The position numbers were made by a program, and so were the translations under genes. Under the pieces are notes generated by a model. It had not been told where the DNA came from and ran no database searches. It was given only the letters and a program-made list of their open reading frames with translations. DNA of 45,111 bases from Acholeplasmataceae bacterium (GTDB lineage: Bacteria; Bacillota_I; Bacilli_A; ML615J-28; CAG-313), in contig DUPC01000059.1 in NCBI GenBank assembly GCA_012838545.1, positions 1-45,111 of the forward strand. Direction: 5' to 3'. Positions 1 to 45,111 of this stretch are shown piece by piece. The first letter of the stretch is position 1. Every line of letters starts with the position of its first letter.

Positions 1-2
1 AC

Positions 3-1490
3 AATCTATTCGGTACGCCAGACGATGAAGTCGCATATGATGCAGCCGGTGCCGGAAGCGAAGAAAATTCCAAAAAGAATCCAAATAAATGGCACATTTG
101 GAATATTTCGGATGCGGCTTGGGGAATCGGCCCTGTTACCGATTTGGTTTACACATATGTTGATGGCGTCTTAACCATCGACATTAAACAAAACGAAAAT
201 CCTAACTTTTGGGCTAACCAAGTGTTCTACACAACTCTTCCATTCAAAGTAGGGGGTCAATTTGTTTTAACTCTTACCATTAACTCCAACAAAGCCGGAA
301 CGATTATGGTTGCGGGGGAAGCAATTGATTTGGTGGAAGGCGATAATCTCGTGGAAGTAACAATTACTGTAAACGACAAAGAAGCATTTACTTTAGCTCT
401 TCAAGCGGGAACAGCAGACATAGGCCCTGTTGGCGACATTGTGTTGAAACTTTCCAATCCTGCCATTACCGTTAAAGACGATGTAGTGTATGCAGATCCG
501 GACAATCTTTTCGGTACTCCAAGCGATGAGGTAGCATATGATGCAACCGGTATCGGAAGCGAAGAAAATTCCAAAAAGAATCCAAATAAATGGCACATTT
601 GGAATATTTCGGATGCATCTTGGGGAATCGGACCTGTAACAACTTTGAACTATACATATGTTGACGGCGTTTTAACTATTGATGTAAAACAAAACGAAAA
701 CCCTAACTTCTGGGCCAATCAAGTGTTCTACACCACTTTACCGTTTGAAGAAGGCGGAAGCTTTGTTGTTAATATCAAAATCACATCCGACAAAGCAGGA
801 AAAATTTCAATTGCCGGAGTTGATGTACCGCTAGTTGAAGGTGAAAATAACTTGGAAATTCCGATTACAGTTGGCGCTAAACAAGCTTTTACTTTCGGAA
901 TAACTTTCGGAACTGCAAACGACGGTCCGGTTGGAGATATTGTTTTATCCATTTTGGAAGTTAAAATTGAAAAAGACGAAGAAGGAGAAGAACCTGTATA
1001 TGCGGATCCGGACAATATATTAGGAACCATCACTGCGGAATCCCTATATCTAGAAAGCGGGATTGCTGAAGAAGCAGATGCCAAAACCAATCCGAACAAA
1101 TTTGTGATTTGGAATGACTTGGGTGGCTGGATTGGCACACCAAGTACTGTTATTTACACAATCGACAACGCTACATTGAACCTTACGATTACCCAACCTG
1201 CAGGAAGCTGTTGGTTTGCTGCACAAGTATTCTACTACAGTTTGCCGTTAGAAAATGGCGGAACTTTCGCCTTGACTTTTGAACTAAATTCCAATAAAGC
1301 GGGAAAAATTACCGTTAACAATAATGTCATAGATATCGTTGAAGGCTTAAACGAAATCAAAGTCAAAGTAACTGTTGAAGCTTTAGCCCAATTCCCTGTG
1401 TCAATTCAATTTGGTGTTGAAAGCGAAAATACGAATATTGGAGACTGCATTGTGCAAATCAGTGCCCTCAAAGCAACCCCGTGGGTTGAA
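3..1490 (+). repeat. Three tandem in-frame module repeats of about 500 bp
   Basis: Units start at 3, 504 and 1014, giving periods of 501 and 510 bp. Units 1 and 2 share a 63-bp tract that is identical by eye (53-115 and 554-616) and are highly similar over their whole length; unit 3 is diverged. The pattern points to recent duplication or gene conversion between units 1 and 2. More units may exist to the left of the window. Confidence 0.85.
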
Positions 1491-2090
1491 GAGGAACCGG
1501 AAAAGCTTCCAACTCCCGTAGGTCTTGTGGCAAACAATATGGGCGATACAAATTTATATACTGCATGGGCTCATGTTGAAAATGCGGTAGGTTATAAGCT
1601 ATACATTTACAATGAACAAAACGAAGAAGTAAAAACTTTAACGGTAACCAACGGCCAAAATACGCCGTTTGAAGAACTTGGTTTGCCTGGCGGAACATAT
1701 TATGCCAAACTCCAAGCAATCGGCGATGGAGTAAATTATCTTGATTCCGATTTATCAGCTCCTAGTGCCAACTTCATTGTTCCGTCCAATGAACCCGGAG
1801 AACCTAAAAAACTAGCTACACCGGTTGGATTTGTTGCAGAAATTATAGAAGAAACCAATTTATATACTGCTTGGGCCGCAACAGCGGGAGAATTGTTTAA
1901 AGCATATATCTATAACACTGAAGATACCGAAGTTAAAGTTATTACAGTAGTTAATGGCGGGTTAATTCCATTAACCGAATTAGACTTGCCTGCAGGAAGC
2001 TATTATGCCAAACTCCAAGCAATCGGCGACGGCGTCAATACTCTTGATTCTGATTTATCCGCTCCATCCGGAACATTCATTATCTCTTAG
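3..2090 (+). CDS. Repetitive secreted carbohydrate-binding-like protein with Fn3-like C-terminus (5' end outside window)
   Basis: The reading frame is open to the left edge, so the true start and any signal peptide lie upstream; the first in-frame ATG at 144 is internal to a repeat. Three tandem modules of about 167-170 residues begin at 3, 504 and 1014. Each opens with an Asn-(Leu/Ile)-hydrophobic-Gly-Thr stretch and contains a Lys-Trp-His-Ile-Trp or similar aromatic segment and a Phe-Trp-Ala-x-Gln-Val-Phe-Tyr core. The aromatic-rich beta-sandwich look suggests carbohydrate-binding modules. Two Fn3-like domains follow (about 1498-1794 and 1801-2087), each with the shared Gln-Ala-Ile-Gly-Asp-Gly motif that also ends the large surface protein at 41696. 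No LPXTG or transmembrane tail is present, so it is probably released or held by its missing N-terminus. It is 18 bases ahead of the SBP gene and probably in the same operon. Function (glycan capture) is inferred from fold and context. Confidence 0.75.
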   Translation, partial: NLFGTPDDEVAYDAAGAGSEENSKKNPNKWHIWNISDAAWGIGPVTDLVYTYVDGVLTIDIKQNENPNFWANQVFYTTLPFKVGGQFVLTLTINSNKAGTIMVAGEAIDLVEGDNLVEVTITVNDKEAFTLALQAGTADIGPVGDIVLKLSNPAITVKDDVVYADPDNLFGTPSDEVAYDATGIGSEENSKKNPNKWHIWNISDASWGIGPVTTLNYTYVDGVLTIDVKQNENPNFWANQVFYTTLPFEEGGSFVVNIKITSDKAGKISIAGVDVPLVEGENNLEIPITVGAKQAFTFGITFGTANDGPVGDIVLSILEVKIEKDEEGEEPVYADPDNILGTITAESLYLESGIAEEADAKTNPNKFVIWNDLGGWIGTPSTVIYTIDNATLNLTITQPAGSCWFAAQVFYYSLPLENGGTFALTFELNSNKAGKITVNNNVIDIVEGLNEIKVKVTVEALAQFPVSIQFGVESENTNIGDCIVQISALKATPWVEEEPEKLPTPVGLVANNMGDTNLYTAWAHVENAVGYKLYIYNEQNEEVKTLTVTNGQNTPFEELGLPGGTYYAKLQAIGDGVNYLDSDLSAPSANFIVPSNEPGEPKKLATPVGFVAEIIEETNLYTAWAATAGELFKAYIYNTEDTEVKVITVVNGGLIPLTELDLPAGSYYAKLQAIGDGVNTLDSDLSAPSGTFIIS

Positions 2091-2108
2091 TCGGTAAAGG
2101 AGGTTAAA

Positions 2109-3473
2109 ATGAAAAGGTATATCTTATTTGTTTTAACGCTGTTAGCGTGTTTTGCGCTTGTCGGGTGTGGTAACGGTAACAATGGGGGCGACGAACAAAA
2201 GAAAACTACCCTCACCTTCGCCTCTTGGGGCGATGCCACATTGGAACAAGCCATGATTGATGCCTTTATGGCCAAATATCCTCATATTAAAGTTTTGCGT
2301 GATACAACGATTACCGGTACCGGTAATGTCTTTACGGAAAACTTAATCAAAGCAAGTCAAGCGGGAACGCTTCCCGATGTCTTTGTAACAGATAATGTGC
2401 CAAATGTGATTGCGGCGGGAATTGCTCGGGATGTATCCAGTTATTGGAACAAAGACCCCGATACTCAACTGGTCTACGAAAAGATTGCCCAAACTGGCAT
2501 TTACAATGGCAAACGTTTAGCTGTCCCTTCTTATCAATTCGTCAAAGGAATGCTTGTCAATTTAACGCTTCTGCGCCAATTGACCGGCGACCCTGGGGTC
2601 AACTGGACTTATGAAGAATTTAAAAATATCGTTTCTACTCATGCAAATACTCAGTTAGGCGGTCAAACCATTTATGGTATTAACGGGTTTGCGCCAAACG
2701 GCGGTGTCGGAACGCTTGGTTTCGAACAAATCATGCCTCCTCAAGACGATACATCTTTGGGGTATGACACTTGGAACGGCACAAGCTTCAATTACGAAAA
2801 TCCGCTTTGGATTAAATACCGTAAAGAGACCGATCTCTTCTTTGCCAACCGTTGGATTGAACAATTGTCCGAAGAAGAAAAACAAATTGAATTCGGCAAT
2901 CCTTCCGCTTATCCTTTCGGCGAAGGTAGAGTTCTGTTCGGTATCGAAGGTTCGTGGCAAGCAGTTACTGTCATGAAAGACTTTGCCTCCCGCAATATCG
3001 ATGTCCAATTCTATCCTTTCCCAGGAGGGACTCAAGGACAAAAAATGCCAATCATCCTTGACTATATGTGCGTCTCCAGTAAAACCAAATTCCCTGAAGA
3101 AGCATATGAACTCGTAAAATGGATGTCCTTTGGTCGCGACGGTTGGAACGCACGGTTGCAAATCATGAAAGATCTCGACCAAACCGTTACAATGTATCCG
3201 GTTGCCGATTATCCTGAAGTATGGCAACAAATCAAAGACGATCTAGATGCTTCCCCATATTACGGATTAAAAGCAATTATCGATTTAATCCATGATGGAG
3301 TTCCTGATTGCGATAAATGGTTACCGGGCTATAATGCTTTCTGGACCTGGGTTTATGAGAATGCGGATACGCAAGGATTCTGGAGCATGGAAGCCGAACA
3401 ACTTGCCTCAATTTGGAGCGCCGAACTCAATCGACAGGTACAACAAGCTTATCAAGATTTGGGCTTGAATTAA
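2109..3473 (+). CDS. ABC sugar transporter substrate-binding lipoprotein (family 1)
   Basis: This 454-residue protein has a lipoprotein signal peptide with lipobox Leu-Val-Gly-Cys, acylated Cys at residue 20, so it should be anchored on the outer face of the membrane. The mature part begins with Thr-Leu-Thr-Phe-Ala-Ser-Trp-Gly, typical of family 1 (CUT1) extracellular solute-binding proteins, and length fits the family (400-460). It should bind an oligosaccharide and hand it to one of the two permease pairs downstream. The start is set by AAAGGAGG about 6 bases ahead of the ATG. It follows the repeat protein by 18 bases and is followed by a strong GC-rich hairpin at 3482, which may keep its mRNA level higher than the rest of the operon. 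The ligand is unknown; the cytoplasmic GH3 enzyme downstream suggests a beta-glucoside or beta-glucan fragment. Confidence 0.9.
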   Translation: MKRYILFVLTLLACFALVGCGNGNNGGDEQKKTTLTFASWGDATLEQAMIDAFMAKYPHIKVLRDTTITGTGNVFTENLIKASQAGTLPDVFVTDNVPNVIAAGIARDVSSYWNKDPDTQLVYEKIAQTGIYNGKRLAVPSYQFVKGMLVNLTLLRQLTGDPGVNWTYEEFKNIVSTHANTQLGGQTIYGINGFAPNGGVGTLGFEQIMPPQDDTSLGYDTWNGTSFNYENPLWIKYRKETDLFFANRWIEQLSEEEKQIEFGNPSAYPFGEGRVLFGIEGSWQAVTVMKDFASRNIDVQFYPFPGGTQGQKMPIILDYMCVSSKTKFPEEAYELVKWMSFGRDGWNARLQIMKDLDQTVTMYPVADYPEVWQQIKDDLDASPYYGLKAIIDLIHDGVPDCDKWLPGYNAFWTWVYENADTQGFWSMEAEQLASIWSAELNRQVQQAYQDLGLN

Positions 3474-3481
3474 ATTAAAGT

Positions 3482-3507
3482 GGGGGCGGACTAATCAAGC
3501 CGCCCTC
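3482..3507 (+). other. Intercistronic GC-rich hairpin after SBP gene
   Basis: An 8-bp stem with GGGCGG (3484-3489) pairing to CCGCCC (3500-3505), extended by one G-U and one G-C pair, with a 10-base loop. It lies in the 48-bp gap between two genes of the same operon and is followed by a pyrimidine-rich stretch rather than a clean T run. It may be a leaky terminator or a 3' mRNA stabiliser that raises the level of the binding protein relative to downstream genes, as known for other sugar-uptake operons. The role is inference. Confidence 0.6.
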
Positions 3508-3527
3508 CTCTTCTATTAGAGGTGAAT

Positions 3528-6488
3528 ATGAAAAAGTCATTATTTTTACTCCTAATAACGTTTTTTTCTTTAAGTACGGTGTTATTTTTTTCTTCCCAAT
3601 ACCATCCGTATGCGGAAGCAGAAAACAACATCCCTAAAAACACACCAAATAATCTCTTGAATAATGAAGGCGAAAGCAACTATTCAAGTTTTTTAAACAC
3701 GTATGAATCCGCTTGGGCTAATATCGATGTTTTGAAATATTCGATTCCGGATATCCTGTCCGACACCTCTCTTTTAAAAGAACCGCTTTTATCTTATGAA
3801 ACATCTGTTTTGGAATTGGAAAACAAACAATCCGCAGATTTAATCCTCGATATTCCGACTGCGGGATTGTACAACATATATATCGATTACTATTTTGCTT
3901 CCTTTCAAACCGGGGACTCGGAAGGTTTTTTACTGATAAATGACGAGTATCAGTATTATGAAGCCCGTCAAATCGCTTTTCGGGGCAATTGGAAGCCGAC
4001 CACCAATGAATTCAAAAAAGACCGTTATCAAAACGAAATTGTTCCTTCCTCGAAAAAAACCGATAAATGGTATCGCTACTCTGATGGATACGGAATGATT
4101 TATGACGGAAGCCGTTTGCATCAAGGTACCTTAGCGTGTTACTTTAAAAAAGGCTTAAACAAAATCACTTTAGGTCTTAATACCGGCAAGATGCAATTTG
4201 GTAAAATCACCTTAACCGGGAAAAAACAACTTTTGAATTATCAAGAATATTTGGCAAGCATCCCTAAAGATACGCCAAAGTTTGATCAATTAATTACTTT
4301 TGAACCGGAATATATTTCGCTTAAAAACGATGTTGCGATTCGCATCGCCTCGGAACGCGATCCAAGCGCAGCTCCAAACTATCATACGACAAAACGTTTA
4401 TTGAATGTGGTTGCCCATGATGCTTGGAACAAAGGCGGACAAGCCATAACTTGGGAAATCGAAGTTCCGAAAACCGGCTTATACAATATCGGTTTTAAGT
4501 ATATCCAATACGGCATGCTCGATATGCCAACGTTTAGAAGTATTTTGGTTAATGGCGAAATGCCTTTCAAAGAACTTTTGAATTATCCGTTTATGTACAC
4601 CAAAAGGTGGAAAAACGAGGTGTTGCATAACGATGAAGAAGAATTTTATTTCTATTTAACCGAAGGCAAAAACACTTTGACTTTGGTTTGCAGTTTGGAA
4701 CCGTATCGCTTCATCATTGAGGAAATCGCACGCATCACGAAAGAGATGCAAAATTTATCGCTAGAAATAAAACGGTTGACGGGCGGAAAAGCCGACCAAT
4801 ACCGCGATTGGGTTATAACCAAGTATTTGCCTAATATCGAAAGCGATTTAATCACTTGGAGCGATGAAATTCAAAATATCATCGAATACGGAAATACTTT
4901 CTCTGATAAGAAAAACGGTTCAAGCGAATTTTCGCTTCTTAAAATGGCAACCAAGAAGTTAAAAAAGCTGGCTGAAGAACCAAATCAACTGCCTAACCGC
5001 TTAACTCAATTTACCGATGGCGAAGCATCGGTAGCCGAGTATTTGGGTAACACCATGCTCAAGTTTTACCAAAACCCTTTGGGACTGGAAAAAATATATC
5101 TGTTAGGGCAAGGAGCCAAACTTCCGCGTCCTAGAGCCAATATTTTCGTCCGTATTTGGGAAGGCATTAAACGGTTTTTCCTATCCTTCTTCAATGAAGA
5201 GTACGCAGTCACAAAGGTTGAAGACGACGAAATCGAAGTTTGGGTAAGACGCAGCAGACAGTATATCGAAATCATGCAAAAGATGGTGGATGATGCAGGG
5301 TTGAAGGTTAAGTTTTCCATCATGCCTGACGAAAATAAATTAGTTTTAGCAAATGCTTCCAACGATTTGCCGGATGTGGCGATGGGAATAAGCAACTGGA
5401 TACCGTACGATCTTGCCATCCGCGGCATGACCGTGGATTTGCGAGCCTTTGACGGTTTCGATGAAATGGTGTCCACCATGACCAAAGGCGCCATCATACC
5501 GTATGTCTATGACAAGGGAGTATACGGTATTCCGGAAACCCAAGATTTCTGGGTGCTTTTCTACCGAAAGGACTTAATAACCGACCAAGGAATAAAAGTA
5601 CCATCCACTTGGGACGACGTAGTCGGAATTCTTCCACAGCTTCAGCGACTGGGTTTAAACTTTTATGAACCGCTGTCTTCATTCACCGGTTTGAAGCCGT
5701 TCGTGGCTACGCTTCCGTTCTTGTATCAATTCGGTGAAAATTTGTATGCGGAAGACGGCATGTCCACAACCCTTGACAGCGAAGCTAACATTACCGCTTT
5801 GAAGTTCATGACGAATTTATTCATTATATATAACATTCCTCAAGAAGTAACCAACTTTTATAATTCTTTCCGATACGGAACGCTTCCGATTGGGATCGCC
5901 AACTCGGCAACTTATTTGCAACTCTTGGTGGCCGCACCGGAAATACAAGGGAACTGGGATTTGGCTCTTCATCCGGGTGTTGAAACGGATAACGGCGAAA
6001 TCTTGCGCTATGCACCCGCCGGAAGCCAGGGCATCACGATGTTTAAACAAAGCAAAAAGCAACAGCAGGCTTTTGAATTCGTTAAATGGTGGATGTCCAC
6101 CGAAGTACAAACCGAGTTCATCGTTGCTTTGCAAAGCATGTATGGCGAAGAGTACATGTGGTTTAGCGCCAATAACGAAGCGTTTAGAAATCTACCGATT
6201 AAACAAGCACACAAAGAGGTTATCGAAGCTCAATGGGAGTGGGCGGTGGAAGCATCGCGGATTCCGGCTGCTTACATGGTCGAACGTTCCATCAGCGATG
6301 CCTTTAGTAAAATTGTCTTTAACGGAGCCAATCCGCGAATTGCTTTGAGTGATGCGGTGATTGAGGCTAACCGGGAAATTGCCCGGAAGATGGAAGAGTT
6401 CGGTTATATGAAAAATGGCAAAAAGGTAAAGGATTATCTTGTTCCAACCATTTACAATATCGATGAATGGTTGAAGCAAAAGGAGTAG
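3528..6488 (+). CDS. Secreted protein: two carbohydrate-binding-like modules fused to a solute-binding domain
   Basis: About 986 residues, twice the size of a normal binding protein. A hydrophobic export segment (residues 1-22, no lipobox Cys) is followed by two beta-sandwich modules, about 75-245 and 255-400, each with a Gly-Leu-Tyr-Asn-Ile core typical of CBM-like jelly rolls. A helical linker (about 400-560) leads to a C-terminal family 1 solute-binding domain (about 570-950) with Gly-Ile-Pro-Glu-Thr-Gln-Asp-Phe-Trp and a late Phe-Glu-Phe-Val-Lys-Trp-Trp motif. ATG 3528 is preferred over the in-frame GTG at 3522 because AGAGGTG sits just upstream and overlaps the GTG. The permease gene follows after 2 bases. 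The fusion suggests a protein that grips polymeric glycan while presenting its ends to the transporter; this is inference. Without a lipobox it is either anchored by its uncleaved N-terminus or secreted. Confidence 0.8.
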
Positions 6489-6490
6489 CC

Positions 6491-7411
6491 ATGGAAAACG
6501 CAGATAAAAAGCCAAGATTAAATGTCTATCAAATTGAAAAAAGAAATGCTTTTCTTTTCCTTTTGCCGTATATATTGCTTTTTACCGTTTTTATCATTGT
6601 TCCGATATTAATGGCGATATTGCTTTCGTTAACACAATTTGACAGCGTCAATTTTCCTAAATTTGTTTTGTTTAAAAATTATATATATCTGTTTACCCGA
6701 GACAAAGTATTTATGCAACAAGTACTGCCCAACACCATCAAGTTTGCCTTGATTGTCGGACCCGGGGGATATATTTTGTCGTTTTTCCTTGCCTGGTGTT
6801 TGGCTCAGATTCCGCACCGGCCGAGAACGGTTTTGGCTATTATTCTTTACACGCCGTCAATGACCATGGGTATTGCCATGGCAGTCCTTTGGCGGGTAAT
6901 ATTCTCAGGGAACGAAGCAGGTTATTTGAATAACACGCTTCTTAACTTGGGTTTAATCAACGAGCCGATTCAATGGCTGCAATCTCCTCAGTATATTTTG
7001 GGAATCATGATTGTTGTATCGCTTTGGGGAAGCTTGGGAGTAGGATTCCTAGGAATGCTTTCTGGGGTTTTGAACATCAATTCCGAACTTTATGAAGCTG
7101 CTTATATTGACGGACTCAAAAACCGTTTCCAAGAAATTATTTATATAACGATTCCCATGATGAAACCTCAGATGCTTTTCGGGGCCGTCATGGCGGTTGT
7201 TTCAACTTTTAGTGCCGGCGCAATCGGCGTTCAACTTACAGGTTCCAACCCAACCCCTCAATATGCCGGGCAGTTGATTTATAACCATATTGAGGATTTC
7301 GGTTTTATTCAATATGAAATGGGGTATGCCGCGGCGGTTTCGGTTATCTTGCTTCTATTAGTAATGTTAGTATCACGGATAAGTTATCGCTTATTCGGTA
7401 CCCGCGATTAA
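6491..7411 (+). CDS. ABC sugar permease, MalF/UgpA type (pair 1)
   Basis: An integral membrane protein of about 306 residues with six predicted hydrophobic segments and the cytoplasmic EAA loop (Tyr-Glu-Ala-Ala-Tyr-Ile-Asp-Gly followed by Ile-Pro), which docks the ATPase. This is the CUT1 family pattern of the MalF/UgpA half. The start at ATG 6491 is chosen because AAGGAG at 6479-6485 lies 5-6 bases ahead; an in-frame start at 6467 would overlap the preceding gene for no reason. The neighbour at 7425 is the matching MalG-type half, so these two form one transport channel. No ATP-binding subunit gene is found in the operon. Confidence 0.9.
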
Positions 7412-7424
7412 GGAGGGTAGATAT

Positions 7425-8291
7425 ATGTCATATCGAGGCACAAAAATCAATCCCGACCGTTTCGATAAGAGTCAAGTCAAATTCTATTTAATTTTGATTC
7501 CGCTTGCTTTGATTATGGTCTTGCCGATTCTCTTTATTTTCGCTCATGCTTTAAAGCCGATGAACGAATTGTTTGAGTGGCCGCCAAAGTTTTATGCGAA
7601 AAATCCTACTTTGGACAATTTTGTAAATCTATTCCGCGAAACTTCAGCATCCGGCATTCCGTTTAGCCGCTATCTTTTCAACAGTATTATGGTTACAGCC
7701 GTCGGTATAATTGCGACCATCTTTATAACTTCGATATCGGGTTATGCTTTAAGCAAATTAAAATTCAAACTCAAAGAGCCGCTCTTTAAAATCAATCAAA
7801 TGGCTTTGATGTTTGTTCCGGTTGCAGTAATTATTCCAAGGTATTTGACGATTGCGACAACCGGCATTACCAACACGATGTTTGCCCATATTTTGCCGCT
7901 CCTTGCTTTTCCGGTGGGTTTATTCTTGGTTAAGCAATTTATCGACCAAGTTCCACAAGAACTTCTCGAAGCAGCTAAACTTGACGGCGCTAGCGACTTT
8001 CAGGTTTATTTGCGGGTGATTATTCCATTAATCAAACCTGCTTTAGCCACGGTAGGAATTTTGGCTTTCCAAACATTTTGGAACAATGTCGAAACCTCCA
8101 GCATATTTGTGACGAGCGAATCCAAACGCACGCTTGCTTTCTATTTGTCCACCTTGGCAACCAATTCCACGGTGGCCGGGCAGGGAATGGCTGCGGCGGC
8201 AGCTCTGCTAATGTTTTTGCCTAATCTGGTTTTCTTCATCATTGTCCAAAGCAAAGTCATGGACACAATGGCTCATTCGGGAATCAAATAG
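7425..8291 (+). CDS. ABC sugar permease, MalG/UgpE type (pair 1)
   Basis: 288 residues, six hydrophobic segments, and the EAA motif Glu-Ala-Ala-Lys-Leu-Asp-Gly-Ala near the second half, followed by the usual Ile-Pro-Leu-Ile-Lys-Pro. It belongs to the MalG half of CUT1 sugar importers and should pair with the product of the gene at 6491. AAGGAGGG about 8 bases ahead supports the ATG. The next gene begins within 10 bases of the stop. Its C-terminus ends in Ala-His-Ser-Gly-Ile-Lys, a typical MalG-type tail (Ser/Thr-Gly-Ile-Lys). Confidence 0.9.
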   Translation: MSYRGTKINPDRFDKSQVKFYLILIPLALIMVLPILFIFAHALKPMNELFEWPPKFYAKNPTLDNFVNLFRETSASGIPFSRYLFNSIMVTAVGIIATIFITSISGYALSKLKFKLKEPLFKINQMALMFVPVAVIIPRYLTIATTGITNTMFAHILPLLAFPVGLFLVKQFIDQVPQELLEAAKLDGASDFQVYLRVIIPLIKPALATVGILAFQTFWNNVETSSIFVTSESKRTLAFYLSTLATNSTVAGQGMAAAAALLMFLPNLVFFIIVQSKVMDTMAHSGIK

Positions 8292-8300
8292 GTGATGCCG

Positions 8301-10349
8301 ATGAAGAAAATATTGATTATTCTCTTTACTTGTTTCTTTTTGTCAATTCCGCTTCAAACAAATGCTTCGGACAATGGGGTTGCCTACCGCACCTGGACAA
8401 CAAATAACCAAGGCGAAATCGTCCCTACCCAGGATGCGTATTTGCCGAACCGAATTATCTATACCATCAATGTCACAAACAGTGATACAAACGGCTTTTC
8501 CAAAGCGGAAGATATATATTACGAACCACAAAACAAATTGTTTTATTTAGCTGATACGGGAAACAAACGAATCCTGGTATTTGATAAAACTTTAAAAAAT
8601 GCTTACCAAATTGGCGAAGGTATTCTTCAGAAACCGGAAGGCGTATTTGCTACCGGTGACGGATTGGTATATGCAGCTGATTATGATGCCCAAAAGGTCT
8701 TTATATTTGATTCCTCCGGAAGCCTCTTGCAAGAGTTCGGAAAACCGGATCATCCGTTGTTTGGCACCCAAACAATCTTTCGGCCCTCGAAGATTGTGGT
8801 TGACGACGTGGGAACCATGTATATTGTGGATGCAGGGAACGCAAACGGACTTGTCCAAATCACCAGCGAAGGGGCATTTTTGGGTTATTTCGGGTCAAAC
8901 TACATTACGCCAAGTTTCTCTTATGTAATAAGATTTATGTTTTCCACCAAAGCCCAAAAAGCCAAAATGGTTCGTTCTCCGATTGCCCCGACCAATTTGG
9001 CAATCAACCAAGACGGACTTATCAACACCGTTACTCGAGGGTTAAGCGGTAATGCTTTAAAGAAATTGAATATTGCAGGAAACAATTTGTTCCCGGATAC
9101 GATGTCTGACCAAAACGATTTCAACGACTGTTTTGTCGGAAAAATCGGTAATATTTATACAATCTCCGAAAACGGATATATATACGAATACGATTCGGAA
9201 GGAAATCTTTTGTTTGCTTTTGGGGGAAAAGACCCAACGGGCAAATATATCGGTCTGTTTGCCAATCCAAGGTCGCTTGTTGTGGACGAAAACTTTCGGA
9301 TATATGCCATCGACCATTTAAACCAACAAGACTATCTTCAGGTGTTTGAACCGACAGAGTTTGCCGATTTGGTTCATACCTCGATTTACTATTATCAAGA
9401 AGGTTTGTACAGCGAAAGCAGAGTTCCGTGGGAACAAGTCTTGCAACGCAACAATATGTTTGACCTTGCCCATAACGGACTTGGAAATGCATATTTGCGG
9501 GAATCCAAGTACGAAGAGGCCTTATACCATTTCCGTTTGGCGGGAAATACAGTTGGGTATTCCGAAGCGTTTTGGGAAATACGCAATAATTGGATTATGA
9601 CTTACGGAACATATATCTTTATCGGTATTTTGGCCGTAGCTTTGTTTTTGTTTATTGGAAGAAAAACCGCTTTATTGGCCTACGTATCAACAAAATGGCA
9701 TCAATTAATCGAAAAAGCAAAAAAAGTCAAAATTATTGATGGAGTGTTATATATCGGAACATTCATTAAGCATCCGATTAACGGCTTTTATGAAGTCAAA
9801 AAGCATCAGAAAATGTCTGTTTTGGCTGCGACAATACTTTACTTCATCTTCTATATTGAAATGGTATTAGGCAATGTTTATACCGGATTTATCTTTAATC
9901 CTCAAGACGTCGAAACCATTTCGATTGTGAAAATCCTCTTCTTGTCGGTCATGCCGATTTTCCTTGGGGTAATCTGCAACTATTTGATCAGTTCGATTAC
10001 CGAAGGGTGCGGAAGATTCAAAGACGTATACATCGCAACGATTTGCTCTTTTGCGCCAATTATTTTGTTTTATCCTTTTATCATTATCCTTTCGAACATT
10101 TTGACTTTAAACGAACAGTTTATTTATCAAGCCTTAAAAGTATTTCTTTGGTCGTGGTCGTTCTTATTGATATATATCATGATTAAAGAAGTTCAGGAAC
10201 TGAGTTTCCGAGAAAACCACAAAAATATCCTCATAACTTTAATTACAATGATACTGTTTGTTGCATTTGGATTTTTGCTTTATATGTTGGGGGCGCAAGT
10301 GGTAAACTTTGTCAAAGAAGTGGTAATCGAGGTGTTAAGCAATGGCTAA
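8301..10349 (+). CDS. NHL-propeller / TPR / Yip1-domain membrane protein
   Basis: About 682 residues. A cleavable signal peptide (1-21, ending Thr-Asn-Ala) leads to an extracytoplasmic NHL beta-propeller (about 40-340; repeats such as Tyr-Leu-Ala-Asp-Thr-Gly-Asn-Lys-Arg-Ile). A TPR-like helical pair follows (about 350-420, with Gly-Leu-Gly-Asn-Ala-Tyr-Leu), then a transmembrane segment near 437-455 and a Yip1-like domain with about five membrane helices to the end. ATG 8301 is chosen because TAGGTGATG acts as its ribosome site; an in-frame GTG (8292) and ATG (8295) lie within it. It overlaps the DUF5696-like gene by 8 bases, implying coupled translation. The propeller outside plus Yip1 helices suggests a membrane complex component or a glycan sensor. 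I recall Yip1 and DUF5696 genes as neighbours in other Firmicutes sugar loci, but know of no defined function. Confidence 0.8.
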   Translation: MKKILIILFTCFFLSIPLQTNASDNGVAYRTWTTNNQGEIVPTQDAYLPNRIIYTINVTNSDTNGFSKAEDIYYEPQNKLFYLADTGNKRILVFDKTLKNAYQIGEGILQKPEGVFATGDGLVYAADYDAQKVFIFDSSGSLLQEFGKPDHPLFGTQTIFRPSKIVVDDVGTMYIVDAGNANGLVQITSEGAFLGYFGSNYITPSFSYVIRFMFSTKAQKAKMVRSPIAPTNLAINQDGLINTVTRGLSGNALKKLNIAGNNLFPDTMSDQNDFNDCFVGKIGNIYTISENGYIYEYDSEGNLLFAFGGKDPTGKYIGLFANPRSLVVDENFRIYAIDHLNQQDYLQVFEPTEFADLVHTSIYYYQEGLYSESRVPWEQVLQRNNMFDLAHNGLGNAYLRESKYEEALYHFRLAGNTVGYSEAFWEIRNNWIMTYGTYIFIGILAVALFLFIGRKTALLAYVSTKWHQLIEKAKKVKIIDGVLYIGTFIKHPINGFYEVKKHQKMSVLAATILYFIFYIEMVLGNVYTGFIFNPQDVETISIVKILFLSVMPIFLGVICNYLISSITEGCGRFKDVYIATICSFAPIILFYPFIIILSNILTLNEQFIYQALKVFLWSWSFLLIYIMIKEVQELSFRENHKNILITLITMILFVAFGFLLYMLGAQVVNFVKEVVIEVLSNG

Positions 10350-12672
10350 AAGAAAGAAACTGGTATTAATTGTTTTAGGGTTTAGTTTTTTGTCTTTGAC
10401 GGTTCTTTTAACCGTTAACGCCTTTAGCGCCAACCAAACAATTGTAAAAGCCCTCAATTCCAGCGATTACGATTCCGGTTATTATACTTCCAGCCGTTAC
10501 ACCAAAGTCGATGATTTAACGGTCAATCCTAAAAAAGGGGTAAAGTTAATTGAAACAATGGATGAGAAAGGAAACCTCGACCAATTGATTCATGAAAATG
10601 ACCGCTTTTTAATGTATTTCAACGATCGGTTAAATATTGTCAAACTAAAAAACAAAGAAAGCGGTTATGTTTGGAGCAGCGGCTTGGATGAAATTGATAA
10701 AAACGATGTATCGTCGCCTTATCACGCTTCGTTTCTTTCCAGCACCGTTGGTATAGGATATTTCTTCTACAACACAACCAACGAATCGTACGGCGATACG
10801 CAGTATTGTTTCATCAACCAAGCACGAATCAATAATGATTCCGACCTATATATTATCGAACCCAATACTTACGATGCTGAGGTAAACTCAACAATTACCT
10901 CAACCGGGGTAAAACTTGACATCAATGTCAAAAGATACCAGATCACTTTAAAAGTATATATCGATTTGCATGATAACGGTCTTGTTGTAAGGGTTCCCGA
11001 TTCCGAGATAACGGAAAACATCCATCTATTGTCGACTTTGCATTTGCTTCCGGCTTTTGGGGCAACCAAAGGAACGGAAGAACCGGGATATATGGTTATC
11101 CCCGACGGTAGCGGGGCGTTAATCCGTTACGGAGAGGTATCCCAAACCAGCCAAATTGCTTTGCGTTATTTTGGCGCTGATTTAGGAACTGGTTCCGCCA
11201 TAAAGAATATTTCCTTAAACCCGGAAAAAACGTTATCGGCTCCGATTTACGGTTTAATTAACGGAGTTAATCAACACGGATTGCTTACGATTTTGGAAAA
11301 GGGATCTGAGCAAGCGGAACTGTTTGTTTCTTTAAAAGGGACACTTAACATTAATTACAATTTCTTGACTCCGCGCTTCATCATGCGAAACAAATTCCTC
11401 CTTTACGGCGTCAACAGCACGGTGGAAAAGTACCGTTCCTGTGGGGATATTTCGGCAAACTATTGGTTGTTGGAAGAAAATGATTCCGATTACGTCGGTG
11501 TTGCCCGGGTTTATCAAAATTATTTGGTGGCGAATAATCAGTTGAAAAAAACTTCAAACGGAAACTATTCGGTAATGCTTGATGTTATTATGTCGGAAAC
11601 GGTCCCAGCCTTAATCGGCACCAAAAACATTACATTGACTTCGCTTGACGCATTGAAAACCATTTTAAACGAACTAAAAGAAAATGAAATTGATAATATC
11701 TTAATGGTTCTAAAGGGGTGGAACAAGAAAGGATTAAGTGGGGCGACGCCATATCAAATTAAATTCAACAAAAAAGTCGGTTCGAAATCCGAATTTAAAG
11801 GGTTTCTGACCGATTACGGTAGTCATGTATATTTATACAACGACTATCAGGTTGCTTATGATAAAGGTATCGCATCAAGCAGAACCGATGTTGCAAGAAC
11901 CATTCAAAGATTGAAAATGAATTATGTCGACGATGAAGCAGAACTATATCAAAATTATTCGCTGCTTTATCCAACTGCGTCCAAAGAGATTGCCAAGAGT
12001 AACCTGAAAAAGTACCAAAAACTAAAAATCAATAACCTCGCGATTGACGGTATTGGAACAAGACTTTATTCAACCTATTTAAATGGCGAGATCAATTCCC
12101 GCTTGGACAGCGCCAATGCCTATATCGAAATGATGAATGCTTTAAGCAAAGATTTACGGATTGGGTTATATGTTCCAAACAGTTATTTATGGCCTTATTT
12201 AAGCAGTTATTTTGGTATGAGTTTGTATAGCAATCACTATAGTCTTTATACGGACACGGTTCCTTTGATTCCGTACATTTTGAAAGGTTATGTTGACTAC
12301 TATGCCACCAGCATAAACTTTTATGCCAATTTGGAAGATCAAACATTAAGGTTATTGGATTATGGGGCATATCCGTCGTTTACAATAACAAATTCTCCTG
12401 CCCGTGATTTAAAATACACCAACAGCAATTCCTTGTTCTCCACCCGTTATTCGGATTGGAAAGGTACGATAATTGAATTATATTCGACATATCTGCTGGT
12501 TTATCAATTAATTGGCGACTCTAGCATTGTTAGAAGAAACGTGGTAAGTCCGGGAATTGTGGAAATCGAATATACCAACCAATTAAAACTAAGAATCAAT
12601 TATACGGAAAACACTTATTTAACAACACCTCCAAATGCTTTTGAAGTTTTAGCCAAGGAGGTGAAAGAATGA
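10342..12672 (+). CDS. DUF5696-like exported protein, possible glycosidase-like fold
   Basis: 776 residues with an N-terminal export or anchor segment (about 7-29, ending Asn-Ala-Phe-Ser-Ala). The motif Met-Val-Ile-Pro-Asp-Gly-Ser-Gly-Ala-Leu-Ile (about residue 250) is what I associate with the DUF5696 family. The first half is beta-rich (a super-sandwich-like domain); the second half (about 410-700) alternates strands and helices and carries acidic residues at strand ends (for example Leu-Ala-Ile-Asp-Gly-Ile-Gly), resembling a TIM barrel as in GH101-like or GH31-like enzymes. That structural guess is inference and no catalytic pair can be assigned by eye. The ATG overlaps the previous stop by 8 bases, and its own TGA overlaps the next ATG by 4 bases, so it is locked into translation with the membrane protein before it and the permease after it. 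Confidence 0.7.
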   Translation: MAKRKKLVLIVLGFSFLSLTVLLTVNAFSANQTIVKALNSSDYDSGYYTSSRYTKVDDLTVNPKKGVKLIETMDEKGNLDQLIHENDRFLMYFNDRLNIVKLKNKESGYVWSSGLDEIDKNDVSSPYHASFLSSTVGIGYFFYNTTNESYGDTQYCFINQARINNDSDLYIIEPNTYDAEVNSTITSTGVKLDINVKRYQITLKVYIDLHDNGLVVRVPDSEITENIHLLSTLHLLPAFGATKGTEEPGYMVIPDGSGALIRYGEVSQTSQIALRYFGADLGTGSAIKNISLNPEKTLSAPIYGLINGVNQHGLLTILEKGSEQAELFVSLKGTLNINYNFLTPRFIMRNKFLLYGVNSTVEKYRSCGDISANYWLLEENDSDYVGVARVYQNYLVANNQLKKTSNGNYSVMLDVIMSETVPALIGTKNITLTSLDALKTILNELKENEIDNILMVLKGWNKKGLSGATPYQIKFNKKVGSKSEFKGFLTDYGSHVYLYNDYQVAYDKGIASSRTDVARTIQRLKMNYVDDEAELYQNYSLLYPTASKEIAKSNLKKYQKLKINNLAIDGIGTRLYSTYLNGEINSRLDSANAYIEMMNALSKDLRIGLYVPNSYLWPYLSSYFGMSLYSNHYSLYTDTVPLIPYILKGYVDYYATSINFYANLEDQTLRLLDYGAYPSFTITNSPARDLKYTNSNSLFSTRYSDWKGTIIELYSTYLLVYQLIGDSSIVRRNVVSPGIVEIEYTNQLKLRINYTENTYLTTPPNAFEVLAKEVKE

Positions 12673-13559
12673 TGCAAAAGTTTAAACTAAAAAGAAAACA
12701 CCGGGAGTGGCTTAACGGTTATCTCTTTATTGGTTTATGGTTAATCGGTTTAATCGTGTTTACGGTTTTTCCTTTGATGCAAGCCATCTTTTATTCGTTC
12801 AACCACGCAACGTTTTATGCGGGGGACATCAAATTAGAATGGATTTGGTTTGATAACTTTCGCTACGCCTTTTTCGAAGATACGGTTTTTCCGTTAATCT
12901 TGGTTGATTACTTGGCGGAAATCATTATTGACGTTCCTTTTTCGATTACCGCCGCTTTGCTTTTAGCCATGCTTTTAAACCAAAAAATCAAACTTCGCGG
13001 TTTTTGGCGGGTAATCTTCTTCTTGCCAGTGGTTATATCCACGGGTCCGGTCATCAGCGAATTGATGGGCCAAGGCGCAACAAGCATCCCAATGCTTGCC
13101 AACAGTTCCTTCGTCCATTTCATGAACGAATACTTGCCAACATTTATCGCTCGTCCGGTTTCGCTTTTGTTTGAAAAATTGATTATCGTTCTGTGGTTTT
13201 CCGGAATTCAAATCCTCATCTTCTTAGCGGGATTGCAGCGTCTTGACAAGGCAATCTACGAAGCAGCTTCTATCGACGGAGCTTCGCCTTGGCAAACATT
13301 CTGGAAAATCACTTTACCGAGTATTAAACCCTTTATTCTGTTAAATGTCGTATATACCATTGTTTCGCTGTCGTTCTTCGATATGCCGACAAGGCCGGGC
13401 GAGCATACGATACTAAGTTATATCCGCGCCCAATCCTTTGAAATGGGCAGGAGAGGTTACGGTTATGGCTGTGCCTTGGGAATCATCTATCTAGTATTGA
13501 TTTTCCTACAAATAGGTATATACTTCTTGTTCCTAAAAGAAAGAAAGTCGAGGAGGTGA
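12669..13559 (+). CDS. ABC sugar permease, MalF/UgpA type (pair 2)
   Basis: About 296 residues with six hydrophobic segments and the EAA loop Tyr-Glu-Ala-Ala-Ser-Ile-Asp-Gly-Ala-Ser-Pro-Trp. It is the MalF half of a second CUT1 permease pair in the same operon. AAGGAGGTGAAAGA precedes the start; ATG 12669 overlaps the previous stop (ATGA), and an adjacent ATG at 12672 is equally possible. It differs clearly in sequence from the pair 1 protein, so this is not a recent tandem duplication. It is followed after 5 bases by its MalG-type partner. Confidence 0.9.
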   Translation: MMQKFKLKRKHREWLNGYLFIGLWLIGLIVFTVFPLMQAIFYSFNHATFYAGDIKLEWIWFDNFRYAFFEDTVFPLILVDYLAEIIIDVPFSITAALLLAMLLNQKIKLRGFWRVIFFLPVVISTGPVISELMGQGATSIPMLANSSFVHFMNEYLPTFIARPVSLLFEKLIIVLWFSGIQILIFLAGLQRLDKAIYEAASIDGASPWQTFWKITLPSIKPFILLNVVYTIVSLSFFDMPTRPGEHTILSYIRAQSFEMGRRGYGYGCALGIIYLVLIFLQIGIYFLFLKERKSRR

Positions 13560-13564
13560 AGTAA

Positions 13565-14515
13565 GTGGAAAACCTGTTAAATCGTCTTGTCAAAGCCAAA
13601 CAACAAATAAAGAAAGTTTTGTTTGGCATGAACTATTACAAAGGATTAATCTTTAAAATCGTAGTTTATGCGCTTTTGATAATATTTGGGTTTTTATATA
13701 TCTATCCTTTGTTGTTCATGATGATAACAAGTTTGAAAGGTCCGGAAGATTTAGTCGATACATCGATTAAATGGATTCCGAGGGAACTGGTTTTTGCCAA
13801 TTTTACTACCGCCATCCAAGAACTATCGTATTGGAAAGCTTTGTATAAATCGATTATTGTGGCTTTGGTGCCTTCTGTAATCAATACAGCGGTCGGTGCT
13901 TTATGTGCATACGGTTTTTCGCGCTTTCGCTTTCCCGGCAAAAAGTTTCTATTCGCAATTATGTTGATTACTTTTATCATTCCGAAACAGTTAATCAACA
14001 TTCCTCAATATACCTGGTATTATCGATTGGATATCGTGGGATCGCTATTTACCTATATTTTGCCTTCGACTTTTGGCCAAGGGCTTTATTCGGCAATTTA
14101 TATATTGGTTCTCTACAGCATGTTCAACTTAATACCAATTCAACTCGAAGAATCGGCCAAAATGGACGGGGCCTCAACCGTAACCATTTTTATCAAGGTG
14201 GCTTTGCCTTTGGTTATTCCGGGCATTATTACCGTTTTTCTTTTCAGTTTTGTGTGGTATTGGAACGATGCTTCCACTGCCGCACTGTATTTGGCCCAAC
14301 CGGGCAAAGACTACTGGGCAACTTTGCCGGTAATGCTTGAGAGATATCAAAACGCCATCTTCAGCATTACCCACGGAGGAGTCGGAGCCGTGCTTTACCA
14401 AGGCATCCGCATGGCCGGCACGCTCCTTTCCATCTTGCCTTTGTTGATTATTTACTTTTCGCTCCAACGCTACTTCGTGGAAAGCGTTGAAAGAACTGGA
14501 ATTGCAGGTGAATGA
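13565..14515 (+). CDS. ABC sugar permease, MalG/UgpE type (pair 2)
   Basis: 316 residues, six hydrophobic segments after a cytoplasmic N-terminus of about 35 residues. The EAA motif is a variant, Glu-Glu-Ser-Ala-Lys-Met-Asp-Gly-Ala-Ser, still followed by Leu-Pro-Leu-Val-Ile-Pro. The start is GTG at 13565 with AGGAGGTGAAGTAA upstream; no better ATG fits until residue 20. The C-terminus ends in Arg-Thr-Gly-Ile-Ala-Gly-Glu, a normal MalG-type tail. It pairs with the protein at 12669 and shares the operon with the GH3 enzyme that begins 3 bases after its stop. Confidence 0.9.
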   Translation: MENLLNRLVKAKQQIKKVLFGMNYYKGLIFKIVVYALLIIFGFLYIYPLLFMMITSLKGPEDLVDTSIKWIPRELVFANFTTAIQELSYWKALYKSIIVALVPSVINTAVGALCAYGFSRFRFPGKKFLFAIMLITFIIPKQLINIPQYTWYYRLDIVGSLFTYILPSTFGQGLYSAIYILVLYSMFNLIPIQLEESAKMDGASTVTIFIKVALPLVIPGIITVFLFSFVWYWNDASTAALYLAQPGKDYWATLPVMLERYQNAIFSITHGGVGAVLYQGIRMAGTLLSILPLLIIYFSLQRYFVESVERTGIAGE

Positions 14516-14518
14516 TAT

Positions 14519-16585
14519 ATGGTTGATTTATTGGCTTTGTTAAAAAAGATGACCGTAAAACAAAAAATCGGTCAATTGACTTTACTCGACTTTAAAAATC
14601 AAGCTAGACTCGAAGATATCAAAGAAGGAAGAGTGGGTGCTTTATTAAACATCGGTTTGGATCAGGACACCAACGAACTTCAGCGGATTTCCATGGAAGA
14701 ATCGGAGTTGAAAATCCCATTATTAATCGGCGATGACGTCATTCACGGTTTCCAAACGATATATCCGATTCCGATAGCGGAAAGTTGTTCCTGGAATTTG
14801 GATTTAATCGAGCGAAATACTCACTTTGCTAAACTTGAAGCATACAGCCACGGAATCAATTTAATCTTTGCCCCAATGGTTGATATCACGCACGATCCAA
14901 GATGGGGACGTATCATGGAAACCTGTGGAGAAGATCCGTATTTAACGAGTCAGATGGCAAAGGCCAAGGTGCGGGGAATTCAAAAAGCAGTTGACGGTAA
15001 AATTGTGGCTTCCTGTCCCAAACATTTTACCGGGTACGGCGCGGTTGAAGCGGGACTTGATTACAACACCACCGATTACTCGATCCACCGTTTGAAAAAT
15101 CTGTATCTCCCCCCTTTCAAATCTGCTCTTGATTCCGGCGCTTTAACAATTATGAGTGCTTTCACCACATTTAACGATCAACCGATAGCCTCAAGCAGAT
15201 TTTTATTTGAGGAAATACTTCGGAAAGAATGGGGTTTTGAAGGCGTATTGATTTCCGACTGGGCCCAAATCGAACAATTGATTCCTCACGGCGTTGCCAA
15301 GGATAAATATGAAGCAAGCTTAAAAGCCCTCAGCCTAGGCATTGATATCGACCTCGCTAGCAAAGTTTACTTAGAATTCTTGGAGAAGGTTATCGAAGAT
15401 AATCCTGACTTAGAAGAAAAACTTGACAGTGCGGTTTTAAGGGTGTTAAAACTTAAAGCCAAAATGGGCTTGTTTGATAATCCTTACACTAAAAAAGTAA
15501 TTAAGCCGCTTGGCGCTGACTTAAGGAAAATGGCAAAGGAAGCAGCCGATGAGGCAATTGTCTTGTTGAAAAACGATTCCGGTGTTTTGCCATTAACAAA
15601 TACAGAGGAAAAAATCTTGGTAATCGGTCCGTATGTAGATGATAAAGACGTTCATCTGGGTGCCTGGGCTTTCAAAGGCAATCCCAAAACATGCATATCG
15701 GTAAAAGAGGGCTTAGAAAAGACCTTTAAGAAAGCCGTGTTTTATGAAGTTAAGCCAAACGATTCAATTAATTATGATAAAATAAAAGAATTAAGTTTAG
15801 ACGTAAGTAAAATTATTGTTACGCTTGGCGAACCGCGTGACTATAGCGGGGAAAACCATAACCGTCAATTTTTAGATTTGCCTTTTAACCAAAACGAATT
15901 GGTTGATGCTTTGGCAACTTTTAATAAACCGATAATAGCCCTCGTGTTTTCCGGTCGTCCGCTCGCCATTACCGATTTAAACAAAAAAGCAGCAAGCATT
16001 CTTTGGTGTTGGCATTTAGGCGTAGAAGCCGGTAACAGCATTACAAGCGTATTAACGGGCGAAGTGAATCCAAGCGCTAAACTTACTCAAACTTTTCCCA
16101 AAACTTTAGGTCAGGTTCCGATTTATTATAACCGTTATCAAACCGGCCGACCCGAACTTTTAAGTTATGTGGACGGAAATTTGGAACCGCTTTACCCTTT
16201 TGGTTTCGGACTTCACTATGGCAACATCAAATATTCGCAAATGGAAGTTAAATATTCGGCTGATATCTTGCAATTAGTGGTAAAAGTTTTGTTGGAAAAC
16301 GAAAGCAATTACCCAATTTATGAAATCGTTCAAGTTTATTTAAGTTCAAAATACAATCAAAAATTAAGACCGGTGAAGGAGTTATGTGGTTTCAAGAAGG
16401 AAATGATAGAACCGGGTTGTCAAAAAACAGTTGAAATAAGCCTAGCTTTAGAAGAACATTTTGAAGACACAGAATTGATGAATGAATTAACGCTCGAAAT
16501 AATGGCGGGTCCGAACTCTCAAGAAGGATTAAAACAAACAGTACAAGTTAAAGGAGGGCAAGTATGGTTAATATCAAAGAGTTAG
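14519..16585 (+). CDS. GH3 family beta-glucosidase (cytoplasmic)
   Basis: 688 residues, no signal peptide, so it acts on imported sugar. The N-terminal GH3 barrel carries the substrate-site Asp-Pro-Arg-Trp-Gly-Arg, the Lys-His-Phe segment, and the nucleophile Asp247 in Ile-Ser-Asp-Trp. The alpha/beta sandwich domain (about 345-540) contains Ser-Gly-Glu-Asn-His-Asn-Arg, where Glu445 is the likely acid/base, as in BglX-type enzymes. An Fn3-like domain ends the protein. The reaction is retaining hydrolysis of a terminal beta-linked glucose (beta-xylosidase or N-acetylglucosaminidase less likely; no Lys-His-x-Gly-His NagZ-type dyad is seen). AGGTGA 7 bases ahead supports the ATG. The LacI-family gene starts inside its last 22 bases. 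It gives the best hint to the substrate of the whole operon: a beta-glucan or beta-glucoside oligosaccharide. Confidence 0.93.
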   Translation: MVDLLALLKKMTVKQKIGQLTLLDFKNQARLEDIKEGRVGALLNIGLDQDTNELQRISMEESELKIPLLIGDDVIHGFQTIYPIPIAESCSWNLDLIERNTHFAKLEAYSHGINLIFAPMVDITHDPRWGRIMETCGEDPYLTSQMAKAKVRGIQKAVDGKIVASCPKHFTGYGAVEAGLDYNTTDYSIHRLKNLYLPPFKSALDSGALTIMSAFTTFNDQPIASSRFLFEEILRKEWGFEGVLISDWAQIEQLIPHGVAKDKYEASLKALSLGIDIDLASKVYLEFLEKVIEDNPDLEEKLDSAVLRVLKLKAKMGLFDNPYTKKVIKPLGADLRKMAKEAADEAIVLLKNDSGVLPLTNTEEKILVIGPYVDDKDVHLGAWAFKGNPKTCISVKEGLEKTFKKAVFYEVKPNDSINYDKIKELSLDVSKIIVTLGEPRDYSGENHNRQFLDLPFNQNELVDALATFNKPIIALVFSGRPLAITDLNKKAASILWCWHLGVEAGNSITSVLTGEVNPSAKLTQTFPKTLGQVPIYYNRYQTGRPELLSYVDGNLEPLYPFGFGLHYGNIKYSQMEVKYSADILQLVVKVLLENESNYPIYEIVQVYLSSKYNQKLRPVKELCGFKKEMIEPGCQKTVEISLALEEHFEDTELMNELTLEIMAGPNSQEGLKQTVQVKGGQVWLISKS

Positions 16586-17586
16586 CCAAAGAGACGGGTT
16601 ATTCGGTTGCCACGGTATCCAAAGCCTTGAATGATTATCCCGATGTTTCTCCCAAAACCAAAAAGATAATTATGGCCAAAGCGAAGGAACTCGGTTATTT
16701 TCCGAATTCTTTTGGAAAGAACCTAGTTACCAAAAGGTCGTTCACCATCGGTGTTGTTTTTGAAGAACAATCCGGTGTGGGGTTATCCCATCCTTTCTTT
16801 GGCGAAGTATTAAGCATTATCAAAACTCACATTGAAATGCACGGTTACGATATGCTTTTGATGAGCAAGAAAATCGGTCCGTATGTTAGGTCATATATGG
16901 ATCACTGTTACCAAAAAGGGGTTGACGGCGTCATCGTCATCAGTGCTGATTTAGACAAAGAAAACTATAACCGGTTAATCGAAAGCAATTTGCCAATGAT
17001 CTTAATCGATTTTCAAAACAAAATCAAAAACACCATTTATACCAATAACTTCAAATCAACCTTTGATTCGGTGACCTATTTGGTTAATAAAGGTCATAAA
17101 AAAATCGGTTATATCCGCGGGGATTTGAACCGTTTTACCGGAAAAGAGCGTTATGCGGGGTTTCTTGCAGGTTGCAAACATTATGGGTTGCCTGTTACGG
17201 ATGATCTTATTTTTGACGGTCGCCAATACTTGTTTGACGAAGGGGAAAAAGTGGCAAGTCTTATCAAACAAATGCCTGAACCCCCAACCGCTATCCTTTG
17301 CGCCAGCGATACCTTGGCGATTGGTTTAATGAAAGGTTTGTTCAACCACGGCATTAGGGTTCCGGAAGATATCTCCATCATGGGATTTGACGATATCAGA
17401 ATGGCTGCGCAGATTTATCCTGCCTTAACCACGGTTGCCCAAGACAAACAAAGCATTGGGAAAAGCGCGGCGGAAAAATTAATCGACCAAATCACCAACC
17501 CTCACCAAAAGGTTGAGGCGATTATGGTCGACGGTATGATTATCGAACGTCAAACCGTTTTGGATTTAAATCAAAAAGTAAAATAA
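16564..17586 (+). CDS. LacI-family transcriptional regulator
   Basis: 340 residues with an N-terminal LacI helix-turn-helix (residues 2-25: Ile-Lys-Glu-Leu-Ala-Lys-Glu-Thr-Gly-Tyr-Ser-Val-Ala-Thr-Val-Ser-Lys), the hinge helix near 48-58, and a periplasmic-binding-protein-like effector domain from about 60 on, with Ile-Met-Gly-Phe-Asp-Asp-Ile typical of the family. It is the last gene of the operon, starts within the GH3 gene with AAAGGAGGGCA as its ribosome site, and is followed by a strong terminator. It should repress or activate this operon in response to an imported sugar; its operator would be upstream of the window. It might also control the operon at 30746, whose promoter holds a LacI-type palindrome, but that is inference. 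Confidence 0.93.
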   Translation: MVNIKELAKETGYSVATVSKALNDYPDVSPKTKKIIMAKAKELGYFPNSFGKNLVTKRSFTIGVVFEEQSGVGLSHPFFGEVLSIIKTHIEMHGYDMLLMSKKIGPYVRSYMDHCYQKGVDGVIVISADLDKENYNRLIESNLPMILIDFQNKIKNTIYTNNFKSTFDSVTYLVNKGHKKIGYIRGDLNRFTGKERYAGFLAGCKHYGLPVTDDLIFDGRQYLFDEGEKVASLIKQMPEPPTAILCASDTLAIGLMKGLFNHGIRVPEDISIMGFDDIRMAAQIYPALTTVAQDKQSIGKSAAEKLIDQITNPHQKVEAIMVDGMIIERQTVLDLNQKVK

Positions 17587-17593
17587 TTTAAAC

Positions 17594-17622
17594 AAAAAAG
17601 GTTTCCTCGCGAAACCTTTTTT
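17594..17622 (+). terminator. Rho-independent terminator closing the first sugar operon
   Basis: A 12-bp perfect stem, 17594-17605 (A-run then GGTTTC) against 17611-17622 (GAAACC then T-run), with a 5-base loop. It lies 8 bases after the LacI gene stop. Confidence 0.93.
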
Positions 17623-17632
17623 ACTTTTATTA

Positions 17633-17661
17633 TTGCAATATTAAGCCAAATGAGGTATAAT
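17633..17661 (+). promoter_or_regulatory. SigA-type promoter for SGNH lipoprotein gene
   Basis: TTGCAA (17633-17638) and a consensus TATAAT (17656-17661) are 17 bases apart, with the start codon 38 bases after the -10. A GTATA-N5-TATAC inverted repeat (17655-17669) overlaps the -10 and could be an operator, though its AT-rich sequence makes chance plausible. Confidence 0.8.
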
Positions 17662-17699
17662 GTCTATACAAGATAAAAAGACAACTTAAGGAGATTAAT

Positions 17700-19091
17700 A
17701 TGACTAGATTTATCAAGTTAATGAGCATAGTTTTATTTGGTTTAGTATTGCTTGTCGGTTGTCAAAACGGAACCGAAAAGTTTACCGTAACCTTTTATGA
17801 TGATATGGGGAGTGTTTTGAAAACAGAACAAGTGGCAAAAGGAAAAAGCGCAGTAGCACCCGAAGCGCCGGTTATTCCTAATACCGCGGAATTTTCCTAT
17901 GAATTTACCGGTTGGAATAAAGACTTTTCGGCGGTTACCGGCGACTTAAAGGTTTATCCAACTTATAAAATGGAAATCAACAAGTATACGTATACTTTTT
18001 TGGATCATGACGGAACAATGTTGAAACAACAAACTACCTATTACGGAACTCCGATTGTGGCACCGAAACTCCAAGAAAGAGATGCTTTGGAAGGATATAG
18101 ATACGATTTTGTTTCGTGGGGAAAAGAAGTGAGTACTTTGCAGGAAGACATAACCTTCCAAGCGGAGTACCGTTTAGTGCGGTATTATACCGTTTCCGTA
18201 TACGGACCGGATTTTGAAGAGGTTATTAATACAATAACGGTCGATGAAGGAATGCTTCCTCCAATCCCACGCGAACCGAAACTTGAACGGGAAAAAGGTT
18301 TATATTATGACTTTTTGGGTTGGTTTAGCGATCCTGTCGCAGGAGAACAATTTGATTTCACCCAACCTTTAGAGGAAAACGTTGCAATATATCCCCGCTA
18401 TGAAGTTAAACCTTTTGCGTTAAAGGGTAAAATTGTATCTTTCCTTGGCGACAGTATTACTACTTTTTATTCTCCGGATAGTCCGTTAAACAGTTCTTTC
18501 CAAGGCCAATATGAATACTATTATCCAAATCCTAATACCGATGTCAAGTTCTTCTTCCAAACTTGGTGGGCAACCGCTTTAAGTTTAACCGAAACGACAA
18601 TGGGATTAAACAATTCTCGTGGGGGAGCAAAAGTTTATAATGAAGGAGACGAAGGCGATATCACTGCGGGAATGAATTACTCTCGCATCCATGATTTAGG
18701 AGTTAACGGCAAACCGGACATCATCGTCATATATATGGGAACAAACGATTACGTAACTACCGTAACCGCGAGCAATTTTGAATTTGCTTATCGAACTATG
18801 CTAAACCGGATTTACGAAGTATATCCGAATGTCGATGTTTTTGTCTGCACCATCCAATCACCCGGTAGTGGCTACCAACCTGCATTCCGTACCCGTTGGA
18901 TGCAATTCAACGACATCATCCGGGAAGTCGCAAACGATTATGAACTTCCGATTATCGACTTCAGCGCAACCCTTACCGACGAAAATCATGGAAACAACAC
19001 CTCCGACGCTTTGCATCCAAATGTTAGTGGTATGACGCTTCTTGGTATTGAAGCCGCTAACACCATCAAACAATATTACGGAATCGAGTAA
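17700..19091 (+). CDS. Lipoprotein with three InlB-type repeats and an SGNH/GDSL hydrolase domain
   Basis: 463 residues. Lipobox Leu-Val-Gly-Cys puts the acylated Cys at residue 21, so the enzyme is exposed on the cell surface. Three Listeria-Bacteroides (InlB B-repeat-like) units follow at about 27-95, 96-160 and 161-240, each with a Phe-x-Gly-Trp or Val-Ser-Trp core. The SGNH domain (about 243-463) has Gly-Asp-Ser252-Ile-Thr (nucleophile Ser), Gly-Thr-Asn349-Asp, and the late Asp436-Ala-Leu-His439-Pro pair, so all catalytic blocks are present. Such enzymes remove acyl groups, often acetyl, from glycans. AAGGAG and its own promoter precede it and a terminator follows, so it is monocistronic. 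Substrate is unknown; deacetylation of the polysaccharide used by the neighbouring operon is a reasonable guess. Confidence 0.88.
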   Translation: MTRFIKLMSIVLFGLVLLVGCQNGTEKFTVTFYDDMGSVLKTEQVAKGKSAVAPEAPVIPNTAEFSYEFTGWNKDFSAVTGDLKVYPTYKMEINKYTYTFLDHDGTMLKQQTTYYGTPIVAPKLQERDALEGYRYDFVSWGKEVSTLQEDITFQAEYRLVRYYTVSVYGPDFEEVINTITVDEGMLPPIPREPKLEREKGLYYDFLGWFSDPVAGEQFDFTQPLEENVAIYPRYEVKPFALKGKIVSFLGDSITTFYSPDSPLNSSFQGQYEYYYPNPNTDVKFFFQTWWATALSLTETTMGLNNSRGGAKVYNEGDEGDITAGMNYSRIHDLGVNGKPDIIVIYMGTNDYVTTVTASNFEFAYRTMLNRIYEVYPNVDVFVCTIQSPGSGYQPAFRTRWMQFNDIIREVANDYELPIIDFSATLTDENHGNNTSDALHPNVSGMTLLGIEAANTIKQYYGIE

Positions 19092-19094
19092 GTG

Positions 19095-19122
19095 AAAAAG
19101 CGAGCAAACCGCTCGCCTTTTT
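19095..19122 (+). terminator. Rho-independent terminator after SGNH gene
   Basis: GCGAGC (19100-19105) pairs with GCTCGC (19111-19116) around a 5-base loop, with flanking A-run and T-run able to extend the stem past one mismatch. Confidence 0.85.
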
Positions 19123-19150
19123 GTTTGTTAATAATTATTTATTTATTTTC

Positions 19151-19180
19151 TTGTAATTAGGAAGCAAGATAGCATATAAT
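19151..19180 (+). promoter_or_regulatory. SigA-type promoter for DUF2779 gene
   Basis: TTGTAA (19151-19156) and TATAAT (19175-19180) with an 18-base spacer. The start codon lies 28 bases after the -10, so the 5' leader is very short, about 20 bases, and mostly ribosome site. Confidence 0.75.
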
Positions 19181-19208
19181 GAAAACACCAAAGGAGGATA
19201 TGGGGTAA

Positions 19209-21170
19209 ATGAATATTTCCAAATCGTTATTTAAAAACTATACGCGCTGTGCCAATTTTGCGCCTTTATACGACATGTATTTGTTTCGCAATCTTCACCA
19301 TGTTAAATCCGTTGACGGCGTCGATGTCGGTCATCAGCTGGAACTTGTGGGTGAAATTCCCGAAGGAATCTTCGACGAAGAAAAAGAAGAAATCATCGAA
19401 ATCTTTTCTAACATGTTTGATGAGAAAACCGGCGAAGATTTAACGGAAATAACAAATGCGCAACTCGAAGCTTACCGCGAAACATTTGTCAAAGTCGAAC
19501 AATTGGCGGGTAAATATGTCACAAGCAAATACCCGGGAAACCATATTTTCGACGTTGATACCAAAAAGCAAAAGAAATTCAGTTTTTCCAAAAACGGAAA
19601 CACTTATTACTGTTATCTGGATATCTATTCTGAGTGCTTTGACGATACCATTAAGGTTTTTGAAGTTAAATCCACTACCTCAAGTAAATTTTACGAATTA
19701 GGAAAAAAAATCGTCAAAGAATCTCCCGACCATTATCGAATCCCGACATCAGAACGCTATGAATCGATTTTCGTAAGAGGGGGCGATGATGTTTTGCGTT
19801 TGCGGGAAGTTTACGGGGATGTGGAAACTGACAAGCTAAACTATAAAGAATATAATAATTACCGCCAAAAGATGCTTAACCGCTTTGGCAGCGACGGAAC
19901 CGGCAAATACGTGTTTGACCTTGCGGTGCAAAGATATATCATTGAAAACAGTTTAAGGGAAAACAGTCAAAGTGATTTAATCGATAAAATGGAATATTAT
20001 TTGGTGGTTCTAAATGGCGATTATTGTTTTGACGGAACGAACGAAAACGACGAACCAGTGTATGATTTGGACCCAGACGGAAATCCTTTATTCATGATTA
20101 TCGATTTAAGCATAGTAACCAAGGAGTGGCAAGAAACGATTGACATAATGCGTCAAAAAATCGAAGCAGACATGAAAGCAATGGCCATCTCAAACAAACG
20201 CTTTGGGATTCACTGCGAACATAAAAAAACAACGCAATGCAAATTTCATCCGGTCTGTTTCCATAAGTTCTTACAAGACGGTTCCATTTTGGAATACATG
20301 CGAAAGCATTTTGCTTTCAAAGACGAATTTGGGGATCGTGTTGATGTTTTCACTTTAATGAACCAAGGACGTTTAAAAATAAACGATATTCCCAGAAACT
20401 ATTTGGATAAGCATTATAACCTTGTTCAATACGATTGTTATGTGAATAATAGTGTATTTGCAGATAAGGATGTAATGCATCTTGCGCTTAAGACATTGAG
20501 GTATCCGTTGTATCATTTGGATTTTGAGTCTTACGGTTCTCCACTGCCGCGCTACCAAGGAGAATATCCGTATACCCAATCGCTCTTCCAGTTTTCGCTT
20601 CATATCGAACGGGAAAAATTTTCTTGTGACAAACATACAGATCATATCGAATATTTGGCTCCTGACCATTTGGATCGCCGGAGGGAACTGGCGGAAAAAC
20701 TGATTGAAGCAATCGATTTATCGAAAGGCGGCACCGTCATCGTTTATAATGAAAACTTTGAAAAACTCCGTTTAAAAGAACTTGCAATTCTATTCCCGGA
20801 TTTGTCGGAAAAGTTATGGAATATTCGCAATCATATTTTTGATTTGTTTTTTGTTCTTAAAGGAAACCAAAAAATGTTTACCCCTTTGTTGGAAGGCAAA
20901 TTCGGAAAGGATCGTCCTAAACAAATCAACTATTATCATAACAATATGCACGGTTCATTTTCCATCAAAAAAATCCTGCCGCTTTTTACTGATTTAAGCT
21001 ATTCGGATTTAGAGGTTAAAAACGGAACCGAAGCAATGTTGGTCTATAGCCAGTTACCGTATCTGACCGAAAAGGAATATCAAGAAAAATACCTTGCCCT
21101 AAGGGAATATTGTAAACAAGACACTTGGGCAATGGTAGAAATCCTTTGGGGTTTGTGGCGGATGAAATAA
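19209..21170 (+). CDS. DUF2779 protein: Cas4/RecB-like Fe-S nuclease fused to DEDD exonuclease
   Basis: 653 residues, cytoplasmic. The N-terminus (Ser-Lys-Ser-Leu-Phe-x-Asn-Tyr-x-x-Cys14) and the later Cys336-x7-Cys344-x5-Cys350 resemble the four-Cys iron-sulfur clasp of Cas4/AddB nucleases. Between them, Phe-Glu152-Val-Lys154-Ser matches a PD-(D/E)xK active site. The C-terminal half is the DUF2779 domain: Leu-Asp438-Phe-Glu440 (DEDD motif I), Tyr-Asn-Glu-Asn-Phe-Glu, a Phe-Asp-Leu, Ser-Ile-Lys-Lys-Ile-Leu-Pro and Tyr-Cys-Lys-Gln-Asp638-Thr-x-Ala-Met (motif III). So one chain seems to hold two nucleases of different folds. DUF2779 proteins are widespread and uncharacterised as far as I know. 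It has its own promoter. AAGGAGG lies 11 bases ahead of ATG 19209, slightly far. Role in DNA repair, transfer or defence is open. Confidence 0.88.
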   Translation: MNISKSLFKNYTRCANFAPLYDMYLFRNLHHVKSVDGVDVGHQLELVGEIPEGIFDEEKEEIIEIFSNMFDEKTGEDLTEITNAQLEAYRETFVKVEQLAGKYVTSKYPGNHIFDVDTKKQKKFSFSKNGNTYYCYLDIYSECFDDTIKVFEVKSTTSSKFYELGKKIVKESPDHYRIPTSERYESIFVRGGDDVLRLREVYGDVETDKLNYKEYNNYRQKMLNRFGSDGTGKYVFDLAVQRYIIENSLRENSQSDLIDKMEYYLVVLNGDYCFDGTNENDEPVYDLDPDGNPLFMIIDLSIVTKEWQETIDIMRQKIEADMKAMAISNKRFGIHCEHKKTTQCKFHPVCFHKFLQDGSILEYMRKHFAFKDEFGDRVDVFTLMNQGRLKINDIPRNYLDKHYNLVQYDCYVNNSVFADKDVMHLALKTLRYPLYHLDFESYGSPLPRYQGEYPYTQSLFQFSLHIEREKFSCDKHTDHIEYLAPDHLDRRRELAEKLIEAIDLSKGGTVIVYNENFEKLRLKELAILFPDLSEKLWNIRNHIFDLFFVLKGNQKMFTPLLEGKFGKDRPKQINYYHNNMHGSFSIKKILPLFTDLSYSDLEVKNGTEAMLVYSQLPYLTEKEYQEKYLALREYCKQDTWAMVEILWGLWRMK

Positions 21171-21178
21171 ACTTAATC

Positions 21179-21207
21179 TAACCTTAAGCAAGGATTGCTT
21201 TAGGTTA
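21179..21207 (+). other. Hairpin after DUF2779 gene
   Basis: A 13-bp inverted repeat with one mismatch (21179-21191 against 21195-21207) and a 3-base loop begins 8 bases after the stop codon. There is no T-run, so it is a weak or factor-dependent terminator, or an mRNA-end stabiliser. Confidence 0.55.
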
Positions 21208-21266
21208 TCCGTCAGAATTTTACTAAAAATCTCGAAAGGAAAAGCAAAGTTAACCTTTTATAAATT

Positions 21267-21636
21267 ATGAATTTGGTGTTTTTTGCTTTGGCGCTTCTTG
21301 AATAATTTGCTGCAATTCAATTTATCCAATGCCAATTTTTTTTAAAAACCCCCAAAACGTGGGAATTATTTAAGTTGCCGGGATTAAGAACAAACAACTT
21401 ATATGTTTTGCATACCTTGATGGTTTAATGTTTGGTTTAACAACTTTAACATTTTCAATTGGATGCGGCTTAATTGTTTTCCTGATTGAGTCGATTTTTG
21501 CGAGAATTATATATATATCGATGTATTTAATTTATTTTTATTGGCATTTGTTTCAGTCGCAGTTACAACAATTATCATTACGGCGATTAATTGGATAATT
21601 GTTCTTTTAAATATTTGCATAGAAAAAGGTTTCTAA
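21267..21636 (+). pseudogene. Decayed small membrane-protein gene
   Basis: The 500-bp gap between 21171 and 21670 has no intact gene, but a coherent hydrophobic protein can be read by changing frame. Frame A starts at ATG 21267 (Met-Asn-Leu-Val-Phe-Phe-Ala-Leu) and meets a TAA at 21303, then continues in the same frame with Phe-Leu-Lys-Thr-Pro-Lys-Thr-Trp-Glu-Leu-Phe. Near 21380 it passes to a second frame (Leu-Ile-Cys-Phe-Ala-Tyr-Leu-Asp-Gly-Leu-Met, then a long hydrophobic helix). Near 21510-21530 it passes to a third frame (Leu-Leu-Ala-Phe-Val-Ser-Val-Ala-Val-Thr-Thr-Ile-Ile) that ends at TAA 21634-21636. One nonsense change and two shifts give about 120 residues with three or four membrane helices. 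I do not recognise the family. Confidence 0.6.
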
Positions 21637-21663
21637 ACCCTTATCGGGAATAGAAACCTTTTT
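21623..21663. terminator. Bidirectional terminator between converging transcripts
   Basis: A 13-bp perfect stem, 21623-21635 (A-run, GGTTTCTA) against 21651-21663 (TAGAAACC, T-run), loop 15 bases. A-run and T-run on the two sides let it work on both strands; it chiefly ends the leftward rimO-pepF-ridA operon, whose last stop codon is 7 bases away. Confidence 0.85.
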
Positions 21664-21670
21664 TTAGTTC

Positions 21671-22048
21671 TTAATCGATTTTGGCAATTAATTCGATTTC
21701 GATCAAGACATCTTTGGGAAGTCTGGCAACTTCCACGGTGGAACGTGCCGGTTTATGGTTGGAAAAATAACTGCCATAGATTTCGTTGACGGTTCCAAAG
21801 GTGTTCATGTCTTTTAGAAAGATGGTCGTTTTTACGACATTGTCAAACGATGCGTTGGAAGCTCTCAACAAAGCATGCAAGTTTTTCATCACTTGTTTGG
21901 TTTGTTCTTCAATGGTCTCAGCTTCGATTTGGTTGGTTTTCGGGTTTATGGCAATTTGCCCGGAAGTGAACAGCAGTCCGTTAACGACAACTGCTTGGCT
22001 GTATGGACCAATGGCTTTAGGGGCTTCAGGAGTATTGATAACTTTCAT
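21671..22048 (-). CDS. ridA: RidA family enamine/imine deaminase
   Basis: 125 residues, the usual length for RidA (YjgF/YER057c/UK114). The family signature Pro-Ala-Arg102-Ser-Thr-Val-Glu-Val-x-x-Leu-Pro is present, with the substrate carboxylate-binding Arg, and the protein ends with the typical Ile-Glu-Ile-Glu-Leu-Ile-Ala. It hydrolyses reactive 2-aminoacrylate and related imines made by PLP enzymes, protecting cell enzymes; it acts as a cytoplasmic trimer. GAGGTG precedes the ATG, placed inside the end of pepF, whose stop is 3 bases upstream, so it is the last gene of the leftward operon. Confidence 0.93.
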   Translation of the reverse strand: MKVINTPEAPKAIGPYSQAVVVNGLLFTSGQIAINPKTNQIEAETIEEQTKQVMKNLHALLRASNASFDNVVKTTIFLKDMNTFGTVNEIYGSYFSNHKPARSTVEVARLPKDVLIEIELIAKID

Positions 22049-22051
22049 TTC

Positions 22052-23809
22052 TTACACCTCGCTTGTAATCGCAATAAACTCTTCAATATCTTGTTTAATG
22101 GTAGCTAAGCCTTTTTTCCAGAAGGATGGATCAGTCAAATCGATTCCAACCACCTTAGCCGCATCCTCCACGGTCATTTTTCCGGTGGAACGAAGGAGCA
22201 TATTGACATCTTCCACGAATTTAGGACCCATTTCCATAAATTTGGCGTAAATTCCTTTGGCGAACAATAAGCCGAAAGCATAAGGAAAATTGTAGAAACT
22301 TAAGCCTCCTCGGTAGTAATGGGATTTGTTAATCCACATTCCCGGATTTGGGAATTGATGATTAAGTCCGTCGCCGTAAGCTTCTTTTTGCGCTTCGACC
22401 ATAAGGTTGTTGAGTTCTTTTGCGGAAGGGATAGATTTTTTCCGTGCTTCAAAGACCGATTGTTCAAATAAGAATCGGCTGTATATATCGACAATAACTT
22501 GGGTTGTGTCTTGGAGTTCCTGTTCCAAAATATGGATTTTTTCTTCCTTGGTTTTGGCTTCTTTGTAAACCGCTTTTTTGGTAATGGTTTCGCAAAGGGT
22601 TGAAGCTGTTTCGGCTACCGGCATTGTGTAACTGCTGTTTAGAATTGCTTCTTTGAATATTTGTTCGCCGTGGTAGGCGTGTCCCAATTCATGGGCAAGC
22701 GTAATGATATCGCCGATGGTGCCGTCGTAGTTGGTAAGAATACGGCTTTGCTTTAAGGCGGCGGAGTTCATGCAGAAGGCTCCGCCTACTTTGCCTTTTC
22801 GTGGGAAATAGTCAACCCAATTTTGTTCAAAAGCACGCTTTGCTAGGTTTGCCAAATCGTCGCCAAAGGTTTTGAATTGCTTGATGATGAAATCTTGCGC
22901 GTCTTCCACCGAATACTTCGTATCGCTTTTGCCCATCGGTGCAAATAAATCGTACCATGGCAGGTTTTCCGAATGGCCCAGCAGTTTTGCTTTATGTTTC
23001 AAGTACTTGCAAAAATCAGGAAGCGATTCCTTCATGGCGCTTAATAGCGCATCAAGGGTTTCCTTCTTCAAGCGCGATTTATAAAGCGTTTCTTCAAGCG
23101 CGGAAGCAAAATTCCTTCTTGGGCTCAAAGTGTTGACTTCTCCTTTGATGCCGCTGATGGCAAAAGAAATCGGTTCTTCAATCAGTTTATATAGTTCCAA
23201 TTCTTTTTCGTAGGCTGCTTTGCGTAGGTTTGAATCTGGATCATAAGCCATGTTTCTCAATTGCGTAAGACTTGTTGGCTTACCCTGAAATTCGATTTCG
23301 GTTGTCGAAGTAAGATGTCTTTGCATTTGCGACCAAAGACTCGAACCGTTTTGTACCATTTCCGTGGCAAGCATTTCCAGTTCTTCGCTCATCGAGTGGT
23401 TGATATCTTCTTTAATCGATTTAATGATAAACTCGTATTGTTTCAAAAATTTGCTTTGGTTGATTATTTCGTCCAAGTTTTCAATCGGTTCGATAAACGA
23501 CTGCAATTTCTTTTCCAACAAAGCCAGTTTGCTGGAAATCGGCTGCATTCTTACCAAAGCTTTTTTAGGTTCCAAATTTTGCGTATCTGCTGAGGAATTC
23601 AAGTTGATGAAAGCATAAATTTTTGAACCTGTTGCGTAAATTTTTTCTTGGCGCTTTAAAGCTTCTTCCAAAAAACTTACCTTATTGGTGCTTGGAAGGC
23701 TAAAAGCTTCGACAGCTTGTTCTACCATGGCAAAGAACGATTCGATGTCTTCGTTGAATTTAGGATCATCGAAGCCGCGGTAGAACGGGGTTAAATCCCA
23801 TTGATACAT
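22052..23809 (-). CDS. pepF: Oligoendopeptidase F (M3B metallopeptidase)
   Basis: 585 residues. The zinc site His373-Glu-Leu-Gly-His377 within Leu-Ala-His-Glu-Leu-Gly-His-Ala-Tyr-His-Gly, and the downstream Glu (Glu-Thr-Ala-Ser-Thr-Leu-Cys-Glu), are those of M3 peptidases; the length and the helical N-terminal half match the PepF/oligoendopeptidase family. It cuts short peptides in the cytoplasm. AAAAGGAGG lies 6 bases ahead of the ATG. It follows rimO by 22 bases and precedes ridA by 3 bases, all leftward. Confidence 0.95.
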   Translation of the reverse strand: MYQWDLTPFYRGFDDPKFNEDIESFFAMVEQAVEAFSLPSTNKVSFLEEALKRQEKIYATGSKIYAFINLNSSADTQNLEPKKALVRMQPISSKLALLEKKLQSFIEPIENLDEIINQSKFLKQYEFIIKSIKEDINHSMSEELEMLATEMVQNGSSLWSQMQRHLTSTTEIEFQGKPTSLTQLRNMAYDPDSNLRKAAYEKELELYKLIEEPISFAISGIKGEVNTLSPRRNFASALEETLYKSRLKKETLDALLSAMKESLPDFCKYLKHKAKLLGHSENLPWYDLFAPMGKSDTKYSVEDAQDFIIKQFKTFGDDLANLAKRAFEQNWVDYFPRKGKVGGAFCMNSAALKQSRILTNYDGTIGDIITLAHELGHAYHGEQIFKEAILNSSYTMPVAETASTLCETITKKAVYKEAKTKEEKIHILEQELQDTTQVIVDIYSRFLFEQSVFEARKKSIPSAKELNNLMVEAQKEAYGDGLNHQFPNPGMWINKSHYYRGGLSFYNFPYAFGLLFAKGIYAKFMEMGPKFVEDVNMLLRSTGKMTVEDAAKVVGIDLTDPSFWKKGLATIKQDIEEFIAITSEV

Positions 23810-23831
23810 TTTTTCCTCCTTTTAATAATTT

Positions 23832-25124
23832 CTATTCAAGACGGGCAAGTAAATCATAGCCCAAATTCTTGGTTATTCTAACCGGATAATATTCGCCAAT
23901 TTTTAATTGTTGGTTAGACTCAACATATATGACGCCGTCGATATCATCCATGGCTTCTTTATTGCTTCTGGCCAAGTATTGCTTTTTGGATGGGACATAT
24001 TTATCAATAATAACCTTCTCGGTATTACCGATACGCGAATCATTGAAGGATGTCACTATCTGTTGTTGGATTTGCATGATTTCGTCGCGTCTAGCTTTGG
24101 CTGTTTTTTTAGAAACTTTATTTTTCATCTGATAGGCTTTGGTGTTTTCTTCATCGGAGTAAGTAAAGATGCCCAACCGTTCAAAACGGTTTTTCTGCAC
24201 AAAGGCTTTTAAGATTTCAAAATCTTCCTTTGTTTCCCCAGGAAAACCGACAAGCAAGGTAGTGCGAATAACGGCTTCCGGGATTAAGGAACGGATTTTG
24301 TCAATGAGGTTTTGCAATAATGTTTCGTCCCCTCGCCGGTTCATCGCTTTTAATAATTTGCTTGATGCGTGTTGGATCGGAATATCAAAGTATTTGGCAA
24401 TTTTTGCTTCGTTTTTAATCACCTCAATTAACTCGTCCGTAATTTCGTCCGGATATAAGTAGAGCACTCTTAAGGAAACCAAGTTATCAATTTTGGCCAG
24501 TTCCGTTAACAACTTGGCAAGCGAATAGTCTTTAAGGTCGGTTCCGTAACGGGTAGTGTCCTGCGCAATCACCGAGATTTCTTTAACTCCGTTTTCCACC
24601 AAGGTTTTGGCTTCTTCCAAAATCTCTTCGGGGTTACGGCTGCGGTAACGTCCTCTGATTAACGGAATCGCGCAATAAGTACAACAATTATCGCAACCGT
24701 CGCTTATTTTCAAATAAGCGGAATGTTTGGGTGTGGCAAGCAAGCGGTTATTGTACGAGAGTTTATAGGTTTTGGAAGAGAAAGTCAATTCGTCAAAGAT
24801 GTTTCCGATATAATCGTAATCTTTTAAACGGACATAGTAATCGACTTCGGGGATTTCCCGTTTTAAGTCGTGATAATATCTTTCGACCAAACACCCCATG
24901 ACAATCACTTTTGCATTGTTTTCCTGATACTGAAGCGCATCAAAAATGGCATCCAACGCTTCTTTTTTGGCGCTTTCGATGAATCCGCAAGTATTCACAA
25001 CGATAACGTCCGCTTCGGGCATTTTATTGGTTATTTCAAATTGATAGCTTTTGGCAAGTCCCAAAACCCGCTCGCTGTCAACTAAGTTTTTGGCGCAGCC
25101 AAGGGATATCATTCCTAATTTCAT
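23832..25124 (-). CDS. rimO: Ribosomal protein S12 methylthiotransferase RimO
   Basis: 430 residues. The N-terminal MTTase domain has Cys10 (Ser-Leu-Gly-Cys-Ala-Lys-Asn-Leu-Val-Asp-Ser-Glu, diagnostic of RimO), Cys46 and Cys78 for the auxiliary cluster. The radical SAM site is Cys144-x3-Cys148-x2-Cys151. A TRAM-like domain closes the C-terminus. It adds a methylthio group to the aspartate of ribosomal protein S12, using two 4Fe-4S clusters and SAM. TGAGGA about 7 bases ahead of the ATG supports the start. It is the first gene of the leftward operon with pepF and ridA and faces pduL across a 218-bp gap. The related MiaB is excluded by the Asn-Leu-Val-Asp-Ser-Glu motif. Confidence 0.95.
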   Translation of the reverse strand: MKLGMISLGCAKNLVDSERVLGLAKSYQFEITNKMPEADVIVVNTCGFIESAKKEALDAIFDALQYQENNAKVIVMGCLVERYYHDLKREIPEVDYYVRLKDYDYIGNIFDELTFSSKTYKLSYNNRLLATPKHSAYLKISDGCDNCCTYCAIPLIRGRYRSRNPEEILEEAKTLVENGVKEISVIAQDTTRYGTDLKDYSLAKLLTELAKIDNLVSLRVLYLYPDEITDELIEVIKNEAKIAKYFDIPIQHASSKLLKAMNRRGDETLLQNLIDKIRSLIPEAVIRTTLLVGFPGETKEDFEILKAFVQKNRFERLGIFTYSDEENTKAYQMKNKVSKKTAKARRDEIMQIQQQIVTSFNDSRIGNTEKVIIDKYVPSKKQYLARSNKEAMDDIDGVIYVESNQQLKIGEYYPVRITKNLGYDLLARLE

Positions 25125-25173
25125 TTGTTTTCCTCAAATCTAGTTGTGTTAATTGGTTAAATCAGTTTCTTTA

Positions 25174-25202
25174 ATTATACAATATAATTCCCGTTTTTAG
25201 TT
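25174..25202 (-). promoter_or_regulatory. Possible promoter for rimO operon
   Basis: On the minus strand a consensus TATAAT lies at 25179-25174, 50 bases ahead of the rimO ATG. The matching -35 region around 25197-25202 reads AACTAA, which is poor, so only the -10 is well supported. Confidence 0.4.
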
Positions 25203-25261
25203 TTGATAAGCATAAAAAGAAACTCGGGCATATATATAATAAAAAAATTTTTGGGTATTGT

Positions 25262-25290
25262 TTGACGAAAAAGGTAAAAAAGGGTATAAT
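25262..25290 (+). promoter_or_regulatory. Strong SigA-type promoter for pduL
   Basis: TTGACG (25262-25267) and TATAAT (25285-25290) are exactly 17 bases apart, near consensus. The start codon is 52 bases after the -10. This suggests high constitutive expression. Confidence 0.88.
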
Positions 25291-25342
25291 TGATAAAAGA
25301 GTATTAACAATAATTTTAGACTGTGATAGAAAGGAAATCTTT

Positions 25343-25918
25343 ATGAAAGTATTAGTAGAAACATCGGCACGCCACGTGCATTTATCGGAAAAAGATTTAG
25401 CCATCCTTTTTGGCGAAAACTATTCTCTTACCCCCAAGAAACCTTTATCCCAACCGGGTCAATTTGCTTGCGAAGAAAGAGTAACGGTGGTAGGGCCGAG
25501 AAACAGTATTGCGGGGGTGTCGATTTTAGGACCGACAAGAAAGAATACCCAAGTGGAAATCAGTGCGACCGACGCCAGATCCCTTGGAATTCCTGCGGTC
25601 ATTAAAGAATCGGGCGATATCGCCAATACCCCGGGATGCAAGCTTATTGGTCCAGTAGGAGAAATTGTACTGCAAGACGGTGTTATTGTGGCAAAAAGGC
25701 ATATTCACGCTTCTGTCGAAGAGGCCAAGAACATGAACCTTCAAGACAAAGAAGTAGTTCAAGTCAGAATCGCCACTCCTGATCGCAGTTTGATTTTTGA
25801 CGATGTGGTTGTGAGAGTCAGCGATAAGTTTGCGCTTGCGATGCATATCGATACCGATGAAGCCAATGCGGGACAAATCGGACCAAATACTTACGGAGAA
25901 ATCATTAAGAAAAATTAA
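25343..25918 (+). CDS. pduL: PduL-type phosphate acyltransferase
   Basis: 191 residues from ATG 25343, which has GAAAGGAAA 7 bases ahead; a longer in-frame opening back to 25262 would begin inside the promoter and is rejected. Ala-Arg-His11-Val-His13-Leu-Ser and Lys-Arg-His-Ile-His-Ala-Ser are the paired His motifs that bind the two zinc ions in PduL. It exchanges CoA and phosphate on a short acyl group (acetyl or propanoyl). There is no N-terminal encapsulation peptide and no microcompartment gene nearby, so it probably serves as the general phosphotransacetylase of fermentation, as is known for PduL in bacteria lacking Pta. It has its own promoter and terminator. Confidence 0.93.
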   Translation: MKVLVETSARHVHLSEKDLAILFGENYSLTPKKPLSQPGQFACEERVTVVGPRNSIAGVSILGPTRKNTQVEISATDARSLGIPAVIKESGDIANTPGCKLIGPVGEIVLQDGVIVAKRHIHASVEEAKNMNLQDKEVVQVRIATPDRSLIFDDVVVRVSDKFALAMHIDTDEANAGQIGPNTYGEIIKKN

Positions 25919-25926
25919 TTGAAGCA

Positions 25927-25962
25927 GCGAAAAAGAAAGGCAAGCGTTCTTTCTTTTTTTGC
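25927..25962 (+). terminator. Rho-independent terminator after pduL
   Basis: A 10-bp stem, 25930-25939 (AAAAAGAAAG) against 25949-25958 (CTTTCTTTTT), with a 9-base loop and a T-run; an outer GC pair may extend it. The stem is A/T rich so efficiency may be modest. Confidence 0.75.
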
Positions 25963-25981
25963 TTAATATAAGTATTATTGG

Positions 25982-26010
25982 TTTTAAAAAATGTCAAAAT
26001 ATGATATACT
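25982..26010 (+). promoter_or_regulatory. Extended -10 promoter for mnmG operon
   Basis: TATACT (26005-26010) is preceded by TGA (26002-26004), an extended -10 (TGn). The -35 position at 17-base spacing reads TTTTAA (25982-25987), a weak match, as is usual for extended -10 promoters. The ATG lies 48 bases after the -10. Confidence 0.65.
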
Positions 26011-26058
26011 AGCCTATGTAACGGACTAGCTTTACCCCTTTACGAAAGGTGAAAATAT

Positions 26059-27930
26059 ATGTATGATGTAATTGTAATCGGCGCGGGGCATGCAGGGGTT
26101 GAAGCCGCTCTTGCTTTAGCCAGATCAAATAAAAAAACTTTGTTGCTTTGTGGCACCGTAAACAAAATCGCCAACATGCCGTGCAACCCATCTATCGGCG
26201 GACCGGCTAAAGGCATTTTGGTTCGGGAAATCGACGCTTTGGGCGGAGAAATGGGCAAAGCCGCCGATTTGACGGCGCTGCAATTTAAGATGCTCAATCT
26301 CTCCAAAGGCCCGGCGGTAAGGGCTCTAAGAGTGCAATCGGATAAAGCCGCTTATTCCGCCTACATGCGTAAAACGATTGAAAACACCCCGAATTTAACG
26401 CTTGAAGAAGGAATTGTCCAAGATTTAATTTTGGAAGATAATTTGATAAAAGGCGTTGTTTTGGAAAACGGAGAAACCGTTTCTTCAAAAAAGGTAATAA
26501 TTTCTACCGGAACTTTTATGTCTTCAAGAATCTTAAGGGGAAAAACAATTGAAGAAAGCGGACCCGAAGGCGAAAAGACAAACTATGGTTTATCCAAGAC
26601 TTTAAAAAAACTGGGATTTCACGTTCTTAGGTTAAAGACGGGTACACCTGCTCGTATAAAAACGAGTTCGGTTGATTTATCGAAAAGCAAGCCTGAACCG
26701 GGTACGGATATCCCCCTTTCTTTCAGTTATGAAACAGATTTATCGAAACTGCTTCCATTTGAAAAGCAAATTCCGTGTTATTTAACCTATACCACCGAAG
26801 AAACCCGAAAAGTAATTATGGCCTCCCTTCACGAATCGAGTATGTTCTCGGGGATAGTGGAAGGCGTCGGCGCCAGATATTGCCCATCGATTGAAGATAA
26901 ATTTGTGCGCTTCGGTACCAAAGAACGCCATCAAATTTTCTTGGAACCGGAAAGCAAAGATTTCGATTTGATATATATCCAAGGTTTTTCCACAAGCATG
27001 CCGATTCACATTCAAGATCAAATGCTGAGGACTTTGCCGGGCTTCGAAAAAGTCGAAGTAGTGAAATACGCATATGCCATCGAATATGATGCCATCGATC
27101 CGATTGAACTATATCCAACGCTTGAATCGAAACGGGTTAAGGGACTTTATTTTGCGGGGCAAGTGAACGGTACGAGCGGCTATGAAGAAGCCGCCGCACA
27201 AGGTTTAATGGCGGGCATCAATGCCAGTTTGTCCATTGACGAAAAAGAACCGCTTATCTTAAGACGCGACGAAGCATATATCGGCGTGTTAATCGACGAT
27301 TTAACCACCAAAGGCGTTACCGACCCTTATCGGATGCTTACATCACGCGCGGAATACAGGTTGCTTTTAAGGCATGATAATGCGGATCAAAGACTTACCC
27401 CTTATGGAGCCGAAATCGGTTTGATTTCCAAGGAGCGTTACAACAACTTCCTATCCAAAACGGACTTTTTACGAAGCGAAAAGAAACGACTAAGCACTAT
27501 CAAGATTAACCCAACCAAAGAAACAAACGCCTATCTTGCTTCGATTGGTTCATCGGAACTCAAAGAAAGCACCCTTGCTTCGGAACTTTTAAAACGTCCG
27601 GAAATCGTATATCAGGATATTAAGAAAATGTTAAAGGAAGAAATGGATATAGCGGATGAGCTTGCGGAACAAATTACCATTGAGATTAAATACCAAGGTT
27701 ATATCGAAAAAGCTTATCGAGACGCAGGCAAGATGCTGAAACTTGAAACGAAAAAAATTCCTCAAGATCTCGACTACAACAAAATTCACAATTTATCCAG
27801 CGAAGCCAAAGAAAAGCTTTTGCGTGTTCGCCCAATGACGATTTCTCAAGCAATGCGCATCAGCGGCGTAAATCCAAGCGATATTTCGATGCTTTTGGTT
27901 TATCTTGAAAGTAGGAAGCAAAATGCCTAG
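26059..27930 (+). CDS. mnmG: tRNA uridine-34 carboxymethylaminomethyl synthesis enzyme MnmG
   Basis: 623 residues, the family's usual length. The FAD site [12 protein letters not shown] is at the N-terminus, and the segments [10 protein letters not shown] and [12 protein letters not shown] are MnmG hallmarks. With MnmE it modifies U34 of certain tRNAs using FAD, NADH and a folate one-carbon unit. GAAAGGTG about 8 bases ahead supports the ATG. It is first in an operon with rsmG (overlap 8 bases), parA, mscS and a DUF951 gene. mnmE, often next door, is not in the window. Confidence 0.97.
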
Positions 27931-28615
27931 TACTTACCTAAAAGAAATCTGTCCAGATATAACTTTCGATCAGTTGCATAAGTTTGAAGAATACTACCGC
28001 TTATTGATAGAATGGTCGAAAGTAATGAACCTAACCGCTATCACCGAACAAGAAGAAGTATATATAAAACATTTTTACGATAGCTTTTTATTGTTTAAAA
28101 CAACCGCTTTTCGCAACCAAACTGTATGCGATATTGGCAGCGGAGCCGGTTTTCCGGGCATGGTCATCGCCCTCATGGAACCAAACGCTTCCGTTACCTT
28201 GCTTGAACCGATTCAAAAAAAAGCTAGTTTTCTCAATGTTGTAAAGGAAACATTAGGTTTAGAAAATGTCAGAATCTTTTCCGTGCGGGCGGAAGACTTT
28301 GCCAAAACCATGCGAAACAGCTTTTCGATAGTTACCTCGAGAGCGGTTGCTCATTTGGCGATTTTGTTGGAACTGGCTTTACCGCTTTTAAAAGAGAAAG
28401 GGATTTTGCTTGCGATGAAAGGCGCGCAAGGGAAAAACGAATTGCTGGAATCGAAAAACGCGCTAATTCAAACCAATGCCAAAGCTGTCGAAACAATTGC
28501 TTTATCCTTGCCGAAAGATTTTGGCAAAAGAACAATTATAAAGATTAAAAAAATGGGTCCTACGCCCTTGAAATATCCGCGAAGTTTTGCGCAAATCAAA
28601 AAGAAACCATTATAA
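27923..28615 (+). CDS. rsmG: 16S rRNA guanine-527 N7-methyltransferase RsmG
   Basis: About 230 residues. The SAM-binding motif [14 protein letters not shown] and the Ser-Arg-Ala-Val-Ala segment identify RsmG (GidB). It methylates G527 of 16S rRNA. ATG 27923, with AGGA about 8 bases ahead, is chosen over an upstream TTG at 27905 that lacks a ribosome site; it overlaps the mnmG stop by 8 bases, so the two are translationally coupled. The gidA-gidB-parA order is the classical one near bacterial origins. Confidence 0.95.
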
Positions 28616-28639
28616 AAAAACTAGATTGAGGATAATTTT

Positions 28640-29401
28640 ATGGGAAAAGTAATTGCCATTGTTAATCAAAAAGGGGGAGTGGGCAAAACCACGACGACTA
28701 TCAATCTGGGTGCATCCCTTGCTTTTGAAAACAAACGGGTTCTTGTGGTTGATTTTGACCAACAAGCCAATGCCACGATTGGTTTAGGCATCAACCGGGA
28801 GGATATCCAATTGGATGTCATCGACTTCTTGTTGAATGAAGATAGCGGAAGCAAAGCGATTATCCCCGAGATTTCACCGAACCTTGACATTATTCCTGCT
28901 TCGATTCGTTTGGCCGAGCTTGAACAGATGATGTATGGTGTAAGCGATAAAGAATGGGTTTTGGCCAAGAAACTTGAAAACATCAAAGATTATTACGATT
29001 TTGTTTTGATTGATTGTCCCCCTTCTTTGGGTTTGTCGGTCGATAATGCGCTTCTTGCCAGCGATTCGGTGATTATTCCGGTGGAATGCGGGTACTATGC
29101 GTATGACGCTTTGACGCAAATGGTCAACAAAATTGATCAAATACAGCACTTGAAGGACTTGCACATTGAAGGAATACTTTTAACCAAACTCGATAATCGC
29201 AACACTTTCGGTTATAAAATTGTCGATATGGTTAAATTTCTGTTCCCCGGCAAAACCTTCAAAACGGTTATTTCGACTTCCAGTCATATCCAGGAAGCGC
29301 CAATGCACGGAAAATCGGTGATTCAGTTTTCCTTTAACTCCCGGGGTTCCAAAGAATATCGGGAACTTGCCAAAGAACTTTTAATGAATCAAGGAAGGTA
29401 G
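28640..29401 (+). CDS. parA: ParA/Soj family chromosome partitioning ATPase
   Basis: 253 residues with the deviant Walker A motif Lys-Gly-Gly-Val-Gly-Lys-Thr-Thr-Thr (residues 11-19), the Asp-Phe-Asp-Gln-Gln-Ala-Asn-Ala-Thr switch and the Walker B-like Ile-Asp-Cys-Pro-Pro-Ser-Leu. It is a short Soj-type ParA without an extra N-terminal DNA-binding domain. With ParB it segregates origins. Here the next gene is mscS, not parB, 7 bases away, so the partner is missing from the operon; the protein might work with an unlinked ParB or alone. GAGGATAATTTT precedes the ATG. Confidence 0.93.
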   Translation: MGKVIAIVNQKGGVGKTTTTINLGASLAFENKRVLVVDFDQQANATIGLGINREDIQLDVIDFLLNEDSGSKAIIPEISPNLDIIPASIRLAELEQMMYGVSDKEWVLAKKLENIKDYYDFVLIDCPPSLGLSVDNALLASDSVIIPVECGYYAYDALTQMVNKIDQIQHLKDLHIEGILLTKLDNRNTFGYKIVDMVKFLFPGKTFKTVISTSSHIQEAPMHGKSVIQFSFNSRGSKEYRELAKELLMNQGR

Positions 29402-29408
29402 GAATTAT

Positions 29409-30437
29409 ATGATTTTAGCTTTTGCACCAGACTCGTTATCTTTATGGATAGCGGTTCTAACCATTTTTTTGTACTTCAGCATCATGTATTTGAAAAAACG
29501 CTTAATCGGTCAAACGCCAACCAAAACCCAAACCATCATAAATATCGTGATCAATGTGTTGATTTTGGCAGGTGCAGGAATCGTGATTTTGCTTGCCAAC
29601 GAAGCTTTTTCGTTTAGGACGCTGATTGATAATTTTTCCGATTGGATTACCCATCAAACCGAAGTTTTAATCGGCACCGCTTTTGTCATCATTATTTCCT
29701 TAACGGTTTACAACACCATTAAAGTAATCCTAAATCATTCGGGAAAAAGAAAATCGAACTACGAAAAGCGTCGAAAAACAATCGTTAAAGTTGTTTTGAG
29801 TGTTGCGAGATATGCGATTTATTTTGTGGATGCGGCGATTATTTTGAGTTTGTGGGGTATCGATATTACTCCGGTGCTTGCCGGGTTAGGGATTGCCGGA
29901 CTGGTCATAGGACTTGGCGCGCAAAAACTAATTGTGGATTTTATCAGCGGAATGTTTATTGTGTTTGAACGGCATTTCGACGTGGGCGATATTGTGGGAA
30001 TCGGCGATTTCAAAGGCGAAGTTATCGATATCGGTTTGAAGACCACCAAGATTAAAAACTGGAAAAACGAAGTAAAACTTTTCAGTAACGGAAACATCGA
30101 CGAAGTCGTCAACTATTCTTTGTATAATTCGGTAGCGGTTGTCGAAGTAAGAATTCCATACCGCGAAAACGCCGGTGCCATTATTGACTTACTAAATAAA
30201 GAAATACCTACCCATCTTCCGGATTTGCCGAGTCTGTTGACACCTCCGGCAGTTGTCGGTATGATTGATTTGGTTGACAACAATATGACTTTTAGAATTA
30301 CCGCCACCACCGTATCCGAACAACATTACGGTATCGAAAGGGCTATCAGAAAAGCGGTAAAAGACATATTGGAAGAACACAACATCTCTTATCCACAAAC
30401 AGAAATCAAAGTAATCAAGGATGATGACAATGCTTGA
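29409..30437 (+). CDS. mscS: Small-conductance mechanosensitive channel (MscS family)
   Basis: 342 residues with about four to five hydrophobic helices (roughly 8-28, 45-64, 82-100, 130-150, 155-175). The pore helix and start of the beta domain read Ala-Gly-Leu-Gly-Ile-Ala-Gly-Leu-Val-Ile-Gly-Leu-Gly-Ala-Gln, then Asp-Phe-Ile-Ser-Gly, the MscS signature. It opens on membrane tension to release solutes under osmotic downshock. Start ATG 29409 has GGTAGGAAT before it. Co-transcribed with parA; its end overlaps the DUF951 gene by 8 bases. The N-terminus carries one or two more helices than E. coli MscS, as in YkuT-type proteins. Confidence 0.92.
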   Translation: MILAFAPDSLSLWIAVLTIFLYFSIMYLKKRLIGQTPTKTQTIINIVINVLILAGAGIVILLANEAFSFRTLIDNFSDWITHQTEVLIGTAFVIIISLTVYNTIKVILNHSGKRKSNYEKRRKTIVKVVLSVARYAIYFVDAAIILSLWGIDITPVLAGLGIAGLVIGLGAQKLIVDFISGMFIVFERHFDVGDIVGIGDFKGEVIDIGLKTTKIKNWKNEVKLFSNGNIDEVVNYSLYNSVAVVEVRIPYRENAGAIIDLLNKEIPTHLPDLPSLLTPPAVVGMIDLVDNNMTFRITATTVSEQHYGIERAIRKAVKDILEEHNISYPQTEIKVIKDDDNA

Positions 30438-30600
30438 AATTAAGGTTGACGATATTTTAACCTTTAAGAAAGCTCATCCGTGCGGGGGATACCAGTGGAA
30501 AGTCAAACGGACGGGTGTGGATTTAAAATTGGAGTGTACAACCTGCGGAAGACTAATTATGATTCCGCGCGTCGAAGCCTTAAAGAAAATCAAAAAGTAA
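30430..30600 (+). CDS. DUF951 small zinc-finger-like protein
   Basis: 56 residues from ATG 30430 (AAGGA 8 bases ahead; in-frame ATGs at 30421 and 30424 lie on the ribosome site and are less likely). The family motif is complete: Lys-Lys-Ala-His-Pro-Cys-Gly-Gly, then Trp, then Leu-Glu-Cys-x-x-Cys-Gly-Arg and Ile-Pro-Arg. The three to four Cys/His suggest a single metal site. DUF951 genes commonly sit by parA/parB/mscS/ychF in Firmicutes; function is unknown. It closes the mnmG operon and is followed at once by a terminator. Confidence 0.9.
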   Translation: MLEIKVDDILTFKKAHPCGGYQWKVKRTGVDLKLECTTCGRLIMIPRVEALKKIKK

Positions 30601-30642
30601 AAAAAGGTTGAATCGGTTAGAGACTTGATTCAACCTTTTTTT
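30601..30642 (+). terminator. Strong terminator closing mnmG operon
   Basis: A 14-bp perfect stem, 30601-30614 (A-run, GGTTGAATC) against 30627-30640 (GATTCAACC, T-run), 12-base loop, with a T-run continuing to 30644. It begins directly after the DUF951 stop. Confidence 0.93.
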
Positions 30643-30693
30643 TTAAAAAACCTAAAAGACTGCAGGATTTCAAACCATTTTGCAGTTTTATCG

Positions 30694-30723
30694 GTTTTTT
30701 GTGAAAACGTTTTAGTGTATAAT
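30694..30723 (+). promoter_or_regulatory. Promoter with LacI-type palindromic operator, second sugar operon
   Basis: A consensus TATAAT lies at 30718-30723 with a T-rich weak -35 around 30694-30700. Between them sits the perfect palindrome AAAACGTTTT (30704-30713), centred on CG as LacI-family operators are. A repressor bound there would block RNA polymerase. No regulator gene is inside this operon; the LacI-family protein from 16564, or the gene starting at 45079, are candidates. Confidence 0.7.
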
Positions 30724-30745
30724 GTGATAAGGAGGATTAGTTTTT

Positions 30746-32158
30746 ATGAAAAGATTAATGGTATTAATAACAATTGCGCTTTTTGTTTTTGCTTTAAGCG
30801 CATGTAAAGATAAAAATGATAAAATTGTCATCACTATTGGTATGTGGCCCGATGAAACCGCCAAAGAAGACGTCGAAATGTTTAAAGAATGGAAAAGGCG
30901 TTTCGAGAACGATTACCCTCAATATGAAATTAAAGGTCAAAACTATGAGTACAATGTCGATACATTCTTGTTTATGGCCGAAACCGGAACAATTCCGACA
31001 GTCTTTCAAACCTGGTTTACCGAACCGCAAAAGTTAATTGCCAACGGTTATGTTAAGGACATCACCGATGAATTAAAAACATTGGGTTGGTATGACAAAA
31101 TGGATCCGGAAATGCGCGCTGCCATGAGTGCTAATGGCAGAACCTACGGCGTTCCGCGCGACGGGTATGGATTGGGATTATTTATGAATTTGCAATTATT
31201 GGAAGAAGCGGGTCTAATCGAAGATTATGACCATGATGGAAAACTCGATTTATATGATTCGGAAGGAAATCCGCTATACCCCGAAACATTCGATAAACTC
31301 TTAACCATGGCTTCGACCGTCACCGAACGGCTGGAATACGTCGCCGGTTTCATGGTGCTTTCCGCCAACAAACAAGGCGGATGGCAATTCAGCAACATCG
31401 CCTGGAACTTCGGAGCGGATTTGCAAGTTCAAGAAAACGGCAAATGGGTTTCCAAACTAAACTCCCCCGGAGCTATTGCAGCATTGGAATGGATTAAAAA
31501 AATCAAACACGAAAACAATGCCTTGCCAAGCGACGTCTCCCTATCCTATAACGACTGGTGGAGCAAAATCGGTCAAGAAACACTGGCGATGTGCATTGTC
31601 GGAAGTGACGCCATTGCCACACCGTTTGTTAACATGGATAAACCGACCGATTATCCGTATGCATTTGTTCCGATGCCGGCAGGTCCGTCAGGCGAACGCT
31701 ATTCCTTATTTGGCGGAACCCCATATATGTTCTCTGCCAAAGCCACCAGCGAACAAGTCATGGGTGCTTTAAGATTCTTGGAATACATGGGAAGATCGCC
31801 GGAAATGAGCGATGTGGCGAAACAAAGCATTGAAGACGGTATGCAAGTAGCTCTTAAAAAAGGCATGCCGATACTTCCTTCCATCAAACCTTGGATTAAC
31901 GAAGATTATGTTTCATATATGGAAAACATGGAACAAATCTATTGCAATGTCAATATGGATTATTTCAAAGATTTTTATGCCTTGTTCGATTCGATGAAAC
32001 GAACTGAAGAACCGCACTACTGTCAAGAAATGTACAAAGCATTGGATGGAGCGATTCAAACCATCCTCGACCCAAAAGGTATTACCGTCAATGTAGAAAA
32101 CCTGCTTACAACCATCAACAACGATTTTCAAAAGAACTATATGAACAACGTTAATTAA
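30746..32158 (+). CDS. ABC sugar transporter substrate-binding lipoprotein with calcium-loop-like insert
   Basis: 470 residues; lipobox Leu-Ser-Ala-Cys with acylated Cys20. The mature domain is a family 1 sugar-binding protein (starts Val-Ile-Thr-Ile-Gly-Met-Trp-Pro). An unusual feature is residues 160-171, Asp-Tyr-Asp-His-Asp-Gly-Lys-Leu-Asp-Leu-Tyr-Asp, which fits the 12-residue EF-hand/dockerin calcium loop. AAGGAGG is 9-10 bases ahead of the ATG. First gene of the second sugar operon; the two permeases follow after 43 bases. The GH65 enzymes downstream suggest an alpha-linked gluco-oligosaccharide or glucoside as ligand. Confidence 0.92.
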   Translation: MKRLMVLITIALFVFALSACKDKNDKIVITIGMWPDETAKEDVEMFKEWKRRFENDYPQYEIKGQNYEYNVDTFLFMAETGTIPTVFQTWFTEPQKLIANGYVKDITDELKTLGWYDKMDPEMRAAMSANGRTYGVPRDGYGLGLFMNLQLLEEAGLIEDYDHDGKLDLYDSEGNPLYPETFDKLLTMASTVTERLEYVAGFMVLSANKQGGWQFSNIAWNFGADLQVQENGKWVSKLNSPGAIAALEWIKKIKHENNALPSDVSLSYNDWWSKIGQETLAMCIVGSDAIATPFVNMDKPTDYPYAFVPMPAGPSGERYSLFGGTPYMFSAKATSEQVMGALRFLEYMGRSPEMSDVAKQSIEDGMQVALKKGMPILPSIKPWINEDYVSYMENMEQIYCNVNMDYFKDFYALFDSMKRTEEPHYCQEMYKALDGAIQTILDPKGITVNVENLLTTINNDFQKNYMNNVN

Positions 32159-32201
32159 TTAAATTTTCCAACCAAACCAAAGGAAGAGGAGGTGGTGGAA
32201 T

Positions 32202-33119
32202 TTGCGCGAAACGATGCAAAAAATACGGCTGAAAGTATGGAAATTCCTCAAGAAAAACGCCATGGGGTGGGCGATAATGTTACCGGGTCTCGTCCTTTTT
32301 GCGTTCTATATTTGGATTCCCCTCTTCCAAAACATTTCGCTTTCTTTTTTTGAAACCGCAGGAACCGCTAAGGTAAAGTTTGTCGGTTTGGAACAATACC
32401 AAATATTGTTTCAAAGCAGAGACTTTATCCAAGCTTTGGGTAATACTTTTGAATACACGCTTTGGTCTATGATAATCGGCTTCTTGCTTCCGATTATTAT
32501 TGCCCTTATTTTGAACGAAGTGGTGCATTTAAGAGGGCTTTTCCGAACGCTTATCTATTTTCCGAACATCGTGCCGGGGATTGCGGTGGCGATTATGTGG
32601 ATGTTCTTGTTTGATCCAAATTCCTATGGTGTTTTAAATTCTCTTTTTAAAACCCACCACCTATGGCTCAATAACGAAAAAACGGTTATCCCTTTGATTG
32701 TTTTTACTTTGACTTGGAAAGGCGCGGGCGCAACTTCTTTGATATATCTTGCCAATTTGCAAACCATTGACAAAGTATACTACGAAGCCGCAAGACTCGA
32801 AGGAGCAAGTGCTTGGCAGCGCTTTAGGCATGTAACGCTTCCTCATTTGAAAGGACAAATCAAAATGCTTTTGATTGTCCAGATTATCTCGGTTTTCCAA
32901 GTCTTTTACGAACCGCTCGTGATGACGAAGGGCGGCGGACCAAATGGCGCATCTTCGACCTTGGTTCAACTAATCTACCAAATCGCTTTTGTGGAAGGGA
33001 ATGCGGGGAAAGCGGCCGCTTTAAGCGTTATAGTTGCTTTGCTTTTGTTTATGCTCACAGGCTTTTACTTTTATTTTGGAAAAGAAAGGAGGAAACACGT
33101 TGGCAAAATTGCGAAATAA
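32202..33119 (+). CDS. ABC sugar permease, MalF/UgpA type (second operon)
   Basis: 305 residues, six hydrophobic segments, EAA loop Tyr-Glu-Ala-Ala-Arg-Leu-Glu-Gly-Ala-Ser-Ala-Trp. The start is TTG at 32202, placed 7-8 bases after GAGGAGGTGG; the next in-frame ATG at 32214 is too far from it. Forms the channel with the protein at 33100, whose gene starts inside its last 20 bases. The EAA loop has Glu-Gly where Asp-Gly is usual, a known variation. Confidence 0.9.
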   Translation: MRETMQKIRLKVWKFLKKNAMGWAIMLPGLVLFAFYIWIPLFQNISLSFFETAGTAKVKFVGLEQYQILFQSRDFIQALGNTFEYTLWSMIIGFLLPIIIALILNEVVHLRGLFRTLIYFPNIVPGIAVAIMWMFLFDPNSYGVLNSLFKTHHLWLNNEKTVIPLIVFTLTWKGAGATSLIYLANLQTIDKVYYEAARLEGASAWQRFRHVTLPHLKGQIKMLLIVQIISVFQVFYEPLVMTKGGGPNGASSTLVQLIYQIAFVEGNAGKAAALSVIVALLLFMLTGFYFYFGKERRKHVGKIAK

Positions 33120-33984
33120 AACCGCTGGAATACTTAATTTTAGTGATTACAAGAAATGGTATTTCAAGTTGTTTTATGTTTTGTTGATTTTAATTTTGTT
33201 GTTTATTGTTTTTATCAGCGTTGTTCCTCCGCTTTGGGTTTTGATATCCGGATTCAAGGAACCTTCTGAGTTATTTTCGCCAAAATTTTCGTTCTTTCCC
33301 GAACACTTTAAATTCAGCAAACTCCTATCCGCATGGAACCGTTTAAATGTTGGCAAATATTATCTGAACTCGGTTATTGTGGTTGCGGGGTCGGTTGCCT
33401 CGGCAGTCTTGTTTAACGGTTTGATGGCTTATGTGATATCTGTATTGAAACCTTTCGGACACAAAATCATATATGTTCTCCTTTTAATGACCATGATGAT
33501 TCCTGCAATCACCAATATGAAAACACTTCTGGGCAATATTGTAAAACTTGGTTTAATGCAAAGTTATTTGCCGCTATGGTTATCGTATGGAGCAAATGTC
33601 TTTTATGTTGTCCTGTTTAAGACTTATTTCGATTCAATTCCCCAACCTTTAATTGAAGCTGCTCGTCTTGACGGAGCATCCAGCTGGCAAATCTTTACGA
33701 AAATTATTTTTCCCCTTTCGTTGCCGATTGCGATGGTTGTTTCGATATTTACGGTTAATGCTTCTTGGAGCGACTTTTTATTGCCTTTTTTGGTAATAAC
33801 AGATCCCGACAAACAAACCCTGATGGTTAGAATATATCGGGTCAATATGAATCCGCCAAGTGGAATGACTCAAGACCAAATATTGTTGTTGATTGGTCTA
33901 TCGATAATCCCGGTATTGATTCTATTCGGTATCTTTCAGCGACAAATTACCGATAGCGTAGCCACTACCGGCATTAAGGAATAG
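33100..33984 (+). CDS. ABC sugar permease, MalG/UgpE type (second operon)
   Basis: 294 residues from TTG 33100, preceded by AAAGGAGGAAACACG; the frame stays open back to 33034 but that start has no ribosome site and lies deep in the previous gene. Six hydrophobic segments and the EAA loop Glu-Ala-Ala-Arg-Leu-Asp-Gly-Ala-Ser-Ser-Trp. The tail Thr-Thr-Gly-Ile-Lys-Glu is typical of MalG-type permeases. Both permeases of this pair use TTG starts, which may set their low, matched expression relative to the binding protein. Confidence 0.9.
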   Translation: MAKLRNKTAGILNFSDYKKWYFKLFYVLLILILLFIVFISVVPPLWVLISGFKEPSELFSPKFSFFPEHFKFSKLLSAWNRLNVGKYYLNSVIVVAGSVASAVLFNGLMAYVISVLKPFGHKIIYVLLLMTMMIPAITNMKTLLGNIVKLGLMQSYLPLWLSYGANVFYVVLFKTYFDSIPQPLIEAARLDGASSWQIFTKIIFPLSLPIAMVVSIFTVNASWSDFLLPFLVITDPDKQTLMVRIYRVNMNPPSGMTQDQILLLIGLSIIPVLILFGIFQRQITDSVATTGIKE

Positions 33985-33992
33985 TGATTGAT

Positions 33993-36263
33993 ATGGTTAA
34001 AAAAGCAATAAAATATTATCAAGTAAACCCTTGGGCAATTATCGAAAAAGGCTTTGATCCCACAAGGTCCATGGCGAGCGAATCGATCTTTTCCCTTGCC
34101 AACGAATATATGGGAGTCAGAGGTTTTTTCGATGAAGGATACTCCGGCAATTCTTTAATCGGCACTTATTTCAACGGTTTGTATGAACTTCCGAATAAAC
34201 CCGGAAATGCCGGTTACAAAGGAATCAGCAAAAAAAGCCACTTCATGGTCAATTCCGTAAATTGTTTTGCAACCGAAATATATCTTAACAATCAATTGGT
34301 GGATTTGGCCAAAGGCGATTTTTCCGACTTTACCCGCACGCTGGATATGCGCAGCGGAGAATTGGTACGTAAATATAAATACCGCCAAAACGATAATTTA
34401 GTGGAAATTACCTTTAAACGCTTGTTGGACATGGTGAACTACACCAACGCTTATCAGGTAATCGAAATCAAAGTTTTGGAAGGCAAAATCGATTTATTGT
34501 TAAAATCCCATTTGGATTATGCTGTTAAGCACTTTGGCAGTTTAAAACCCTGGAAAATAATCAACTCAAGGGAAATACCCAAGGGTTTCAGAGTCCTTTC
34601 CCAAACCAAAAAATCGAAACAAAATTTATATACCGACGAAGAAATTATTGTCAATAGCGGTGCTTTGACAACCGTAACCGATAAAAAGCAAAATCTATCC
34701 AAACAAATAGTTTTAACATTAACCAAAGATTCCCGATTTGTCTTGGAAAAACGGTTAAGCCACTTGGCATTTCAGGGCGAATTTATTAATTGTTTTGAAG
34801 ATCGCCTCGAAGAAATTGTAAAGAAAAGAGTTGGTTACGAAGAAGCCTTAAAATCCAATAAGGCCTATTTCCAAAAGAAATGGGCGGAATGCGATATCGA
34901 AATTGAAGGGGACGAAGAAAACCTGCAAGGAATTCGTTTTTGCATCTTTAATCTGTTTCAGACATATCGCGGCATTTCTACGAATAACATTGGTGCCAAA
35001 GGATTAACCGGGGAAGCCTACAGCGGTCACGCCTTTTGGGATACCGAGACATATATCCTTCCTTTCTATTTGTTCAGCGATCCGCTGGTTGCGAAAAAGT
35101 TATTAATGTTTCGCTACCGAACCTTGCCTAATGCTATTTTGAGGGCTAAGGAATTGGATTGCCGCGGAGCCTGTTATCCGATAGCGACTCTTAACGGCGA
35201 TGAGGCTTGCGAATTATGGCAACATGCCTCGCTTCAATTTCAACCTTCGACCGGTGTGGCTTTTGCGATTTGGCACTATGTCCATTTGACGAAAGATTAT
35301 GATTTCCTTCTTCACTACGGTGCCCAGATGCTTGTGGAAATATCAAGGTTTTTGGCATCTCGGGGCGATTGGAATCCTGATGGAACAGGCTTTGGCTTTT
35401 ACGGTGTAATGGGGCCGGACGAGTTCCAAATGATGGTCCACAACAACACCTATACCAACTATATGGCCAAACGCACCTTTATTTACACCTATGAGGTATT
35501 AAAGTGGATGAGGGAAAACCATCCGCAGGAGTTCGAGAAACTTATGCAAAAATGTACGCTTTCGGAAAACGAAGTCGATGACTTTTTAACCAAAGCGCAA
35601 AAAATGATAATCCTATATGACGACAACACCTGTTTGTTTGAACAACACGACGGCTTTTTCAAGTTGCCGCATATCGATAAAAACACAATCTCGGTGGATG
35701 AATTTCCGCTTTACTCGCATTGGTCGTATGATCGCTTATACAGAAACGATCTCATCAAACAGCCCGATGTCCTTATGATGATGTTTCTTTATAATCAATC
35801 ATTTTCGCTAGAACAAAAACGGGCCAATTATGAGTTTTATGAACCGAAGACTATTCACGAATCCAGCTTATCGCCGTCAATTCACTCGATTCTGGCTATG
35901 GAACTAAATAAGTCCGATGAAGCTTTATCCTTCTTTAGCTTTGCGACCCGCTTGGACTTGGACGATTATAATCGCAATACCTCGGAAGGACTTCATGTTA
36001 CAAGCCTTTCTGCGGCTTGGCTCAATATTGTCTACGGTTTTGGCGGTTTAAGAAGTGACGGAAAACACTTAAAAATTGCGCCGAAACTTCCAAAAAACTG
36101 GGAAAGATTAAAATTCAAAATTCAATATCGCGACCGCACCATCGAAGTCGAAACCACAAAAACGGATTCCACCGTCAAAGTTTACGGCGACAGTCTCGAA
36201 CTGCAAATTTATGACCAATTGTATTTGGTCGATAAATTAATCAAAGTAAAAACTGGTGGCTGA
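33993..36263 (+). CDS. GH65 glycoside phosphorylase A
   Basis: 756 residues (ATG 33993; an in-frame GTG at 33984 is possible but is only 2 bases from the AAGGA). The GH65 layout is clear: N-terminal super-sandwich with Tyr-Met-Gly-Val-Arg-Gly-Phe-Phe-Asp-Glu-Gly, linker, an alpha/alpha barrel with Ala-Phe-Trp-Asp-Thr-Glu, the catalytic acid Glu477 in Met-Gly-Pro-Asp-Glu-Phe, and His-Glu-Ser-Ser-Leu-Ser near the phosphate site. It is cytoplasmic and phosphorolyses an alpha-glucoside with inversion to beta-glucose 1-phosphate. Family members differ in linkage (trehalose, kojibiose, nigerose, maltose, glucosylglycerol, glucosylrhamnose); I cannot fix the linkage by eye. It is distinct from its GH65 neighbour, which starts 1 base after its stop. 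Confidence 0.92.
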   Translation: MVKKAIKYYQVNPWAIIEKGFDPTRSMASESIFSLANEYMGVRGFFDEGYSGNSLIGTYFNGLYELPNKPGNAGYKGISKKSHFMVNSVNCFATEIYLNNQLVDLAKGDFSDFTRTLDMRSGELVRKYKYRQNDNLVEITFKRLLDMVNYTNAYQVIEIKVLEGKIDLLLKSHLDYAVKHFGSLKPWKIINSREIPKGFRVLSQTKKSKQNLYTDEEIIVNSGALTTVTDKKQNLSKQIVLTLTKDSRFVLEKRLSHLAFQGEFINCFEDRLEEIVKKRVGYEEALKSNKAYFQKKWAECDIEIEGDEENLQGIRFCIFNLFQTYRGISTNNIGAKGLTGEAYSGHAFWDTETYILPFYLFSDPLVAKKLLMFRYRTLPNAILRAKELDCRGACYPIATLNGDEACELWQHASLQFQPSTGVAFAIWHYVHLTKDYDFLLHYGAQMLVEISRFLASRGDWNPDGTGFGFYGVMGPDEFQMMVHNNTYTNYMAKRTFIYTYEVLKWMRENHPQEFEKLMQKCTLSENEVDDFLTKAQKMIILYDDNTCLFEQHDGFFKLPHIDKNTISVDEFPLYSHWSYDRLYRNDLIKQPDVLMMMFLYNQSFSLEQKRANYEFYEPKTIHESSLSPSIHSILAMELNKSDEALSFFSFATRLDLDDYNRNTSEGLHVTSLSAAWLNIVYGFGGLRSDGKHLKIAPKLPKNWERLKFKIQYRDRTIEVETTKTDSTVKVYGDSLELQIYDQLYLVDKLIKVKTGG

Positions 36264-36264
36264 G

Positions 36265-38430
36265 ATGATTGTCAAAACCGAATATTTCAGTCAGGCGGAT
36301 ATTGAAAAAAACGGTAATAAGTTTATAATCGGCAACGGTTATTTGGGTTATCGCGGAACGCTTGAGGAATTTCGTAAAACGGAACTCGTGGCATTGAACA
36401 TGCCCGGTGTTTACGATACTTTGCCAGGCAAGTGGACCGATTCCGTTAATGCCCCCAATCCCTTTTATACTTATTTGGAGATTTTGGGTTGCGAGGGTAA
36501 AAAGGAAACTGAAATCCTTCATCCTTTAAAATCAAAAATAGTCAGCCACAAGCAAGGGATTATCTTGGACGAAGCCCTACATTTTCGCGAAACGGTTTTT
36601 CAAACCTCACAAGGCAATTTAACTGTTTCTTCAAAGCGCTTTGTCAGTTCAGCTTATTATCCGATTCTGGGTATGGAAATGAATATTACCCCGAAAAACC
36701 CGATGGAAATTGTGATAAACACCGGAATCGATAAAGAGGTTTGGGACCAATTCGGTCCGCATTTGGAAAGTGGGGAAGCAAGCGTCCAAAATGATGTCTT
36801 AATATATGTTTGCCGAACAAAAGAGAAAGGATTAAATTTAACGGTTCAAGAAAAAATTGCTTATTCTCCTTATTATGAAACCTATGAAAACATCGAAAAT
36901 TTCCCCGATAAATTAATGCGTATAATCAAAGTGCGCTTAAAAAGGGGAGAAACTTTTAAGTTTACCAAACTTGCTTGTATTACTCTTAATCAGGCAGTAG
37001 AGGAAAGTCTTTGGGGTTTAAGATATCAAAAACATTATTTGATGCATCGCAATTGTTTCAGGGAACGGTTCAATAGTGCAAACATTCAAGTTGAAGGCGA
37101 CGGCCTTGCTCAACTCGGCATCAGTTACAGCATTTATCACTTATTAATTTTGGCTCCACATCACAAAAAAAGCGCATCCATCCCCGCAAGAGGTTTATCC
37201 GGCCAAGTCTACAAGGGAGCGGTCTTTTGGGATACGGAAATCTTTATGTTTCCTTTCTTCGTCTTAACCGCACCGGAAGTTGCCAAAACCTTGCTTAGGT
37301 ATCGAATCGATTCCTTGCCCAAAGCTATTCAAAAAGCACAGGAATTTGGCTTTTCGGGAGCATATTACCCTTGGGAATCGATTGAGGACGGAGTCGATGC
37401 TTGTTCCCTCTTTAACGTTACGGATGTCTTTACGAACCGTCCTATCCGCACTTATTTCAAAGATAAACAAATTCATATTAGCAGTGCCATAGTTTACGCA
37501 CTTGACCGATACTTTAAATATACCGGCGATTTTTCCTTCTTAACGGAAGATACAATGCAAGTCTTTTATGAGGTTGCGCTATTCTATTATTCGCGTATTT
37601 ACAACAGCCAGTGGCAAGACAGATATATTTTGACCGATGTAACCGGTCCCGACGAATACCATGAGCGCGTTGACAACAACGCATACACCAATTATATGGC
37701 GCATTTTAGTTTTGAAGTTTTTCTTAAGTATTATGGACTTTTTTGGTCAATTAACCAAAAAAGCATAATTCGGATGGAAGATTTGAAGAGTAAATTATCC
37801 CAAGTATTGGCAAAGCTTTATTTGCCGAAACCAAATAAAAACAATTTGATTGAGCAGTTTGACGGTTACTTCGCATTAGAAGATATTTCGATAGAGGAAT
37901 TAAAAAAACGCCAGCTGCATCCAAATGAATATTTGGGCGGAGCTTGGGGGCTTGCGAGCAGCACCCAATTAATCAAACAGGCTGACGTCCTGACAATGTT
38001 ATGGCATTTTAAAGAACAGTTTTCTTTAGACGTCTTAAAAGCAAACTATGAATATTATTCGCCCCGCACTCTCCATACTTCCAGTTTAAGCGCCTGCATG
38101 TACGGTCTTGTCGCTTCCTTGATCGGCAAACTTGACGATAGCTATCGTTTCTTCTTGGATAGCGCTTTAATCGATTACGAAGGAAAAGGCGGAAAGTATG
38201 CCGGAGGAATCTATATTGGCGGAACTCATCCCGCTTCCAGCGGCGGAGCATATATGTTAATGGTTTTGGGGTTTGCGGGGGTGAGGTTTGAAGGCGGTAA
38301 AATAACTGTTAAACCCAATCTTCCGCCCCCAATCAAAGGATTGAAATTTACCGTCAATTATCTCGGAAAACTTTATCAAATCGAGATAAAGGGTAGCACA
38401 GGAAGCGTAACGGGGGTAGAGTCCATGTGA
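36265..38430 (+). CDS. GH65 glycoside phosphorylase B
   Basis: 721 residues (ATG 36265; GTG 36256 in frame overlaps the previous gene). Tyr-Leu-Gly-Tyr-Arg-Gly-Thr-Leu-Glu-Glu-Phe opens the N-terminal domain; the barrel has Val-Phe-Trp-Asp-Thr-Glu, the catalytic acid Glu464 in Thr-Gly-Pro-Asp-Glu-Tyr-His-Glu, and His-Thr-Ser-Ser-Leu-Ser for phosphate. Its Asp-Glu-Tyr-His-Glu-Arg-Val-Asp-Asn-Asn is the canonical GH65 form, while enzyme A has Asp-Glu-Phe-Gln-Met. The early Pro-Gly-Val-Tyr-Asp-Thr-Leu-Pro stretch reminds me of nigerose/glucosylrhamnose-type phosphorylases, but this is a weak guess. Two GH65 enzymes side by side imply a substrate with two kinds of alpha linkage, or a branched one. 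Its stop overlaps the pgmB start by 3 bases. Confidence 0.92.
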   Translation: MIVKTEYFSQADIEKNGNKFIIGNGYLGYRGTLEEFRKTELVALNMPGVYDTLPGKWTDSVNAPNPFYTYLEILGCEGKKETEILHPLKSKIVSHKQGIILDEALHFRETVFQTSQGNLTVSSKRFVSSAYYPILGMEMNITPKNPMEIVINTGIDKEVWDQFGPHLESGEASVQNDVLIYVCRTKEKGLNLTVQEKIAYSPYYETYENIENFPDKLMRIIKVRLKRGETFKFTKLACITLNQAVEESLWGLRYQKHYLMHRNCFRERFNSANIQVEGDGLAQLGISYSIYHLLILAPHHKKSASIPARGLSGQVYKGAVFWDTEIFMFPFFVLTAPEVAKTLLRYRIDSLPKAIQKAQEFGFSGAYYPWESIEDGVDACSLFNVTDVFTNRPIRTYFKDKQIHISSAIVYALDRYFKYTGDFSFLTEDTMQVFYEVALFYYSRIYNSQWQDRYILTDVTGPDEYHERVDNNAYTNYMAHFSFEVFLKYYGLFWSINQKSIIRMEDLKSKLSQVLAKLYLPKPNKNNLIEQFDGYFALEDISIEELKKRQLHPNEYLGGAWGLASSTQLIKQADVLTMLWHFKEQFSLDVLKANYEYYSPRTLHTSSLSACMYGLVASLIGKLDDSYRFFLDSALIDYEGKGGKYAGGIYIGGTHPASSGGAYMLMVLGFAGVRFEGGKITVKPNLPPPIKGLKFTVNYLGKLYQIEIKGSTGSVTGVESM

Positions 38431-39113
38431 TTAAGTTAGTAATCTTTGATTTGGACGGCGTAATTGTTTCCACCGACGAACTCCATTATCAAGCTTGGAA
38501 AAGGATTGCGGAACAAGAAACAATCCCCTTTGACCGAAATATCAACAATCGTTTAAGGGGAGTAAGCCGAAAAGAAAGTTTGGAAATCATCTTAAGTTAT
38601 TCCCCAAAACAATATACAAAAAACCAAAAAGAAGTTTTGATGGAACAAAAAAATGCTTATTATGTGTCTTCCTTGAAGGATCTAACTTCACAAGACATTC
38701 TTCCGGGAGTAACCGAAGTTTTAAAAGAATTAAAGCAGCGCAAGATTAAAGTATCAATTGCTTCATCAAGCAAAAACGCGCGTCTTATTTTAAAGCAAAT
38801 CGGTTTATTGGATGTATTTGACAGTATCGTTGACGGCAACATGATTACTCATTCCAAACCCCATCCCGAGGTGTTTCAACAAGCTGCCCAAGCATTAAAG
38901 GTGCCTTGCGAAAACGCACTTGTGGTGGAAGATGCCAGAAGCGGCATTGACGGTGCGCTTAAGGCAAACATGCTTGCGATTGGAATCGGGGACGCCGCTC
39001 GGTATGATAAATGTCATTTTAAAATTCTAGCTTTAAATGAATTGATTCCAATATTAGAAAAAATTTCTGTTAAGCAATGCTCTCGGCATTCGCTTAAGAA
39101 AGGAGAATTATGA
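38427..39113 (+). CDS. pgmB: Beta-phosphoglucomutase
   Basis: 228 residues, HAD superfamily. The nucleophile Asp8 and acid/base Asp10 lie in Phe-Asp-Leu-Asp-Gly-Val, motif II Ser is in Ile-Ala-Ser-Ser-Ser-Lys-Asn, and the late Val-Glu-Asp-Ala-Arg-Ser-Gly-Ile gives the magnesium-binding acids. The cap has Arg-Leu-Arg-Gly-Val-Ser-Arg, typical of beta-PGM. It turns the beta-glucose 1-phosphate from the two GH65 enzymes into glucose 6-phosphate. GTG start at 38427 overlapping the GH65 stop (GTGA); ribosome site is GGGGGT, weak, so it depends on coupling. Its own stop overlaps the next ATG (ATGA). Confidence 0.95.
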   Translation: MIKLVIFDLDGVIVSTDELHYQAWKRIAEQETIPFDRNINNRLRGVSRKESLEIILSYSPKQYTKNQKEVLMEQKNAYYVSSLKDLTSQDILPGVTEVLKELKQRKIKVSIASSSKNARLILKQIGLLDVFDSIVDGNMITHSKPHPEVFQQAAQALKVPCENALVVEDARSGIDGALKANMLAIGIGDAARYDKCHFKILALNELIPILEKISVKQCSRHSLKKGEL

Positions 39114-41668
39114 GAAAAACACTATTATTGTTTATTTCGGTTGTTCTCATCTTTTCGCTTTTTAAATGCAAAGACGAGCCCAATCCGCCGGATAACGAAG
39201 ATTCGATCGTAACTCCGATTGTCGAAACCAAAAAAACGGTTAATACCACCAAGGTCGTAACCTACGAGGGTCCCAGCATCTTGGAGTCGTCAAGTCTTGC
39301 CCAAGTTTGGGTTAACGATACGGAACTCTTCGTCTACGAAACAAACGTAAACCACGGCAGGGTATTTACCTTCAGTCAACAAAACATTAAAAAGGTGCCT
39401 GTTGCTATCTTCGATTTCGAAGGTAAAGTTACTGTAAAAGTAAAAATTCCGGAAGCAGAACTGACAAGCGCAAAAGTAACGCCGGAAAGCTATAACATCA
39501 CCCCAACCATTAACGGCGACACCATAAGTTTTGTCTTGGAATATCCGACGAGTTACACTTTGGAATACAATGGACAAACAACCAATGTGGTGCACATTTT
39601 CGCCAATCCTCTTGAGGAAAACACACCTGACCCCGCCAATATCCCAAATGATATGATTTATATCGGTCCGGGCGTATATAAATCCGACGCTATTCCGGTA
39701 ACAAGCGGAAAGACGGTTTATATTGCGGGAGGGGCGGTTGTTTATGGAAATATCCGAGCATCGCATGTGGAAAATGTCACGATTCGCGGTCGGGGAATTA
39801 TCTCGGGCGATATCTATCCCAGAACCAAGGCCAGCGAATTTACGATTCCGTTTGAAATCAGACATTCCAAAAACGTCACATTGGAAGGCCTAACTTTCCT
39901 CGATTCCGCTGGTTGGACCATCAATGCTTATTTTTTGGACGGTTTGGAAATCAACAATATCAAAATCGTAACCGCCCGCGCTAACGGTGACGGTATCTCC
40001 TTGCAATCGTGCCAAAACGTTTTGGTCAAACACAGTTTTGTTCGCAGTTGGGACGACGCTTTGGTTGTCAAAAACTATGACCGGGGAGTTACGGAAAACA
40101 TTCGCTTTGAAAACATTACGATTTGGAACGATTTGGCTCAAAGCATGGAAATCGGTTATGAGGCTTATGGCGATTATATAAAAAACGTTGTTTTCAATAA
40201 TATCACGATTTTGCATAACTTCCATAAACCCGCAATGAGCATTCATAATGCGGATGACGCACATGTTTCCGACATCATCTTTAACAACATTACGATTGAA
40301 GATGCGCAAATGAACGGCGACAACCAAAAGGAAAACTATGACGATTTTCTGATTGAACTAAATATTTTATATAACTTGGAATGGACCAAGAGCGGTCAAA
40401 AACGCGGTTTGATTGACAATGTTACTTTCAACAACATCGTCGTGAAAAACGGAAAAGCTGACCTTAATACCAGAATAAACGGCTTTGACGCCAATCATCG
40501 CATAACCAATGTCAAATTTAACAACATTCAGTATTTAGATAAACAAGTGAAATCTGCCACTGACCTAAACGTTTCAAGCAACAATTTTACTTCAGAAATC
40601 AGTTATAACTTTACGAAGAATCCTACCGGAAGCGAAGTATACCATGCTTATAATCTGGATTTGAAAGATACGAAAGTCCAAATCATCAATAAGCCGAATG
40701 TCAATCAAGTGGGTGTCATGGTTCCGGAGTTTTCCATCGGCGAACTCACCAAAGCTTATATGGGTGTTAAAGTTTCCGGGGAATTCACTATCACCGCTAC
40801 TCACGGTACTTCGACCGCTGTGTGGGACGATGGCAGCGGGGATTATTCAAAAGAAGGTTATCCGGTTGCCAATTTGTTAAACGAAAACAATAGTTCGGCT
40901 TGGCAAGCCCAACCTTGGACCGGAGTCGATGGCGAATACGCTTCAATCAATATTACCTTTGATGAAAGTAAAACCATCGGAACGATTCGTCTTTACGGCG
41001 ATACCGAATCCATGTTCTTCTTAACGCAAAACATTGCCATTTACGGTATTCGTTCCTCCAGCACAAGCGGAAACTTCTTAAAATTAACCAATTCAGACAA
41101 TTACCACTTTACCCCGGCTAGCGGAAATTATGTAGATATCAAGATTAATCCGGTTGAACTGACCGCTGTTCAAATCCGGATTTATAACAAAAAGTCTTTG
41201 GCCAGTCCTACCGAAGCATTTTTAAATCAAATTGAATTTTATCCGGCCAGTCTAAGTTTCGGCAAAGCGGTTAGCGGTACAGCTCATGAAGATGTTTATG
41301 TCATTAACAATTTGGTGGACGGCATACCAGCAACATACTATGAAGCCAAAAAAGGTACGCTTCCTGCCACCATTACCATTGATTTTGGCGCTGACTACAA
41401 CATCAAATACATCAATCTCTTCTTGCCGCCGTTAATGCAATGGGAAGCCCGTACGCAAGTTATTGATTTCTTGGTCAGCAGCGACGGACAAAACTTTACC
41501 GAAATCATTCACCAAATGAGTTGTCGATTTAATCCTGCAACCGGCAATGTTGTCGAAATCATTCTCGATACGCCGGTCAATTGTCGATACTTACGTCTTA
41601 ATGTTGTTTCAAACACATCTAGCGGAGGAGAAAGCGCTCAGCTATCCGAAATTAGTGTGTATGAATAA
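39110..41668 (+). CDS. Exported beta-helix glycoside hydrolase (GH28-like fold) with two F5/8-type-C-like modules
   Basis: 852 residues. The N-terminal hydrophobic segment ends Leu-Phe-Lys-Cys20, a lipoprotein-like site with an unusual Lys before Cys. A small beta domain (about 40-165) precedes a right-handed beta-helix (about 175-500) with many Asn-Ile-Thr-Ile and Asn-Asn-Ile ladder turns. Asn-Gly-Asp294-Gly-Ile and Trp-Asp315-Asp316-Ala give three acidic residues spaced 21 and 1 apart, as in GH28 enzymes, but the GH28 Gly-His-Gly is absent and Gln-Ser-Met-Glu-Ile-Gly-Tyr stands near that place. GH49 dextranase and GH87 alpha-1,3-glucanase share the fold. Two F5/8-type-C (CBM32-like) modules follow (about 570-710 and 715-852). 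In the operon of alpha-glucoside phosphorylases, an alpha-glucan-cutting role is attractive but unproven. AAAGGAG precedes the ATG. Confidence 0.82.
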   Translation: MRKTLLLFISVVLIFSLFKCKDEPNPPDNEDSIVTPIVETKKTVNTTKVVTYEGPSILESSSLAQVWVNDTELFVYETNVNHGRVFTFSQQNIKKVPVAIFDFEGKVTVKVKIPEAELTSAKVTPESYNITPTINGDTISFVLEYPTSYTLEYNGQTTNVVHIFANPLEENTPDPANIPNDMIYIGPGVYKSDAIPVTSGKTVYIAGGAVVYGNIRASHVENVTIRGRGIISGDIYPRTKASEFTIPFEIRHSKNVTLEGLTFLDSAGWTINAYFLDGLEINNIKIVTARANGDGISLQSCQNVLVKHSFVRSWDDALVVKNYDRGVTENIRFENITIWNDLAQSMEIGYEAYGDYIKNVVFNNITILHNFHKPAMSIHNADDAHVSDIIFNNITIEDAQMNGDNQKENYDDFLIELNILYNLEWTKSGQKRGLIDNVTFNNIVVKNGKADLNTRINGFDANHRITNVKFNNIQYLDKQVKSATDLNVSSNNFTSEISYNFTKNPTGSEVYHAYNLDLKDTKVQIINKPNVNQVGVMVPEFSIGELTKAYMGVKVSGEFTITATHGTSTAVWDDGSGDYSKEGYPVANLLNENNSSAWQAQPWTGVDGEYASINITFDESKTIGTIRLYGDTESMFFLTQNIAIYGIRSSSTSGNFLKLTNSDNYHFTPASGNYVDIKINPVELTAVQIRIYNKKSLASPTEAFLNQIEFYPASLSFGKAVSGTAHEDVYVINNLVDGIPATYYEAKKGTLPATITIDFGADYNIKYINLFLPPLMQWEARTQVIDFLVSSDGQNFTEIIHQMSCRFNPATGNVVEIILDTPVNCRYLRLNVVSNTSSGGESAQLSEISVYE

Positions 41669-41695
41669 AAAATTAAAAAAAGGAGAATGGAGAAA

Positions 41696-44600
41696 ATGAA
41701 AAAAACCTTACTAACTTTTCTACTATTAATGGTAGGTTTTTTTGCAACGGGTTTAAGGGTTCAAGCTTCAGACATCAAGGTTGCGCCTGTTCGCAATGAA
41801 ACAGAATATCTCGGTCGCGAATACAATCCCGACTTTGATAAATTATTTGATGATTTTACCCGCAGTTCATTAACCGATGTGACGGGAACAGGTTTATGGT
41901 GGGCGTACAACGAAACCGATGAAGTTACCGGCGCACGTTTCACCGAAAGACCAAATTATCTTCATGTCAATTATCAAGGCGATTCGGGCAGCAGACTCGA
42001 CAATCCAATTTACAAAGCTGCCTCCGCCGCAAACACCGAAGGGGCTTATCCGTATTTGGTGTTTGTCATGAGAGGTTCCAATGGGGCATCAATTGAGGAT
42101 TTAACTTTATTGTTCCGTTATGACGACAATCATAACGACATCCCGGTGCCTTTTACAGAACTGGTTGACCCGGATGGCGGATTATTGCCGGAATTAACCG
42201 AAAACTATCAAGTTTACATTATTGATATTTTGAATTCGCTTGATGGAAAAGAATACACGGGTGAAGGCGAAACAGCGATTCCCGCGGGAAGCGAAATGGT
42301 TGGTTTCCACTTAGTATCCGCTTCGGAATCCGTGGGCACCATCGATATTAAAGAAGTGTATTATTCCAAGTTGGTCAATACCATGGGATACGAAGAAGGC
42401 GTCAACAACTCGCTTCTTGACAAATTCGATCGGGTTGACCCTAATACCGGAAACAAAAACGTTTATTGGTGCGGTTCCACGGGTCGCATTATCGGCCAAC
42501 ACCTCTTGCTTGACGGATCCGAAGGCCTTGCCCATTACCGCGCGGCGGGATATGAGGCAGGAAACCCAGCCGGCACTTTTGAAAACTTTGTGCTTCGCGT
42601 CCGGGGCGAAACAGGGCTAGAAGACGTCATGATTGCCCCATTCTATGTAACCGATGAAGGCGAAGTTTGGGGTGAAGCCAAAGCTTTATCTGCTTTGGTT
42701 GGTCCGGATGACGAAGTTGTTCCAAGCCTTTCAACTAATTTCCAAAATCTTGTTATCAACTTTGAAAAGAACGGTTGGGACAAAAACATCAACGGTTTCA
42801 AATTTGAAACAACGGACGAAGTGGTATATATTGATGCGGTATACTTTACCAACATGGAATATAATGCCGGGTCCATCAGAACCGAATATCCGAAACTAAA
42901 CAAACAGGATATCATTATTTTCGATAACTTTAAACGCGAAGCGGTCGGGGCAACTTCTGCATACGATGGCAACAACCCGGTAGCTTTGGCATATGGATTT
43001 GAATTTATCATTTCGTATACGGGGATTGAACGGTTGTCGATTGTCGATGACAATTTAGTCTTTGACTGCACCGAAAATGATGCCCACATTCAATATACCG
43101 CGGTATCCGTTCAAAGAAGCAATGACGGAACTTACCCAAATGTTGTCATCAAATATAAAACAAGCGATGGCGGATCGATTGCCAATTTCCGGATGCAAAC
43201 CATTGGTCCGGAAGACACTCTTAGCGAAGTCGTATGGGCTAACGGCGGCTTAAAGAGCGGTTCCGGTCTTGCAACAGCCACCGAAAACCAAGACAAATAC
43301 CCGTATGTTACAAAAGACGGTTATAATTATTTGATTGTTGACCTTGCTCATAGTGGTCTTGGAACCGATCCACAAGGCTTCCACTTATTCTATAGCGGGG
43401 AAGGAAAACTGTGGATTGACGATATCTTCTTTGCGAAAGAACACAAAGACGTTTTGGATGAAGAAAGCAAGATTGTGTTTGATGATGCAGAGCGGGACGA
43501 AGCATTCCCGTCCGACCCAGAAACCATCAACAAATGGTGGTTGGGGGGCGAAGGCGTAACCATCGAAGACGGAGCGCTTGTCTTTGATTTTGCCAACGGC
43601 GAACACGTGTACTACCAAGGAGCAGGAAAACCGGGCTTTAACAATAAAGACAATCCTCGTCAATACTTGTTGCTTAGAATGAAAGGCGAAGAAGGCACCG
43701 ATTTCAATACCTTTAGAATCGAAACGATTTCCCCTGACGGTGGACCGCTCTTTTTTAATGCCAGCACAGCCGTTCTCATGGACGGAAGTACGTTGAAAAC
43801 CGAAGACTTAACAACCGAATACCAAACCTTTGTAATCGATATTGTCAAATCCGGCTTACCAGCCGATTTTGAAGGGATCAGATTGATTGCGGGTGATTGG
43901 GGAAGCGGTAAAATATATGTCGACGAAATCAGTTTCATTGATAAAGTATCCGAACCATTGTTAAAAGAAGGCGAATATATCCTTTTCGATGATGCTGAGC
44001 GCGACGAAGCATTCCCAGCCAATCCTGAATCAATCAACAAATGGTGGTTGGGGGGCGAAGGCGTAACCGTCGAAGACGGAGCACTTGTCTTTGATTTCTC
44101 CAACAGCGAACACGTTTATTATCAAGGTGCTGGAAAACCAGGCTTCAACAACAAAGATTCCGCTTACGAATACTTAATTTTAAGAATGAAAGGTGCGGAA
44201 GGAACCGACTTCAATACCCTTAGAATCGAATCGATTTCTACCGACGGCGGACCATTATTCTTTAATGCGGGCGGAGTAGTTTTGGCGGACGGCAGCATTT
44301 TGACAACCAATGCTTTAACTACCGAATATCAAACCTTCATCATCGATTTGGCGGCTTCCGGTTTGCCACGCGACATGGAAGGAATCAGATTGATTGCGGG
44401 TGATTGGGGTAGCGGAAAAATCTATGTCGACGAGATTGCGTTTGCGGGGGCAAACAGTTCGTTGAAAGCTATTGAAGCTCTTCTTGAAAGTTCGGTAGTT
44501 CCAGAAAAATTGTCGACTCCAACCGATTTAACGGCTGAATATGCCAATGAACAATTGACTGTAAGCTGGACAAACGTTGAAGGCGCAACTTCTTATACCG

Positions 44601-44905
44601 TATTTATCTATCGTGGCGAAGAAGTGGTAAAAACATTTACCAATATAACTAGCGGTAAAACTTTCACTAAGTCCGAACTAGGTCTGGCAAACGATACTTA
44701 TACGGTTAAAGTTCAAGCCATCGGTGACGGCGAAAACTTTTTGGATTCCGATTTATCGGAAAGCTCCTCCAGTTTCACTGTCAATATTCAAACAGAACCT
44801 CAACCGGAATCTTGTGCGGGATGCAACTCGCAAAGTTTTATCTACTATTCGTTAATGTTGCTATCTGCTTGCATGGTATTAATGATTAGAAGAAGAAAAG
44901 CTTAA
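41696..44905 (+). CDS. Large repetitive surface protein with Fn3-like domain and Cys-Gly-Cys/transmembrane tail
   Basis: 1069 residues from ATG 41696 (an in-frame ATG at 41687 sits 1 base from AGGAG). Signal peptide 1-25, cut near Val-Gln-Ala-Ser. Five beta-sandwich modules of about 165-190 residues follow, each opening Phe-Asp-(Asp/Asn)-(Ala/Phe) and ending with an Ile/Tyr-Val-Asp-Glu-Ile or Trp-Ile-Asp-Asp-Ile strand, the look of carbohydrate-binding modules; the last two are near copies. One Fn3-like domain (about 940-1030) resembles those of the protein at 3-2090. The tail is Ser-Cys-Ala-Gly-Cys-Asn-Ser, a hydrophobic helix, and Arg-Arg-Arg-Lys, which should hold it on the outer membrane face. 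Probably tethers glycan for the beta-helix enzyme. Last gene of the operon, before a terminator. Confidence 0.82.
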   Translation: MKKTLLTFLLLMVGFFATGLRVQASDIKVAPVRNETEYLGREYNPDFDKLFDDFTRSSLTDVTGTGLWWAYNETDEVTGARFTERPNYLHVNYQGDSGSRLDNPIYKAASAANTEGAYPYLVFVMRGSNGASIEDLTLLFRYDDNHNDIPVPFTELVDPDGGLLPELTENYQVYIIDILNSLDGKEYTGEGETAIPAGSEMVGFHLVSASESVGTIDIKEVYYSKLVNTMGYEEGVNNSLLDKFDRVDPNTGNKNVYWCGSTGRIIGQHLLLDGSEGLAHYRAAGYEAGNPAGTFENFVLRVRGETGLEDVMIAPFYVTDEGEVWGEAKALSALVGPDDEVVPSLSTNFQNLVINFEKNGWDKNINGFKFETTDEVVYIDAVYFTNMEYNAGSIRTEYPKLNKQDIIIFDNFKREAVGATSAYDGNNPVALAYGFEFIISYTGIERLSIVDDNLVFDCTENDAHIQYTAVSVQRSNDGTYPNVVIKYKTSDGGSIANFRMQTIGPEDTLSEVVWANGGLKSGSGLATATENQDKYPYVTKDGYNYLIVDLAHSGLGTDPQGFHLFYSGEGKLWIDDIFFAKEHKDVLDEESKIVFDDAERDEAFPSDPETINKWWLGGEGVTIEDGALVFDFANGEHVYYQGAGKPGFNNKDNPRQYLLLRMKGEEGTDFNTFRIETISPDGGPLFFNASTAVLMDGSTLKTEDLTTEYQTFVIDIVKSGLPADFEGIRLIAGDWGSGKIYVDEISFIDKVSEPLLKEGEYILFDDAERDEAFPANPESINKWWLGGEGVTVEDGALVFDFSNSEHVYYQGAGKPGFNNKDSAYEYLILRMKGAEGTDFNTLRIESISTDGGPLFFNAGGVVLADGSILTTNALTTEYQTFIIDLAASGLPRDMEGIRLIAGDWGSGKIYVDEIAFAGANSSLKAIEALLESSVVPEKLSTPTDLTAEYANEQLTVSWTNVEGATSYTVFIYRGEEVVKTFTNITSGKTFTKSELGLANDTYTVKVQAIGDGENFLDSDLSESSSSFTVNIQTEPQPESCAGCNSQSFIYYSLMLLSACMVLMIRRRKA
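43481..44450 (+). repeat. Two tandem module repeats of 507 bp
   Basis: Units start at 43481 and 43988 (period 507 bp, 169 residues) and match closely along their whole length, including an identical stretch of over 30 bp near 43527 and 44034. Three older, diverged copies of the module precede them in the same gene. Confidence 0.85.
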
Positions 44906-44934
44906 AAAATTACCGAAACCATCTCATTCCTTTT

Positions 44935-44976
44935 AAAGACTGCTTAAAGGCTTGTTGCTGTTTAGGCAGTCTTTTT
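44935..44976 (+). terminator. Rho-independent terminator closing second sugar operon
   Basis: A 14-bp stem with one G-U pair, 44935-44948 against 44961-44974, 12-base loop, followed by T's. It lies 30 bases after the surface protein stop. Confidence 0.92.
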
Positions 44977-45020
44977 TAAAAAATAATAAAGGAAAAAATA
45001 TACAAAACTTATTTAATGTT

Positions 45021-45048
45021 TTGACAACGCTTTAAAACGTGCTATACT
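45021..45048 (+). promoter_or_regulatory. Promoter for the gene at the right edge, with inverted repeat
   Basis: A consensus TTGACA (45021-45026) and TATACT (45043-45048), spacer 16 bases. The spacer holds an imperfect palindrome, ACGCTTTAAAACGT (45027-45040, 12 of 14 positions symmetrical), a possible operator. It shares AAAACGT with the operator at 30704, so one regulator might see both; this is inference. Confidence 0.75.
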
Positions 45049-45078
45049 AAGGGTAATGTGAATATTTTGGGTGAGGTT

Positions 45079-45111
45079 ATGAAAAACAAAGAAGTGTTTT
45101 CTACCTTTCAT
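45079..45111 (+). CDS. Start of a gene cut by the right edge
   Basis: GTGAGGT precedes ATG 45079 by about 4 bases, after a good promoter. Only 11 codons are visible (Met-Lys-Asn-Lys-Glu-Val-Phe-Ser-Thr-Phe-His). The residues are too few to assign a family. Confidence 0.65.
   Translation, partial: MKNKEVFSTFH

Follow-up and report, generated by a model that had tools for sequence, protein, structure and literature searches.

A conserved two-phosphorylase operon with a GH49-like beta-helix lipoprotein in an Acholeplasmataceae bacterium, with a possible role in the use of alpha-1,3-glucan

The window analyzed here is a stretch of 45,111 nucleotides from contig DUPC01000059.1 of an Acholeplasmataceae bacterium (GCA_012838545.1); the contig belongs to a draft genome of 1.71 Mb. 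ORF calls (table 11) place eight tightly packed genes, all in one direction, on the plus strand between 30746 and 44905:

30702..30714, plus strand: operator-like palindrome TGAAAACGTTTTA, a candidate LacI-family or catabolite-repression site, just 5' of a TATAAT box at 30718-30723
30746..32158, plus strand: sugar-binding lipoprotein (SBP) of an ABC importer (PF13416, 78.5 bits)
32202..33119, plus strand: ABC permease 1 (PF00528, 74.7 bits)
33034..33984 as the listed ORF, plus strand: ABC permease 2 (PF00528, 55.3 bits); homologues suggest a start at about 33100
33984..36263, plus strand: GH65-A, alpha-1,3-oligoglucan-phosphorylase-like (PF03632, 349 bits; best PDB match 6w0p, 731 bits)
36256..38430, plus strand: GH65-B, nigerose-phosphorylase-like (PF03632, 322 bits; best PDB match 4ktp, 380 bits)
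38427..39113, plus strand: beta-phosphoglucomutase, beta-PGM (TIGR01990, 250.8 bits against a cut-off of 189.4)
39110..41668, plus strand: secreted beta-helix lipoprotein with an F5/8C module (PF00295 GH28, 36.7 bits against 22.9; F5/8C, 76.1 bits)
41687..44905, plus strand: surface protein of 1072 residues with repeated modules and a C-terminal tail, without a Pfam match

From 33984 to 39113 neighbouring coding regions share 1-8 bases, as in a translationally coupled operon. GH65-A starts with GTG at 33984; the in-frame ATG at 33993, where the original prediction began the gene, is the point at which the 6w0p alignment begins. That prediction covered 33993-41668, which leaves the importer (30746-33984) narrowly outside on one side and the surface protein (41687-44905) on the other; it placed an exported enzyme of the beta-helix type and a protein of surface modules in the same operon, in agreement with our finding of both within one conserved locus. 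The palindrome occurs as a single exact copy in the window, its five matches at two or fewer mismatches being at chance level, and promoter and terminator scans of the window gave no excess over shuffled sequence.

The SBP shares 59% identity with that of a Haloplasma MAG cassette. The operon contains no ATPase gene; MsmK-like ATPases are encoded elsewhere in the genome, the best match (54% over 377 residues) having one stop in frame and the next (52%) being stop-free. A profile search of the genome found no glucokinase (PF02685); phosphorylation of glucose could fall to two ROK-family proteins encoded there. No GH65 gene was found in the assembly besides GH65-A and GH65-B (hereafter A and B).

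Structures of GH65 phosphorylases show the phosphate bound by two Ser residues, one His and one Lys, which are lost in GH65 hydrolases (PMC8626586). We read these positions in the window proteins together with 78 A and 61 B proteins of 600-900 amino acids, having more than 44% and more than 36% identity, respectively. In A the catalytic acid E480 (codon 35421-35423) is invariant in 79/79 rows, as are S627, S628 and H671, and K339, within a GAKGL motif, was taken from the alignment as the phosphate lysine. In B the acid E467 (codon 37654-37656), S609 and H658 are present in all 62 rows, position 610 is serine in 59 and threonine in 3, and Arg312 aligns with the phosphate lysine, a position that is likewise Arg in the phosphorylase 4ktp. 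Since the catalytic Glu is invariant and the phosphate Ser and His residues are kept, both proteins should be phosphorylases, as far as can be judged from sequence; a GH65 hydrolase was ruled out for either by the same residues. The two window proteins are only 25% identical and fall into separate clades. Two clearly different GH65 enzymes with intact catalytic Glu had been predicted, as had an energy-saving phosphorolytic alpha-glucan route ending in glucose 6-phosphate; the first is confirmed and the second is well supported.

De Beul et al. (PMC8537180) describe six-position fingerprints for maltose (KV[MF]NES), kojibiose (EEAPxx), trehalose (TRIGPP), trehalose-6-P (DQGQDE) and alpha-1,3-oligoglucan (FAITQA) specificity. 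The positions (64/392/394/402/416/585 in the numbering of the reference CsKP) were read from alignments. Window A gives FALEQS and its family F/Y-A-L/I-x-Q-S. Against FAITQA, FALEQS is identical at 64, 392 and 416, conservative at 394 and different at 402 and 585, so that the A-family fingerprint appears close to the alpha-1,3-oligoglucan motif, the nearest of the five, and unlike the others. A maltose phosphorylase was ruled out for A (KV[MF]NES versus FALEQS). Entry 6w0p, titled kojibiose phosphorylase, unpublished and from an uncultured bacterium (PMC8950772), reads FARNQS when aligned with A; as it is also the best match to A, it looks like an A-family protein.

Window B reads DEISYA and its family EEQ[ST]Yx, which matches none of the five quoted motifs (a nigerose motif is not among them). 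The family keeps Trp391/Glu392 (62/62), a pair tied to kojibiose specificity (PMC8626586), and has I/Q at 394, S/T at 402 and F at 417 in 61/62. A kojibiose phosphorylase (EEAPxx, Thr417) was ruled out for B at these last three positions despite the Trp391/Glu392 pair. Window B departs from its own family at position 64, which is Asp instead of Glu, at 394, which is Ile instead of Gln, and in an HTSS stretch that reads HGSS or GGSS in 61/62 members, and its specificity may therefore have drifted.

Cphy_3314 (PMC8950772) and ChGP (PMC8537180) are alpha-1,3-oligoglucan phosphorylases, published exceptions to the earlier remark that most GH65 loci handle disaccharides only. In the table of PMC8950772 Cphy_3314 (ABX43668.1) is accompanied by Cphy_3313 (ABX43667.1), a nigerose phosphorylase. 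In Lachnoclostridium phytofermentans KNHs2131 the GH65 genes number exactly two, A and then B; after them come a LacI gene on the opposite strand and the genes for beta-PGM and the beta-helix. Both genomes named L. phytofermentans (L117, L122) have A then B, these being 49-50% (A) and about 42% (B) identical to the window proteins. Counted down from 3314, the order A, B, LacI, beta-PGM, beta-helix in L122 puts the beta-helix at Cphy_3310, which has been described as a GH28 enzyme (PMC4230839, PMC3557285). From this gene order it is very probable that A and B are of the Cphy_3314/Cphy_3313 type and that the beta-helix protein corresponds to Cphy_3310.

The beta-helix protein has an invariant Cys20, an N-terminal beta-sandwich followed by a right-handed beta-helix (approximately residues 36-500), and an F5/8C module (residues 727-837). 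Several Lachnospirales loci encode the beta-helix and the F5/8C module in two adjoining genes. Its Pfam GH28 match (36.7 bits) is above the gathering score (22.9 bits) and is found in seven of eight family members, and NCBIfam pectinase models (galacturonidase, rhamnogalacturonidase) match it, all far under their cut-offs. None of the eight members matched Pfam GH49 at E<=10; a partial profile match to the GH49 enzyme 1ogm was obtained (E 4e-8). Asp294, Asp315 and Asp316 are invariant among the homologues, and alignment with the GH28 exopolygalacturonase 3jur shows that they retain its Asp triad. The His, Arg and Lys of 3jur, which we take to be the catalytic and uronate-binding residues of GH28, align with Ala343, Ala375 and Ser377. 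Around these replacements AQSME..E and S.H are invariant (25/25).

An AlphaFold2 model of residues 36-560, built with 25 homologues, had a mean pLDDT of 89.6. Its top four structural matches are GH49 isopullulanase and dextranases (3wwg, 1wmr, 6nzs and 1ogm), with Z scores of 30.2, 29.6, 28.0 and 27.1 over 415-421 residues (rmsd 2.7-3.0), covering the model from residue 9 or 11 to 466, that is, both sandwich and helix. GH28 structures gave Z scores of 24-26 over approximately 280-310 residues, mostly the helix alone; 2uve/2uvf, GH28 structures that carry an additional domain, likewise extend across the model (Z 19.5), and the GH87 structure 6k0v gave Z 19.6 over 373 residues. The gap in Z between GH49 and GH28 is small, so the distinction depends upon the extra domain, and the modelled fold does not by itself show the substrate.

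The surface protein is composed of five beta-sandwich modules (M1-M5), an Fn3-like stretch, and a C-terminal Cys, transmembrane segment and RRRK tail; M4 and M5 have 127 identical residues in common. A Pfam scan of this protein gave no match. The model of module 4 (pLDDT 85.6) resembles carbohydrate-binding beta-sandwiches such as CBM29 (E approximately 1e-6, TM approximately 0.55), and matches other beta-sandwich domains, including those of Cry insecticidal proteins, at similar E-values. From this modelled fold and their place in the operon, the modules may bind carbohydrate.

Scanning named genomes with the A alignment gave 80 loci, of which 79 were counted, L100 being left out since an overlapping ORF displaced its A gene in ORF calling. 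B lies immediately downstream of A in 60 of the 70 loci with at least 2.3 kb beyond A. Cultured carriers include Peloplasma aerotolerans, Kineothrix alysoides, Enterococcus phoeniculicola, Clostridium folliculivorans and the two genomes named L. phytofermentans, and carrier MAGs include ones labelled Planctomycetes, Chloroflexi and Actinomycetota. Such a gene order, repeated across many phyla, is not due to chance. Fusions were seen in relatives, joining beta-PGM to an MsmK-type ATPase (L063, L066) or permease 1 to permease 2 (L061, L069).

Of 392 genomes compared from the window's phylum, 11 have the beta-helix, 14 have B and 10 have both (Fisher p = 5e-16, or 1e-14 minus the window's own genome, both uncorrected for kinship). 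In eight of the nine other shared genomes the two lie on one contig, 7.7-12.5 kb apart. Three relatives from the same order have A, beta-PGM, the importer and the beta-helix and lack B, and one genome (G015) has the beta-helix without any GH65. In the A scan, beta-helix genes were counted at 32 loci (33 before removal of L130, matched by its F5/8C module alone), and at 24 loci the match covers the Asp triad or is to a short paralogue. Where A is well flanked, the beta-helix is present at 19 of 43 loci and, by subtraction of these and of four GH87 loci, neither enzyme at 20.

GH87 proteins (PF22815/PF22816) occur in 6/79 A loci (L118, L121, L128, L130, L148 and L152), five identified by Pfam scan and L152 by 82% identity to the L121 protein; none of the six has the beta-helix. 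Locus L130 runs binding protein, permease, permease, A, B, reversed LacI, beta-PGM, GH87, and L112, L122 and L125 repeat this order with the beta-helix last, in place of GH87. This replacement is the strongest pointer to alpha-1,3-glucan. A search for GH87 in 60 relatives gave no match, but its positive control was also without signal. GH31 genes are found in two further A loci.

We propose, as the reading that on balance we hold to be probable, that the operon lets the cell feed on alpha-1,3-glucan, or on oligosaccharides derived from it, while spending little ATP, by external cutting, import and two-step phosphorolysis. The membrane-anchored beta-helix lipoprotein, aided by its F5/8C module and by the sandwich modules of the surface protein, would bind the polymer and cut it outside the cell, presumably in an endo fashion. 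The resulting nigero-oligosaccharides would be taken up by the ABC importer, with an MsmK-like ATPase from elsewhere in the genome supplying the power. In the cytoplasm A would act on oligomers of at least three units, releasing beta-glucose 1-phosphate from the non-reducing end by phosphorolysis; B would convert nigerose to beta-glucose 1-phosphate and glucose, and beta-PGM would turn beta-glucose 1-phosphate into glucose 6-phosphate. Besides the pectin assay discussed below, several observations count against this reading: the GH28 and pectinase profile matches of the beta-helix and its lack of a Pfam GH49 match, the closeness in Z of GH28 helices to GH49, the Trp391/Glu392 pair of the B family and the atypical residues of window B, the roughly one half of well-flanked A loci (20 of 43) with neither beta-helix nor GH87, the GH65-free genome G015, and the negative search for PF02685.

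The original prediction had invoked a polymer with two alpha linkages. In such a reading the substrate would be a mixed-linkage alpha-glucan such as nigeran, alternan or branched dextran, with A acting on alpha-1,3 bonds and B on another, e.g. alpha-1,2. We regard this as unlikely. The low identity and separate clades of A and B would suit it, as would the kojibiose-type Trp391/Glu392 of B, the 2-O-alpha-glucosylglycerol phosphorylase 4ktp as best solved match to B, and a fold match to GH49, a family acting on alpha-1,6 and mixed alpha-glucans. However, the adjacent L. phytofermentans pair is reported as two alpha-1,3 enzymes, GH87 replaces the beta-helix, and B is unlike the kojibiose motif at 394, 402 and 417. 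A single linkage, alpha-1,3, met at two chain lengths by a long-chain and a disaccharide phosphorylase is better supported and the likeliest, given the Cphy_3314/Cphy_3313 match, GH87 in the beta-helix slot, and the GH49-like fold with its missing GH28 residues. That the substrates are instead glucosylated non-glucan glycans (glucosyl-rhamnose, glucosylglycerol), from which B would cut a terminal glucoside, seems very improbable. The solved relative of B just mentioned speaks for it, and a glucosyl-rhamnose GH65 is known (PMC8950772), but the glucosylglycerol phosphorylase has I, G and P at 392, 394 and 402 in the 4ktp alignment where B has E, I/Q and S/T, and a comparison of the loci with window proteins, an approach that would miss most such genes, picked out none for glycerol or rhamnose.

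A different objection is that the beta-helix is a true GH28 enzyme attacking pectin or another uronate polymer, the GH65 genes serving an unrelated disaccharide. Serious evidence for it comes from Cphy3310, the presumed orthologue, which Boutard et al. purified among 56 up-regulated enzymes; the homogalacturonan activities of the GH28 enzymes Cphy2567 and Cphy3310 were reported to be enhanced by the esterase Cphy1687 (PMC4230839). If the two proteins are orthologous, this assay is direct evidence for pectin activity, possibly weak. Beta-helix activity on pectin or another uronate polymer only had been named as the outcome that would overturn the original prediction; the homogalacturonan assay of the presumed orthologue partly raises this outcome, but the sections of that source on the Cphy3310 assays make no mention of alpha-1,3-glucan, dextran or nigeran (PMC4230839). 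The Pfam GH28 match above cut-off also favours a pectin enzyme, as do the NCBIfam matches, all far below theirs. Against it stand the replacement of the GH28 His, Arg and Lys, the GH49 match over sandwich and helix, a GH87 alpha-1,3-glucanase in the L130 slot, and the tight genetic linkage of the beta-helix to alpha-glucoside phosphorylases; the comparison with window proteins, with its limited reach, picked out no gene of uronate metabolism in these loci. Dtur_0172 of Dictyoglomus turgidum, 47.1% like Cphy_3310, is numbered beside the GH31 alpha-glucosidase Dtur_0171 and away from the pectin genes Dtur_0430-0433 (PMC5167688); "GH65" is absent from the main text of that paper. Taken together, we consider a pectin enzyme improbable.

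Enzymes hydrolysing mutan have been described from GH71 and GH87, and few of these have been characterised (PMC11475409). Returning to the alpha-1,3-glucan reading, we tentatively suggest, at somewhat less than an even chance, that beside these two there is another family of alpha-1,3-glucan depolymerases, of which the beta-helix protein is the founding member, with a GH49-like fold but filed as GH28 (Cphy3310 included). It would be the partner that usually attacks the polymer in a widespread cassette with two phosphorylases, one that extends to acholeplasma-type bacteria. In a literature search made largely without subscription papers, we recognised no description of such a beta-helix as an alpha-glucanase. 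Were the proposal true, a further and useful type of enzyme against the alpha-1,3-glucan of fungal walls and dental plaque would be at hand, and many "GH28 pectinases" would be re-annotated. It would also assign a substrate to an abundant pair of GH65 enzymes, the closest solved member of which, 6w0p, bears an unpublished kojibiose phosphorylase label, and would mean that small-genome acholeplasma relatives and the cultured, wall-less P. aerotolerans use ATP-saving phosphorolysis of a structural polymer.

Each part of the operon is of a known kind; the novelty lies in how widely the cassette occurs and in its combination with a putative depolymerase that is GH49-like yet annotated as GH28. The GH49 dextranases and isopullulanase (1ogm, 6nzs, 1wmr, 3wwg) share the two-domain fold at approximately 20% identity, whereas the window protein has an added F5/8C module and lipoprotein anchor and lacks a Pfam GH49 match. 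With GH28 polygalacturonases (3jur, 5olp, 1bhe) it has in common the beta-helix and aligned Asp triad, but not the aligned His/Arg/Lys, and its sandwich is unmatched by most GH28 entries, 2uve/2uvf excepted. GH87 alpha-1,3-glucanases occupy the same slot in homologous loci and belong to a different sequence family. The E. coli ycj kojibiose phosphorylase operon likewise combines an ABC importer, GH65 and beta-PGM, but has a single GH65 and no secreted depolymerase. The cluster of the nigerose phosphorylase Cphy_1874 has a putative GH87 and GH31 and an ABC importer, with phosphorolytic use of nigerose proposed (PMC9061262); it would resemble the window in joining an endo-alpha-1,3-glucanase to an importer and such phosphorolysis, which the window would achieve with the GH49-like beta-helix and two GH65 enzymes. 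The nearest system is the adjacent GH65 pair Cphy_3314/Cphy_3313, which by gene order resembles the window in the L117/L122 arrangement with importer, LacI, beta-PGM and beta-helix, while window B has an atypical fingerprint.

Two gene fusions were found in related loci, one of which, that of beta-phosphoglucomutase with an MsmK-type ABC ATPase, couples the last pathway step with energising of the importer.

L063:2251-4047, beta-phosphoglucomutase and MsmK-type ABC ATPase as a single fused protein, 599 aa
L066:733-2490, the same fusion, 586 aa
L061:9477-11540 (Peloplasma aerotolerans genome), two importer permeases as one fused protein, 688 residues
L069:7712-9775, the same permease fusion, 688 residues

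A palindrome (TGAAAACGTTTTA; window 30702-30714) lies 5' of the main operon, overlapping a promoter-like region. No regulator gene adjoins this operon in the window's contig, unlike the loci of those relatives that carry a LacI or a two-component pair as regulator. A second sugar operon (window 144-17586) encodes two binding proteins and four permeases; one of the binding proteins, 988 residues long, has its SBP domain in the C-terminal part. The operon also codes for an NHL/TPR membrane protein, DUF5696, GH3 and LacI.

At their C-terminus, the surface proteins of this order carry a transmembrane stretch preceded by a short Gly-Cys or Cys-x-x-Cys motif and followed by RRK or RRRK (window 44800-44905; L015:6270-9521; L017:41-643; L029; L105), and those of other families have a different tail. 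The order's tail resembles a C-terminal sorting or anchoring signal. Locus L029, a further, separate GH65 locus of relative G032 (5351-12640 and 12683-15202), encodes surface proteins that are very large, at 1169 and 1286 aa, together with a large lipoprotein.

In Enterococcus nangangensis, GH13, an additional GH65, GH65-A, GH65-B and GH31 form an unbroken row (L138:1270-16712), suggesting a wider alpha-glucan cluster. Finally, the sequence of PDB 6w0p, an unpublished entry titled kojibiose phosphorylase, clusters with GH65-A (731 bits), its six specificity positions reading FARNQS in the alignment; because of this grouping, the label is doubtful.
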